From: an uncultured Desulfobulbaceae bacterium
Lineage (GTDB): Bacteria; Desulfobacterota; Desulfobulbia; Desulfobulbales; CALZHT01
Length of the DNA stretch: 48,201 nucleotides
Direction of reading: 5' to 3'
Assembly: GCA_945787445.1 (NCBI GenBank)
Contig: CALZHT010000010.1
Span: 1-48,201 of the forward strand
Position 1 is the first letter of the stretch; every line of letters starts with the position of its first letter. Made by a program: the position numbers and the translations under genes. The notes under the pieces were generated by a model. That model was not told the DNA's origin and searched no databases. It saw only the letters and a program-made list of their open reading frames with translations. Shown piece by piece: positions 1 to 48,201 of the stretch.

Positions 1-3000
1 CCCTGCCCTGCTCCCTTTGGCTTGCTTGTCGAAGGTTTCGGAACCTTGGGCGGCTGCTTTGGTTTTTTGGGCAGGTAATACCAGATAGTGGGCTCGCTAA
101 ACCGCTGCCAGCCCCATTTCAAAATCTTTATAAGACCAAAGGAAATCCAGAGGGCCCAGGCGAGCATGGCAATGCGGTAGGCCAGCATGGGAATGGAAAA
201 TACCCAGGCTTGGGGGAGGGTGTTGTCGCTGACGTCCTGATACCATCGTAACAGGCTGCTGTTTGAACCGTTGCCGACGATATTCATGTCCGGATGACCG
301 AGCAGCCCTTGTGAAATGGCAAAAACCAGCGCTGCCATGGCCAGCAGGGTCAATACTCCGATGCCGATCTGCACCAGGTTGAAGTTGCCCTTTTCAAGGG
401 TTGTTGCCTTTTTCCGCAAATCAAGGACGATCAACCAGCCCACCACGATGACGCAGGCCGCGAGATTGCTCATGGACATGCCGATGCCGAGCAAAAACCA
501 GTGATGAAACCTGAGGGGCGTCAAGCCGGTCCTGGTCAGGCCGAAAGCAACAAGCACAATGATGATCACCACCGACCAGAAGAGGATCGCAGGTCCGACC
601 AATTGTTCGCCGCCCAGGAATAAGGGCCAGCGGCTGCGCGGCAGGTAAACGTCGACACTGGCGTTAACGCTTGGCATTCCGAGATCAATGGGAGAAGTTT
701 TGTAAAGGCTCGAAATCCCTTCTGCCTGGCGCCACTGCAGTTCAATGTCCTGCTTGCCGGGCGTGATGGGCAGTGGCACCTTTTGGCCTTCCTGCCGGAT
801 CGGCTGGATTTTGTTGTTGATTTTCACTTCCTGCAGTTCTGCCGCCAGGGGCAGGGAAATGGTATGCTGTCCTCCCTGACTGCTCTTGATGACCAGGCTC
901 AACTTTGCATGGGCGGTGCGTTGCCCCGGCCGTAATTCCAGGTGGCTTTTTTCAATGGTCATGGTCTGGCCGTCAATGCCCATGGGGCGGGAAATGGTTA
1001 AAACAACCTCTTCCCCGGGCCACGGGTGCCAGGTTGGCAGCCATCGGTCTCCGGATTTATGCATGATCACTGGAATACCTTTGGTCTCCATATGGAAGAT
1101 CGGACTGACATCGATCTTCCATATTTCAGTCCAATCCTCTGTTTGTATATGCTTGAGGACAATTTCTTCGGCAGGCTCTAAAAAGGATTCCCAGGTGAGA
1201 GAGGTTTGATCACCCCGCATATTGATCTGAGCAATGGTGTTTTCCACCCGGATACCTTCTGTGGTCACCGACTCGCCGGGCAGCAGAGGTATGTGCAGAA
1301 CCATGGCTGAACCGGCCGGACCTATACGCCGAATGCGGGTTTCAACCTTCCAGATCAGGCCGAGAAGAATAGTGCGCTCCACCAGAGCAAAGGGCGGCAG
1401 CACCCCGGTCTCGAGAATCTCGGTGCGCTTGCCTTGCTGCTCGACAATCCGCCGGAACTGCAACTGCGCGTCAAATGTGCCATCCGGGTGCAGCCCTTCC
1501 ACTGACCAGCCGCTGGCCGAGATTGCTACCTGATGCGGCTTCAAAGGAAAGGGCAACTGCAGGGTGTTCTGTTGCCGGATCTTACCCCTGAGCGTTACCG
1601 TATGTTTGCCTGCCTCCACCAGGACCCATAATCCATCGTCCAAACGGAAAAGCCCTTTGACATGATCACCGTCTATGGTTACCTGTCGCGGCAGCCAATG
1701 ATTGGCATGACCAGGCAAGGGAATTGCCGTATCAACTTGAGCTTCAACATTGGCAACCACGGTAAGATTATCAGGATCAATGGTAATGGCAAGATCCGCA
1801 ATATCTGCGCAGGCCGGAAAACATTTATCCTTTTCAAGGAGTCGTTTCTGCAGTTCCTGGAGCATTTCCTGGGAAGGAATATCGTCGGCCTGACCTATGG
1901 CCGGGTTGAAAAGAGCAAGAAGAAGGAATGGAATTATCAAATAAGATTTAAGATTTGGTAGTTGGAAGCCCTGTCCACGTGTATACCCCATGCCGAACAT
2001 GCCAAGGGCCAGCAAGATGATCAACAATACGCGCAAAAACGAGAGTACAAGGTTTGTTTTGGGGCCGATCAAGATAAATGAAACTGTTTGATCGCGGATA
2101 ACCGGTCCCGACCAACTGAAAGTAATGGTTTCAAAGGGCTGCCATTTTGGAAGGCCCGGCCCTGTTTGGGTGAGCGCTTTTGGATCATACTGCATGACCT
2201 GGCTCCGGTAATATGAGGATCGATCCGCTGATACCTTGGACTTCAATGGCGCGGCCGCATCCAGGGTCATGTCCCGGGCAATGCCGACCGCCCGTTTTGC
2301 CCGCGATTCAGGCAGGAGCGCCTCTTGTTCAACCGCCATTTCCGCTGGCATAGCGGGCTCCTGTTGCCATTGCGAATATTCGGTCATCGAGGCCCAGGGC
2401 CGGGCGAGCTGCGGATAAATGCCGATTCGCAGCGCCTGGATCGAGTATGGAATGGCTATGACGATCAGGGCCAGGACCGCGAGGATCTGATAGATCTTGA
2501 TACCCTGCTTGAACTTTCCCTCAGGCACATGTTTGAGCAAGGCAAAACCGATCAGTAACGCCAGCCACACGTAGCGCGGCGCATTCGGTTCATGATAGGT
2601 CAATACCAGTGTTACAAATGCGATTCCTGCCAACGGTTTTGCAAAAAGTTTTGCCGCGGCAAGGGTAAAGATAAGGACGATGAAAAAATCCAAGAGCGTC
2701 CAGCGCTTTACCCAGGTGCGCGGAATATTGTCAATGCCGCTGGCATGCAAAAGCTTCCAGCCCGGCGGCAGGTGCAATCTCCCTAGCACATGGTGAAAAT
2801 CATGATCCCAGCCCGTAGCAGGCAGAGTACCGATATCCCCCCCCTTCCTGCTTTCTGCCGTGAGATTGAGAATACCTTTGCGCAGTTCAACTCCCGCTTT
2901 ATCCAATCCCTCGCGCCGGGTAATGAACTGCTCGGCGCCGTCGACCGCAACTCGCCCCAATTCGATGGCTGGATCCATTTCCAAACGCCAATTGGTGTTT

Positions 3001-4145
3001 TTCTTGCCAATAATACGGTCCTGGATCGTATAGCCAGAGCCGTCAAAGCGCAACCAGAGGCTGCGGTCCAGGTCCAGTTGATCGGGGGCCGGCTGCGGAT
3101 CGCCGCGCTTGATTTCCTTGAACTGCATGGCATCGCCGGTAAGCACTCTGAAGGCGGGATATTTCTGCCAATGTTGCGGCATTGAAGTCTGTAAAGGGTC
3201 AATGGCCTGGACCCCTTCAATCTCGACAATTCGCAAATCGGTACGTCCGTAAAAGGACCAGATTTCCTGGGCCGGCCAGAAACCATCATCAGGACGAGCA
3301 AAAGACAGGGCCTGTAGCGGACCGACATGCCGCAGGGTCAATGTAAAACTGAAGCGTCCTGGCCGGACCTGCACGCGCATGCCCCCATCCGGTTCGAGCT
3401 TGGCGGGCAGCGAACTCTGCAGCGATACTGGAATGAATTTTTCAGGGAGGTACAGCGGGCCAAGGGTAATCTCCCGGGCAGCGCCGGCAACATCGAGGGT
3501 GGTGTAAAGCACAATACGGGCAGGGATCCTGTCATCAATTAGCCTGAAACTTTCAATCTGCAACCGGTTTTCTATCTTCTCTTCCTTGTGCGCCGTTTTG
3601 AGCCACAGCCGGCCTGCTGCATCGATGTTCGGGAAACCGACCTCTTGGTTGTTGACAGAAAGAGAAACGAGAGCGGAATGGGGGGGAATTTGCAAGTACT
3701 CCGGAAGCTGGAGCCAGGAAAAGTTGCCGGTTACAACACGCGCGCCTGGCTGCAGCTCAATCTTGGGGATGTTGTCTTTATGTACAACAATGGCAGGTTT
3801 GCCATCAATTGTAACATTTTGCGGCCACTGACGGCCATTGCCCGGTAAGGCAATCCAACTTTCATGAAGAATCTGCCAGGATTGGTTGAATTTACCGCCC
3901 TTGTTGTGCAAATTTATCCTGAGCTCTGTGGGCCAGTTACACCGGAGTTTTTCAGCATCGTTATAGTGCGGGATGCAGTGCTGTTGTTCTTCCTGGTCAT
4001 GCAGGACCCAGTCAACCCAGGGCTTGAGCGGGTCAGGGATCTTTGGGGGATTTTTGGCGAAACACGGTTGGAGAGAAATGAGTAAGAAAAAGAATAGTGC
4101 TAGCAATCTGCAAACCATTGCAAAAATCCTATTATTGGTTTTCAT
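1..4145 (-). CDS. Large membrane-anchored protein of unknown function, partial (left edge)
   Basis: Reading the minus strand from an ATG at 4145, preceded by GGAGAG five bases upstream, gives 1381 codons without a stop. The gene continues beyond position 1. The N-terminus is a clear signal peptide (residues about 1-30, basic start, hydrophobic core, ending near PCFA). It is followed by about 450 residues of probable extracytoplasmic beta-rich sequence. Hydrophobic segments lie near residues 482-560 (two or three helices), 698-722, 732-752, 1182-1240, 1260-1282 and 1315-1345. A second large soluble region lies between about 755 and 1180. The visible end is rich in Lys and Pro. I do not recognise the family and see no catalytic motif. 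The many short open frames in this region on either strand are shadows of this gene. The next gene upstream on this strand is hydA, with a 64-bp gap, so co-transcription is possible but no functional link is evident. Confidence 0.85.
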   Translation of the reverse strand, partial: MKTNNRIFAMVCRLLALFFFLLISLQPCFAKNPPKIPDPLKPWVDWVLHDQEEQQHCIPHYNDAEKLRCNWPTELRINLHNKGGKFNQSWQILHESWIALPGNGRQWPQNVTIDGKPAIVVHKDNIPKIELQPGARVVTGNFSWLQLPEYLQIPPHSALVSLSVNNQEVGFPNIDAAGRLWLKTAHKEEKIENRLQIESFRLIDDRIPARIVLYTTLDVAGAAREITLGPLYLPEKFIPVSLQSSLPAKLEPDGGMRVQVRPGRFSFTLTLRHVGPLQALSFARPDDGFWPAQEIWSFYGRTDLRIVEIEGVQAIDPLQTSMPQHWQKYPAFRVLTGDAMQFKEIKRGDPQPAPDQLDLDRSLWLRFDGSGYTIQDRIIGKKNTNWRLEMDPAIELGRVAVDGAEQFITRREGLDKAGVELRKGILNLTAESRKGGDIGTLPATGWDHDFHHVLGRLHLPPGWKLLHASGIDNIPRTWVKRWTLLDFFIVLIFTLAAAKLFAKPLAGIAFVTLVLTYHEPNAPRYVWLALLIGFALLKHVPEGKFKQGIKIYQILAVLALIVIAIPYSIQALRIGIYPQLARPWASMTEYSQWQQEPAMPAEMAVEQEALLPESRAKRAVGIARDMTLDAAAPLKSKVSADRSSYYRSQVMQYDPKALTQTGPGLPKWQPFETITFSWSGPVIRDQTVSFILIGPKTNLVLSFLRVLLIILLALGMFGMGYTRGQGFQLPNLKSYLIIPFLLLALFNPAIGQADDIPSQEMLQELQKRLLEKDKCFPACADIADLAITIDPDNLTVVANVEAQVDTAIPLPGHANHWLPRQVTIDGDHVKGLFRLDDGLWVLVEAGKHTVTLRGKIRQQNTLQLPFPLKPHQVAISASGWSVEGLHPDGTFDAQLQFRRIVEQQGKRTEILETGVLPPFALVERTILLGLIWKVETRIRRIGPAGSAMVLHIPLLPGESVTTEGIRVENTIAQINMRGDQTSLTWESFLEPAEEIVLKHIQTEDWTEIWKIDVSPIFHMETKGIPVIMHKSGDRWLPTWHPWPGEEVVLTISRPMGIDGQTMTIEKSHLELRPGQRTAHAKLSLVIKSSQGGQHTISLPLAAELQEVKINNKIQPIRQEGQKVPLPITPGKQDIELQWRQAEGISSLYKTSPIDLGMPSVNASVDVYLPRSRWPLFLGGEQLVGPAILFWSVVIIIVLVAFGLTRTGLTPLRFHHWFLLGIGMSMSNLAACVIVVGWLIVLDLRKKATTLEKGNFNLVQIGIGVLTLLAMAALVFAISQGLLGHPDMNIVGNGSNSSLLRWYQDVSDNTLPQAWVFSIPMLAYRIAMLAWALWISFGLIKILKWGWQRFSEPTIWYYLPKKPKQPPKVPKPSTSKPKGAGQ

Positions 4146-4209
4146 AGATTCTCTCCAATAAGGAATGTCCACCGGGTGGCCTTGTCTAATATTCAGCGAA
4201 ACTCAACCA

Positions 4210-5484
4210 TTAATGTACTGAACAGGAGATGCAGGGATCATAGGCCCTGACCAGCATTTCAGCCAGCAGCTCGATTTCCTTATCGCTGCTGCCTTTTTTG
4301 GCATAGTTGTCGGCCAATGCCTGGATATCGTGCTGGATATTGGCATGATTCTGGCTGGTGGGAATGACGCAGTCGGCCTTGACAATGCGACCATCCTGAT
4401 CACATTCATAGCAGTGGTAGAGAATGCCGCGCGGCACCTCCACCGCCGCCACGCCGGTGCCGGCCTGCGGTGTCACCTGCTGGCGCACCTCTTGCCATTC
4501 CGCTGCAGTCAATTCCCGGATCAACCTGATTGCATCCTGCACCACATGGACGCATTCCACCAGTTGGGCAACATTGTTCATAAACGGATTATGGTTGACC
4601 GGGGCAAGGCCCAACCCCTTTGCCACCTCCTGAGCCGAAGGATGGAGATGGGCAAAGTTGTTGTTCAGCCTGGCCAGGGAACCCACGGCAAAGGAATCCC
4701 GTGACAGCCGGCTCCATTTGGAGGTGGAATTTTCCACACAATACTCATTGGTCATTTGGAGGTATTCATTTTCCGGCAATTCTACCCCGTCAGTGGAGAC
4801 AAGGCTGCCGCCGATAAAGGGATAGCTGCCCTTGCCTTTGAGGGAGACGAATTCCGTTTCCCGGCTGAAGTCGGGGATGGCAAAGGAGGCAAAAAGCTCG
4901 GCGCTTTGTTCCAGGTCGGCCATGGAAGTCTCGAGCCGTTGCCGCAATTGCTCGAGCTGATATTTGTCCGGCAGCATGGTAAAACCGCCAACCACGGTGC
5001 GGGTCGGATGCAATCTGCGGCCGCCGATGACATCACAACAATCGTTGGCCAGCAGTTTGAGGCGGGCGGCCCGCTGCACCACTTCCGGATGGCTTTTGAT
5101 CAGCGGAAACACACTGCCGGTATTGAGAAAATCAGGCGCCGCCAGAAAGTAAAGATGGAGGATATGGCTTTGCAGGGTTTCCATATGCTTGAGAAGCAGC
5201 CGCAGCTTGGCGGTCTGTTCCGAAGGGACAATGTTGAAACAATTTTCCACCGCCCGGATGGAGGCTAGGGTATGACCGATGGAACAAATGCCGCAGATGC
5301 GGCCGCAGAGGTAGGGTGCGTTTTCCCACTTCTTGCCGACCAGCATGGCTTCAAAGAAACGGGGCGTTTCCACCACCTCCCATTGCGCTTTGACAACCTC
5401 GCCGTTCCTGATCCGGATATGAATATTGCCGTGGCCTTCCACCCGGGTGAGATGATGCACATCAATATCGCACGTCAGCTTCAT
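4210..5484 (-). CDS. hydA: [NiFe]-hydrogenase large (catalytic) subunit, group 3b-like
   Basis: This is the catalytic alpha subunit of a soluble heterotetrameric hydrogenase that carries the Ni-Fe(CN)2CO site. The N-terminal ligand motif RICGIC (Cys64, Cys67) and the C-terminal motif DPCISCSVH (Cys418, Cys421) are both present, so all four Ni-binding cysteines are there. The start chosen is the ATG at 5484, which overlaps the hydD stop as ATGA and has GGGGAG upstream. A longer frame to 5562 would add 26 unlikely residues inside hydD. The product is 424 residues, the usual size. The protein ends exactly at the His that is normally the last residue after proteolytic maturation: TAA follows at once, so the usual C-terminal peptide is absent. 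It is the last gene of the hydBGDA operon. The group 3b call rests on the subunit set rather than on phylogeny. Confidence 0.95.
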   Translation of the reverse strand: MKLTCDIDVHHLTRVEGHGNIHIRIRNGEVVKAQWEVVETPRFFEAMLVGKKWENAPYLCGRICGICSIGHTLASIRAVENCFNIVPSEQTAKLRLLLKHMETLQSHILHLYFLAAPDFLNTGSVFPLIKSHPEVVQRAARLKLLANDCCDVIGGRRLHPTRTVVGGFTMLPDKYQLEQLRQRLETSMADLEQSAELFASFAIPDFSRETEFVSLKGKGSYPFIGGSLVSTDGVELPENEYLQMTNEYCVENSTSKWSRLSRDSFAVGSLARLNNNFAHLHPSAQEVAKGLGLAPVNHNPFMNNVAQLVECVHVVQDAIRLIRELTAAEWQEVRQQVTPQAGTGVAAVEVPRGILYHCYECDQDGRIVKADCVIPTSQNHANIQHDIQALADNYAKKGSSDKEIELLAEMLVRAYDPCISCSVH

Positions 5485-6299
5485 ATACCACTCCCCTGCT
5501 TGCCCGTGTCTTGTTGAGGCTGCCGCAAACCATCGACAAAGGCAGAAAAACCGCCAAAACATTCCAGCCGGTCCAACAAGGTCTCGCTGGAAAAGCCGTG
5601 TTCAGCCATGATGTTTTTGAGCTGCTCCACATTGGCCGCCTCGGCCGGACCGCGGCATCCCCAACAGCCCATGCGGTTGTTGGGGCACCAGGCATCGCAC
5701 CCGGCGCGGGTCACCGGGCCGAGACAGGGCTCGCCCAAATCGAACAGGCAGATATTCTCATTGGCCTTGCAATCCATGCATACCGGATATTTCGGATAAA
5801 GGATGGTCTTGCCCACCACCAGATCGGTGACGATCCGCTCCACCTCTTCCTTTTTCACGGGACAGCCATAAATATTCACATCCACCTCGACTATATCGGC
5901 AAGGGGCCGCACCGGTTGGGTGTCGATGGCAAAATCGCCGTACACTTCCCTTTTCACCCAATCCTGGTCCGCGAAACGGTTCTTCAACTGGTTGACGCCG
6001 CCGAAACAGGCGCAGGAACCAAAGGCGATCAGGATCTTGGCCCTTTTACGAATAATCTTGAGCCGCTCCTCTTCATCTGCCCGGGTCACACTGCCTTCGA
6101 CAAAGGCGACATCATAGGTATCGTCCTTTTCGCTCATGGCCTCCCTGAATTGCACGACCTGCAAAAGATTAAAAAAATCCAGCAGGGAGGCCTCCTTGTT
6201 CAGCAGTTGCAGTTGGCATCCTTCACAGGAACTCAGTTCGAAAAACGCCACCCGGGGCCGAGTCAAGTCCACTCCCATATAGCTCAATTCCGCTGACAT
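5481..6299 (-). CDS. hydD: [NiFe]-hydrogenase small subunit, group 3b-like
   Basis: This is the delta (small) subunit, which carries Fe-S clusters linking the NiFe site of HydA to the diaphorase subunits. The proximal-cluster motif SSCEGC (Cys25, Cys28) is followed by GSCACFGG, YGCPVKKEE and a cysteine-rich C-terminal half (CMDCKANENIC, CLGPVTRAGCDAWCPNNRMGCWGC), as in cytosolic group 3 small subunits. No twin-arginine signal peptide or membrane anchor is present, so the protein is cytoplasmic. The start at 6299 has GGAGG nine bases upstream. The product is 272 residues. It lies 2 bp downstream of hydG and overlaps hydA by 4 bp, indicating translational coupling. Confidence 0.94.
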   Translation of the reverse strand: MSAELSYMGVDLTRPRVAFFELSSCEGCQLQLLNKEASLLDFFNLLQVVQFREAMSEKDDTYDVAFVEGSVTRADEEERLKIIRKRAKILIAFGSCACFGGVNQLKNRFADQDWVKREVYGDFAIDTQPVRPLADIVEVDVNIYGCPVKKEEVERIVTDLVVGKTILYPKYPVCMDCKANENICLFDLGEPCLGPVTRAGCDAWCPNNRMGCWGCRGPAEAANVEQLKNIMAEHGFSSETLLDRLECFGGFSAFVDGLRQPQQDTGKQGSGI

Positions 6300-6301
6300 T
6301 T

Positions 6302-7204
6302 TCAGATGGCCTCCTTAAGATTCATTACCGACCAGTAATCAAACACCGGCCCCTTCAGGCAGGTATAGGTGGAACCGACATTGCACCGGCAGCATTTGCC
6401 GCGGCCGCAGTGCATGCGGCGCTCCAGTGACACAAACATCTTGTGCATGGGCAGGCCGGCCGCCATCAGCATGTTGCAGACAAAGGTGAACATGACCGGC
6501 GGCCCGCAGACAATGGCATAGGTTTCCTGTTCCAGAACATCCCGCAGGGCTCCGATGCGTTCCTGCAGGATTTCGGTGATGAGCCCCACCGGGCCGTCCC
6601 AGGTATGGTCCGGTTCCTCGACAATAATGTTCAAGTTGATGTCGAACTTGCGCCACATATCATAGAGATAGGTGAAGAGCAGCTCGGACGGCCTTTTGGC
6701 GCCGTAGATCACCTCCACCATCCCGAAACGGCTGCGATTTTCCAGGACCGTCATGGTCGGCGACCGCAAGGGAGCAATGCCCAGGCCACCGGCAATCAGG
6801 ATAATATTCTGGCCATACATCTTCTCCACCGGAAAACAGGTGCCAAAAGGTCCGCTGATCCCCACCTGGGTGCCGCGCTTCACCTTGGCCAGGAAATTGG
6901 TGAGATTGCCCACCTTGCGGATACACAATTCTATGTCGCCACGGCGGATGGGCGATGAGGATATGGAGAACGGCGCTTCGCCGATACCCGGGACCTCGAG
7001 CATGACGAACTGGCCGGGCCGGAAGGTGAACCCGCGCCGTTTTTCCGGATCAATGATCTGGATCTGGTAGAGCTTTTCCTGTTCGGTCATGGGATAGACA
7101 TTGGTGATCTCGGCCTTGTAAGTATACTCAAAACTGCCGAGATCATGCCTGGGCGCCTCGGGCCGCTCCTCCTTCAGGACATCGACAAATTCTAATCTTT
7201 CCAT
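6302..7204 (-). CDS. hydG: Hydrogenase gamma subunit, FAD/NAD(P)-binding reductase
   Basis: This is a ferredoxin-NADP reductase-fold subunit that exchanges electrons between NAD(P)(H) and the hydrogenase Fe-S chain. It is homologous to sulfhydrogenase gamma and to anaerobic sulfite reductase subunit B. Visible motifs are RPGQF with the following FSISSSP (FAD binding), [10 protein letters not shown] (NAD(P)-binding glycine loop), CGPPVMF, and a C-terminal [2Fe-2S] site CGRGKCCRC plus a later Cys. The ATG at 7204 is preferred because GAGGAAA ends seven bases before it. A TTG at 7210 would sit almost on that ribosome-binding site. The product is 300 residues, typical for the family. The hydB stop lies just upstream of this ATG, so the genes are tightly packed. 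Confidence 0.93.
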
Positions 7205-7206
7205 AA

Positions 7207-8247
7207 TCAAATTTCCTCATGTCTAACGCTGGCTATGACTTCCGGTACGGTTATATTGGCCAGGCAGGCCTCGCCGCAGCGCCCGCACCCCACACAGAGC
7301 GATTCCTCAAAGGCCTCGACAAATCCTCGGTGCTTGTGATAATACCGATACTTGAGGCGGGTATGGCTATCGGGCCGGAAATTATGGCCGCCGGCCACCT
7401 CGGCAAAATCGATGAGGTTACAGGAATGCAGGTGTTTCATTTTGGCGGCATGCTTGAGATCGAGATCCACCGTCTCGGCAACGCCGTAACAGTAACAGGT
7501 GGGGCAGACGCTGGCGCAGGTGCCGCAGGACAAACATTTATCACCCCAATGCTTCCAGACCTCGGACTGAAATTCCATGTCCAGAATCTTGGTAAGATCG
7601 GTGGTGTCCACCTGGGCCATGAATTTTTCATGCCTGGCCTCTTCCACCGCCATGTAACGCAGGTGGTCCTCTTCAGTAGGATCGCTGGTTTGCATGTGTT
7701 TCAGGTAATTGTAGGCAGCGGCTGATTGGATCTCGACAAAATATTTTTTACCCAGGTCGGTAAGGAACATGTCAAAGCCGTGCAGCGCCGTGTCCGTGCC
7801 CATGGAACGGCAGAAGCAATACGGTTGCGGCTCGCAGTCAATCCCCACTATGAACATGTTTTTCCGTTTGCTGGCATAGTATGGCGTTGGGTAGGCGCTT
7901 TCGAGCAATACCTTGTCCAGTTTATTCAAGGCGTTGATATCGCAGGCATGCAGACCGAACAGCACCTGGGGCTGGTAGATGTTGAAATCAACCTTTTTTT
8001 CCCAGGAGTCACCCGCAATTTCAAAGGTGCAGAGGGTTTCCGTATAGGGGAGAAAGAAACGCTTGGCAGGATACTGGGTGGAGGTATAATCAAGCTGAAG
8101 TTGGGTAAAATCATAGACAACTTCAAAAGAATAGATGGGAGTACCGTTCTTGTCGCTGCCCTTCCGGACCGGACCGACAACGCGGTTGGCCAACAGGGCC
8201 TCAAAAAGCTTTGCCAGCTCCTGTTTCGCAATTACTTTGAATATCAT
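7207..8247 (-). CDS. hydB: Hydrogenase beta subunit, 4Fe-4S protein (sulfhydrogenase beta / AsrA-like)
   Basis: This is the electron-transfer beta subunit and first gene of the hydBGDA operon. It has two C-terminal ferredoxin-like cysteine clusters. The first is [13 protein letters not shown] near residues 239-251 and the second is [11 protein letters not shown] near 315-325. The N-terminal 230 residues match the AsrA/HydB type of domain. The family partners with an FAD/NAD(P) subunit and the small and large hydrogenase subunits, exactly the genes found downstream. The product is 346 residues, the normal length. The start at 8247 has a modest GAGGG-type ribosome-binding site. No membrane segment is present. 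Confidence 0.93.
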
Positions 8248-8407
8248 GGCTGCCCTCTTGTGAAGATACTCTTGCCCGGTGTCTGTGCCTTAAGCTATTG
8301 TATAGATTGCAGAAGAACGATTCCAGGTAATTATCAAAATTAATGAATTTATTTGAAGTCCGAAATGCGTCTAGCTGGAAAGCTCTCAATACGTTACAAT
8401 ACGATCC
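8248..8407. promoter_or_regulatory. Divergent intergenic region between hydB and hypA
   Basis: This 160-bp AT-rich gap separates two divergently transcribed, functionally linked operons (hydBGDA leftward, hypAB rightward) and must hold both promoters. TACAAT occurs in a usable orientation for each side, but I could not pair either with a convincing -35 box. I found no clear sigma-54 (GG-N10-GC) site. Shared control of structural and maturation genes is an inference from the layout. Confidence 0.45.
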
Positions 8408-8752
8408 ATGCACGAGATGTCTTTGGCCATGAACATTGTTGATCTTGCCATAACCAATGCCAAAAAAGAGCATGCAAAATGCATCAACCACATCGAAGTT
8501 GAAATCGGCACCATGTCCGGCGTAATGATTGACGCTTTACGCTTTGGTTTTGAGGCGGCGGCAAAAAACACTTTTGCAGAGGGAGCGGAACTGGTGATCA
8601 ATGAAGTGGCGGCCAAGGCGCGATGCCGGAAATGCGATGCCATCCAGCCGGTGACCGCCTATTTTGAAGAATGTCCCATTTGTAATGAATTTCTGACCGA
8701 TATAATTCAAGGAAAGGACATGCGGGTCCTGTCCGTAACCATTGACGAATGA
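8408..8752 (+). CDS. hypA: Hydrogenase nickel insertion/maturation protein HypA
   Basis: This is the Ni metallochaperone that, with HypB, delivers nickel to the hydrogenase large subunit. The N-terminus is MHEM, with the invariant His2 used in Ni binding. The structural zinc site is formed by CRKC (Cys73, Cys76) and CPIC (Cys89, Cys92). The length of 114 residues is standard. It is the first gene of a hypAB pair that diverges from the hydrogenase operon, and hypB starts 4 bp after its stop. Confidence 0.95.
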   Translation: MHEMSLAMNIVDLAITNAKKEHAKCINHIEVEIGTMSGVMIDALRFGFEAAAKNTFAEGAELVINEVAAKARCRKCDAIQPVTAYFEECPICNEFLTDIIQGKDMRVLSVTIDE

Positions 8753-8756
8753 TACC

Positions 8757-9494
8757 ATGTGCGATCACTGCGGATGCAGTCCTTCCGACAATAGCGTGAC
8801 AATCCACAAACCTTCCGGCCATGGCCACAACCATGACCACCAGCACCGGCGTACCGTGCGGGTTGAGCAGGACATCCTTTTCTCGAACAATCAGGTTGCC
8901 CGGATAACCAGGGAATATTTCCAATCGCAAAACATCACGGCCCTCAATCTGGTGAGCTCGCCCGGTTCAGGAAAAACCACCCTCCTTGAACAGACGATCA
9001 GGGCTCTTAATGATGAAATCAGGATAGCGGTGATCGAAGGAGATCAGCAGACCATGCGGGACGCCCAACGCATTGAGGCAACGGGTGTGCCGGTGGTGCA
9101 GGTGAATACCGGCACCGGCTGCCATCTGGACGCCCGGATGATCGAATGGGCAATACACCAATTGCCGCTAAAAGATCACTCCTTATTATTTATCGAAAAT
9201 GTAGGTAACCTGGTATGCCCGGCCCTGTTCGACCTGGGGGAGGACATGAAAGTGGTGATCATCAGCGTCACCGAAGGAGACGACAAGCCCCAGAAATATC
9301 CCACCATGTTCGAGGCTGCCAGTCTCGGTGTCATCACCAAAACAGACCTGCTGCCTTATGTTGACTTTGATATGGAGGAATGCCGGCGGCTGGCGCTGGC
9401 CGTGAACCCGGCGCTCGAATTCCATGCGGTATCGGCCAAAACAGGCCAGGGGATGGATACATGGCTGAACTGGTTGAGGAACCGATGCGGTTAG
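8757..9494 (+). CDS. hypB: Hydrogenase maturation GTPase HypB
   Basis: This is the GTPase that works with HypA in nickel insertion. The start chosen is the ATG at 8757, giving the family N-terminus MCDHCGC, a high-affinity metal-site type. An in-frame TTG at 8742 would lie inside hypA. A short His-rich stretch (HGHNHDHQH, residues 22-30) is followed by the P-loop SSPGSGKTT (67-75), EGDQQT, the metal-site region GTGCH (Cys122, His123) and TKTD (G4). The product is 245 residues. The moderate His-rich run suggests some nickel storage. The gene ends 24 bp before the convergent lipoprotein gene, with no obvious terminator between. Confidence 0.95.
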   Translation: MCDHCGCSPSDNSVTIHKPSGHGHNHDHQHRRTVRVEQDILFSNNQVARITREYFQSQNITALNLVSSPGSGKTTLLEQTIRALNDEIRIAVIEGDQQTMRDAQRIEATGVPVVQVNTGTGCHLDARMIEWAIHQLPLKDHSLLFIENVGNLVCPALFDLGEDMKVVIISVTEGDDKPQKYPTMFEAASLGVITKTDLLPYVDFDMEECRRLALAVNPALEFHAVSAKTGQGMDTWLNWLRNRCG

Positions 9495-9518
9495 GGATTG
9501 ACAGGCTGCAAGACCATA

Positions 9519-10223
9519 TTATTCCTTCTGCTTGCTCTGGAGAAGGGCATCAACATCCTTCATTTTCTCAAGCGCCCTATTGGCCTCTAACATCGATTGA
9601 TGGGCCTGTTGAAGTTTGGTTTCAAACTCCTGTATTTTTTCATTATCCGCTTCGTGCTTTTTCTTAAGCTCTTTAATATCATCCAAAAGTTTGTTATTCG
9701 CATCCATCAGGCTTTGATTTTCAGCCGCCAAATTAGCGTTTTCATCCAACACCTTGGTGCTTTCAGAAGACAGCTTGACGTTTTTGATAATAAGCTTGTT
9801 GTATTCATTTTTAACATGGGCATTCTGGCCTTCAAACTCCTCAAATTTCTCCTGCAGTATTATTATTCGCTGGGCAAATTCTTTTTCATCAGGAGAGAGA
9901 GGTAACTCTTCATATTTCCGTAGCCATTGCAATGCAGTGTTGCTATTTTTCTGCGGATTATCCGGGTGGCTTAAAAGCAGGGCGGCTTTGCGCACAGCAG
10001 TCTTATAGTGCAGAGGGGAAGGATGTTCAGTCGTGACCAGAATATACTGCTGGGCTGCTTCATTGAGTTTGCCGGCCTTCTCAAGTTTTCGGGCCATATT
10101 CAGAAGCTTCACCGCCTGTTCATCATATTCAGGAGGCCGGAAAAAAGAGGTACATCCTCCAACAAATAGAAGGAAGAAGAAAACAGCCAGCAGCTGTTTA
10201 TCCATTAACGGAACCAGGCTCAT
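9519..10223 (-). CDS. Coiled-coil lipoprotein, paralogue of the upstream lipoprotein (QseG-like position)
   Basis: The N-terminus is a lipoprotein signal: a hydrophobic run followed by the lipobox VGGC, with Cys near residue 24, then TSFF. The start at 10223 has AAGGA very close upstream; an alternative ATG seven codons later gives MDKQLL. Residues about 40-110 resemble a helical/TPR-like repeat (KLEKAGKLNEAAQQY) with a conserved LSHPDNP motif. Residues 120-230 form a long charged coiled coil. The protein aligns over its length with the product of 10252-10857: EKAGxLxEAA, a VRKA motif, HPDNP, and a shared ALEKMK-VD ending. It is the last gene of the regulator-kinase-lipoprotein operon. Position next to a HAMP kinase recalls QseG/YfhG of the enterobacterial GlrK operon, but I claim only analogy. 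Confidence 0.8.
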   Translation of the reverse strand: MSLVPLMDKQLLAVFFFLLFVGGCTSFFRPPEYDEQAVKLLNMARKLEKAGKLNEAAQQYILVTTEHPSPLHYKTAVRKAALLLSHPDNPQKNSNTALQWLRKYEELPLSPDEKEFAQRIIILQEKFEEFEGQNAHVKNEYNKLIIKNVKLSSESTKVLDENANLAAENQSLMDANNKLLDDIKELKKKHEADNEKIQEFETKLQQAHQSMLEANRALEKMKDVDALLQSKQKE

Positions 10224-10251
10224 TAGTCCTTAAATTAATAATTTAAGATTA

Positions 10252-10857
10252 CTACTCTTTTTTGCTCTTGTGGATTTGTATATCAACTTCTTTCATTTTC
10301 TCGAGGGCTTCTTGAGTCTGATCGAGTGTCTCATATGTCTGCTCAAGTTCAGACTCCATCATCTCCACTTCTTCCTTGCCGACGTGTAGTTTCTCTGTAA
10401 GCTCGATGACGCTGGATAAAAGCTTGCTATTTTCAGCAGCAAGGTGCTTATTCTTTCCTTGAAGTGCCTTGGTCTGCTCCAGTAGCTTGATTAAAAGCCC
10501 GACGTTTTCCTTTTCTTGAGCAGATTCAGCAAAATTCTCGTAAATAGAGAACCAATGAAGCGAAGCGTCAATATCAGCATTTGGATTATCAGGATGGCAC
10601 AAGAGCATACCGGCCTTACGCACAGAAACCTTGTAATACCAGGAGGAGGACGGGTACTCTGTCGCTATAAAGGCATACTTTTCAGCAGCTTCATAAAGTC
10701 TTCCAGCCTTCTCAAGATGCTCGGCTGAATCAATATGATGCCGTGCCTGCTTTTCCTTATCAAGGGAACTGAAAAGAGAGGTGCAGCCGCCAAGAAGAAG
10801 GAGGAGGATAAAATAAAGAGCCCACAGTCTATATTTTACTAAGGTAATGCGGCTCAT
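10252..10857 (-). CDS. Coiled-coil lipoprotein downstream of the histidine kinase
   Basis: The ATG at 10857 (MSRITLVKYR) is preferred to an upstream in-frame TTG. It overlaps the histidine kinase gene by 29 bp. A hydrophobic core rich in Leu leads to the lipobox LGGC and TSLFSS, so the mature protein should be lipid-anchored. A short helical repeat region (HLEKAGRLYEAAEKY) and the motif CHPDNP are followed by a coiled coil to the C-terminus. The product is 201 residues. It is a clear paralogue of the next gene, so the pair arose by tandem duplication. Overlap with the kinase suggests a joint role, for example modulating its periplasmic sensing region, but this is inference. Confidence 0.8.
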   Translation of the reverse strand: MSRITLVKYRLWALYFILLLLLGGCTSLFSSLDKEKQARHHIDSAEHLEKAGRLYEAAEKYAFIATEYPSSSWYYKVSVRKAGMLLCHPDNPNADIDASLHWFSIYENFAESAQEKENVGLLIKLLEQTKALQGKNKHLAAENSKLLSSVIELTEKLHVGKEEVEMMESELEQTYETLDQTQEALEKMKEVDIQIHKSKKE

Positions 10858-12331
10858 TAACTCTAACAATTTCCTTAGACTTAACGAGTTCCTTGGGCGC
10901 AGCCGGGAGCTCTACTGTAAATATTGATCCTTTACCAATGACGCTCTTTGCCCATACCCTGCCTTTATGACCTTCGGTAAATGCTTTGACAATCGCCAGG
11001 CCCAGGCCTATCCCCTTGCTGCCGTATTTATCGGAATTCCTTGCCCGATAGAACTTGGTAAATATAACGGGCAGCTCTTCCGGAGCAATGCCGATGCCCT
11101 GGTCAGCAACCGATAACTGGACCCCATATTTGTTAGGAGCAACATAAACATCTACACAGGAACCTTCTGGCGAATACTTGATGGCATTACTGAAAAGATT
11201 TCGACAGATCATACTCATTTTTCCCCGGTCTACATACACCAAAGGAGTTTTATCGTGGGCCTTGACGCGCACCTTTATGTTCTTCCGATCGGTAAGAAGC
11301 TTGACTTCGTCATACACACTTGCGACTATCTTACGAATATCAGTAAGCTGCAGGGTATACTGCATCATACCTGCCTCAACCTTGGCAATATCAAGGTATT
11401 GATTGCTGAAGGTAGTGATCATTTGGCTGCTCTCATATATTGAAGCAATCAGCTCGCGCTGGTCTTTATTTAATTGGCCTAGGCGCTGAGATTCCAAAAT
11501 GTCGTGGGCGATTTGGATAGTCTGCAGAGGGGTTTTTAATTCATGGGAAATCTGGCCCATCATCTCTGCTTTAAGCTCATTGAGTTCTTTAATTTCTCCG
11601 CCCATGTCGTTAAATGCAGACGCAAGCTGAGACATTTCATCTTCAGAGGAAACAGAAACCGGTTCGAAACTTCCTTTGGCAAACCTGGCAGTGCCCTTTA
11701 TCAGTTCAGAAATCGGCCTAGTGATGGTTCGAGCAATGAAGGTAGCGATAGTGAGAGCAAGTATCAATGTACAAATTATGAGAATGAGGGCAACACTTGC
11801 AGACCTCTCGGTAACAGTGTCCACATCGGACATGGCATTGCCGATGGATAACTGGTTCAAACCGATAAGGTGATCCAGGGTTCTTTGCAGAAACTCAATG
11901 GTTTTGAGCCACCTATTGGTCAAACTGCTATTGCCTTCGGGATCAGTTTCTTCAATTTCATTTTCCAGACTTGTTATGAGCCATTCATGGGTTGACCGTA
12001 AATTATTGGTAAGCGAACGCTCATTTTCATCCTTTTGAAGTCTATGCAATGCATGCAGGTTACGGTCAAAACGACGGGAGCTTTCTAGGTAGAGACTTAA
12101 ATATGTTTTATCGAGCGATATTAAAAACTTCTGGGCATAGCCTTCTTCATCGTAGAGGATTGTTTTAAGCTGTTTCGCTAAATCAATACTTTGTACGTTT
12201 GATGAAAGCGTTAACTGGGCAGCTTCCTTGACCCGTTTCAGCTCGACAAGAATATAAGAGCTGGATATGACCATCAAAGCAATAATGCCGAAAAACCCAA
12301 GCAGTATTTTTCTGTGGATTGTTAATTTCAT
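10829..12331 (-). CDS. Membrane-bound sensor histidine kinase (HAMP, HisKA, HATPase)
   Basis: Residues 8-28 and about 176-200 are membrane helices flanking a roughly 145-residue helical periplasmic sensing domain. A HAMP linker (about 200-255) follows. The phospho-acceptor motif SHELKTPLQT has its His near residue 265. The ATP-binding domain has an N box (NLFSNAIKYSPEG, about 382), a G1 box (DQGIGIAPEE, about 410), an F region (FTKFYRARNS) and a G2 box (GSKGIGLGLAIVK, about 440). Length is 500 residues. GGATGG lies upstream of the ATG at 12331. It follows a receiver gene by 66 bp and overlaps a lipoprotein gene. The layout resembles GlrK/QseE kinases, which also sit beside a lipoprotein gene. 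The signal is unknown. Confidence 0.92.
   Translation of the reverse strand: MKLTIHRKILLGFFGIIALMVISSSYILVELKRVKEAAQLTLSSNVQSIDLAKQLKTILYDEEGYAQKFLISLDKTYLSLYLESSRRFDRNLHALHRLQKDENERSLTNNLRSTHEWLITSLENEIEETDPEGNSSLTNRWLKTIEFLQRTLDHLIGLNQLSIGNAMSDVDTVTERSASVALILIICTLILALTIATFIARTITRPISELIKGTARFAKGSFEPVSVSSEDEMSQLASAFNDMGGEIKELNELKAEMMGQISHELKTPLQTIQIAHDILESQRLGQLNKDQRELIASIYESSQMITTFSNQYLDIAKVEAGMMQYTLQLTDIRKIVASVYDEVKLLTDRKNIKVRVKAHDKTPLVYVDRGKMSMICRNLFSNAIKYSPEGSCVDVYVAPNKYGVQLSVADQGIGIAPEELPVIFTKFYRARNSDKYGSKGIGLGLAIVKAFTEGHKGRVWAKSVIGKGSIFTVELPAAPKELVKSKEIVRVNEPHYLSKI
10860..10879 (-). other. Overlap zone of kinase 3' end and lipoprotein leader
   Basis: Just upstream of the lipoprotein ATG at 10857 the sequence still encodes the kinase C-terminus. 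An AGAG sequence seven or eight bases before the ATG is the only ribosome-binding candidate. Translation of the lipoprotein is therefore probably coupled to translation of the kinase. Confidence 0.35.
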
Positions 12332-12397
12332 TGCGCCATCCTGTATAAAGGATAATTCCTCATGTTCTGAAAAACTAGTAGAGAGTGGTAAAAAATT

Positions 12398-12775
12398 TTA
12401 TGAGGTAACACCGTCTTTTGTTCTCCAGATAGCGTCAAGTAACTGTTTGCGGGAAAAGGGTTTTTCAAGAATGTACTGAGCTCCCAGGGTTTTGGCCAGC
12501 GACAAATACCGTTCCGGTTTTATATTGCCTCCTCCTGAGATAGCGATAATCCTGACATTGGGAAATTCGCGGAGCAAGTCGTCAATCGTGTTAAGGCCAT
12601 CCTTATTGGGCATAATAATGTCGGTTATCACAATATCAGCCGGATTGTTTCTGTATTTTATCAAGCCGTCATTGCCGTCGGATGCTTCCATAACTTCAAA
12701 ATTTTCCAGTTCCAACATACGCCGGAGCATGCCTCGCATCGTGTCATCATCTTCTATCAAAAGTATTCGTTTCAT
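12398..12775 (-). CDS. Single-domain response regulator (receiver only)
   Basis: This is a stand-alone CheY-type receiver of 125 residues. The acidic pocket EDD (residues 8-10), phospho-acceptor Asp52 in VITDIIMP, the Ser of IIAISGGGN and Lys of EKPFS are all present. The ATG at 12775 has GGAGGGG just before it. An upstream GTG at 12802 would give nine extra residues without the receiver fold. No output domain follows, so it must act by protein contact or as a phosphorelay intermediate. It is the first gene of the operon with the kinase and the two lipoproteins. Confidence 0.9.
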   Translation of the reverse strand: MKRILLIEDDDTMRGMLRRMLELENFEVMEASDGNDGLIKYRNNPADIVITDIIMPNKDGLNTIDDLLREFPNVRIIAISGGGNIKPERYLSLAKTLGAQYILEKPFSRKQLLDAIWRTKDGVTS

Positions 12776-13329
12776 AGCCCCTCCGGCAAATCTCTGGGTC
12801 ACAAAAAATTGTGGGTTGGATATTCTCTCCCGACATCCAACACCACATATCTATTTCTATACTGTTTTGTGCATAAATTTCAAGGATAAAGATATATTCA
12901 TCCTCTTAAAACAACTTAATACAACCTGAACTGCGGGGGGCATCCCTTTCCTGTAAATACATACAGCCGATCCAGATAAAATCACTGCAAAAAATTATAC
13001 TTTATGGTTTTTTTTATAAAACTCAAAGAGAATCTATTCTTAATGACTAAGGATTGTTAATCTGGCAACAATTAGGTGGCTGTTAATCGCCGGCTGTTTT
13101 GTAAGGAGACAATAATCGGGCGTTTAGTAAAACCGATAATTGAAACTCCTCACGACCGGTTGCGCACGCATTTTTTTGCGTAACCTGCGGAAAATCCGCT
13201 CGCTGATCGTGTTCACCACAGAAACAGGCAAACCATGGAAGTCAATACGTTTACCAATACGGTTTCACTTTGTGCTCTGCGGTAAATAAGGATTTTTACG
13301 GAAACATATAAGAACAAACCTTACTGAAG
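12776..13329. other. Intergenic region with small hairpins and a degenerate inverted repeat
   Basis: No gene is supported in these 554 bp. The region holds divergent upstream sequence for the response regulator (leftward) and hypF (rightward). Two small perfect hairpins lie near 13168-13200: ACGCA with GCGT around a T run, and GCGG with CCGC. From about 13213 to 13285 an ACCACAGA-type left arm and a CTCTGCGGT-type right arm form an imperfect inverted repeat resembling the better-preserved element at 38763-38843. I saw no strong promoter. Confidence 0.4.
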
Positions 13330-15600
13330 ATGTCAAAGAACAAGAAGCGGATAAAAATAGAGATAAACGGTATTGTCCAAGGAGTTGGCTTCAGGCCGTT
13401 TATTCATGCTTTGGCACACAAATACAAAATAACCGGTTTTGTGTCTAACACCTCGCAAGGCGTGGTTATTGAAGCAGAAGGGATGCAGAAAGCCCTTGAT
13501 GATTTTTTGTCGTATATCAACCACAAACCACCATCCTTGGTCGTCCTTACCCAAATAACAAATCAATCCATTCCACTGCAGCATGACAAAACATTTACCA
13601 TCAGGGCTTCGGCTCTGCCTAGCAAAACAGCAACCTTGATCTCACCGGACATCTCCATCTGCAACGATTGTTTGCAAGAGTTGTTCGATCCCAACAACAG
13701 GCGCTATCTGTATCCTTTTATAAATTGCACTAACTGTGGGCCACGCTACACCATAATTGACAACATACCTTATGACCGGCCATACACTTCAATGCGCCAT
13801 TTTGCCATGTGCATTACCTGCCAGTCGGAATATGACGATCCCCACAACCGTCGCTTTCACGCCCAGCCCAATTGCTGCCATGATTGCGGCCCGCAGGTGA
13901 CCTTGTATTCCCGTGACCGGGCGGAGTTAGCAATTCGCAATGATGCGGTGGATAATACTATCAGACTTCTCCAAACCGGCCATATTGTTGCCATTAAGGG
14001 ATTAGGCGGATTTCATCTTGTCGTGGACGCTGCAAATGAAGTGGCAGTGAAAAATTTGCGGCTCAGAAAAAAACGGGAAGAAAAGCCGTTGGCGGTCATG
14101 GTCCGTGACCTTGAGTCTGCAAAATCTATCTGTGCACTCACGCAGGAAGAGGAATCCATTCTGTCAACGCCCCAATGCCCTATTTTTTTAGCGGACAAAA
14201 GGCAGGAAGATCCTCTTGCTCCATCTATAGCGCCGGGTTGTGACCAATTCGGGGTGATGCTGCCCTACACCCCGCTCCATCACCTTTTATTCCAGGGAGC
14301 ATGCAGCGCCCTGGTCATGACCAGCGGCAATATCAGTGAAGAACCAATATGCACCGGCAATGAGGAGGCTTTTGAGCAGCTCGTTGATATCGCGGATTTT
14401 TATCTCGTGCACAACCGGGATATTTATCTGCGTAATGATGACTCCATTGTCATGAGACTGGCCGGAGATAGCCGTTTGATCAGACGTGCCAGAGGCTACG
14501 CCCCCACTCCCCTTTTCATCCAAAACCGCGGCCCGGCAGTGCTGGGGGTTGGTGCGTTGCTGAAGAACACCATCTGTCTGCTCAAGGATGACAAGGCTTA
14601 TCTGAGCCAACATATCGGTGATCTGGAGAATCTTGCCGCCTATGGCTTCTTTCAGAAAACCATTGCCCATCTCAAAAGGATCTTTGCCGTGGAACCGGAT
14701 CTTATTGTGCACGATCTCCACCCAGGATACCTTTCCACCCGTTGGGCCCAGGACCAAAAGGATATCCCCCTTCTCGGCGTCCAGCATCACCATGCCCACC
14801 TGGCCGCCTGTCTGGCGGAAAACAGGGTTTCAGGGCCGGTAATCGGCCTGATGATGGACGGCACCGGCTATGGATCAGACTCGACGATCTGGGGCGGAGA
14901 AATTCTTATCGGTGATTTTCAGACCTTTGAGCGGTGCGGTTCGTTTGAACCCATGCCTCTTCCTGGAGGTGATGCAGCTATTAGGGAGCCCTGGCGCACT
15001 GCCCTAGCCTATCTCTACGAAACCTTTGGCTACAACCTGCCCCATCTTCCTTTTCTTGCCGACCATGACATCAATCCTATCCTTGAAATGCTCAGCAAAG
15101 ACATCAACAGTCCTAAGACAAGCAGCTGCGGCAGGTTATTTGACGCAGTTGCCGCCATGAGCGGCGGCAAGCAGGTTATCCGCTATGAAGCCCAAGCGGC
15201 CATTGAGTTCATGCAGACAGCCGGAGAAGTGGACGGCGAACCATTTTCCTTTGAGATTATTGAGCAAAACAGTTTTTTCCAATTACCAATCCGACCCATT
15301 GTCCGTTCCGTGGTGGAAGCCCTGCTGGCCGGTCAATCTCCTACGATCATCAGCCAACGCTTTCACCGGACACTCATAGATATTCTGACCACGGCAGCTC
15401 TTCATGCAAGGGCTCGATCCGGACTGCGAACTGTTGCCCTGAGCGGCGGGGTGTTTCAGAACCGTCTGCTCTTCAAAGGATTACTGCACTCCCTTGCAAA
15501 AGATGGGTTTACCGTCTTAACCCATTCTCTGGTGCCCACCAATGATGGGTGCATCTCTCTGGGCCAGGCCATGATCGGCAGATATACAATGAATGGTTGA
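13330..15600 (+). CDS. hypF: Carbamoyltransferase HypF
   Basis: HypF turns carbamoyl phosphate into the thiocarbamate on HypE that becomes the CN ligands of the NiFe site. Domain order is as expected. An acylphosphatase domain (about 1-95) carries VQGVGFRPF. Two zinc-finger units (about 108-190) carry CNDC, CTNC, CITC and CHDC. A YrdC/Sua5-like domain (about 205-385) contains the KPLAVM and SGNISEEP motifs. A Kae1-like C-terminal domain contains HHHAHLAACLAE, MDGTGYG and LSGGVFQN. At 756 residues it is full length. The ATG at 13330 has only a weak ribosome-binding site. It heads the hypFCDE group, with an 87-bp gap to hypC. Confidence 0.96.
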   Translation: MSKNKKRIKIEINGIVQGVGFRPFIHALAHKYKITGFVSNTSQGVVIEAEGMQKALDDFLSYINHKPPSLVVLTQITNQSIPLQHDKTFTIRASALPSKTATLISPDISICNDCLQELFDPNNRRYLYPFINCTNCGPRYTIIDNIPYDRPYTSMRHFAMCITCQSEYDDPHNRRFHAQPNCCHDCGPQVTLYSRDRAELAIRNDAVDNTIRLLQTGHIVAIKGLGGFHLVVDAANEVAVKNLRLRKKREEKPLAVMVRDLESAKSICALTQEEESILSTPQCPIFLADKRQEDPLAPSIAPGCDQFGVMLPYTPLHHLLFQGACSALVMTSGNISEEPICTGNEEAFEQLVDIADFYLVHNRDIYLRNDDSIVMRLAGDSRLIRRARGYAPTPLFIQNRGPAVLGVGALLKNTICLLKDDKAYLSQHIGDLENLAAYGFFQKTIAHLKRIFAVEPDLIVHDLHPGYLSTRWAQDQKDIPLLGVQHHHAHLAACLAENRVSGPVIGLMMDGTGYGSDSTIWGGEILIGDFQTFERCGSFEPMPLPGGDAAIREPWRTALAYLYETFGYNLPHLPFLADHDINPILEMLSKDINSPKTSSCGRLFDAVAAMSGGKQVIRYEAQAAIEFMQTAGEVDGEPFSFEIIEQNSFFQLPIRPIVRSVVEALLAGQSPTIISQRFHRTLIDILTTAALHARARSGLRTVALSGGVFQNRLLFKGLLHSLAKDGFTVLTHSLVPTNDGCISLGQAMIGRYTMNG

Positions 15601-15687
15601 CAGGATGTTCAGGTGCGGTTTAAAAATTGTGAGTATTCAAGATGTTCTGTTCCAGGGTTGTTTGAAATAATATCTGATGGAGGACCT

Positions 15688-15966
15688 ATGTGTCTGGCGA
15701 TCCCCGGAAAAGTGATTGAGATCTATGACGAATCCGGTCTTACGATGGGAAAAATAGATTATGACGGCACTGTCAACACCGCCTGCCTGGAATATGTCCC
15801 TGAAATCCAAGTCGGGCAATACACCGTGGTGCATGCCGGGTTCGCCCTGTCGATTATTGATGAAGAGGAAGCCATGAAAAGCTTTCAGGCCTGGGAGGAA
15901 ATGGCACAGGCCGCTGCCAGTGAAGGGTTGGATATCTTTGGCCGTCCCCTTCCGGAAAAAGAGTAA
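15688..15966 (+). CDS. hypC: Hydrogenase assembly chaperone HypC
   Basis: HypC is a small chaperone that binds HypD and the large-subunit precursor during Fe(CN)2CO transfer. The ATG at 15688, with GGAGG five bases upstream, gives the invariant N-terminus MCLAIPGKV with catalytic Cys2. An upstream in-frame start would add 25 residues and bury this Cys, so it is rejected. Length is 92 residues, slightly long from a Gly/Pro/Glu-containing tail. The hypD ATG follows the stop directly. Confidence 0.95.
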   Translation: MCLAIPGKVIEIYDESGLTMGKIDYDGTVNTACLEYVPEIQVGQYTVVHAGFALSIIDEEEAMKSFQAWEEMAQAAASEGLDIFGRPLPEKE

Positions 15967-17067
15967 ATGAAATATCTCGACGAATACAGAACTCCTTGGA
16001 TCGCCAGGCACATCCTTACTGAAATCAATAATAACGTGACCAGGCCATGGGTAATCATGGAGGTCTGCGGCGGCCAAACCCATGCCATACTCAAACACGG
16101 TATTGACCAGCTGCTGCCGAATAAAATTGAACTTGTGCACGGTCCCGGCTGTCCCGTGTGCGTGACTCCCCTTGAACTCCTTGATAAGGCCATTGCCATC
16201 GCAGCCAGGCCGGAAGTTACCTTCTGCAGCTATGGTGATATGTTGCGGGTGCCGGGGAGCGACCATGATCTGTTCAAAGTCAAATCCACGGGTGGGGATT
16301 TGAGGATTATATACTCTCCCCTTGAGGCGGTCAAAATTGCCCGAGAACATCCAGACCGGCAAGTGGTGTTTTTTGCGGTGGGTTTTGAGACGACGGCGCC
16401 GGGAAATGGCATGACCATACTCCAGGCGGAGAAAGAAGGACTTCATAACTTCAGTGTACTTTCCAGCCATGTCCTGGTTCCGCCGGCCATACGCGCCCTG
16501 CTCTCTTTGCCGGACAACAGGGTGCAGGGATATCTGGCTCCAGGTCATGTCTGCACAGTTATGGGCTGGCAGGATTATGAAGCCATTGCCCGCCGGTTTA
16601 AGGTGCCCATCGTTCCTACGGGATTTGAACCAATGGATATCCTGGAAGGTATCCTCATGGTGGTCAAACAGCTCGAACAGGGCCGATATGAGGTGCAGAA
16701 CCAGTATCGGCGCTCGGTCAAACGCGAGGGCAATATTCCAGCACAAGAGATCATTAACACGGTTTTCGAGGTTGCTGACCGAAACTGGCGCGGTATCGGT
16801 CCCATTCCGGCAAGCGGCCTCAGGATTCGACAAAAGTTTGCCGACTTTGATGCGGAAAGGAAATTCCCGGTTTCGTCGATTTACCCAAGGGAGCCGGAAA
16901 TCTGTATAAGCGGCCAGGTGCTGCAGGGCCTCAAAAAACCAAAGGAATGCACGGCATTCGGTAAAGAATGTACTCCGGAACATCCTCTGGGAGCAACCAT
17001 GGTTTCAAATGAAGGGGCTTGCGCCGCGTATTACAAATACAATATGGCGAGAGTCGGCCGAATATGA
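15967..17067 (+). CDS. hypD: Hydrogenase formation protein HypD
   Basis: HypD is the Fe-S scaffold on which Fe(CN)2CO is assembled together with HypC. Characteristic motifs are [32 protein letters not shown] and [12 protein letters not shown]. The C-terminal cysteine set ([15 protein letters not shown] and EGACAAYY) binds the 4Fe-4S cluster. Length is 366 residues, typical. It begins immediately after the hypC stop and overlaps hypE by 4 bp. Confidence 0.96.
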
Positions 17068-18116
17068 ACGTTGATATAAACAAATACTCATGTCCTCTGC
17101 CGGTCATGGATCATGATACGGTGCAACTGGCCCACGGCAGCGGTGGTAAGCTTTCCGCGGATCTCATTGCCAACTTCTTTCTGCCCAGATTCGGAAACCC
17201 CCTGCTCGACAGGCTCGATGACCAAGCTGTGCTCGCCCTCCCCCCCGGCCGCCTTGCCTTTACCACCGATTCCTTTGTAGTGGATCCAATTTTCTTCCCT
17301 GGCGGTGACATAGGCGATCTTGCCATAAACGGCACAGTGAATGATATTTCCATGTGCGGTGCTCGGCCACTTTACTTGAGTGTTGCCTTTATCATCGAAG
17401 AAGGATTACCCTTCGCGGATCTGCATCGCATCCTGCTTGCCATGGAGGCCGCTGCCGACAAGGCCGGGGTTGCCGTGGTTACCGGCGACACTAAAGTTGT
17501 GAACAAAGGGAGTTGCGATAAGGTTTTTATCAACACATCCGGCATCGGTCTGCTTCCTGACAATATTCAGATATCCTCGACCAATCTGCAGAGCGGCGAC
17601 CGTATCATCCTTTCCGGCTCAATTGCTGACCACGGCATGGCGATAATGACGAGCAGGGAGGGACTGTCCTTTCAGACCAGAATCAGGAGCGATACCGCAG
17701 CCCTCAATAGCCTGGTAGACTGTATGCTGCAAGCATCAACAGAAATCCATGCCATGCGCGATCCCACCCGCGGCGGTGCGGCCGCATCCTTAAACGAGTG
17801 GGCAAAATCTTCCCAGATTGGTATTGTCATTGACGAAGAAACGATCCCGGTGCACCCTCAAGTCCGCGGGGCATGCGAAATACTGGGGATCGATCCGCTC
17901 AATGTTGCTAACGAGGGAAAACTGCTAGCCGCCGTACCTGCCGATAGCGCACAATCCGTTCTTGAGGCCATGCAGAAACATCCATACGGAAAGGAAGCTG
18001 TGATTATCGGCGAGGTCGTTGCCGACCATAAAGGCATGGTGGCCATGAATACTTCCCTTGGCGCTGCAAGGATAGTGGATATGCCTCTCGGGGAACAACT
18101 GCCGAGAATTTGCTGA
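17064..18116 (+). CDS. hypE: Hydrogenase expression/formation protein HypE
   Basis: HypE is an ATP-dependent dehydratase of the PurM/SelD fold that converts its C-terminal S-carboxamide into thiocyanate for donation to the iron. The protein begins MNVDINKY and soon shows LAHGSGGK, followed by [31 protein letters not shown] and DPTRGGAA. It ends PRIC, with the essential terminal Cys. The ATG at 17064 overlaps the hypD stop as ATGA; a TTG 15 codons upstream is rejected. Length is 350 residues. Its stop abuts the stop of the convergent alcohol dehydrogenase gene with no spacer. Confidence 0.96.
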
Positions 18117-19289
18117 CTATTCCCAACCATCATAGGCTATCTCATAGACCCGTATCACATCTTCCAGGGAAGGCTTCCTGGGATTGTTCTCCACCGGGCG
18201 GGTTACGGTGAGGGCAATTTTGGCCATTTCCGGAATCATATCTTTGGGGATACCAAGGGCGGCCAGGCTGGAAGGAATTTCCACATCCGCATTCAGGTTA
18301 TATACAGCCTCAATTACGCTCTGGGCCGCCTCCCGTAAACCAAGTCCTTCAGTCTCCATGCCCATGACTTCCGCAATGGCTGCAAATTTTTCAGGATTGC
18401 CTATAATGTTGAAATCTACCACATAGGGAAGCAATACTGCATTGGCCAGGCCGTGCGGAACAGCAAACATCCCGCCCATTGGATAGGCCATGGCATGCAC
18501 CAAACCAACACCGGCTGTTGCCAGGGCTTTGCCCGCCAGCAAGCTGCCAAGAAGCGTGGCGGACCGTGCTTCAAGATTGCCGCCATGTGCATAGGCTTTT
18601 GGAAGATTCCGGCTGATTAGGTCAATTGCTTCAAGGGCATACATGTCCGATATGGTATGAGCCTGGGTTGAAACATAGGCCTCCAAAGCATGGGTAAATG
18701 CATCTATCCCTGTAGCGGCTGTGACATCCGGTGGAAGGCTCAAGGTTAGGGTTGGGTCAAGAACAGCCGCCTCCGGGTACAGAGGGTCACCGTTCATGCC
18801 GCCTTTGGACTTGGTTTTCTCATTGATGAACACTGCTGTGAAGGTCACTTCCGCCCCGGTTCCGGAAGTAGTGGGCACCATGATCTTGGGCACTCCCGCT
18901 TTCTTGATCTTGCCAAGCCCGATATAATCCTCTGCCTTGCCGCCATTGGTGAGCAGGATACTGATGGCCTTGGCCACATCCATCGCCGAACCGCCCCCCA
19001 CTCCTATGATGCAATCCGCCCCTGCTTTTTTAGCAAGTTTGGCACCCTGGTCCGCCAGTTTCATTCCAGGTTCAGGGTCTACCTTGTCGTACATCTTATA
19101 CGGGATCGAACCATCCTTCAGAGGCGCGACGATTTGGTCAACAAGGGCAGCCTTTTTGAGGCCCGGATCGATTACCATAAAAACCGTATTGCCGCCAAGA
19201 TCTTTGACAATCTGGGGAAGATCCTCTATGGCATTAGCGCCAAAATGGATTCTGGTGGGCTGATTGATGGAAAACCTTTTTTCATACAT
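18117..19289 (-). CDS. Iron-containing (group III) alcohol dehydrogenase
   Basis: This is an NAD(P)-dependent Fe-type alcohol dehydrogenase of 390 residues. The nucleotide-binding motif GGGSAMD (98-104) and PTTSGTGAEVT (139-149) are present. The expected metal ligands are Asp196, His200, His265 and His279, in the contexts IDAFTHALEAYVS, HAMAYPMGG and VPHGLANA. The ATG at 19289 has AAGGAA about eight bases upstream; the open frame beyond it is not coding-like. Substrate cannot be told from sequence: ethanol, 1,3-propanediol or other short alcohols are possible. It is a single gene, convergent with hypE. Confidence 0.93.
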   Translation of the reverse strand: MYEKRFSINQPTRIHFGANAIEDLPQIVKDLGGNTVFMVIDPGLKKAALVDQIVAPLKDGSIPYKMYDKVDPEPGMKLADQGAKLAKKAGADCIIGVGGGSAMDVAKAISILLTNGGKAEDYIGLGKIKKAGVPKIMVPTTSGTGAEVTFTAVFINEKTKSKGGMNGDPLYPEAAVLDPTLTLSLPPDVTAATGIDAFTHALEAYVSTQAHTISDMYALEAIDLISRNLPKAYAHGGNLEARSATLLGSLLAGKALATAGVGLVHAMAYPMGGMFAVPHGLANAVLLPYVVDFNIIGNPEKFAAIAEVMGMETEGLGLREAAQSVIEAVYNLNADVEIPSSLAALGIPKDMIPEMAKIALTVTRPVENNPRKPSLEDVIRVYEIAYDGWE

Positions 19290-19469
19290 CGTTGTAGTTC
19301 CTTTTGATTTTGATAAACGTAAAATAAATAGATGATCACCATTGATGAACAAGAATGATTCTGTTAAAAGCAGAAAATATCTCGACCAATCGTCGCTGCG
19401 GAAAATTCTACTGCAGCCCCTAAAAAAAAGACAACTAAAAAGCTTCAAACCGTGCAAGAGATTTTTTTT

Positions 19470-20018
19470 ATGGAAAACTCGTTGAGCCGTTCTGAACAAA
19501 AAAGGCGGGCCAAGGCCGTTGAAAACCTCGCCCAAGAGCTTGTCGCTCTTTCCGCTGCGGACATTAAAAAGCTGCCTTGCCAAGCATTTATCCTTAACGA
19601 AATCGTTGCTGCAAAAACTCTCAAGGGAGGAGCCCGCAAAAGACAGGTAAAATATATTGCCAAGGAACTCCGCGCCATGGACACGGAGCCATTATTGAAC
19701 TTTCTTGAAGAAAGGAAAGGCTCGCAGCTCAAAAAAAAGCAGGAATTCCGCGCCATAGAACAGTTGCGGGATTCAATCATAACCGAAGTTCTCAGTTTGC
19801 TTGGGGATGCCGAAAAGCAAGGAATCCGACTCGATGAAAAATGGCATAGCGCCATTCTGGAGAGGGCGCATAACGACCTGCCCTCCCTGGACGTGCATGG
19901 TGTTAAAAAATCAGCCCTGCAATTTGCTGTTACCAGAAAACCGGTGTTCAGCCGCGAAATATTCAGGATGCTCAAGGCTGCTCAAGAACGCAAAAACTTT
20001 GCTAACCACAAGGAGTAA
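19470..20018 (+). CDS. DarP/YjgA-family (DUF615) ribosome-associated protein
   Basis: The sequence follows the YjgA/DarP pattern. An SRSEQKRRAK start corresponds to SKSEIKRDAE in E. coli. A KGGARKRQVKYIAKELR segment then matches KMEGRRRQLQLIGKMLR, and the family end SREIFRMLK is present. In E. coli this family binds pre-50S ribosomal particles. The ATG at 19470 gives 182 residues. A GTG at 19452 is a possible alternative, and the same frame stays open and lysine-rich back to 19368 without another good start. The PPC-domain gene starts 7 bp downstream, so the two are probably co-transcribed. Confidence 0.8.
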   Translation: MENSLSRSEQKRRAKAVENLAQELVALSAADIKKLPCQAFILNEIVAAKTLKGGARKRQVKYIAKELRAMDTEPLLNFLEERKGSQLKKKQEFRAIEQLRDSIITEVLSLLGDAEKQGIRLDEKWHSAILERAHNDLPSLDVHGVKKSALQFAVTRKPVFSREIFRMLKAAQERKNFANHKE

Positions 20019-20025
20019 TTACCAT

Positions 20026-20463
20026 ATGGAATACCGATCAGGATCCATGGACAGGATTTTTATGCTGCGTTTTGATGATGGTGAAGATTTTCTAGAAAAA
20101 TTGCGCGAGGTGGTTATTAAAGAAAATATTCGTTCCGGCTGGTTGCATGTTTTAGGCGGCATAAAAGAGGCCGGTGTTGTTACAGGGCCGAGGGAGCCGA
20201 CCATGCCGCCGGACCCTGTCTGGAAGGAACTGAGCGACAGCCACGAAATGCTGGGAGGCGGCTCCATTTTTTGGGACGGCGAGGAGCCTAAAATTCACCT
20301 CCATGCCGCCTTAGGTCTGCATGGCGATACCCTTACGGGTTGTGTCCGCAAAAATACCAAAACATTTCTCGTTCTCGAAGTAATCATCTTTGAAATATCC
20401 GGAATAAACGCATCGCGGCCATGGTTTGCCAAAGGAGGGTTTAACCGGTTAACTTTTTCTTGA
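20026..20463 (+). CDS. PPC/DUF296-domain DNA-binding-like protein
   Basis: This 145-residue protein matches the PPC (DUF296) fold, which covers nearly all of it. The start MEYRSGSMDRIFMLRFDDGEDF is followed by ENIRSGWLHVLGGIKEAGV, a glycine loop and HLHAALGLHGDTLTG. The histidines of HLHAALG are the usual metal-binding positions. Bacterial members are small trimeric proteins, some suspected to bind DNA. The ATG at 20026 has GGAG nine bases upstream, just before the preceding gene's stop. Longer frames starting at 19801 lie inside that gene and are rejected. Confidence 0.85.
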   Translation: MEYRSGSMDRIFMLRFDDGEDFLEKLREVVIKENIRSGWLHVLGGIKEAGVVTGPREPTMPPDPVWKELSDSHEMLGGGSIFWDGEEPKIHLHAALGLHGDTLTGCVRKNTKTFLVLEVIIFEISGINASRPWFAKGGFNRLTFS

Positions 20464-20501
20464 ATCCAAATATATTTAATGTACTCATAAATAATATTGG
20501 G

Positions 20502-20655
20502 ATGGCTAAGCTTAATAGTTCGATATGCAAGGCGTAGTGGTGTTGAGGAAGCGGAGGTGCTGTGAAACGAATGCCCTTGGGGTGCATACATAGGGTATAT
20601 TGAGCATTCCGAGAACCCACTACAACACAGCAGATCGGACTTTTTGCGACGCCAT
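20502..20655. repeat. Inverted-repeat intergenic element (about 154 bp)
   Basis: The left end reads ATGGC, about ten bases, then AGTTCGAT. The right end, reverse-complemented, reads ATGGC, about nine bases, then AGTCCGAT. An inner CAAGGC followed by GTAGTGG pairs with CCCACTAC further right. No coding frame is supported. It fills most of the 335-bp gap between the PPC gene and the CBM48-like gene. Its style (CAAGGC core, outer inverted ends) matches the elements at 21328, 30454 and 37254. Confidence 0.55.
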
Positions 20656-20798
20656 GATATTTTTTATTTGACAAACATATTTCCCATCTTGCATTATCAA
20701 TTTGTAAAAGAGGTATATCCCTCAAAAAGGGAAGCAGCTCACCATTTCAAATCACCCTAAAACGAAAAAATACGAAACAGCGCTTCAGGAGGAATCAG

Positions 20799-21128
20799 AT
20801 GGCAGTCTCTTCAAAAACCAAACCAAAAACCGTAAAAAAAAGTGCGCCACCCAAAAAGACCAGAAAGACCATCCCGTCAACGGAATTCCAGCTCCATGCC
20901 CCTAACGCTTCAGAAGTATTTCTGGCTGGCGAATTCAATAATTGGGACCCGGCCCAATTCAGGATGCGAAAATTCAAAGGAGATGTTTTCAAGAAAAAAC
21001 TGCCTCTCAAACCGGGGCGATACGAATACAAATTCGTTGTGAATGGAGAATGGTGTACTGATCCTGCCAATGCTGAAAAACAGCAAGCCGAGATCGGCGT
21101 TGAAAATTCAGTGATCACCATTTCCTAG
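20799..21128 (+). CDS. CBM48 / AMPK glycogen-binding-like small protein
   Basis: This 109-residue protein has a lysine-rich N-terminal tail (about 1-30) followed by a single carbohydrate-binding module 48 type beta-sandwich. The motifs EFQLHAPNASEVFLAGEFN, NWDP and PGRYEYKFVVNGEW are the hallmarks of the isoamylase N-terminal / AMPK beta glycogen-binding family. No catalytic domain is attached. A strong GGAGG lies six bases before the ATG. A role in glycogen sensing or targeting is inferred from the fold only. A long opposite-strand frame over the same bases is a shadow. Confidence 0.85.
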   Translation: MAVSSKTKPKTVKKSAPPKKTRKTIPSTEFQLHAPNASEVFLAGEFNNWDPAQFRMRKFKGDVFKKKLPLKPGRYEYKFVVNGEWCTDPANAEKQQAEIGVENSVITIS

Positions 21129-21266
21129 AAAGAATATCTTGCAAATAAACACCGTTCCTCTTGGCGAGTGGCTTTTGTACCCCCTCTGGCCGGTGTTTTA
21201 CGGCAGAAGGCAAAGCAAAAGTTCTTTGACCAATCCAGAGGGTTATATTTTCAGACGTGCATTAAA

Positions 21267-21304
21267 AAAGGCATCTTGGGTCCCAGCTGGCCCTTGATGC
21301 CTTT
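21267..21304. terminator. Bidirectional rho-independent terminator
   Basis: AAAGGCATC (21267-21275) pairs perfectly with GATGCCTTT (21296-21304), and GGG pairs with CCC inside the loop. On the minus strand the stem is followed by a T run (CCTTTTTTAAT), suiting the end of the pyruvate carboxylase-like operon. The plus strand has a weaker T-rich tail for the CBM48-like gene. Confidence 0.75.
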
Positions 21305-21327
21305 ACTTGTTTCTTAATACCAAGTCA

Positions 21328-21456
21328 CATTCAAATTCTAACTTTGTCCCCCTCAAGGGGGGATTGAACAGAATTGACCGCGTCGTCGGCTTTCTCGACG
21401 TATTTCATATACGCTACCGAGGCCTCCTCCTTGCCGCCTTGTTACCTCTTTGAATG
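21328..21456. repeat. Inverted-repeat intergenic element (about 129 bp)
   Basis: CATTCAAA (21328-21335) and TTTGAATG (21449-21456) form a perfect 8-bp outer inverted repeat. Reverse-complemented, the inside reads AACAAGGCGGCAAGGAGGAG, then a small CGTAT/ATACG hairpin. This is the same CAAGGC-plus-central-hairpin plan as the elements at 20502, 30454 and 37254. It lies between the terminator and the downstream end of the carboxyltransferase gene. Confidence 0.55.
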
Positions 21457-21536
21457 CAACTCTCGCTAAAGATGTACCAGCTCTCACCCGAAAAAAAACC
21501 AGGGCCGTAATTTTTGACCCATTAATTTTTTTATTC

Positions 21537-23441
21537 TCAGCCGGCTTCGACCTTGACCAATTTATCACCAGGTTTTACAGCCTGACCGATCTTGGTGGAA
21601 ATCTTCACCACCTTCCCTGCCACCTGGCTGTTAACCGGAGTCTGCATCTTCATGGCCTCAAGAATCAGGAGTTGATCCCCAACATCGACTTCCTGGCCAT
21701 CGTCAACACTCACTTCACAGACATTGGCAGCAAAGGGAGCACGAACGTCACCCACTTGGGCTAGCTCTTCAATCTCTTCCTTACTTAACTGCACCGCCTG
21801 TGCAGCACCGGCCTGTTGGGCTTCTGCCTGGAAGACAAACACCCTTTGATGATGATCAACATTTAGGTAGACATTGGTGTCTCCGTTATCGGACTTCTGT
21901 TCAGGGCCGACCTCTATTATATGTTCCTTGCCGTAATGATCCCTGAAGGTCAATGTTTCGCCAAGCTTGAAGCCACCTCGACGGATCAGAATGGACGGCG
22001 GCAGGACATAGACCTTGCCGAATTTATCCTCAAACTCAAAGAAATTAACCGCGTCGTTCGGATGTTGGAGATATGTCACCAGTTGCTGTTCGGTGGGTTC
22101 ATACCCCAGACGCTCAGCAAGATTTTTGCGTTCCTTTTCGACATCTATATCCTCGATTTCATCTATGCCGCCATCCTTGGCAAGGATATCTTTCCACTCG
22201 GGCCCAAAGACCTTTTCATAAATCCAGTCCTCAGGTTGGTAAAAGGGAAAGGGTCCGTATTTGCCGAGCAGCAAATTCTTGAGATCGCCTGATGGATTGC
22301 CGTACCGGTCATCATCCAAAACATTGCTTACCGCTGTGGTCCACAATATTTGTGAACCAGGGGTAACACTCCACCAGTTCCCTAGTTCGACTTGGGCTTT
22401 GGGCAATTCATCATGGAGAATTTCAGGCATGCGGTCCAAAAAATCGCCTTTAACGGCCTGCTCAAAGCTACTGCCCATGGCACCGCCAGGCAGCTTGTGG
22501 ATCTGTACGGTTGGTGAAAATCCTTTAAACTGGGATTCAAAATATTCATAATGTTCACGTTCATGACGGAGCACCTCAGAGGTCTCGATAATCGCCTCTT
22601 CATCAACGCCTACTGCCTTTTTATCGTATTCATTAAGGGTTTGGATCACCGTCAGGATGGGCGGCGGTCCATAATATCCGGTAAAGGCATGATCAGAGGC
22701 ATCAACGATGGTTGCCCCGTTAAGCACTGCAGCGGTAATGCGGCCTATATCATTGCCGTCGGTATTGTGGCCGTGATAATGGATAACAAGTTCAGGATAT
22801 CTCTGCTTGATGGCATCGACCAATTCACCTATACGTTTGGGTGTACCGAGTCCACCATGGTTTTTGATGCACAGCAGGATGTTTTCGCCGGTGACGTCCA
22901 GAATTTCACCAACCTTCTGGACATAGAATTCATCGGTATGCTCAGGACCGGTGGAAAAACATATGCTTGGTTCAAGAATCTTTCCCGCCCTCTGCACTTC
23001 TTCGAAAACAGCCTGCATATTGGGGATATGGTTCATGAAATCGAAGACGCGCCATACATCAACATACTTGGCAAACTCCCGCACTGTAAGCCTGATGACG
23101 TTCTGAGGATATGGCCGGTAGCCAAAGAGGTTTACTCCCCGGCACAGGGTCTGGAACATGGTATGGGGCATCTTTTCCCGCAACAGTTCAAGTTTCAGAA
23201 AGGGATCCACCTGTTTCCTGAGGATATCAACATGGACAGAGGCACCGCCCGTAATTTCAAGGGAGAAAAACCCTGCTGCTTCTCTTGGTTTAGCAGCCAA
23301 TAAATCCGTGTGTAAAAGGATTCTGTTTTTGAAATCGGATTGGGATAAATCACGAGCAGTGTTGGTAATATAATATCCGTCTGCGCTGCGAAGTATCCTC
23401 AGTACTTCGTCAATACTCATTCCCTGAACGATTCGTTCCAT
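21537..23441 (-). CDS. Pyruvate carboxylase-like carboxyltransferase/biotin-carrier subunit (PycB/OadA family, divergent)
   Basis: The family moves carboxyl groups between biotin and a 2-oxo acid such as pyruvate. Residues 20-300 form the TIM-barrel carboxyltransferase, with FFSLEITGGAS, RGVNLFGYRPY, Lys193 (carbamylation position) in IKNHGGLG and His223/His225 in HGHNT. Residues about 300-480 match the conserved PycB domain (HKLPGGAMGS). The C-terminus is a biotinyl domain with EAMKM (Lys about 598). Usual motifs are altered: RDAHQS is RDLSQS, IKDMAG is IKNHGG, and HTHDT is HGHNT. Metal-binding positions (Asp31, Lys193, both His) remain. GGAGT lies before the ATG. It follows the biotin carboxylase gene by 90 bp. 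Decarboxylase or 2-oxoglutarate carboxylase roles remain possible. Confidence 0.88.
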   Translation of the reverse strand: MERIVQGMSIDEVLRILRSADGYYITNTARDLSQSDFKNRILLHTDLLAAKPREAAGFFSLEITGGASVHVDILRKQVDPFLKLELLREKMPHTMFQTLCRGVNLFGYRPYPQNVIRLTVREFAKYVDVWRVFDFMNHIPNMQAVFEEVQRAGKILEPSICFSTGPEHTDEFYVQKVGEILDVTGENILLCIKNHGGLGTPKRIGELVDAIKQRYPELVIHYHGHNTDGNDIGRITAAVLNGATIVDASDHAFTGYYGPPPILTVIQTLNEYDKKAVGVDEEAIIETSEVLRHEREHYEYFESQFKGFSPTVQIHKLPGGAMGSSFEQAVKGDFLDRMPEILHDELPKAQVELGNWWSVTPGSQILWTTAVSNVLDDDRYGNPSGDLKNLLLGKYGPFPFYQPEDWIYEKVFGPEWKDILAKDGGIDEIEDIDVEKERKNLAERLGYEPTEQQLVTYLQHPNDAVNFFEFEDKFGKVYVLPPSILIRRGGFKLGETLTFRDHYGKEHIIEVGPEQKSDNGDTNVYLNVDHHQRVFVFQAEAQQAGAAQAVQLSKEEIEELAQVGDVRAPFAANVCEVSVDDGQEVDVGDQLLILEAMKMQTPVNSQVAGKVVKISTKIGQAVKPGDKLVKVEAG

Positions 23442-23531
23442 AATGACTCCTTTTCAAAATCCATGATAAACCGGTATTCGATCGGTATCTTTTTTACATT
23501 ATTTCTCAGTAATAGCCCTTTGTTGCGACGA

Positions 23532-24977
23532 TCAGACAGCGTAAGGATTCTCATGCTTGTGATGAATCTCGGCAATGAGACGGGCCAGCTTATTCCCCTC
23601 AGTACAAATCTGTTCATAGTCTATGAGATATGGATGGGTCTCCAGATAGGAGGTGTTAAAATCACCTGCTTGGAAATCGTCATCATTAACAATGTTCAGA
23701 TAAAAAGGAATGGTGGTCTTGGGGCCGGTTATGACAAAATTTTTCAGGCAGCGCCTGAGTCGGTCCACCGTTTCATTCCAGCTGAAACCGTGCACGGTCA
23801 ATTTGACCAACAATGAATCATAGGAATCCGGGATGGTATAGCCCTGATAAACAAAACCGTCGAGCCGCACGCCATATCCCCCGGGAGAACGGTATACGGT
23901 CACAGTCTTGCCGGCCTCGGGCATGAAATTATTCTGCGGATCTTCAGCATTGATGCGCATTTCAATGGCATGACCGCGGATCTGCACATCTTCCTGTTTG
24001 AAGGCGAGCTCTTTACCGAGAGCAAGCTTGAGTTGGGTCCGGACGATATCAATGCCGGTAACCATCTCTGTGACGGTATGCTCCACCTGAACCCTGGTAT
24101 TAATTTCCATGAAATAAAAATTCATGTCTTTGTCGACCAGGAATTCTACGGTGCCGGCATTGGTATACTGTGCCGCTTGCGAAGCCTTGACAGCCGCTGC
24201 GCAGATCCTGTCCAGCAGGCCTTGGTCCTGGATCCTTGCCGGCGCAATTTCCACGAGCTTCTGGTTGCGGCGCTGGATTGAGCAGTCCCTGGTGCCGAGA
24301 TGAACGGTATTGCCGGAAGTATCGGCAATGATCTGCACTTCGACATGTTTGGGATTAAGCACCACTTTTTCAAGATAGACGTTATCGTTGGTAAAGGCCG
24401 CCCCTGCCTCGGAACGGGCCATGGGAATATCGCGGATAAGCTGCTCTTCATTTTCAACCCGGCGAATACCCCTGCCGCCGCCACCGGCGGTGGCTTTGAG
24501 CATGACCGGATACCCATATTTGTCGGCAAATTCCTTGGCCTCCTCTATCCCTGCTTCGCCAGGGCTCAGGTTCTGGGTGCCGGGCACCATGGGGATACCG
24601 GCTCCTTCCATAATCCTGCGGGCCGTTACCTTGTCACCGAGGCTCTGGATTACCTCTGCAGAGGGGCCGATAAAAATGATACCGGCATCCTCACAGGCCT
24701 TGGCAAAACCAGGATTTTCCGCAAGAAATCCATAACCAGGATGGATGGCATCGACTCTGGCTTTCTTGGCAGCCTTTATCATTTTATCAATATTAAGGTA
24801 ATCGGCTCTGGGTCCGTCACCAAGCCAGACCGCTTCATCAGCTATCCTGATATGGAGTGCATCATTATCAGGAGTCTCGTAGACCGCAACAGCGGTGTGG
24901 CCAAGCTCCTGAATGGCACGGATGATTCGGATGGCTATCTCTCCTCGATTCGCAACCAGTATTTTTTTTCTATCCAA
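23532..24977 (-). CDS. Biotin carboxylase subunit (AccC/PycA-like)
   Basis: This is the ATP-dependent biotin carboxylase of 481 residues. The order is an N-terminal domain (ILVANRGEIAIRIIRA), GYGFLAEN, the ATP-grasp glycine loop KATAGGGGRGIR, HVEVQI, GTRDCSIQRRNQK, MEINTRVQVEHTVTE and the C-terminal biotin carboxylase domain. All usual catalytic residues in these motifs appear intact. The start is a TTG at 24977 with GAGGTG five bases before it; no in-frame ATG exists near. Its partner is the carboxyltransferase/biotin-carrier gene directly downstream, so the pair most likely forms a two-subunit pyruvate carboxylase rather than acetyl-CoA carboxylase. Confidence 0.93.
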   Translation of the reverse strand: MDRKKILVANRGEIAIRIIRAIQELGHTAVAVYETPDNDALHIRIADEAVWLGDGPRADYLNIDKMIKAAKKARVDAIHPGYGFLAENPGFAKACEDAGIIFIGPSAEVIQSLGDKVTARRIMEGAGIPMVPGTQNLSPGEAGIEEAKEFADKYGYPVMLKATAGGGGRGIRRVENEEQLIRDIPMARSEAGAAFTNDNVYLEKVVLNPKHVEVQIIADTSGNTVHLGTRDCSIQRRNQKLVEIAPARIQDQGLLDRICAAAVKASQAAQYTNAGTVEFLVDKDMNFYFMEINTRVQVEHTVTEMVTGIDIVRTQLKLALGKELAFKQEDVQIRGHAIEMRINAEDPQNNFMPEAGKTVTVYRSPGGYGVRLDGFVYQGYTIPDSYDSLLVKLTVHGFSWNETVDRLRRCLKNFVITGPKTTIPFYLNIVNDDDFQAGDFNTSYLETHPYLIDYEQICTEGNKLARLIAEIHHKHENPYAV

Positions 24978-25231
24978 GAGAACACCTCACATTAATTCAA
25001 AATTTTCCCAATTGCTTAAGACCTTGAAACGATTAGAGTTCTTTTTTCAATAGGGATACAAAGAGTCGTGGTTCAAAAAAACACAGAGAACTCCCTTGAA
25101 ATTTCCCTAAAATAATACGTGATGTAAAATCCCGAAAAAATCACCCAGGAAAGGTTCAACCTCATGCGACGCTTCACATTGCCGCTATTCAGTTGAATAA
25201 CTTGGTGAATATAGCATAGGAATACAAAAGG

Positions 25232-27085
25232 TCAAACTGAAAAAAAATTCTTTCCCGCCAGATTATGGCGAAGTCCTGAATCACGACTGATTCTGGCCCT
25301 TACCGCCTCTGCGAAAATATTCCTCTTTCCCCAGACCTCCACTGTTTTTTTAGCCCTGGTCAGCGCAGTGTATACCAACTCCCCGGTCAATACTTTTGAC
25401 ATTCTGTCAGGAAGAATGAGGAGAACATGGTCATACTCGGAACCTTGACTTTTATGGACGGTGACAGCATAGCTGACTTCATGAGGTGGAAGCCTGGCCG
25501 GTGCCAATTTCCTCAGGGCCCCGGCTGCCCCTGCAAAGTAAATCCTTAATTGGCCGGCCGAATCAGGATCTGGAAAAAATATACCGGTATCCCCATTATA
25601 GAGGCCAAGATCGTAATTGTTTTCAGTTATCATTATAGGTTTACCCTGATATATCCCTGAAACGCTATTGATCAAGCCTTCTTTTTTCAAAATCTCCATA
25701 ACAATCCGGTTAATGGCATTAATGCCATAAGGCCCATGACGTAAAGCGCCCAGTATGCTGAAATTATGTAAAGATAATAAAACATCCTCGGCAGATGTAA
25801 GGCTTGAAAACCCGGCAAAATGTTCCAATACCTTTGGCCTGAGCATTTCCTGCAATCCCGCCGGTGATGGCGACAATTCCCGGAAGGCAAGATCTGCGTA
25901 ATCTCCTCTTTCAAGCAGAGATAAAGCCTCTTCCCATTTGCCTTCAACAACAGCAAGACCGACCGCGCCGATGCCGCTTTCTCTTCCAAATCTGTAGCTT
26001 TTTTGCAGCGCGACGATTGAGTCGCAGTAGTTACTTTCCATGACACGAACATCCGGCACAAAAGATTCACCGGTAATGTCACGGACGTCGGCTATAAATT
26101 TTTCAGAAAATGTCTTGCTGCATTGTTCCGCACAGACATCGCCAAGTACCGATCCCGGCTCAACAGAAGCTAACTGGTCACGATCGCCTAGCAATATCAA
26201 GCGGCATTGGGCAGGAATTGCATACATCAATTTAGCCATCAACGAAAGGTCTATCATTGAAGCTTCATCCACCACCACCACATCAGCAGGTAATGGATTT
26301 TCATGGGTATACAGAAATGATTTGGAAAGAGGCTGATAGCTTAGGAGGCGGTGTACTGTCGAACCTTTTACCGGTATGATTTCCTTGATTCTCTTTTCGC
26401 AAGCCAGATCAGCCTTTGCGGCATGAAGGGCTTCCTGCAGCCGGGCCGCTGCTTTACCTGTGGGAGCGCTGAGTAAAATGCGCAGAGATTTTCCCTCGAC
26501 CGCGGCCTGTTCAAGGAGTAAGGCGAGAATCTTGGCCACGGTGGTAGTTTTCCCGGTTCCCGGACCGCCGGTAATCAAGCAAAACTGCCTCGTTGCAGCT
26601 GCCAGCGCCGCAATTTTCTGCCAATCCGTCGTGTCGCTTGATGACGGAAAAAGTCGGTCCACACTTAGAGCAAGTCTTGAAAAATTACTATCATTTCCTA
26701 TCTTCCCGCCACGTTTAAGAATGAAATTGCCAACGTTTTTTTCATACTCCCAGTAGCGGTGGAGATACAACCTGGGGTGGGAGAAAATTAAAGGCTTGAA
26801 TTCACCCGGTCTTCCAACTACTCCGCTACGGGTAAGAGTTTCCACCCACGCCTTAAGTTGGGGACAAATTACATCACTGTCCCCTTCCTTGAGTTCATCC
26901 GGCAGAGATCTACCGGATAACATCTCTAAATTTACGCATGCATGGCCTTTCCCAGTATAGTTACTGACAAGGGCAGCACCCAGTTCAAGTTCTGCAGAGG
27001 GCTGCTTTGCCAACCGCAGTAAAAAATCAACAAAATGGCGGTCAAGCGGGGTGAGTTTTATACAAGAGAGTATTTTTTTTTCCAT
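25232..27085 (-). CDS. recD: Exodeoxyribonuclease V alpha subunit (RecD helicase)
   Basis: RecD is the 5'-3' superfamily 1 helicase of RecBCD, used in double-strand break repair and degradation of linear foreign DNA. Visible motifs are Walker A TGGPGTGKTTT (near residue 172), VVDEASMIDL (about 270), LLGDRDQLASVEPG, VTVHKSQGSEYDHV (about 543) and YTALTRAKK (about 573). Length is 617 residues, close to E. coli RecD. The ATG at 27085 has only a weak ribosome-binding site. It stands alone, about 12 kb from recB and recC, on the same strand. Confidence 0.93.
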   Translation of the reverse strand: MEKKILSCIKLTPLDRHFVDFLLRLAKQPSAELELGAALVSNYTGKGHACVNLEMLSGRSLPDELKEGDSDVICPQLKAWVETLTRSGVVGRPGEFKPLIFSHPRLYLHRYWEYEKNVGNFILKRGGKIGNDSNFSRLALSVDRLFPSSSDTTDWQKIAALAAATRQFCLITGGPGTGKTTTVAKILALLLEQAAVEGKSLRILLSAPTGKAAARLQEALHAAKADLACEKRIKEIIPVKGSTVHRLLSYQPLSKSFLYTHENPLPADVVVVDEASMIDLSLMAKLMYAIPAQCRLILLGDRDQLASVEPGSVLGDVCAEQCSKTFSEKFIADVRDITGESFVPDVRVMESNYCDSIVALQKSYRFGRESGIGAVGLAVVEGKWEEALSLLERGDYADLAFRELSPSPAGLQEMLRPKVLEHFAGFSSLTSAEDVLLSLHNFSILGALRHGPYGINAINRIVMEILKKEGLINSVSGIYQGKPIMITENNYDLGLYNGDTGIFFPDPDSAGQLRIYFAGAAGALRKLAPARLPPHEVSYAVTVHKSQGSEYDHVLLILPDRMSKVLTGELVYTALTRAKKTVEVWGKRNIFAEAVRARISRDSGLRHNLAGKNFFSV

Positions 27086-27856
27086 CTATAAAGCACAAAG
27101 CAATTATAATTATATACTGTAAGCCGTAGCCATGGGTCCTCATGCCAAAATCATTGCCGCCTTGAAGCAACAAGGTTACAGTTACGAAAAAAGACAGAAC
27201 TTTATTACCTTGTTTAAATAACCATGTATTATCTTATTAGTAATAATGATCATACGTAATCAAATGGGCAGCAGCATAACGAACCATTCAGGAAAGATAC
27301 TATACTAATAATAAAAAACGTAAACAACTCAATGTAATCCTTCAAAAACTCTGGCCTAAATCCCCGAAACAAAGTATTATATATTACATAAGCCATTAAA
27401 AAATGTTCCCAAAAGGGTATTGTTTTTTTAATGATTGCAACGTCATAAAAAATTCCAGGGAACTATAACTTCACGCCTTGCATCAACATTTTCAAACACG
27501 TATCTCTCATTTTCAACTTGAAAAACACTGCTAACATTTGTGATGAATCAGGCAACGACAAACCTCAAACAGGAGAATCTTCAATGATTCATCCTCTGGC
27601 AGGTGTCGGCTCGCCACTCTGGAATTGGCCAATCTCCCAAATATTGCTTTCTGGAATAAGTTAATGATATAGTTAATAAAACAATGTAATAACATTACCG
27701 ATGAATTGGTAGAATGTACTAATTCATCGAGGTATTTTGCTATAACTCCTTGAATGCACATGGCCCAGGAACTCCATTCCCGAATTTTGCGGGATTAATA
27801 CTATTGATTTGCTACTAAAACAGGATTCACCACCTCTTTTTTGCAGGAGCCAGCCC
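27086..27856. other. AT-rich intergenic region without a supported gene
   Basis: These 771 bp lie upstream of both recD (leftward) and the mgl-like operon (rightward). The longest frames do not look like genes. A 76-codon minus frame (27531-27761) has no recognisable family or good ribosome-binding site, and a 29-codon plus frame begins at 27132. A perfect TTATTA-G-TAATAA palindrome at 27234-27246 could be an operator. A weak stem followed by a T run lies near 27403-27430. The region must contain at least one promoter, but none is convincing by eye. Confidence 0.45.
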
Positions 27857-28252
27857 ATGCCAGACTACATTTTAACATCTGAAATCCTGAATAAAGCGAG
27901 TGACATTCTCGTCAACTCCCTTATCAACGCGGGGGTCAGGACTGTTCTCCTTATTGACAGCGCCGGGAACATACTGGTGAACTGCGGCCAGGAATCGGAA
28001 GATGTTGATTCCATATCATTAGCAGCACTGGCGGCTGCAAATCTTGGTGCCACTTCTCAGATGGCCAAGCTCATTGGGGAAGATGATTTTTCCCTTCTTT
28101 TCCACAAAGGTAAAACCGGGAACATTAACTTTGGCCGCATCGGCAACGATCTCATCCTTGTAACAATTTTTGGGGAAGAGGTTTCTTTGGGTTTGGTACG
28201 TTGTAGAATCACAGACATTTCGGAATCCATCCGGAAGATATTTGAAGGATAA
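27857..28252 (+). CDS. Roadblock/LC7-domain protein, MglB-like
   Basis: This is a 131-residue single roadblock (LC7) domain protein with pattern VRTVLLIDSAGNILVNCG, then SLAALAAANLGATSQMAKLIGE and a C-terminal helix. In Myxococcus the MglB roadblock protein is the GTPase-activating partner of MglA. The ATG at 27857 has AGGAG eight bases upstream; a TTG at 27809 is rejected. It is the first gene of a six-gene operon and is followed 2 bp later by an MglA-like GTPase gene, the canonical pairing. Confidence 0.9.
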   Translation: MPDYILTSEILNKASDILVNSLINAGVRTVLLIDSAGNILVNCGQESEDVDSISLAALAAANLGATSQMAKLIGEDDFSLLFHKGKTGNINFGRIGNDLILVTIFGEEVSLGLVRCRITDISESIRKIFEG

Positions 28253-28254
28253 TC

Positions 28255-28878
28255 ATGGCAATAATCGATCTCAGCAAGCGGGAAGTACATTGTAAAATTG
28301 TCTATTACGGACCCGGGAGATGCGGCAAGACCACCAACCTGCTCTACATATATAATGCGATGAATAGTGAGCATAGAGGGAAAATGATCACTATTGATAC
28401 CAAGGGTGACCGCACCCTGTTTTTTGACCTGCTTCCCCTGAACCTGGGGAAAATACGAGGATTCAACATCCGCATCCAATTATATACCGTGCCTGGTCAA
28501 GTGATGTATGCCGCCACCCGAAAACTTGTTCTTAAGGGAGTGGACGGCTTGGTTTTCGTTGCTGATCCCCTGAAAGTACGCAAGGAAAGAAACATTGAAA
28601 GTTTGGCAGACCTGGGCCGGAACCTTGAAGAGTACGATCTTAAATTCGACGAGATGCCTTTGGTCTTGCAATACAATAAAAGAGATCTGGTGGATACGCC
28701 GGTTCCAACAATGTCTGTTGATGAACTTACAGAGGATCTCAACAAGGAATTGAAGATTGAAGCATTTGAAGCCATCGCAGTAAAAGGAACAGGTGTTTTT
28801 GAAACACTCAAGGAAATCAGCAAACAAACCGTACATCACGTGGCAACCAAGCACTTACTCAACAAACAAAATCCTTAA
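28255..28878 (+). CDS. MglA-like small Ras-family GTPase
   Basis: The 207-residue product resembles Myxococcus MglA closely by eye. The start SKREVHCKIVYYGPGRCGKTT carries the P-loop at residues 19-27. TKGDRTLFFDLLPL, LYTVPGQVMYAATRKL (G3), GLVFVADP and QYNKRD (G4) follow. The family has a PG-x-CGKTT P-loop, seen here with Arg. MglA switches between GTP- and GDP-bound states to set cell polarity and to control type IV pili and gliding. An AAGGA sits six bases before the ATG. The neighbouring motor ATPase and roadblock genes support a similar polarity or motor-control role. Confidence 0.93.
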   Translation: MAIIDLSKREVHCKIVYYGPGRCGKTTNLLYIYNAMNSEHRGKMITIDTKGDRTLFFDLLPLNLGKIRGFNIRIQLYTVPGQVMYAATRKLVLKGVDGLVFVADPLKVRKERNIESLADLGRNLEEYDLKFDEMPLVLQYNKRDLVDTPVPTMSVDELTEDLNKELKIEAFEAIAVKGTGVFETLKEISKQTVHHVATKHLLNKQNP

Positions 28879-28932
28879 TCCTTTATTATAATTTCAAATC
28901 GATATAATGAAGCAAACGACAAGGAGACCAGG

Positions 28933-30456
28933 ATGACCAAGAAAGACGCCCCCAGCATTGATGATTTGGCCTTTGAAATTGAAAGTGCTGTTGAGGATCT
29001 TTTTAGCACCTACGACCAGATTGAAATAGATCCGGAAACCAGTGAAGTAAAGGAAGCTTCTGCCACAGTACCGGAAGTCGATACCAGCCTCGATAAAACT
29101 ATGGAGGAAGAAGCAGATATCGATTTAGGTGAAGAAGAAATTCTCCAACTTGAAGATGATGTTCTAAGCCAGCTCAATCATTCCCTCCATTCGCTGGAAT
29201 GGGAAGTAACACCAAAAAACATCACCAATGCCAAAGGAAAGCTGGAGAATTTTCTTGCCGACTTCCAATTTGAAAATCCTGAAGAGATGCAAGTTCTCGT
29301 GGGCCTTATGCAATCAGTCCTGCAGGCGATGGAGGAAGTCCCGCAACTCACGCCAACCTTTGCTCCAAAAGCGCTCAAAGATGCGGTCACATTCTTTATG
29401 GCTGTTAAAAATGATGAACTTGGTGAAGACATCCCAACCCTTGAAATGGTGAAAAAAGACCTTCAGGCTGCCATGCCCCAGGAGCAACCGGAACCTCCCT
29501 CATTAGAAATTGAGCGTGAGGTTGATGAAAGTAAAGAAGAAGCACAAGAACCAAGGCCCGAATCACCTGACACAGTTGCGGAAGAGAAAGCGCCAGAACC
29601 AGCCGAAGTTCAACCGAAAGAATCCAAGAAGATACATACCGTAAAAGAAACTGCAAAAGTAGAGATAAAGGAGACGGAAAAGGCCAAAGAACCTTTTTCC
29701 CCTGCCACCATTCCACAAGAATTGCCCGAAGGATTTACGAAATTGCTCCAAGCTCATATTTCCATGCTTGATCAGTGCGTCAACAGGATTCATCCCTTGG
29801 AAAACCTTTTTGCAAGAACCCCTGGATATGGAAAATTGCATGTAATTAATAAAAAATTACGAGAACAGCTTGAAATTCAGAAAGATTCCCTTGTCCGGGC
29901 TCTGAAGGGAGATTACCGACATTACCCTTCCTATCTCGGCAACCAGCCAATCCAAAGTGTCAAAGTCAATAGCACCGCAAGCACGGCATCGTGCCCTTGG
30001 TCCACTTTAGCAATTGCCCAATGGAAGGAGAAAATTGTTGCTTTCGTTCCTGACCAGATAGCCTATGTTGGTGAAATAAAAGGAAGTGAAAAACTGCAGA
30101 GCCAAAAACTCTTCCCTTTGGCAAAGTTAAAGGCATGGCCATGGAGCAAACTTCAACCATTGATCTCAGGAGAACTTGCAGAAAAAGACGAGAGGACACT
30201 TGCGGGTTTCCAGCTTCCTTTCCTGCAACATCCGTGGATTTTCCAGGCCTTTACCGAACCGAATGCTGCTGAAATAGTAATTATCCTTTTTCACAAGGAA
30301 AATGGCGCGGTAACACTTCTCGACACACCGGTTGAAGAAATCACCGTATCCAGCCAGTGGGCATGGGAACCATCCGACAGCAGCGGGACCTTCCTTGCGG
30401 GACACCTCAATGTATTTGGTGAGTACATTCCGGTTGTTAACCTTGAAGAACTCTAA
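28933..30456 (+). CDS. Acidic adaptor-like protein with CheW-like C-terminal domain
   Basis: The 507-residue product has three parts. Residues 1-75 are very acidic. Residues about 75-165 form a predicted helical segment (SLHSLEWEVTP to AVTFFMAVKN). Residues 170-265 are a Glu/Pro/Lys-rich linker. Residues about 268-345 look helical. The last about 150 residues look CheW-like: LAIAQWKEKIVAFVP at the start, a GAVTLLDTPVEEI strand pair and an ending FLAGHLNVFGEYIPVVNLEE. CheW domains dock receptors and CheA-type kinases, so this may be a scaffold for the GTPase module. The CheW assignment is by eye and moderate. Its TAA stop forms the first bases of the inverted-repeat element that follows. Confidence 0.7.
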   Translation: MTKKDAPSIDDLAFEIESAVEDLFSTYDQIEIDPETSEVKEASATVPEVDTSLDKTMEEEADIDLGEEEILQLEDDVLSQLNHSLHSLEWEVTPKNITNAKGKLENFLADFQFENPEEMQVLVGLMQSVLQAMEEVPQLTPTFAPKALKDAVTFFMAVKNDELGEDIPTLEMVKKDLQAAMPQEQPEPPSLEIEREVDESKEEAQEPRPESPDTVAEEKAPEPAEVQPKESKKIHTVKETAKVEIKETEKAKEPFSPATIPQELPEGFTKLLQAHISMLDQCVNRIHPLENLFARTPGYGKLHVINKKLREQLEIQKDSLVRALKGDYRHYPSYLGNQPIQSVKVNSTASTASCPWSTLAIAQWKEKIVAFVPDQIAYVGEIKGSEKLQSQKLFPLAKLKAWPWSKLQPLISGELAEKDERTLAGFQLPFLQHPWIFQAFTEPNAAEIVIILFHKENGAVTLLDTPVEEITVSSQWAWEPSDSSGTFLAGHLNVFGEYIPVVNLEEL

Positions 30457-30617
30457 TGTCGTGTCAAGCGAGAAATGTCGCAAGATTGCGAAGTAATTTG
30501 ACGTGCCAACAAGGCGCGGCTGAAGGAGCATAGCAGCGCTATGTGACTGAAGTCGCAACGCAGTTGGCGCAGCAAAGGACGAGCAAGATGCGTCAGTTGG
30601 CGCTTGACACGACATTA
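30454..30617. mobile_element. MITE-like element with perfect 17-bp terminal inverted repeats
   Basis: TAATGTCGTGTCAAGCG at 30454-30470 is repeated as an exact reverse complement at 30601-30617. Both outer ends are TA, which fits a TA target duplication of IS630/mariner type. The centre has a hairpin CATAGC-AGC-GCTATG (30529-30543) and an AACAAGGCGC segment. No open frame of note is present, so the 164-bp element is non-autonomous. It sits between two operon genes otherwise separated by 54 bp or less, and it supplies the stop codon of the upstream gene. Confidence 0.7.
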
Positions 30618-30642
30618 GTAAAATAATAAGAGCATAAGTGCA

Positions 30643-32988
30643 ATGTACCAGGCAAATAATACGGAAGATTTAGAAACAAAGCTTACCGAGGCCAAGCTTT
30701 ACGAGTCTCATGGCCTCGTCAAGGAAGCGGCTACGGTTTATAAGGAATTACTCAAAAATATCGATTCCCAGCAAAATCCTGAACTTCACGCAAAAGTTGA
30801 AACCCTTCTTGGCAACCTCGGACCCACTGACATAGAAGGTGCTGTTCATTTTAGCCAAAAAACATCATCTGTTCTCAAAAAAGAAGCCACTGTTGAGGAT
30901 CAATATGACACCTGCCTCGCCCTCATCGAGGCGGGTTTTCACAATGAGGCAATTGACGAACTCAATCTCCTCTTTGATTCTGACCTCCCTCCCCATGCCA
31001 TTCATGCCAAAACAGGTGAATGTTATCTTTGCCTCGATAAGCACTATGAGGCGATTGAACACTTAGAAAAAGCGATCACTGATACAAATCTGAAAAACAA
31101 TGATGATCGGCTGGATATCTTTGACCGACTGGCGATTGCCTATGAAAGTATCGGGGGGTTCAAGTCTGCCATCAACGCCCTCGAACAGATGGTCCGCATC
31201 AGTCCGGACTTTCGGAATGGTTCAGAACGGCTGCAAAACCTCACTAAAACAGCAAAAAACTTTGGCAGATTTTCGTATCTTGTTCGGAAAAAATTGCTAT
31301 CAGTCGAGGATCTTGAACAGGCAAAAGGCCTTGCCAAGAAAGCAGACAAATCCGTTGATACCGTACTTCTCAACGAACTCGGGATAGAAAAATCCCAACT
31401 GGGAAAATCATTAAGTGAATACTACCGATGCCCCTTTGTAGAATTTCAGGAAGCTGAAATCGGCAGTGTCCCCTCCTGCATCCAAGGAATTAAGGAGAAT
31501 TTTTTTCGCGTCAACAACTGTATTCCCATTAGTGAGGAAAAAGGCAAACTTATCATTGCGACCAATAATCCATTCGACATGGTGAAAACCGACAATATCA
31601 GGATGATCACCAAGGCCGCCGATTTCACCTATGCGGTTGCCGTTAAAGAAGATATTGAAAAATATATTGACTATTATTTCGGCAAGTTTGCTCTTGGAGA
31701 AGAGACGGAAGAAGACCTTTTTGAACAGCTTGAACTCGTCGAAGAGCTAGAAGAAGAAATAGAGGATGAAGTAAGGAGCCAACACGCTGAAGGCGTGGTT
31801 GTAAAGATGGCCAACAAAATCATTGAAGATGCCATCAAACAGAAGGCCTCAGACATCCACATCGAATCGCTCGCAGAAAAAAAAGGCACCACGGTGCGAT
31901 TCCGGGTTGACGGCGATTGTGGCCATTACAAGAATATTCCTCATCAATATAAGCGGGCCCTGGTTTCCAGACTCAAAATCCTAGCCAAGTTGGACATCTC
32001 TGAAAAAAGACTCCCCCAGGACGGCAAGATCAAGTTCCGCACAAAAAGCCGAAAAAACATCGAATTGCGCGTCGCAACCATCCCTACTGCAGGGGGATTT
32101 GAAGATGTCGTAATGCGTATATTAACTGACACCAAGGCCCTTCCCATTGACAAGATGATGCTCCTTCCGCATAACATAGAGCATTTCAAGCAAATGCTTG
32201 AAATGCCTTATGGTCTGATCCTTGTGGTAGGACCGACAGGCTCAGGTAAAACCACCACACTCCATGCTGCCCTTAATCATATCAATAGGCCGGACAGGAA
32301 AATCTGGACAGTAGAAGATCCGGTGGAAATTGTTCAGGACGGCTTACGGCAAGTTCAAGTGCAACCCAATATCGATCTTACTTTTAACAGGGTTTTGAAG
32401 GCATTTCTAAGGGCTGATCCTGATGTAATTATGGTTGGGGAAACGCGGGATGAAGAAACAGCAAAAACCGTTATAGAGGCTTCTCTTACCGGACACCTTG
32501 TTTTTACGACATTACACACAAATTCCGCACCCGAGACCATAACACGACTTTTAGGAATGGGAATAGAGTCCTATAGTTTTGCCGATTGCCTCATTGGTGT
32601 CATTGCACAGCGGTTGGTAAAACAGCTCTGCCCCAAATGCAAAGAAGCGCACATGCCGGATAAGCTTGAAAAAAAGACAATTCTTAAAGAATACGGTCCG
32701 CATGCCTTGATATCGCTGACTGCCGATTCCTTCAAAGGTGCCACGCTCTATAAGCCTAAAGGCTGCGGTCATTGCAGCGGCTCTGGATACAAAGGAAGAA
32801 TCGCCATCCATGAAATGTTGAAGGTCGACGATGACGTGAAAAGACTTATTGAAAAAAACAAACCCGCCTCTGATATCAGAGATCAGGCCCAAAAATCAGG
32901 TATGTTGACCTTGAAACAGGATGGTATTCATAAAGTTCTGATGGGAGAAACGGATTTCAAACAGGTACGAGCAGCTTGTATTAAATAA
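30643..32988 (+). CDS. TPR-MshEN-PilB/GspE-type secretion/pilus ATPase
   Basis: This 781-residue protein is a type II secretion/type IV pilus motor ATPase with an added N-terminus. Residues about 1-200 contain TPR-like helices (for example EAGFHNEAIDELNLLF, DKHYEAIEHLEKAI). Residues about 206-340 match the MshEN/GspE_N domain. The ATPase core has SDIHIES, FRVDGD, the Walker A GPTGSGKTTT (about 530), an Asp box (WTVEDPVEI), Walker B (DPDVIMVGETRDEET, about 590) and a His box (TLHTNSAPETITRL). A zinc site CPKC/CGHC lies at about 664-707. No pilC, pilT, prepilin or secretin gene is nearby. Fusion to TPRs and its place after mglBA-like genes suggest regulated assembly. The start is the ATG at 30643. 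Confidence 0.93.
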   Translation: MYQANNTEDLETKLTEAKLYESHGLVKEAATVYKELLKNIDSQQNPELHAKVETLLGNLGPTDIEGAVHFSQKTSSVLKKEATVEDQYDTCLALIEAGFHNEAIDELNLLFDSDLPPHAIHAKTGECYLCLDKHYEAIEHLEKAITDTNLKNNDDRLDIFDRLAIAYESIGGFKSAINALEQMVRISPDFRNGSERLQNLTKTAKNFGRFSYLVRKKLLSVEDLEQAKGLAKKADKSVDTVLLNELGIEKSQLGKSLSEYYRCPFVEFQEAEIGSVPSCIQGIKENFFRVNNCIPISEEKGKLIIATNNPFDMVKTDNIRMITKAADFTYAVAVKEDIEKYIDYYFGKFALGEETEEDLFEQLELVEELEEEIEDEVRSQHAEGVVVKMANKIIEDAIKQKASDIHIESLAEKKGTTVRFRVDGDCGHYKNIPHQYKRALVSRLKILAKLDISEKRLPQDGKIKFRTKSRKNIELRVATIPTAGGFEDVVMRILTDTKALPIDKMMLLPHNIEHFKQMLEMPYGLILVVGPTGSGKTTTLHAALNHINRPDRKIWTVEDPVEIVQDGLRQVQVQPNIDLTFNRVLKAFLRADPDVIMVGETRDEETAKTVIEASLTGHLVFTTLHTNSAPETITRLLGMGIESYSFADCLIGVIAQRLVKQLCPKCKEAHMPDKLEKKTILKEYGPHALISLTADSFKGATLYKPKGCGHCSGSGYKGRIAIHEMLKVDDDVKRLIEKNKPASDIRDQAQKSGMLTLKQDGIHKVLMGETDFKQVRAACIK

Positions 32989-33000
32989 AGGAAACTTCAG

Positions 33001-34212
33001 ATGAAAAATGTCTTGTTTGTGGATGATGACCAAGGCTTCTTATTGAGTTTGCTGGATATGATAAATGATGCCGAGACTAAGGAGCCTTTTGCTATCATAA
33101 CCGCAAATAATGGAAAAGAAGCCATAAAAACCCTCAAATCCCAACCTGTCGACCTCGTTGTCACTGATATAAAAATGCCCGAGGTGGACGGCTTTGACCT
33201 GGTAGCACATATAAGCAAGGAGCATTATGACATTCCAGTCATTGTCATGACTGCTTATGGAACTCCGGAAATGGAAAACAGCCTGCTGGATATGGGTGCC
33301 TTCCAGTATATTGAAAAACCAATTGATTTTAACATGCTGATCAAAAAGATATCAGATGGCTTAAACGCGGGCTCCAAAGGATACATAGTCGGCATTTCAC
33401 TGCCCTCATTCATGCAGCTCATCCAGCTCGAAAAAAAAACCTGCACCCTCACCGTGGAATCACAAGGAAAAACCGGCAAACTCTTTTTCCAACAAGGAGA
33501 GCTGACTAACGCCATTACCGGGGACCTGGTCGGTCAGGACGCGGCAATGGAGATTTGCTGCTGGGACCAGACAAAGATTGAAATTATCTCCATTTGTAAA
33601 GATAGAAAACGTGAAATAAACGTACCCCTGGGCTTCATCTTGATTGAAAGCGCCCGCTTAAAAGATGAACGGCAAGAAAAAGAACTTGCCGCACCTGAAA
33701 AAGACTCAGCCCAGGAACCACAAGATACGATTAGCAAAGAGGAAGAAGCCATTGATTCTCTTGATTTTGACGTCAAGCATTCCGATGCAGCTGGTGAAGA
33801 GAAGCAAGAAACTGTTGAAGGAACAACAGAGGAATCCTTGCCATCGGAAATCAGCCTGGAGCCTGGTGCTGAAATTAGTGATCTCGACCAATTGATCACT
33901 TTTCTGCAGTCAGCCGCAGGGATACGAAAAATGATTATTATCTCAAATGATGGCAAAGTACTCTCCAAAAAAAATATCATAGTGAAAAGATTCGGCAATT
34001 TTGTCGCCTATGCCGCCGCGGCAACGGACCAGTTAGGTATCGGCCTTGGACTTACCGAACCGCAGCACATTATTATGAACCAGAATACGGAGAGACAACT
34101 GCTCATTTTGCCCGGATCTCATATTACTGTTGGGATTGAACTTAAAAACAATGTATCTCCGGAGCCTTTCAGTGACAAACTCTTGAAAGCTGTTCAGGAT
34201 ATCAGTTGTTGA
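33001..34212 (+). CDS. Response regulator with PATAN (DUF4388) and roadblock-like domains
   Basis: The 403-residue protein has a receiver domain (about 1-122) with DDD (8-10), phospho-acceptor Asp56 in VVTDIKMP, the Thr of VIVMTAYG and Lys of IEKPID. Residues about 128-225 match the PATAN/DUF4388 type: GISLPSFMQLIQLEKKTCTL and GKLFFQQGELTNAITGDLVG. An acidic linker follows, then a C-terminal roadblock-like domain (about 295-403) with IRKMIIISNDGKVLSKKN. PATAN receivers in related bacteria and in cyanobacteria act in motility control. GGAAA lies upstream of the ATG, 12 bp after the ATPase stop. It is likely the phosphorylation input of the module. Confidence 0.87.
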   Translation: MKNVLFVDDDQGFLLSLLDMINDAETKEPFAIITANNGKEAIKTLKSQPVDLVVTDIKMPEVDGFDLVAHISKEHYDIPVIVMTAYGTPEMENSLLDMGAFQYIEKPIDFNMLIKKISDGLNAGSKGYIVGISLPSFMQLIQLEKKTCTLTVESQGKTGKLFFQQGELTNAITGDLVGQDAAMEICCWDQTKIEIISICKDRKREINVPLGFILIESARLKDERQEKELAAPEKDSAQEPQDTISKEEEAIDSLDFDVKHSDAAGEEKQETVEGTTEESLPSEISLEPGAEISDLDQLITFLQSAAGIRKMIIISNDGKVLSKKNIIVKRFGNFVAYAAAATDQLGIGLGLTEPQHIIMNQNTERQLLILPGSHITVGIELKNNVSPEPFSDKLLKAVQDISC

Positions 34213-34240
34213 CCACGTATATTCACGCGAAGAGGAAAGA

Positions 34241-34981
34241 ATGGACCAACTATTTATAGAACTCAAAATGATCCCGGGCATCACGGGATCATTTATCTAT
34301 ATCGACAAATCAGGTGTAGGCTACCATGATTTGCCTGAAAAATATCGCGACAAAGCATTGAATAAAATCGGACGTTCCATTGATAGGATATTTACCTTGA
34401 ACGAGACTTCAAATCTGGATGTTAACAGTGTTGAAGCCAGGTTTAATGAAGCAATTGTATTTATCAGGCAAGTTGATCACGGCTCCTGCCTGGTTACCCT
34501 TTGTGAGCCTGACACCAATATGTCATTGGTCAAAATTACCGTTGACATGCTTCTTCTCGACCTGAAAAGCGCTGTTGCCTCAGCTCGAGTTTCACCTGCC
34601 CCGTTGAAGAAAGCGGAAAAACCGCCAATTGAAAAAACGGTGGAGGAAAAAGCACCAGAGCTCGAAGAACCGGACCAACTTATTCTGCAGGAAGATGCGG
34701 CAACCGAAGCTATAGAAACAACAGTAGCAGAAACAGCTATTGAGGAGGCTGAGGAAGATAACAGGTTGCCGGGAATTTTGGATTATTTTAAGGACACATT
34801 GACCCGGACCATAGGCCCTATCGGCAAGTTGATTATGGCTGAGGTCCAAGAAAAGTGGAAAGAAGAAGGCGGGGCTTCACAAGCGAGGCTTGAGGACTTG
34901 ACCAAAATGCTTTGCGAGGAAATAAACAATAAAAAACTGGAAGCTGGGTTCCGGGAGAAAGTGAGCGAGTATCTTAAATGA
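34241..34981 (+). CDS. Second roadblock-like protein with helical C-terminus
   Basis: The 246-residue product begins with a roadblock-like domain (about 1-110): IPGITGSFIYIDKSGVGYHDLPE, a long helix, then AIVFIRQVDHGSCLVTLCEPD. A Pro/Glu/Ala-rich acidic linker (115-180) leads to a helical end (about 182-246: ILDYFKDTLTRTIGPIGKLIM). This end resembles C-terminal segments found on some bacterial signalling proteins, but I cannot name it firmly. GAGGAAAG lies before the ATG. It is the last gene of the operon. With 27857-28252 and the end of 33001-34212 it makes three roadblock-like domains in one operon. Confidence 0.75.
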   Translation: MDQLFIELKMIPGITGSFIYIDKSGVGYHDLPEKYRDKALNKIGRSIDRIFTLNETSNLDVNSVEARFNEAIVFIRQVDHGSCLVTLCEPDTNMSLVKITVDMLLLDLKSAVASARVSPAPLKKAEKPPIEKTVEEKAPELEEPDQLILQEDAATEAIETTVAETAIEEAEEDNRLPGILDYFKDTLTRTIGPIGKLIMAEVQEKWKEEGGASQARLEDLTKMLCEEINNKKLEAGFREKVSEYLK

Positions 34982-35033
34982 CATTCCCTGAGGCCCTATA
35001 AACGTGTTCTCTTTTTATTCCGAATTGAAATAA

Positions 35034-36332
35034 TTATTTTCTAGAAGGCACTTTCCTGTCAGGCCCATAATAGACAATAATCGGCCTGGAGGGATCAATC
35101 TTAAATTCATCTATGGCTTCATTTTTTTTATTTTCAGCCCGCCGGCTGGCGATCTGCTTTTGGTCCTCTGTATCAGATGTTTTCCTGGGTACTGCAAGCT
35201 TCCTAAATCGTGCCTTCCTTTGCGATTCACTCCGCAAGAATTGGGAGAACTTATTTACCCGTTCATCCTGCTGTTGTGAGAACAAATCCGCACTGTTTGG
35301 CATTGGCCCTTGCAACTGTATGGGTGGCCCTCTTTTTACCGATGCAACCACAACAGGTTTTGGTTGAGGTTTTGATTCAACGGCCTTTGCAGGAACCGGT
35401 TTCTTTTTAACAGTAGCCACCTTTTTGGGTTTAGTGGTTGTCTGAACTGGAGATGCTTTAGCCTGCTTTACCTGAGTAGGCTTGATAGGTGGAACCGGAG
35501 GCTTTATTACTTTTTTCTTAGCAACTTTCACAGGTGGCTTGGCAGCCGGCTTGGGTTTGGCTGCGACCTTCTTCGCCGGAGTTTTCATTTTTGCAGGGGC
35601 TTTAGCCTTTTGAACGGTTTTTGCCGGCTTGACCGTTTCGGGCTTCTTAGCAACCTTTGCAGCAGCTTGCGGTCTTTCAGGCTTCTGTTCTTTTTGAACT
35701 TTTGAGGGCGTTTTAGGCTTTACGGCTTTTTTACCTTTTTCAACGGGTTCTGTTTTCGCTTTCTGCACAGAGGTAGCAACCTTTTGTTTTTCCTCAACCT
35801 TTGCGACTTTCACAGGTTCAGGCTTAACAAGTTTTGCCGGTGGTTTTGGCTCGACTTTTGGCGGGGCAGGAGGTGTCACTGCCGCTTTCGTAACCGTTTT
35901 CGGCTTCGGCACCCCGCGCAGTGTAGCGAGGGTATTTTGGGCTCTTTCGTTTTCAGGATCAAAACGAAGCCCCTTTCCATAAGCATCGATGGCAGCGGCT
36001 TTGTTGCCTAAAACCTTATACACATCACCAAGACCGAAATAATATTTTGCCGCCCTGGTGTTAAGACGGACTGCATTCTGATAATATTGCAACGCATCCT
36101 CATATTCCCTCAATCTTTCAAGAATATACCCATACTGGAAATTGATCTCAGCGTGTTGAGGACAAGACTTTATGGCCTCCCGCAAAATTTTACGGCGTTT
36201 CAAAAGGCGTCTCTCGCCCTTGGCCTGCGCCAGAATGGCCTCACAGTCAGCCGCACGAATAGATTCAACTGCCATGGGCATAGCGGCTGTAAACACAACA
36301 AAAAATGCCAAAAACCATACAATTTTTTTCAT
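35034..36332 (-). CDS. Secreted TPR protein with Lys/Pro/Ala-rich low-complexity region
   Basis: The 432-residue protein starts with a signal peptide (residues about 1-27: MKKIVWFLAFFVVFTAAMP, cleavage near IRA-AD). Residues about 30-135 hold two or three TPR units (INFQYGYILERLREYEDALQYY, YYFGLGDVYKVLGNKAAAIDAY). Residues about 140-345 are a Lys/Pro/Ala/Val-rich repeat tract like TonB-type or cell-wall-spanning linkers. The end is a mixed charged region. The ATG overlaps the stop of the heme sensor gene as ATGA, so the two are translationally coupled. Export into the periplasm is supported; function is unknown. Confidence 0.85.
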   Translation of the reverse strand: MKKIVWFLAFFVVFTAAMPMAVESIRAADCEAILAQAKGERRLLKRRKILREAIKSCPQHAEINFQYGYILERLREYEDALQYYQNAVRLNTRAAKYYFGLGDVYKVLGNKAAAIDAYGKGLRFDPENERAQNTLATLRGVPKPKTVTKAAVTPPAPPKVEPKPPAKLVKPEPVKVAKVEEKQKVATSVQKAKTEPVEKGKKAVKPKTPSKVQKEQKPERPQAAAKVAKKPETVKPAKTVQKAKAPAKMKTPAKKVAAKPKPAAKPPVKVAKKKVIKPPVPPIKPTQVKQAKASPVQTTTKPKKVATVKKKPVPAKAVESKPQPKPVVVASVKRGPPIQLQGPMPNSADLFSQQQDERVNKFSQFLRSESQRKARFRKLAVPRKTSDTEDQKQIASRRAENKKNEAIDEFKIDPSRPIIVYYGPDRKVPSRK

Positions 36333-37210
36333 CTGCTTTGTCGCTTTAACATTTTATCCATACTGATCCGCAATCTATCAATTGATTGCGCCAGCGAACC
36401 TATCTCATCCTTATTGGCGGTTAATTCGATAGGGGTTTCTAAATTGTCTCCAAGGCTTATTTCTTCAGTTCTTTTGGAAAGAGCAAGAATCGGTGAAACT
36501 ATGGCTGAATTAAGAAAAAACCAAATTCCCAATAATGCCAAGGTAAGAATCCCAATACCAGTAAGAAAAATGACCATTGCCGACCATGTTACAGAAGCCA
36601 GGGCCTGCTTCATGGGGATGTATATCACATCTGCGGACAAAATATCCCCCATCTTCCAGTGATAGCCGCTTTCAGTGCCGTAAATTTCCACCTGGTCTTT
36701 GGGGGCTTTCTTTGGATCGCCATGACACCTAAGGCATTGGGTTGAATCCACCTTGATGGGTTTAGCCAGGAAAAAATATTTTTCCCCTTCTCTCTTGAGA
36801 ATTCCTTCGAGTCTGGTGAGATCTTGGTTTTCTTGAAAATTTTTTATGATGGTTGTCTCGGATTCATTAGCCTTATTGGAAGGCAACAAGGGATTTAAAG
36901 TCGCCTGTTTGAATTCATAGCCCGGCAGATCATCCTTCAAGAGGTCCCATGTTTCCTTAACAATGACGAACTCGGACATCAACTCAGGATAAAACCGGTC
37001 TTCCTCCAGGATCTCATTTATTAATGGCCGCTGTACATCATGGAAATATTTTCTCGAGGAAACAATGTAGTTGGCAATGAGCTGTCCTTTGTGCTTTGCT
37101 TCATCCATGGCGTTATTCATGCTGAATTTATAACTTGCCACACCCAGCACTAGCATTGCCAAAGCAACAAGACAACCTATGACAGAAACAAACTTTAACC
37201 GAATTCCCAT
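36329..37210 (-). CDS. Membrane sensor with Tll0287-like (DUF3365) heme c domain and HAMP, no output domain
   Basis: The 293-residue product has a membrane helix at about 8-26. A periplasmic domain (about 30-205) carries a single heme c-binding motif CLRCH (about 158-162) in the family context PKDQVEIYG and GYHWKMGDILSADVIYIPM. A second helix lies at about 208-232, and a HAMP linker to about 290. The protein then stops: no kinase, cyclase or methyl-accepting domain is attached. It is thus a redox- or ligand-sensing subunit that needs a partner. The ATG at 37210 is followed by a typical basic-hydrophobic start. It is coupled to the downstream TPR gene. Confidence 0.88.
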   Translation of the reverse strand: MGIRLKFVSVIGCLVALAMLVLGVASYKFSMNNAMDEAKHKGQLIANYIVSSRKYFHDVQRPLINEILEEDRFYPELMSEFVIVKETWDLLKDDLPGYEFKQATLNPLLPSNKANESETTIIKNFQENQDLTRLEGILKREGEKYFFLAKPIKVDSTQCLRCHGDPKKAPKDQVEIYGTESGYHWKMGDILSADVIYIPMKQALASVTWSAMVIFLTGIGILTLALLGIWFFLNSAIVSPILALSKRTEEISLGDNLETPIELTANKDEIGSLAQSIDRLRISMDKMLKRQSR

Positions 37211-37253
37211 AGTATTTCAGCATCCTCCAATCAACAACAAATAAAGTGGCTCA

Positions 37254-37436
37254 TAAGAGCCTGTCGGATTACTCCATTTTACTACGATTGGCTGCAAATT
37301 TCGTGTTCTGCGTTACCAAACTCAAAATCTCCTCAACATAGCTACGGCTATGCTTCCGGGGATTCTGAGTCTGTTGCCTTGTTCACAAAATTTTCGCTCA
37401 ATCTCATGACAAATTGAGTTCTCCGACAGGCTCCTA
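37254..37436. mobile_element. MITE-like element with GAGCCTGTCGGA ends
   Basis: GAGCCTGTCGGA (37257-37268) and its exact reverse complement (37422-37433) border a roughly 183-bp element. Including the flanking bases the arms match at 14 of 15 positions and end in TA. The centre has a CATAGC-TACG-GCTATG hairpin (37337-37352), and the reverse strand has GAACAAGGCAAC. The plan matches the element at 30454, although the terminal sequence differs. It separates the histidine kinase gene from the heme sensor gene. The rest of this 373-bp gap shows nothing notable. Confidence 0.65.
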
Positions 37437-37583
37437 AGTGTACATTGAGAAAATATTAATAAAACAAACTAGTTCAGGGTAATAACTTTGTCAAGAAGGA
37501 TCAAACCCAAACCAAAGGACAAACATGAACCATCTGATCCGGTGCGAACAACCTTGCTAAAAAGGGTTTCATCTCTTTGCTAA

Positions 37584-38687
37584 TCAGCTGACCGCTGATA
37601 GCTGTTCTTCGGATGCACCAATAATCCTCGGAATAGTCAGGGTAACGCTTGTTCCCGTTCCTTTCTCACTGCATACTTCTATGCTTGAATTCATCTGGGC
37701 TAACATTTTCTTTGAAATCACCAATCCCAACCCCGTTCCATCAGGCTTTGTAGTATAGAATGGCTTAAAAATATCTGCGAGTAATTCTTCGTCCATCCCA
37801 CAGCCATTGTCACTTATGCAAAGCCTCACCACGTTGTCATCACTGAAACTTCTGATGGTCAGGGACGGCTCAATTACGAATTCCATGGCATCTATGGCAT
37901 TGACAATAATATTCATAACAACATGCTGAAGGACCCGTGCATCAGCATTGACCATCCGGGCTTCCAGGGGCAGGTCGACAAAAACGTCAATTTTCTTGCT
38001 GCTGATTTGCCCTCCGATCAACTGCAAAAATCCTGCAAAGAAATTATCCAGGTCCAACGGTACAGTATGCGGCATCTCAAACATACTGAAATGCTTGAAG
38101 GATTTGAGAAGCACTTCCAATTTAGTGATTTCTCCAAAAATCCTGTTGAAATACACTTCCCGTTCATCTGCAGAATATCTATAAACATTATTTCTCAGGA
38201 CGGTAAGCGCCATCTTGATGGAATTAAGGGGATTGCCTATTTCGTGCCTGATCGCTGAGAAGACATACCCTATATTATTCATCATTTCTGTAGCTTCATC
38301 AATGGAATCCAGGCGGATCCTGTCGGTAATATCCCTGATCAACACTAAGATGAAGCGATTGTCGTCTTCAGAACGGTAGATACTGTAACCAAGCACCCGG
38401 TGCTCAAAAATTTTCTTTGTTCTGGATCTTCGGCTTGTCCCTGTTTTTTTTTGCTCCTCAATTTCAGGACCCAATAGGGAATATAACCTTTGAAAGCTGG
38501 TTTCCTCCTTCACACTTTTGAAAATCTTTTCAGCATGCTTGTTTTTAAAAAATACCCTCTCGTTGCCAAGATCAAGAATAATGATCCCGGTATTGATTTT
38601 CTCCATTATTTCAAAAAAAATACACGCCTTTTGGTCACCAAAGGCATGGGAACACTCTTTAAATATTTCCGAATCCATTACGGGCAT
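37584..38687 (-). CDS. Soluble PAS-type sensor histidine kinase
   Basis: The 367-residue product has a PAS-like N-terminus (about 20-120: INTGIIILDLGNERVFFKNKHAEKIF, then RFILVLIRDITDRI). A HisKA domain has the phospho-acceptor in IRHEIGNPLNS (about 148). The HATPase domain has an N box (NIIVNAIDAME, about 262), a G1 box (ISDNGCGMDEEL, about 294) and a G2 box (GTGLGLVIS, about 319). No membrane segment is present. The ATG at 38687 has AAGGAAAA about nine bases upstream; an ATG three codons later is possible. No response regulator gene is adjacent. It may work with the kinase-less heme sensor just downstream, an inference from proximity. Confidence 0.9.
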   Translation of the reverse strand: MPVMDSEIFKECSHAFGDQKACIFFEIMEKINTGIIILDLGNERVFFKNKHAEKIFKSVKEETSFQRLYSLLGPEIEEQKKTGTSRRSRTKKIFEHRVLGYSIYRSEDDNRFILVLIRDITDRIRLDSIDEATEMMNNIGYVFSAIRHEIGNPLNSIKMALTVLRNNVYRYSADEREVYFNRIFGEITKLEVLLKSFKHFSMFEMPHTVPLDLDNFFAGFLQLIGGQISSKKIDVFVDLPLEARMVNADARVLQHVVMNIIVNAIDAMEFVIEPSLTIRSFSDDNVVRLCISDNGCGMDEELLADIFKPFYTTKPDGTGLGLVISKKMLAQMNSSIEVCSEKGTGTSVTLTIPRIIGASEEQLSAVS

Positions 38688-38762
38688 AAATTACTGTTTT
38701 CCTTTTGCGATGAGAATGATCATGTTTTGAAAGTTGATGAAATCGTAAAAAGTCTTTTTTGT

Positions 38763-38843
38763 ACCACAGAGGACACAGAGTTCACAGAGGTAACTGCTTG
38801 AAAGTATAAAGTTTTACTCTGTGCACTCTGTGTCCTCTGTGGT
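38763..38843. repeat. Palindromic intergenic repeat (CACAGAG type)
   Basis: A 27-base left arm (38763-38789, beginning ACCACAGAGGACACAGAG) and a right arm (38817-38843, ending CTCTGTGTCCTCTGTGGT) match as reverse complements at 26 of 27 positions around a 27-base AT-rich loop. Similar CTCTGTG repeats are scattered in many bacterial genomes. It could fold as a strong hairpin and stop transcription from either side. The rest of the 338-bp gap between the kinase and recB has no supported gene. Confidence 0.8.
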
Positions 38844-39025
38844 GTATTTATAGTTTTTGCGAGTGTGTCAAAGTTGTTACTCGATTTTTACGATAATGAT
38901 TTGCTCGGTTGCTTGATCTAATTTGAGCGATTTTCGAGTTCAGTAGTTCTGACCTTACACTATTATAGCGGGAAAGCCTAAAAGTTGAAACCCTCATGAC
39001 AAAGGGGTATATGCGTACAACGCGC

Positions 39026-42000
39026 TTACCTTGTTGTTTGGATTTCAGGAACGTAAATCTCCCCTGTTGACAGCCATAGAGATAATTCAGCAATCAACCT
39101 TTTGTCGGGAACATCATGAAATACGCCAAATTCCGGTCCCTTATCCTTATCTATGCCGCGTAAAAATAAATAAAACACCCCACCGAAGTATTTTTCATAG
39201 CTATAGTCTTTTATCCTCGTCATCAGATATTGGTGCACCGCAACCACATAAATATGGTATTGAAGAAAATATAACTTTTTCTGCATCACCCTTTGCATTT
39301 GTTTGTGGCTGTAATCCTCATGTGTATCCCCCAGAAAGTTCGACTTCCAGTCAATCACGTAATACCGCCCCTTGAATGCAAAGACCAGATCCACAAAACC
39401 TTTCATAAAACCGCCAACCTTCCTGAACCGGATTTCTCCCAGCTCGTCAGCAAAAGCCTGATCTTTTTGTGTTCTTGGATAACGGTGGAATATGCTCTGC
39501 AAAGCGTTGGGATTTACCGGTGCCACAGGGAAATAGAATTCCAGCTCTGACATTCTCTGGCCTGATTGTATGGCAGACAAGGTAAAATCGGCATCATCAT
39601 GGATAAGGGGCGTATGTATAACGTTATCAAGCATTGTGTCAATGATAGAATGCCATGATGGATCAAATCCATGCGTAGTAAGCTTTTCCCTGATAAGCTC
39701 CTTATGCTTACTATAGTAATAATTGGAAAAATCAAGGTGCTCCAGAAGGTCATGCATAAACGTTCCTGCCCGAGCGCCTTTGGGGAAAGAAAAAATGTTT
39801 TGCCGGTTGCCTTTGGGGGGTTGCTCTCCTCCTTCCAGGATTTCGGCAGCACCGTCTAAGGCGTCATAATCCGGAGAGTCTGCATAACGGCGGCCTTGCA
39901 CCATTGATGAAAAACTGGTTATCCGCCAATTATCAACAATACTTCCCGAAAAATCGGGGCAGGAAAGATGAACGACCTCACCTACACTATCTCTTCTCCT
40001 GGAAATCAACGGCACATCCTTGATTTTTTTTAGCGCTATAGAATCTCCGGAAGAGTTGACGAGCCGGAGGAGATCTGCAACCATTTCATCATCAGTAAGT
40101 CCTTTGACCCGCGCAACTGTAGACTGGACTGTCTGTTCAGGAACAGCATCCTTTTCCTGATGAAACAAATAGCTAGGCGCAGAGGATTCGCACCCCTTAA
40201 AGGCCCCCCATATCATGTAACAACAACTTGATGCCCGGGTCAGGGCTACATAAAACAGGCGCAAGCTTTCAGCAAGCTCCTCTTTAAAGGCTATCTCCTG
40301 ATGCCGGCTATATTGCGAAGATCCCAAATCAACAACAAGCCTTGTGCTGTCTGCTGCGTCATGGAATATGGCAGGCGCAAGGGTCTTCGTCTTTTTACTG
40401 CCTTGTTTTTTCGGTATGCCCCCCCAGACAAAAGGGCAAAAAACCACCGGGTACTCGAGCCCTTTCGCCTTATGGACAGTTACGATCCGGACACATTCCC
40501 GGTCGCTTTCAAGCCTTAGAAGATGTTCATCATCCTTGTCATCGTGCATGCTTATTTTTTTACTGAGATAAGACACCGACGCAACCATCCCAAGACGCCT
40601 TTCAATAATCGCCCGGTGCAACACTTCGGCAAGGTGCAAAACATTGGTCAATCTGCGCTCACCGTCGGGAAAGGCAAGAAGTCGCTCCCGGACGCGCTGC
40701 GCGGCAAGCAGGGATCGAAACATTCTGATAAAGCCATGTTCCAGCCACATCTCATGATAGTGCCGGAAGACAAGAAGCCACTCCTGCCAGAGGGCCTCGT
40801 CTTCAACCATCCTGTCAAGAGATTCGCCATCCACTCCTAAGATATCAGTGGCCATGGCTGCTTTTAGCCGCCGTTCCTTAGTTGGTTCGGCAAGGGCCCA
40901 TAGCAAACGCTCAACTTCTTCTGCTTCATGGGAACCAAAAAGACTTTCCGCACTATGGACTATACTTACTATGCCCAGAGCAGCCAAAGTTTTCTGCATG
41001 AGGCGCGCTTCACGATTTTTTCGAACCAACACTGCCAGGTCTTTTGCCTGCAGGGGAGCCTTACCGATCAGAACGTTGCCTTTCCTTGCCATATCAAGCA
41101 GTTTTGCTATTTCCGCCGCAGTAATTTCCGCTGCCAACGAGTTGGCAGTATCCTTTTTAATCTGTTCGGTTTCCCCTTTGGTAATGTATTTTTCCCGCGC
41201 CACAAACCAAAGCTGGAAAGGATCTTTTTGCTTGCCGTTAATAAAGAGAAGAGGAAAGGACTTTTCCGTAGCAGACCTGACAGGATCAAAGGGAATCTCC
41301 TCATAGAAAAAAGGGTGGTCGGCATTGGAAAAAACCGTATTTACCGCGGTGACAAGCTCCGGTGCTGACCGCCAATTTGTCTCAAGAGTGGTCCTGGTCC
41401 GGACCTGACGGGTGGCTTCCATATAGGTGAACACATCCGCGCCCCTGAAGCTGTAGATTGCCTGCTTCGGATCACCTATCAAATAGAGAAGGCATCCTTC
41501 TCCCCGGTATATGGTTGAAAATATTGCATACTGGACCGGATCCGTGTCCTGGAACTCATCTATCAGGGCGGCTTTATATTTGTTCCTGACGGCCCTGGCA
41601 AGATTTTCCCCTCTCGCCTCCTTTAAGGCGTTATGCACCTGGTATAAAAGATCATCAAAGGAATAGACATTCTGCATTTTTTTTCGAGCGGGGAATTGCT
41701 GCCGGGCAAAATTGAATAATTCATTTTTAAGATATAGCACCAGGACATCAAAGGCTGATGCGAGTTCATCGCGGGCGTGCTGCAACGATTCACAAAGGTC
41801 AAAAAAGAGATGCGCCGGCGCATTGTGCCCTTGCTTCATACTTTGCTTTATTGCAGACGCAGTAAATTTTGTAAAAGAGTCGAAAATATGAAGCACCGGC
41901 CGATTCACGGCCAGAAGCGCATCCATTGCCTGCAGCCAATTGGCCACACTGTTTTTTCTATATTTCCCCTTATGTAATCCCTTATCGTGCAATAGGATGT

Positions 42001-42697
42001 CCATTACCTCATCACGCGCTTCAGGCCAGGCCTTGCATACCTTGCTGAAGATATGGCCGTATGACCCTTCAAGAGCTTTGCAGCTAGTACCGACGGCCTT
42101 GTCAACTTCCGGGATGATCTTCAGGTCCGGCCGGTGAAAATGGTTGCCCAGGAGCTTCATGAGATTGCCTTTTGAAAACTGGTTCCGGCAATACTCAATG
42201 AAGAGGGGGGAGGCCTGGTAGAAGTTCCTGCGGAAAAAGTCCACGGCCACTTCCTCTGCCATGTATCCCTCCAAATCCGTAACAAGTTCGGAATCAAAGA
42301 ATGCACCGCTTTCAAGGCCGAACTCCAAGAGGATCCTCTGACAGAAACCGTGGATTGTATAAATGGCAGCCTCGTCAAAGCACTGAAGCGCCAGAAGGAG
42401 TTTCTGCCGAGCTTTGCTGAGATCTTTACCATCAAGAATCTTTTTAGCAAATCCCGGCACGTCACCGCCCGCACCATGAAGATACACCTGCCGTATCGCC
42501 TCCCTGATCCGGAATCGCAGATCCTCTGTGGCGGCCTCGGTATAGGTGACAACCAATATATCGCTGATGGCCAGGTCTTTTTCCAATAAAAGCCGCAGCA
42601 CCAAACCGGTGATGGTAAATGTTTTTCCCGTGCCGGCGCTTGCATCGATCAACCCGACACCGGACAGGGGACTGGAATACAGATCAAAGGGCTTCAT
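39026..42697 (-). CDS. recB: Exodeoxyribonuclease V beta subunit (RecB helicase-nuclease)
   Basis: RecB is the 3'-5' helicase and nuclease subunit of RecBCD. Superfamily 1A motifs are Walker A DASAGTGKTFTITG (about 18-31), LIDEFQDTDPVQ (about 380), YLIGDPKQAIYSFRGAD, VTVHKAKGLEYPVV (about 735) and RLFYVALTRAS. The C-terminal nuclease domain shows GFVDLVF and VIDWKSNFLG (about 1114), which carries the catalytic Asp and Lys of the DxK motif, followed by the QLxxY-like LQYHIYVVA. At 1223 residues it is full length. Its ATG overlaps the recC stop as ATGA. Confidence 0.95.
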   Translation of the reverse strand: MKPFDLYSSPLSGVGLIDASAGTGKTFTITGLVLRLLLEKDLAISDILVVTYTEAATEDLRFRIREAIRQVYLHGAGGDVPGFAKKILDGKDLSKARQKLLLALQCFDEAAIYTIHGFCQRILLEFGLESGAFFDSELVTDLEGYMAEEVAVDFFRRNFYQASPLFIEYCRNQFSKGNLMKLLGNHFHRPDLKIIPEVDKAVGTSCKALEGSYGHIFSKVCKAWPEARDEVMDILLHDKGLHKGKYRKNSVANWLQAMDALLAVNRPVLHIFDSFTKFTASAIKQSMKQGHNAPAHLFFDLCESLQHARDELASAFDVLVLYLKNELFNFARQQFPARKKMQNVYSFDDLLYQVHNALKEARGENLARAVRNKYKAALIDEFQDTDPVQYAIFSTIYRGEGCLLYLIGDPKQAIYSFRGADVFTYMEATRQVRTRTTLETNWRSAPELVTAVNTVFSNADHPFFYEEIPFDPVRSATEKSFPLLFINGKQKDPFQLWFVAREKYITKGETEQIKKDTANSLAAEITAAEIAKLLDMARKGNVLIGKAPLQAKDLAVLVRKNREARLMQKTLAALGIVSIVHSAESLFGSHEAEEVERLLWALAEPTKERRLKAAMATDILGVDGESLDRMVEDEALWQEWLLVFRHYHEMWLEHGFIRMFRSLLAAQRVRERLLAFPDGERRLTNVLHLAEVLHRAIIERRLGMVASVSYLSKKISMHDDKDDEHLLRLESDRECVRIVTVHKAKGLEYPVVFCPFVWGGIPKKQGSKKTKTLAPAIFHDAADSTRLVVDLGSSQYSRHQEIAFKEELAESLRLFYVALTRASSCCYMIWGAFKGCESSAPSYLFHQEKDAVPEQTVQSTVARVKGLTDDEMVADLLRLVNSSGDSIALKKIKDVPLISRRRDSVGEVVHLSCPDFSGSIVDNWRITSFSSMVQGRRYADSPDYDALDGAAEILEGGEQPPKGNRQNIFSFPKGARAGTFMHDLLEHLDFSNYYYSKHKELIREKLTTHGFDPSWHSIIDTMLDNVIHTPLIHDDADFTLSAIQSGQRMSELEFYFPVAPVNPNALQSIFHRYPRTQKDQAFADELGEIRFRKVGGFMKGFVDLVFAFKGRYYVIDWKSNFLGDTHEDYSHKQMQRVMQKKLYFLQYHIYVVAVHQYLMTRIKDYSYEKYFGGVFYLFLRGIDKDKGPEFGVFHDVPDKRLIAELSLWLSTGEIYVPEIQTTR

Positions 42698-45600
42698 AAC
42701 CGCTCTTTTTCCTGATGGCGTAAAAAGGGAATATAGAATTGCCTGGCAAGGGCAACGAACTCGCCGGTAAAGGGCTCATCATCTCTGAAGCATATGCGGT
42801 TGTAAGCGTCCCATCTTTCACCCGGCCGGTATTCGTTGCCATGCCATAATGAACGGACGTCTTGCAGGGCGGCAACTTCCTCCTTTCCCTTGAGCAAGTA
42901 CTCGGCAAAACCACATGAAGTCAGGGGGAACAACGGCAGGGGCTTTGTGAGGCCTTGCCAATAGAGGTCAATGACTTCCTGGAGAAGCGCCCTGCTCTCA
43001 TCACTATCAAGGGGCGGGTAACAGACTCTACAATCCGTGCCGGCAAATACACTTTGCCGGGTAAAATTTGGCCCGGCCACCGCATTAAAGGCCAGATGGC
43101 AAATCCACAGGTGGATGAGGTCCTTTGTTTTCACCCGGGCGCTTCGAAAAAACACCTGGCCATTTTCTCTGATATCCGCCAGCTGCCCGGAAAGCCTGAA
43201 ACCACCAAGCTCAAGGTCTACCTCGGAAGGGGCCATTGTATCTGCCAGCAAATCTTTGATTTTTTTGCCAAAGGTGACAACCCTCCCTGCAAATGATGAA
43301 AACTCCACTTCGCCGACCTTTCCCGGCGGCAGTTTACCGGCTGCCTGAAAACCGGCAAAGAGGAGATCCGGGTCCTTGCCGGCAAGATATGTATCCAACA
43401 TTTCCGTCTCAAGACCGTATTGTTCCAGACGGTCTAAGGCGATGGGCTCGATATCCTCTATTGTTTCTTCACGTTCCGGCAGAAAAATACCCAGGCGCCG
43501 CTGACAGAGATATTTCACCGGATGGGTAAAAAATGCGCAAAGTTGCTTGATGGTCAGTTCCCGCCACTCTTCCGAGGGCGGCGGCAGAGGATGGTGCACA
43601 AGGGGTAGAGGGTCATGCCGCGGGGAGACGACAATCTTGGCGCCCTGATAATTTTCCTGCGAATAGCTGAATAGCCTTGTATTTCCAGTAAAATATTCCG
43701 GATCAAAAGGCTGCAGCTTATGATGGATCACCAGCCCGTTGTCGGTGTTTTCATCGAGGCCGGAAATACCCTTGATATAATCAAGCAGTTCGCTCACCAA
43801 TACGGATGGTGGGAATGTGCCGTCCTCCCGCAAGGAATGACCCACATAACTGATATAGAGCTGTTTTCGCGCTGAAAGGATAGTTTCGAGAAAAAGGTAT
43901 CTGTCATCTTTGCGCACCGACCTGTCCCCGCGCCTTGGACTGCCTGCCATGATATCAAAACTCAACCTGCGGGGCTGCCGGGGATAATCCTTGTCGTTCA
44001 TGCCGAGCAGACAGACAACCTTGAAAGGCACGGACCGCATGGGCAGCATGGCGCAAAAGGTGACCCCGCCGCTCAGAAAGCTCGCCCCGCCCTTTTTCTC
44101 CGCAAAGGTTTTATCGAGAAATGAAACGACCACCTCGCTCCCCACCTTCTCATCGAAATCTGCTTTACCTTGGATCTGCGCAAGGCTCGTGAAAACCTGT
44201 CTCAGGTAAAGGATCTCGTCTGCTGTCTCTTCGTCGTCTGCAAAGCATTCATCCATGAGTTTTGTAAGTAGTACCCCCCAATCTTGCAGGGTGTGCTTTT
44301 CCCGGGCAGTACGACTAAACTCAAAAAGGACGGTTATACAATCTAAAAAACGACCCAACACTGCGGTGCTGCTGCCTTCCATATGATCATAGGGCAGTAT
44401 TCCTGAAAAAAGACGCTCGTCACTGCCTGCCATGGCATAGCCGAGAAGCAAGCGCTCAATACCCGCCTGCCAGGTATTTTCAGGGAAAGGGGGGAGGTCC
44501 AATCTCCTCCGATTTTCCCGGTCCATTCCCCAGCGTATGCCTGACTCGATCAACCACGTCTCAATCAAATCCATATTGTCAGGCTGCAAGCCGAATTTTT
44601 CCCGGACAGGGAAAAATTCAAGAATTCCTAATACCTGGGTCAACCCGTAACGGCTGGTGGTCAGAGCCAATGTGGCCCGCAGCGCCTCGACCACATTGCT
44701 CTCTTTTCGAATGTTGCGGTCGGCAATGCTGAAAGGGATCCTCATGGGAGCATCGCCATCCTTGTCGAAAACCGCCTGGATCAGGGGAGCATATGTCTCT
44801 ATATCCGGGATCATGACCAGGATATCTTTGGGCCTGAGATCAGACACATGATCGAACAGGCGGAGAAGATGATCCTGGAGGACTTCCACCTCGCGCATTG
44901 CGCTGTGGCAGGCATGAATTACTATGGAGTTGTCATTGTCACCATTGATCTTTCCAGCGGCCGATTCCTCCACATCCTTCAGGTTGAGAATATCAGACTG
45001 AATAGCAGTGAGCAGACTATCCTCATCGGAATCATCAAACCGGTCGTGGAGTATACAGTCATATTCCTGGAGCATTGCAAAAAAATCCCTGCCAAGCTCA
45101 CCCATGGAGGCCAGCAGGCTGTTGCCTTTTTCCAGGAAGAGATCTGCGGCGGATTGCTTGCCTTTACTGGTGATTTTTGCTATTGCCGGGTCAGAAACGA
45201 TATCACTCCAGTATTCCTGACAGGGATTCATGAGAAAAAACCGAATATCCATATGCGTGGATAGAGCATGAAGAATCTCCAAATGATAGGGAGGCAAGGA
45301 TGACACCCCGAATATCATGACCCTGGGAGGGAGAATACCGTAATCGAATCCCGGATTCTGCATGATTGTAAGGAAATCTTTCTGTAACCGGGCCCGATGC
45401 GGAGCATCAAGTTGCTTTACAATCATGCGCCAGAGTTCGGATTGCCAGCCCGTATCCATCCCAGCCTCCCAGCCGAGAATACTTTCCGGCCTGAATACGG
45501 TATACTGGTCAAAACGATCAGCGAGTTGCCAGGCAAGCTGAAAACGCTTGTGGTCGCCACCACTGGTATAGGACGAGATATCTTCAAAACCCGCCTGGCC

Positions 45601-45906
45601 CGATACTTGTTGCAGGAGATGCATGATCCGCCAGACCAGGGTCTCACGGCTCTCCAGCTCAAACCCTTCTCCACCTATAACCAGTTCAAAAATATCGCTG
45701 ACAAAAGCATTGGGAAAGGGACACGTGACATTGGCCCAGCAGCCGTTATGGCCTGCGACTTCCATGGCCAACCAACGGGCCATACCCCTGCTCTGGACCA
45801 CGACAATCTCTTCGACAAACGGTGGCAGCGGATTGCGCCTGATTTCTCCGGCAAGGCCGGCGGCGAGGCTCTCAAGCCGATTGCTTTGGTGGACAATCAG
45901 GGGCAT
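42694..45906 (-). CDS. recC: Exodeoxyribonuclease V gamma subunit (RecC)
   Basis: RecC is the Chi-recognising, DNA-splitting subunit with an inactivated helicase fold. The N-terminus (LIVHQSNRLESLAAGLAGEI) and VVQSRGMARWLAMEVA are typical. So are PFPNAFV, DILVMIPDIETYAPLI, PFSIADR and the later VCLLGMNDKDYPRQ. Length is 1070 residues, near the E. coli protein. No intact Walker A is seen, as expected. The ATG at 45906 has a weak ribosome-binding site. The gene is 54 bp downstream of the YjbQ-family gene and overlaps recB by 4 bp, so recCB form an operon. Confidence 0.94.
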   Translation of the reverse strand: MPLIVHQSNRLESLAAGLAGEIRRNPLPPFVEEIVVVQSRGMARWLAMEVAGHNGCWANVTCPFPNAFVSDIFELVIGGEGFELESRETLVWRIMHLLQQVSGQAGFEDISSYTSGGDHKRFQLAWQLADRFDQYTVFRPESILGWEAGMDTGWQSELWRMIVKQLDAPHRARLQKDFLTIMQNPGFDYGILPPRVMIFGVSSLPPYHLEILHALSTHMDIRFFLMNPCQEYWSDIVSDPAIAKITSKGKQSAADLFLEKGNSLLASMGELGRDFFAMLQEYDCILHDRFDDSDEDSLLTAIQSDILNLKDVEESAAGKINGDNDNSIVIHACHSAMREVEVLQDHLLRLFDHVSDLRPKDILVMIPDIETYAPLIQAVFDKDGDAPMRIPFSIADRNIRKESNVVEALRATLALTTSRYGLTQVLGILEFFPVREKFGLQPDNMDLIETWLIESGIRWGMDRENRRRLDLPPFPENTWQAGIERLLLGYAMAGSDERLFSGILPYDHMEGSSTAVLGRFLDCITVLFEFSRTAREKHTLQDWGVLLTKLMDECFADDEETADEILYLRQVFTSLAQIQGKADFDEKVGSEVVVSFLDKTFAEKKGGASFLSGGVTFCAMLPMRSVPFKVVCLLGMNDKDYPRQPRRLSFDIMAGSPRRGDRSVRKDDRYLFLETILSARKQLYISYVGHSLREDGTFPPSVLVSELLDYIKGISGLDENTDNGLVIHHKLQPFDPEYFTGNTRLFSYSQENYQGAKIVVSPRHDPLPLVHHPLPPPSEEWRELTIKQLCAFFTHPVKYLCQRRLGIFLPEREETIEDIEPIALDRLEQYGLETEMLDTYLAGKDPDLLFAGFQAAGKLPPGKVGEVEFSSFAGRVVTFGKKIKDLLADTMAPSEVDLELGGFRLSGQLADIRENGQVFFRSARVKTKDLIHLWICHLAFNAVAGPNFTRQSVFAGTDCRVCYPPLDSDESRALLQEVIDLYWQGLTKPLPLFPLTSCGFAEYLLKGKEEVAALQDVRSLWHGNEYRPGERWDAYNRICFRDDEPFTGEFVALARQFYIPFLRHQEKERL

Positions 45907-45960
45907 GGCATACCGTTTTTGAATAGTGGATAAGGATCGATCCCGAATTGTGCATATATC

Positions 45961-46368
45961 TCATGCATCGGCAATTATGGTGCACACTACGGAACGGCTT
46001 GAACGGGGGCCATCGAAATCACACAAAAAAATGTTCTGCCACCTGGAGAGGCCCAGCTTTCCCTCAATAAGAGGTATTGTTTCAGACGGGCCGACCAAGC
46101 CTGCTTTTAAATGGGCGTCGCCGTTGCCATCCTGCTGGTCATGCAGCCACACCCCTTGGGGAATCAGCTTGCGGAGACACTGGACCACGTCGGTCTGCAC
46201 GCTGTCATCCCAGTTTTCCTGGATCATAATGGCGGCAGTGGCGCCCTGAACATATAAGGACACCAAACCATTCAGAATCGTAGACTGTTTTACGGCCGCG
46301 ATCACATCCGCTGTTATGTCAATCAGTTCTTCCCGTCTCGTTGTACTCACCGTAATGGTGGTTCTCAT
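45961..46368 (-). CDS. YjbQ-family (UPF0047) protein
   Basis: The 135-residue protein belongs to the YjbQ/UPF0047 family: VSLYVQGATAAIMIQENWD, DGNGDAHLKAGLVGPSETIP and WQNIFLCDFDGPRSSRSV are the conserved blocks, with His residues likely binding metal. Family members show weak thiamine phosphate synthase activity in E. coli, but the biological role is unsettled. The ATG at 46368 (MRTTITVST) is chosen because it fits the family N-terminus; a start at 46461 would add 31 residues of non-family sequence. Confidence 0.9.
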   Translation of the reverse strand: MRTTITVSTTRREELIDITADVIAAVKQSTILNGLVSLYVQGATAAIMIQENWDDSVQTDVVQCLRKLIPQGVWLHDQQDGNGDAHLKAGLVGPSETIPLIEGKLGLSRWQNIFLCDFDGPRSSRSVVCTIIADA

Positions 46369-46464
46369 AATATCAACCTTTGATGGCTTTTGATGGCTTT
46401 GCATGTCCGTGCCAAGCCGGCTCGTTTTCGGTATTCTAACTGCCGGAAAGTAAAGATACAACTC

Positions 46465-47859
46465 CTATAAAACTTCCAAACAGGCGACTTTTTCTGAGAA
46501 TGCTTCCTCAATCAATCGTCTGGCCTGCCCTACAAGATAGAGCGGCAAGGAGACAAGCAGGAAGGGAACCTTTTCTTTTCCCGCAACGCTGGTCTTCTGT
46601 CTGGAACAAGACGGCGGCATGGTATTGAATCTGAGTGCCACCGGAGATTTTTTTTCCGACACAAAAACCTGCAGGGATTTCAAGGAGCCCGTTTTACCGG
46701 CCTTCACTTCAACGGGGACGACCTTGTCTGCGTAAGAAATCAGATAATCCACTTCGGCGCTCGAACTTTTCTGTTCCCTGTTCCAGTAATAAAGCTGCGG
46801 GTTTTCATAGGAAGGTCTGCCGTAGAGGAGATGCTGGCCGATGAACTGTTCGGCCAGGGCGCCGTTGTTCACCATGAGCAGGTCATCCGCCAGCTCGAGA
46901 CCGGAAAGGTTCAGGCCGAGAGAAGAGGAAATCAGGCCGGTGTCCAGAAAAAGAGGCTTGAAATCGCGCTCCTTGGCCTCGGCTCCCAATGGCACGCCGT
47001 TTCCGGCGCTGTGCTGGACTCGGTATATGACCCGAGCCATTTCCAGGAGATGAAGGCTGTCGGCCAGCTCCCGTGAACGATCTTCCGGATCGAGCTGAAC
47101 ATATTTAAGCTTGCCGCCGACCAGGGCCGGTATCCGTCTGAATACTTTGCGTAGGCGTTGCGGATAAATACGTTTTCGATATTTGCTAAAATCATCCTCA
47201 TAAGTCTGAAGAATAGTTTCGTGTTCTCGAATCGCTTCGCCAATATTACCGGAATTTCCATAAGCAGCAGCAGCGGCGGGCATGCCTCCGACAATCCAAA
47301 AAAGCTTCAGATAGTTCAGAAGGTTTTGATGAATGGATTCCGGGATTGATTCACCCAGCGTATGATCTTCCAGAAAACGAAGAAGTTTTTCCTGCCCCAT
47401 GGCATGCAGAAACTCCTCCATGTCCATGGGACCGAGATGCAGATATTCCACCCGACCCACCGGCATGGAGAAATCATGATCCGCCAGAAGAAATTCAAGC
47501 AGAGAGCCGGCTGCGATGACATGGAGATCAGGCTGCTCTTCATAGAAATAGCGCAACAGGGGTAACAGCCCCGGCGCGGCCTGAATTTCGTCAAAAAAGA
47601 GAAGGGTTTTGCCGGGAACGATTTCCGTGTCAGTGTCAACCTGGAGAAGCTGCAGGCATCTGTCGATGTCATTGCCCGCGAAAAGCTGTGCCTTTTCCGG
47701 ATTCTTGTCAAAATTCAACTCAACCAGGTTGTCAAACCGATGGGAAAATTCCCGTATGAGCCAGGTCTTGCCGACCTGCCGGGCACCTCGGACAACAAGC
47801 GGCTTGCGATTCCCGCGGTTCTGCCATTCAATGAGATCTTTTAATGCCCTGCGATACAT
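46465..47859 (-). CDS. AAA (AAA_14) ATPase with DUF4143 domain
   Basis: This 464-residue ATPase has Walker A GARQVGKTW (about 24-32), Walker B LLFFDEIQAAPGLLPLL and a following sensor Ser in AAGSLLEFL. The C-terminal half is the DUF4143 type. It ends with a PD-(D/E)xK-like nuclease signature: EVDYLI, then VVPVEVKAG. The family is widespread, often in mobile or variable regions, and its role is unknown; some authors suspect DNA-related or toxin-antitoxin-like functions. The ATG at 47859 has GGAGGA just upstream. It is 96 bp upstream of the YjbQ-family gene. Confidence 0.9.
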   Translation of the reverse strand: MYRRALKDLIEWQNRGNRKPLVVRGARQVGKTWLIREFSHRFDNLVELNFDKNPEKAQLFAGNDIDRCLQLLQVDTDTEIVPGKTLLFFDEIQAAPGLLPLLRYFYEEQPDLHVIAAGSLLEFLLADHDFSMPVGRVEYLHLGPMDMEEFLHAMGQEKLLRFLEDHTLGESIPESIHQNLLNYLKLFWIVGGMPAAAAAYGNSGNIGEAIREHETILQTYEDDFSKYRKRIYPQRLRKVFRRIPALVGGKLKYVQLDPEDRSRELADSLHLLEMARVIYRVQHSAGNGVPLGAEAKERDFKPLFLDTGLISSSLGLNLSGLELADDLLMVNNGALAEQFIGQHLLYGRPSYENPQLYYWNREQKSSSAEVDYLISYADKVVPVEVKAGKTGSLKSLQVFVSEKKSPVALRFNTMPPSCSRQKTSVAGKEKVPFLLVSLPLYLVGQARRLIEEAFSEKVACLEVL

Positions 47860-48135
47860 TCATTCCTCCCAAAAACATGATTGTCGGTTCGTCAAGACAT
47901 AATTTTTCAGGAAACTATATCCTATAGTTGGATAAAAAACAAGGTTGTTTTCTGCATAATTGTATTTTTTATTGTGTTTATTTGGAAAATTCCAGGCCGG
48001 GAGTTTCGCCACAATGTCATTCTGTACTCTATCCCTTGAGCTGCGAGGGCAGCTCTTTATATTCTTTCTCTTTTTAAACAATCACCGCTTGTCGACTTGT
48101 GTTCTGACAAAACTCGACATTAAACGAATAAAGTC

Positions 48136-48166
48136 TTGACAATATTCTGTTTGAGCAAATTAATGC
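48136..48166 (+). promoter_or_regulatory. Possible sigma-70 promoter
   Basis: A perfect -35 box TTGACA (48136-48141) is followed 17-19 bases later by weak -10 candidates (ATTAAT or TAATGC, 48159-48166). It would serve a rightward gene starting near 48174. The rest of the 47860-48173 gap is AT-rich and shows no supported gene. Confidence 0.35.
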
Positions 48167-48173
48167 AGGCGTT

Positions 48174-48201
48174 ATGAAAAGATCAATGTATGAAAATATA
48201 T
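48174..48201 (+). CDS. Possible start of a rightward gene, cut by the window edge
   Basis: An ATG at 48174 opens a frame encoding MKRSMYENI before the window ends. It lies a short distance after a TTGACA-containing promoter candidate. A Lys-Arg start followed by a Tyr/Glu-containing helix is common in AAA ATPases related to the neighbouring gene, but nine residues cannot identify a family. The upstream sequence has no strong ribosome-binding site. Confidence 0.3.

Follow-up and report, generated by a model that had tools for sequence, protein, structure and literature searches.

The window analysed here, a stretch of 48,201 nucleotides from an uncultured Desulfobulbaceae bacterium, carries a gene unit built on a fixed four-gene core, mglB-mglA-scaffold-TPR-PilB, which recurs in Desulfobacterota and is joined to one of two mutually exclusive input modules. 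Such a gene set suggests direct action of the MglA switch, in these sulfur bacteria, on the motor that assembles pili for surface movement. We consider it probable that the unit is a self-contained control of type IVa pilus extension in which MglA-GTP docks on the TPR region of the motor; the MglA-TPR contact is inferred and there are no binding data for it. The wider proposal remains tentative, our confidence in it falling a little short of even. It holds that a type IV pilus motor is under the direct control of a Ras-family GTPase, which docks on TPRs fused to the motor, in a GTPase-scaffold-motor core with a plugged chemosensory or two-component front end, and that this replaces control by c-di-GMP.

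The four-gene core and its conservation

The six open reading frames on the + strand (27857-34981) described in an earlier note on this DNA are real, intact and conserved, and Pfam matches bear out the MglB-like, MglA-like, TPR-ATPase and receiver-PATAN identities given there. The first gene, mglB (27857-28252, +), matches Robl_LC7 with 44.3 bits against a cut-off of 23 and is the sole match above cut-off in its own genome. Its score against the NCBIfam MglB model is 53 bits, under the 200-bit cut-off; the criterion for MglB, a roadblock/LC7 domain encoded beside mglA, is met, and the mean column identity is 72% (10 loci). The product is a predicted MglA GAP, without data on GAP activity. The second gene, mglA (28255-28878, +), encodes a Ras-like GTPase (Pfam Arf/Ras; phmmer 3e-62 against M. 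xanthus MglA). The P-loop GPGRCGKTT, R53, Q82 and NKRD are invariant in an alignment of 11 loci with a mean column identity of 75%, and the catalytic Arg53 and Gln82 required of an MglA-type GTPase are both present. MglA of the module forms a distinct subfamily, in which identity is 69-76% within the module and does not exceed 67% outside it.

Gene 3 (28933-30456, +) had been called CheW-like in the earlier note, an assignment which fails by sequence but is supported by the predicted fold. Pfam gives no match, and PF01584 (CheW) does not match the window protein and matches only 1 of its 41 homologues (E 0.018). An AF2 model built from 41 sequences predicts a CheA-P1-like bundle (residues 73-184), a helical hairpin (266-324) and a CheW/CheA-P5 fold (353-507), with VIA Z scores of 10.8 against CheA P1 and 10.5 against CheA P5. 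Every one of the top 18 rows of a Foldseek search is a CheW or CheA chain, with a best E of 1.9e-4, and the CheW fold criterion is met by both Foldseek and VIA. No HATPase (P4) kinase domain is matched in Pfam. Residues 73-184 contain no conserved histidine, so the P1 phospho-acceptor criterion for CheA is not met; the only conserved histidines are residues 275 and 303. Judged from the model, gene 3 looks like a kinase-less CheA/CheW scaffold with a CheA-P1-like bundle at its N-terminal and a CheW fold at its C-terminal side.

The fourth gene (30643-32988, +) encodes the TPR-MshEN-T2SSE ATPase, TPR-PilB, with Pfam matches to T2SSE (408.3 bits), MshEN (47.2 bits) and TPR. Genes 3 and 4 are separated by a long hairpin (30455-30616, strand not assigned) with 16-bp perfect terminal arms and a z of -9.5. 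It has no match in Rfam and is probably a repeat element inserted into the operon, with no part in its function.

Among the 49 loci with sufficient upstream DNA the core is complete in 47. In all of these mglB adjoins mglA, and the scaffold gene keeps its position between mglA and the ATPase gene. The same gene order is present in other Desulfobacterota, the cultured Desulfurivibrio sp. AMeS2 being among the carriers, and is seen repeatedly across many families, a recurrence far beyond chance. The TPR-PilBs form one clade in the tree (support 99/98). As evidence against the proposed control unit, a module-type ATPase without the core was found at two loci, one inside the clade (L118) and one in the sister group (L134). 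A search of plasmids returned generic ATPases only, none reaching 80% query coverage.

Two input modules on the same core

The core carries a type A input at 21 loci and a type B input, that of the window, at 15. Type A consists of CheA, CheY, three pseudo-CheB proteins and an HDOD protein. The CheB-like proteins were ruled out as methylesterases, their catalytic His region not being conserved. Extra HDOD-linked genes at four loci (L072, L075, L128, L131) were dropped as module members, as they look by eye like dsrA, dsrB and dsrD. Type B consists of a REC-PATAN protein, a roadblock protein, a haem sensor and a histidine kinase, and falls in one clade of 18 rows (support 100/99).

The REC-PATAN protein (gene 5, 33001-34212, +) matches Response_reg and DUF4388 (PATAN) in Pfam, and the phospho-acceptor D56 is invariant together with D8, D9, T84 and K106 in a 15-sequence alignment. 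The roadblock assigned to the end of this protein in the earlier note has only weak support. Robl_LC7 is matched by the C-terminus in 4/15 homologues (best E 0.0038) and hhalign against MglB gives an E of 0.065, leaving a third roadblock at this position as a possibility resting on faint sequence similarity. Gene 6 (34241-34981, +), for which a roadblock-like product had also been claimed, has no support by sequence (hhalign E 0.36, no match in Pfam or PDB) but gains it from the AF2 model. This model aligns to M. xanthus MglB with a VIA Z of 14.7 over 114-115 residues and to an Asgard roadblock with a Z of 15.7, meeting the criterion for a roadblock fold. Gene 6 is, in predicted fold, an MglB-type roadblock protein, the second of the operon, with a C-terminal helical domain.

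The six genes are not the whole unit. Three genes convergent to the operon (35034-38687, - strand), which were not in the earlier gene set, are found in the same neighbourhood in 13/13 type-B loci retaining that side. The first (35034-36332, -) encodes a TPR protein (Pfam TPR) with a basic linker, present at 13 type-B loci and no others; its C-terminus is weakly OmpA-like (16.7 bits, under the Pfam cut-off). The second (36329-37210, -) encodes a Tll0287-like sensor (Pfam, 121.8 bits) with a HAMP domain and a CxxCH haem motif, which is present in all 13 type-B sensors, and is a candidate for the input sensor. The third (37584-38687, -) encodes a histidine kinase (Pfam HisKA, HATPase_c; 13 type-B loci, 46-59% identity). 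It is a candidate kinase for the REC-PATAN protein, a pairing which is inferred.

The ATPase and the pilus machinery encoded elsewhere

TPR-PilB meets the criterion of the T2SSE superfamily, with T2SSE above the curated cut-off and an MshEN N-terminal domain. It scores 514.3 bits against TIGR02538, the model of canonical T4a PilB, and does not reach the cut-off of 675.65. Walker A, Walker B, the His-box and the zinc cysteines are conserved in an alignment of 19 homologues. All 55 TPR-PilBs scored have a degraded 24-residue MshEN c-di-GMP motif, with 5-7 of 11 positions kept as compared to 9-11 of 11 in three further ATPases from the same genome, and NF053729 is not matched, the criterion for MshE-type c-di-GMP binding being unmet. 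As read from the alignments, TPR-PilB has kept its catalytic boxes and lost its c-di-GMP motif.

The window, and the flanks examined of 59 related loci, were free of platform, secretin, PilT and pilin genes. This agrees with the absence of nearby pilus genes reported earlier, and the criterion of a complete T4P/T2SS gene cluster (a linked platform, secretin or pilin) is not met at any of them. The description of the ATPase as lone holds for the locus but not for the genome, which encodes 7 assembly ATPases and 2 PilT. A type IVa pilus is represented there by PilM and a secretin on contig 31, PilC on contig 89 and PilT on contigs 13 and 7. A canonical PilB (contig 12, 764 bits) passes the TIGR02538 cut-off, so this genome has another motor besides the TPR ATPase, which counts against the proposed control unit.

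T2SSE scores alone fail to separate pilus, type II secretion and MSHA-like uses, and type II secretion/MSHA-like systems lie on contigs 64, 37 and 5 of the window genome, raising the question of whether the ATPase serves one of them. We regard this as very improbable, since each of those systems has its own ATPase adjoining its own platform. The genome G269 (single contig, 100% complete) speaks against it as well. There the TPR-PilB is the only PilB/GspE-type ATPase, alongside two PilT, one PilC, one secretin, PilM and pilins; with only one secretin and one platform there is no separate type II secretion system, and an MSHA or type II secretion assignment was rejected on this genome. Because no other PilB/GspE-type ATPase is present, TPR-PilB should be the pilus extension motor in G269, on indirect evidence without pilus data. 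The proposed control unit also draws support from a further genome (G155), in which the one assembly ATPase besides TPR-PilB is grouped with a platform and a secretin of its own.

The ATPase might instead no longer be a pilus motor and act as a hexameric scaffold or an NTPase driving the dynamics of MglA or the sensory complex, the module then regulating gliding, flagella or general polarity. The canonical PilB or another assembly ATPase encoded alongside in most module genomes examined, the lack of any linked pilus gene at the 59 loci and a diverged N1 domain are compatible with this, yet the motor motifs are conserved, zinc-cysteine pairs included, and G269 has the pilus components listed above without another assembly ATPase; we find it improbable. 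A polarity switch acting on pili encoded elsewhere, the first of two readings offered in the earlier note, is favoured over a reused ATPase by the type IVa pilus in the window genome and the sole motor of G269, the function itself being inferred. Either of two findings would have refuted the note, the ATPase always residing with a pilus cluster and the GTPase elsewhere, or the catalytic boxes being lost; both were looked for and neither was found.

Proposed mechanism and comparison with known systems

In the proposed mechanism MglA would act as the switch, with MglB as its GTPase-activating protein. Once bound to GTP, MglA would attach to the N-terminal TPR region of the extension ATPase, alone or with the scaffold, and this docking would recruit the motor to the base of pilus machines whose genes lie elsewhere. 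MglB would switch MglA off at sites where no motor activity is wanted. The scaffold may link the complex to sensory input. In the lineage of the window, the haem-binding membrane sensor and the histidine kinase would lead to phosphorylation of REC-PATAN, and the second roadblock protein may adjust GAP activity; in other lineages the input would be the CheA/CheY system with three REC-pseudo-CheB effectors and the HDOD protein. The contacts of the scaffold, polarity and an effect on pili are all inferred, as is an SgmX-type MglA-GTP-binding role of the TPRs, which rests on analogy: TPRs are present, but their likeness to the MglA-binding TPRs of SgmX is not shown.

It is also conceivable, though unlikely in our estimate, that the TPR-ATPase is an extension motor on which MglA and MglB act only indirectly, its TPR region binding the scaffold or REC-PATAN rather than MglA. 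The scaffold gene is invariably placed between mglA and the ATPase gene, a pilus with two extension motors is known in Acinetobacter baylyi (PMC8213720), and PATAN-REC proteins are reported as PilB binders, PixE binding PilB1 in Synechocystis (cited in PMC7690835), a point that fits the main reading as well. However, the MglA subfamily and the ATPase remain associated from family to family although the input genes are exchanged, which points to this pair as part of the constant core, and there is a precedent in M. xanthus for a direct MglA-TPR contact. That the front end can be either CheA or two-component while the core stays unchanged shows which parts are inseparable.

No earlier description of the module was found in the open-access literature, subscription papers and preprints being outside the scope of the search. 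In a survey of MglA neighbourhoods PATAN-domain genes occur occasionally near MglA/MglB genes, as they do here; within the portion of that survey available, TPR-PilB or a CheW-like scaffold is unreported and PilB is mentioned once, for SofG (PMC4316618). The cyanobacterial PixE/Tax systems similarly combine PATAN with a receiver, an extension ATPase as proposed target and chemotaxis-like input (PMC7690835). In the module, by contrast, the receiver precedes PATAN, a possible roadblock follows it and MglA/MglB are encoded in the same cluster. Acinetobacter likewise has, in addition to canonical PilB, a second PilB-type ATPase of distinct phylogeny, TfpB (PMC8213720), but the window ATPase scores only 425 of 850 bits on the TfpB model, carries TPRs and is encoded beside mglA. 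The MshEN-T2SSE architecture is shared with MshE and canonical PilB under c-di-GMP control (reviewed in PMC11656802), from which the TPR-PilBs differ by the degraded motif (55/55).

The closest comparison is with M. xanthus, where MglA-GTP binds the TPR protein SgmX and polar PilB needs SgmX (PMC7519303, PMC11580455), with no SgmX-PilB contact detected (PMC11580455). Both systems have a Ras-like MglA, a roadblock MglB and a TPR region between MglA and PilB (PMC7519303, PMC11580455), as well as response-regulator and chemosensory inputs. In Myxococcus the route by which MglA reaches the pilus motor is still to be established, and a TPR and motor in a single polypeptide beside mglA make the missing link testable with few purified proteins. 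If MglA does control pili in this way, such control would extend to a broad set of sulfur-cycling Desulfobacterota, thermophiles included. In M. xanthus the 14 TPRs of SgmX stand in a protein of their own and the parts do not form one gene cluster (PMC7519303, PMC11580455), whereas in the module the TPR region is fused to the motor and lies in one cluster with the predicted kinase-less CheA/CheW-like scaffold. On the best reading, with the contact inferred by analogy, one chain here would do what MglA-SgmX-PilB does in Myxococcus.

Gene content of the locus and its surroundings

Six intact open reading frames were observed on the + strand, in line with the six same-strand genes of the earlier note, with intergenic gaps of 2, 54, 186, 12 and 28 bases. 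Domain searches assigned Robl_LC7 to gene 1 (mglB, 27857-28252), a Ras/Arf-type GTPase to gene 2 (mglA, 28255-28878), TPR, MshEN and T2SSE to gene 4 (the ATPase, 30643-32988) and a receiver with DUF4388 (PATAN) to gene 5 (33001-34212); they gave no match for genes 3 (28933-30456) and 6 (34241-34981). Comparison with the solved M. xanthus MglA gave a match at 3e-62 for the gene 2 product, whose P-loop, Arg53, Gln82 and NKRD motif do not vary across 11 module loci. The proposed MglB-like roadblock protein, MglA-like GTPase and motor ATPase with added TPR are thus borne out, as are the receiver and PATAN parts of gene 5, whose C-terminal roadblock part is only weakly supported. P-loop residue 22 is Arg (GPGRCGKTT) in 11/11 aligned module MglAs and Leu (GPGLCGKTT) in M. 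xanthus MglA.

Gene 3 had been called a CheW-like adaptor. Sequence searches gave no usable match, and support comes instead from the predicted fold. In the AlphaFold2 model (41 homologues; mean pLDDT 77, structured parts mostly >90), residues 73-184 resemble CheA P1 (Z 10.8, rmsd 2.9, 104 residues), residues 266-324 form a long helical hairpin and residues 353-507 resemble CheA P5/CheW (Z 10.5, rmsd 3.0, 119 residues). CheW or CheA chains fill the first 18 rows of the Foldseek search (best E 1.9e-4). On this model the CheW match is the stronger; a Z near 10 does not settle the P1-like match, because that part is a helical bundle. The protein lacks a HATPase domain, and of its histidines only 275 and 303 are well conserved, both of them outside the P1-like region. 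We read the predicted structure as a scaffold derived from CheA/CheW that has no kinase activity. Sequence searches gave no match for gene 6 either, and its roadblock-like character rests on a model (mean pLDDT 74) in which residues 1-117 form a roadblock domain (aligned with M. xanthus MglB at Z 14.7 and rmsd 2.0-2.1 over 114-115 residues); the chain then continues with a disordered linker and four helices.

The gap separating gene 3 from the ATPase is short in most related loci; in the window a 162-base near-perfect hairpin (30455-30616; z -9.5; terminal arms 16-bp perfect) is found there. It looks like a repeat-type insertion; it has no Rfam match, and its arm sequence is present on one viral contig (L218). 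The module seems to be placed inside a recCBD order, since recD (25232-27085) lies on one side and recB and recC (39026-45906) on the other, all on the - strand; recD likewise adjoins the module in the nearest relative, L127. The window also encodes a nickel-dependent hydrogenase large subunit, a 4Fe-4S protein and HypF (4210-8247 and 13330-15600) and an ATPase with AAA_14 and DUF4143 (46465-47859).

A conserved core with exchangeable inputs

A gene 3 query against 395 genomes of the phylum gave 22 matches, mostly with the same gene order, and the N-terminal part of the ATPase identified 59 loci among 84,980 species genomes. Wherever a lineage is named it is Desulfobacterota (Thermodesulfobacteriota); the other loci come from MAGs labelled merely 'Deltaproteobacteria', 'Proteobacteria bacterium' or the like. 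The mglB-mglA-gene 3-ATPase core is complete in 47 of the 49 loci with sufficient upstream DNA (exceptions L118 and L134), so the gene order recurs elsewhere in Desulfobacterota. Platform, secretin, PilT and pilin genes are absent from the flanking DNA examined in all 59 loci; an ATPase always beside a full pilus cluster, with the GTPase genes elsewhere, would have refuted the earlier proposal. The TPR-ATPases form one clade in the ATPase-domain tree (99/98), sister to L134 and an ATPase on contig 93 of the window's genome. MglA occurs in 213/395 genomes at E < 1e-40, and module MglAs stand apart (69-76% identity to the window MglA vs <=67% for other MglAs). In Thermodesulfatator autotrophicus S606 (L131, 9998-11428 and 11464-12342) the TPR-ATPase is present as two ORFs, either an assembly frameshift or a broken gene.

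Two alternative gene sets accompany the core, and no locus carries both. Type A (21 loci) has CheA in divergent linkage with the core; CheY, three REC-CheB-like proteins, one of them bearing PATAN, and HDOD are usually there as well. The consensus of the three CheB-like groups does not keep the catalytic His region, and neither CheR nor a receptor gene was recognised next to them; from sequence, these proteins therefore look like effectors and not methylesterases. The three paralogues with degraded catalytic centres lie beside CheA at L057 2867-6496 (-) and its equivalents in 17 loci, an unusual chemosensory cluster without recognised CheR or receptor.

Type B comprises the window's kin (15 loci): the ATPase is followed by genes 5 and 6, and a TPR protein, a Tll0287-HAMP sensor with a CxxCH haem motif and a histidine kinase occupy the far side in all 13 loci where that side is available. 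Since these genes belong to the neighbourhood, the window's unit is 27857-38687. Type B forms one clade (100/99) in the ATPase-domain tree, and the observed input swap therefore probably happened once.

The ATPase as a probable pilus motor

The Walker, His-box and zinc-cysteine motifs of the ATPase are conserved, and the loss of Walker/Asp-box residues in homologues that would have counted against the earlier proposal was not found. Of the 11 positions in the MshEN c-di-GMP motif, only 5-7 remain in each of the 55 proteins scored, a degraded state, against 9-11 in three other ATPases encoded by the window's genome.

The most telling genome is G269 (complete, one contig), which encodes no PilB/GspE-type ATPase other than that of the module but does encode two PilT, one PilC, one secretin, PilM and pilins. 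In a second genome, G155, the sole other assembly ATPase adjoins its own platform and secretin. In both genomes pilus extension should be powered by the TPR-ATPase.

The window's genome has four platforms and seven assembly ATPases. Those on contigs 64, 37 and 5 are each paired with their own platform, that on contig 12 is a canonical PilB (764 bits vs a 675.65 cut-off), that on contig 23 is TfpB-like and that on contig 93 is a relative of the window ATPase. PilC is encoded on contig 89 (nearest model Myxococcus-type), and PilM and a secretin on contig 31. Here the TPR-ATPase would be a second extension motor. The contig-93 protein (L049 13817-16138 (-), large, PilB-type, 774 aa) is 47% identical to the window ATPase over the last 580 residues, has a different N-terminal extension and is linked to neither mglA nor a platform. 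The TfpB-like ATPase (L048 6719-8548 (+)) scores 628 bits, under the 850 cut-off, and adjoins a gene for a 1807-aa protein resembling PilY1 by eye.

Proposed mechanism and relation to known systems

The TPR-fused motor is encoded in one operon with mglA and mglB, a classic gene-fusion clue that hints at an interaction. The simplest model, argued by analogy, is that MglA-GTP would dock on the motor's TPR and MglB would restrict this docking in space; the scaffold may connect the complex to sensory input, and tuning may come from the second roadblock protein and from phosphorylation of REC-PATAN. The data directly show the gene content, its conservation, the exchange of inputs and the sole-motor status; all protein contacts in this model, and all effects on pili, are inferred.

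Searches of the open-access literature (subscription papers and preprints were outside the scope) turned up no description of a TPR-fused motor with a kinase-less CheA/CheW scaffold, a GTPase pair and exchangeable inputs; MglA, TPR and PATAN are also absent from a review of PilB cofactors published in 2024 (PMC11656802). The individual parts are already known; within that search, the novelty is the arrangement. PATAN-receiver proteins are reported as PilB binders in cyanobacteria (PMC7690835). The GTP-bound MglA of M. xanthus binds SgmX, a TPR protein needed for PilB at the leading pole, and no SgmX-PilB contact has been detected so far (PMC7519303, PMC11580455). There the TPR protein is separate, whereas in the window the TPR segment is fused to the motor. 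We file the locus as a variant of MglA-controlled type IV pilus extension.
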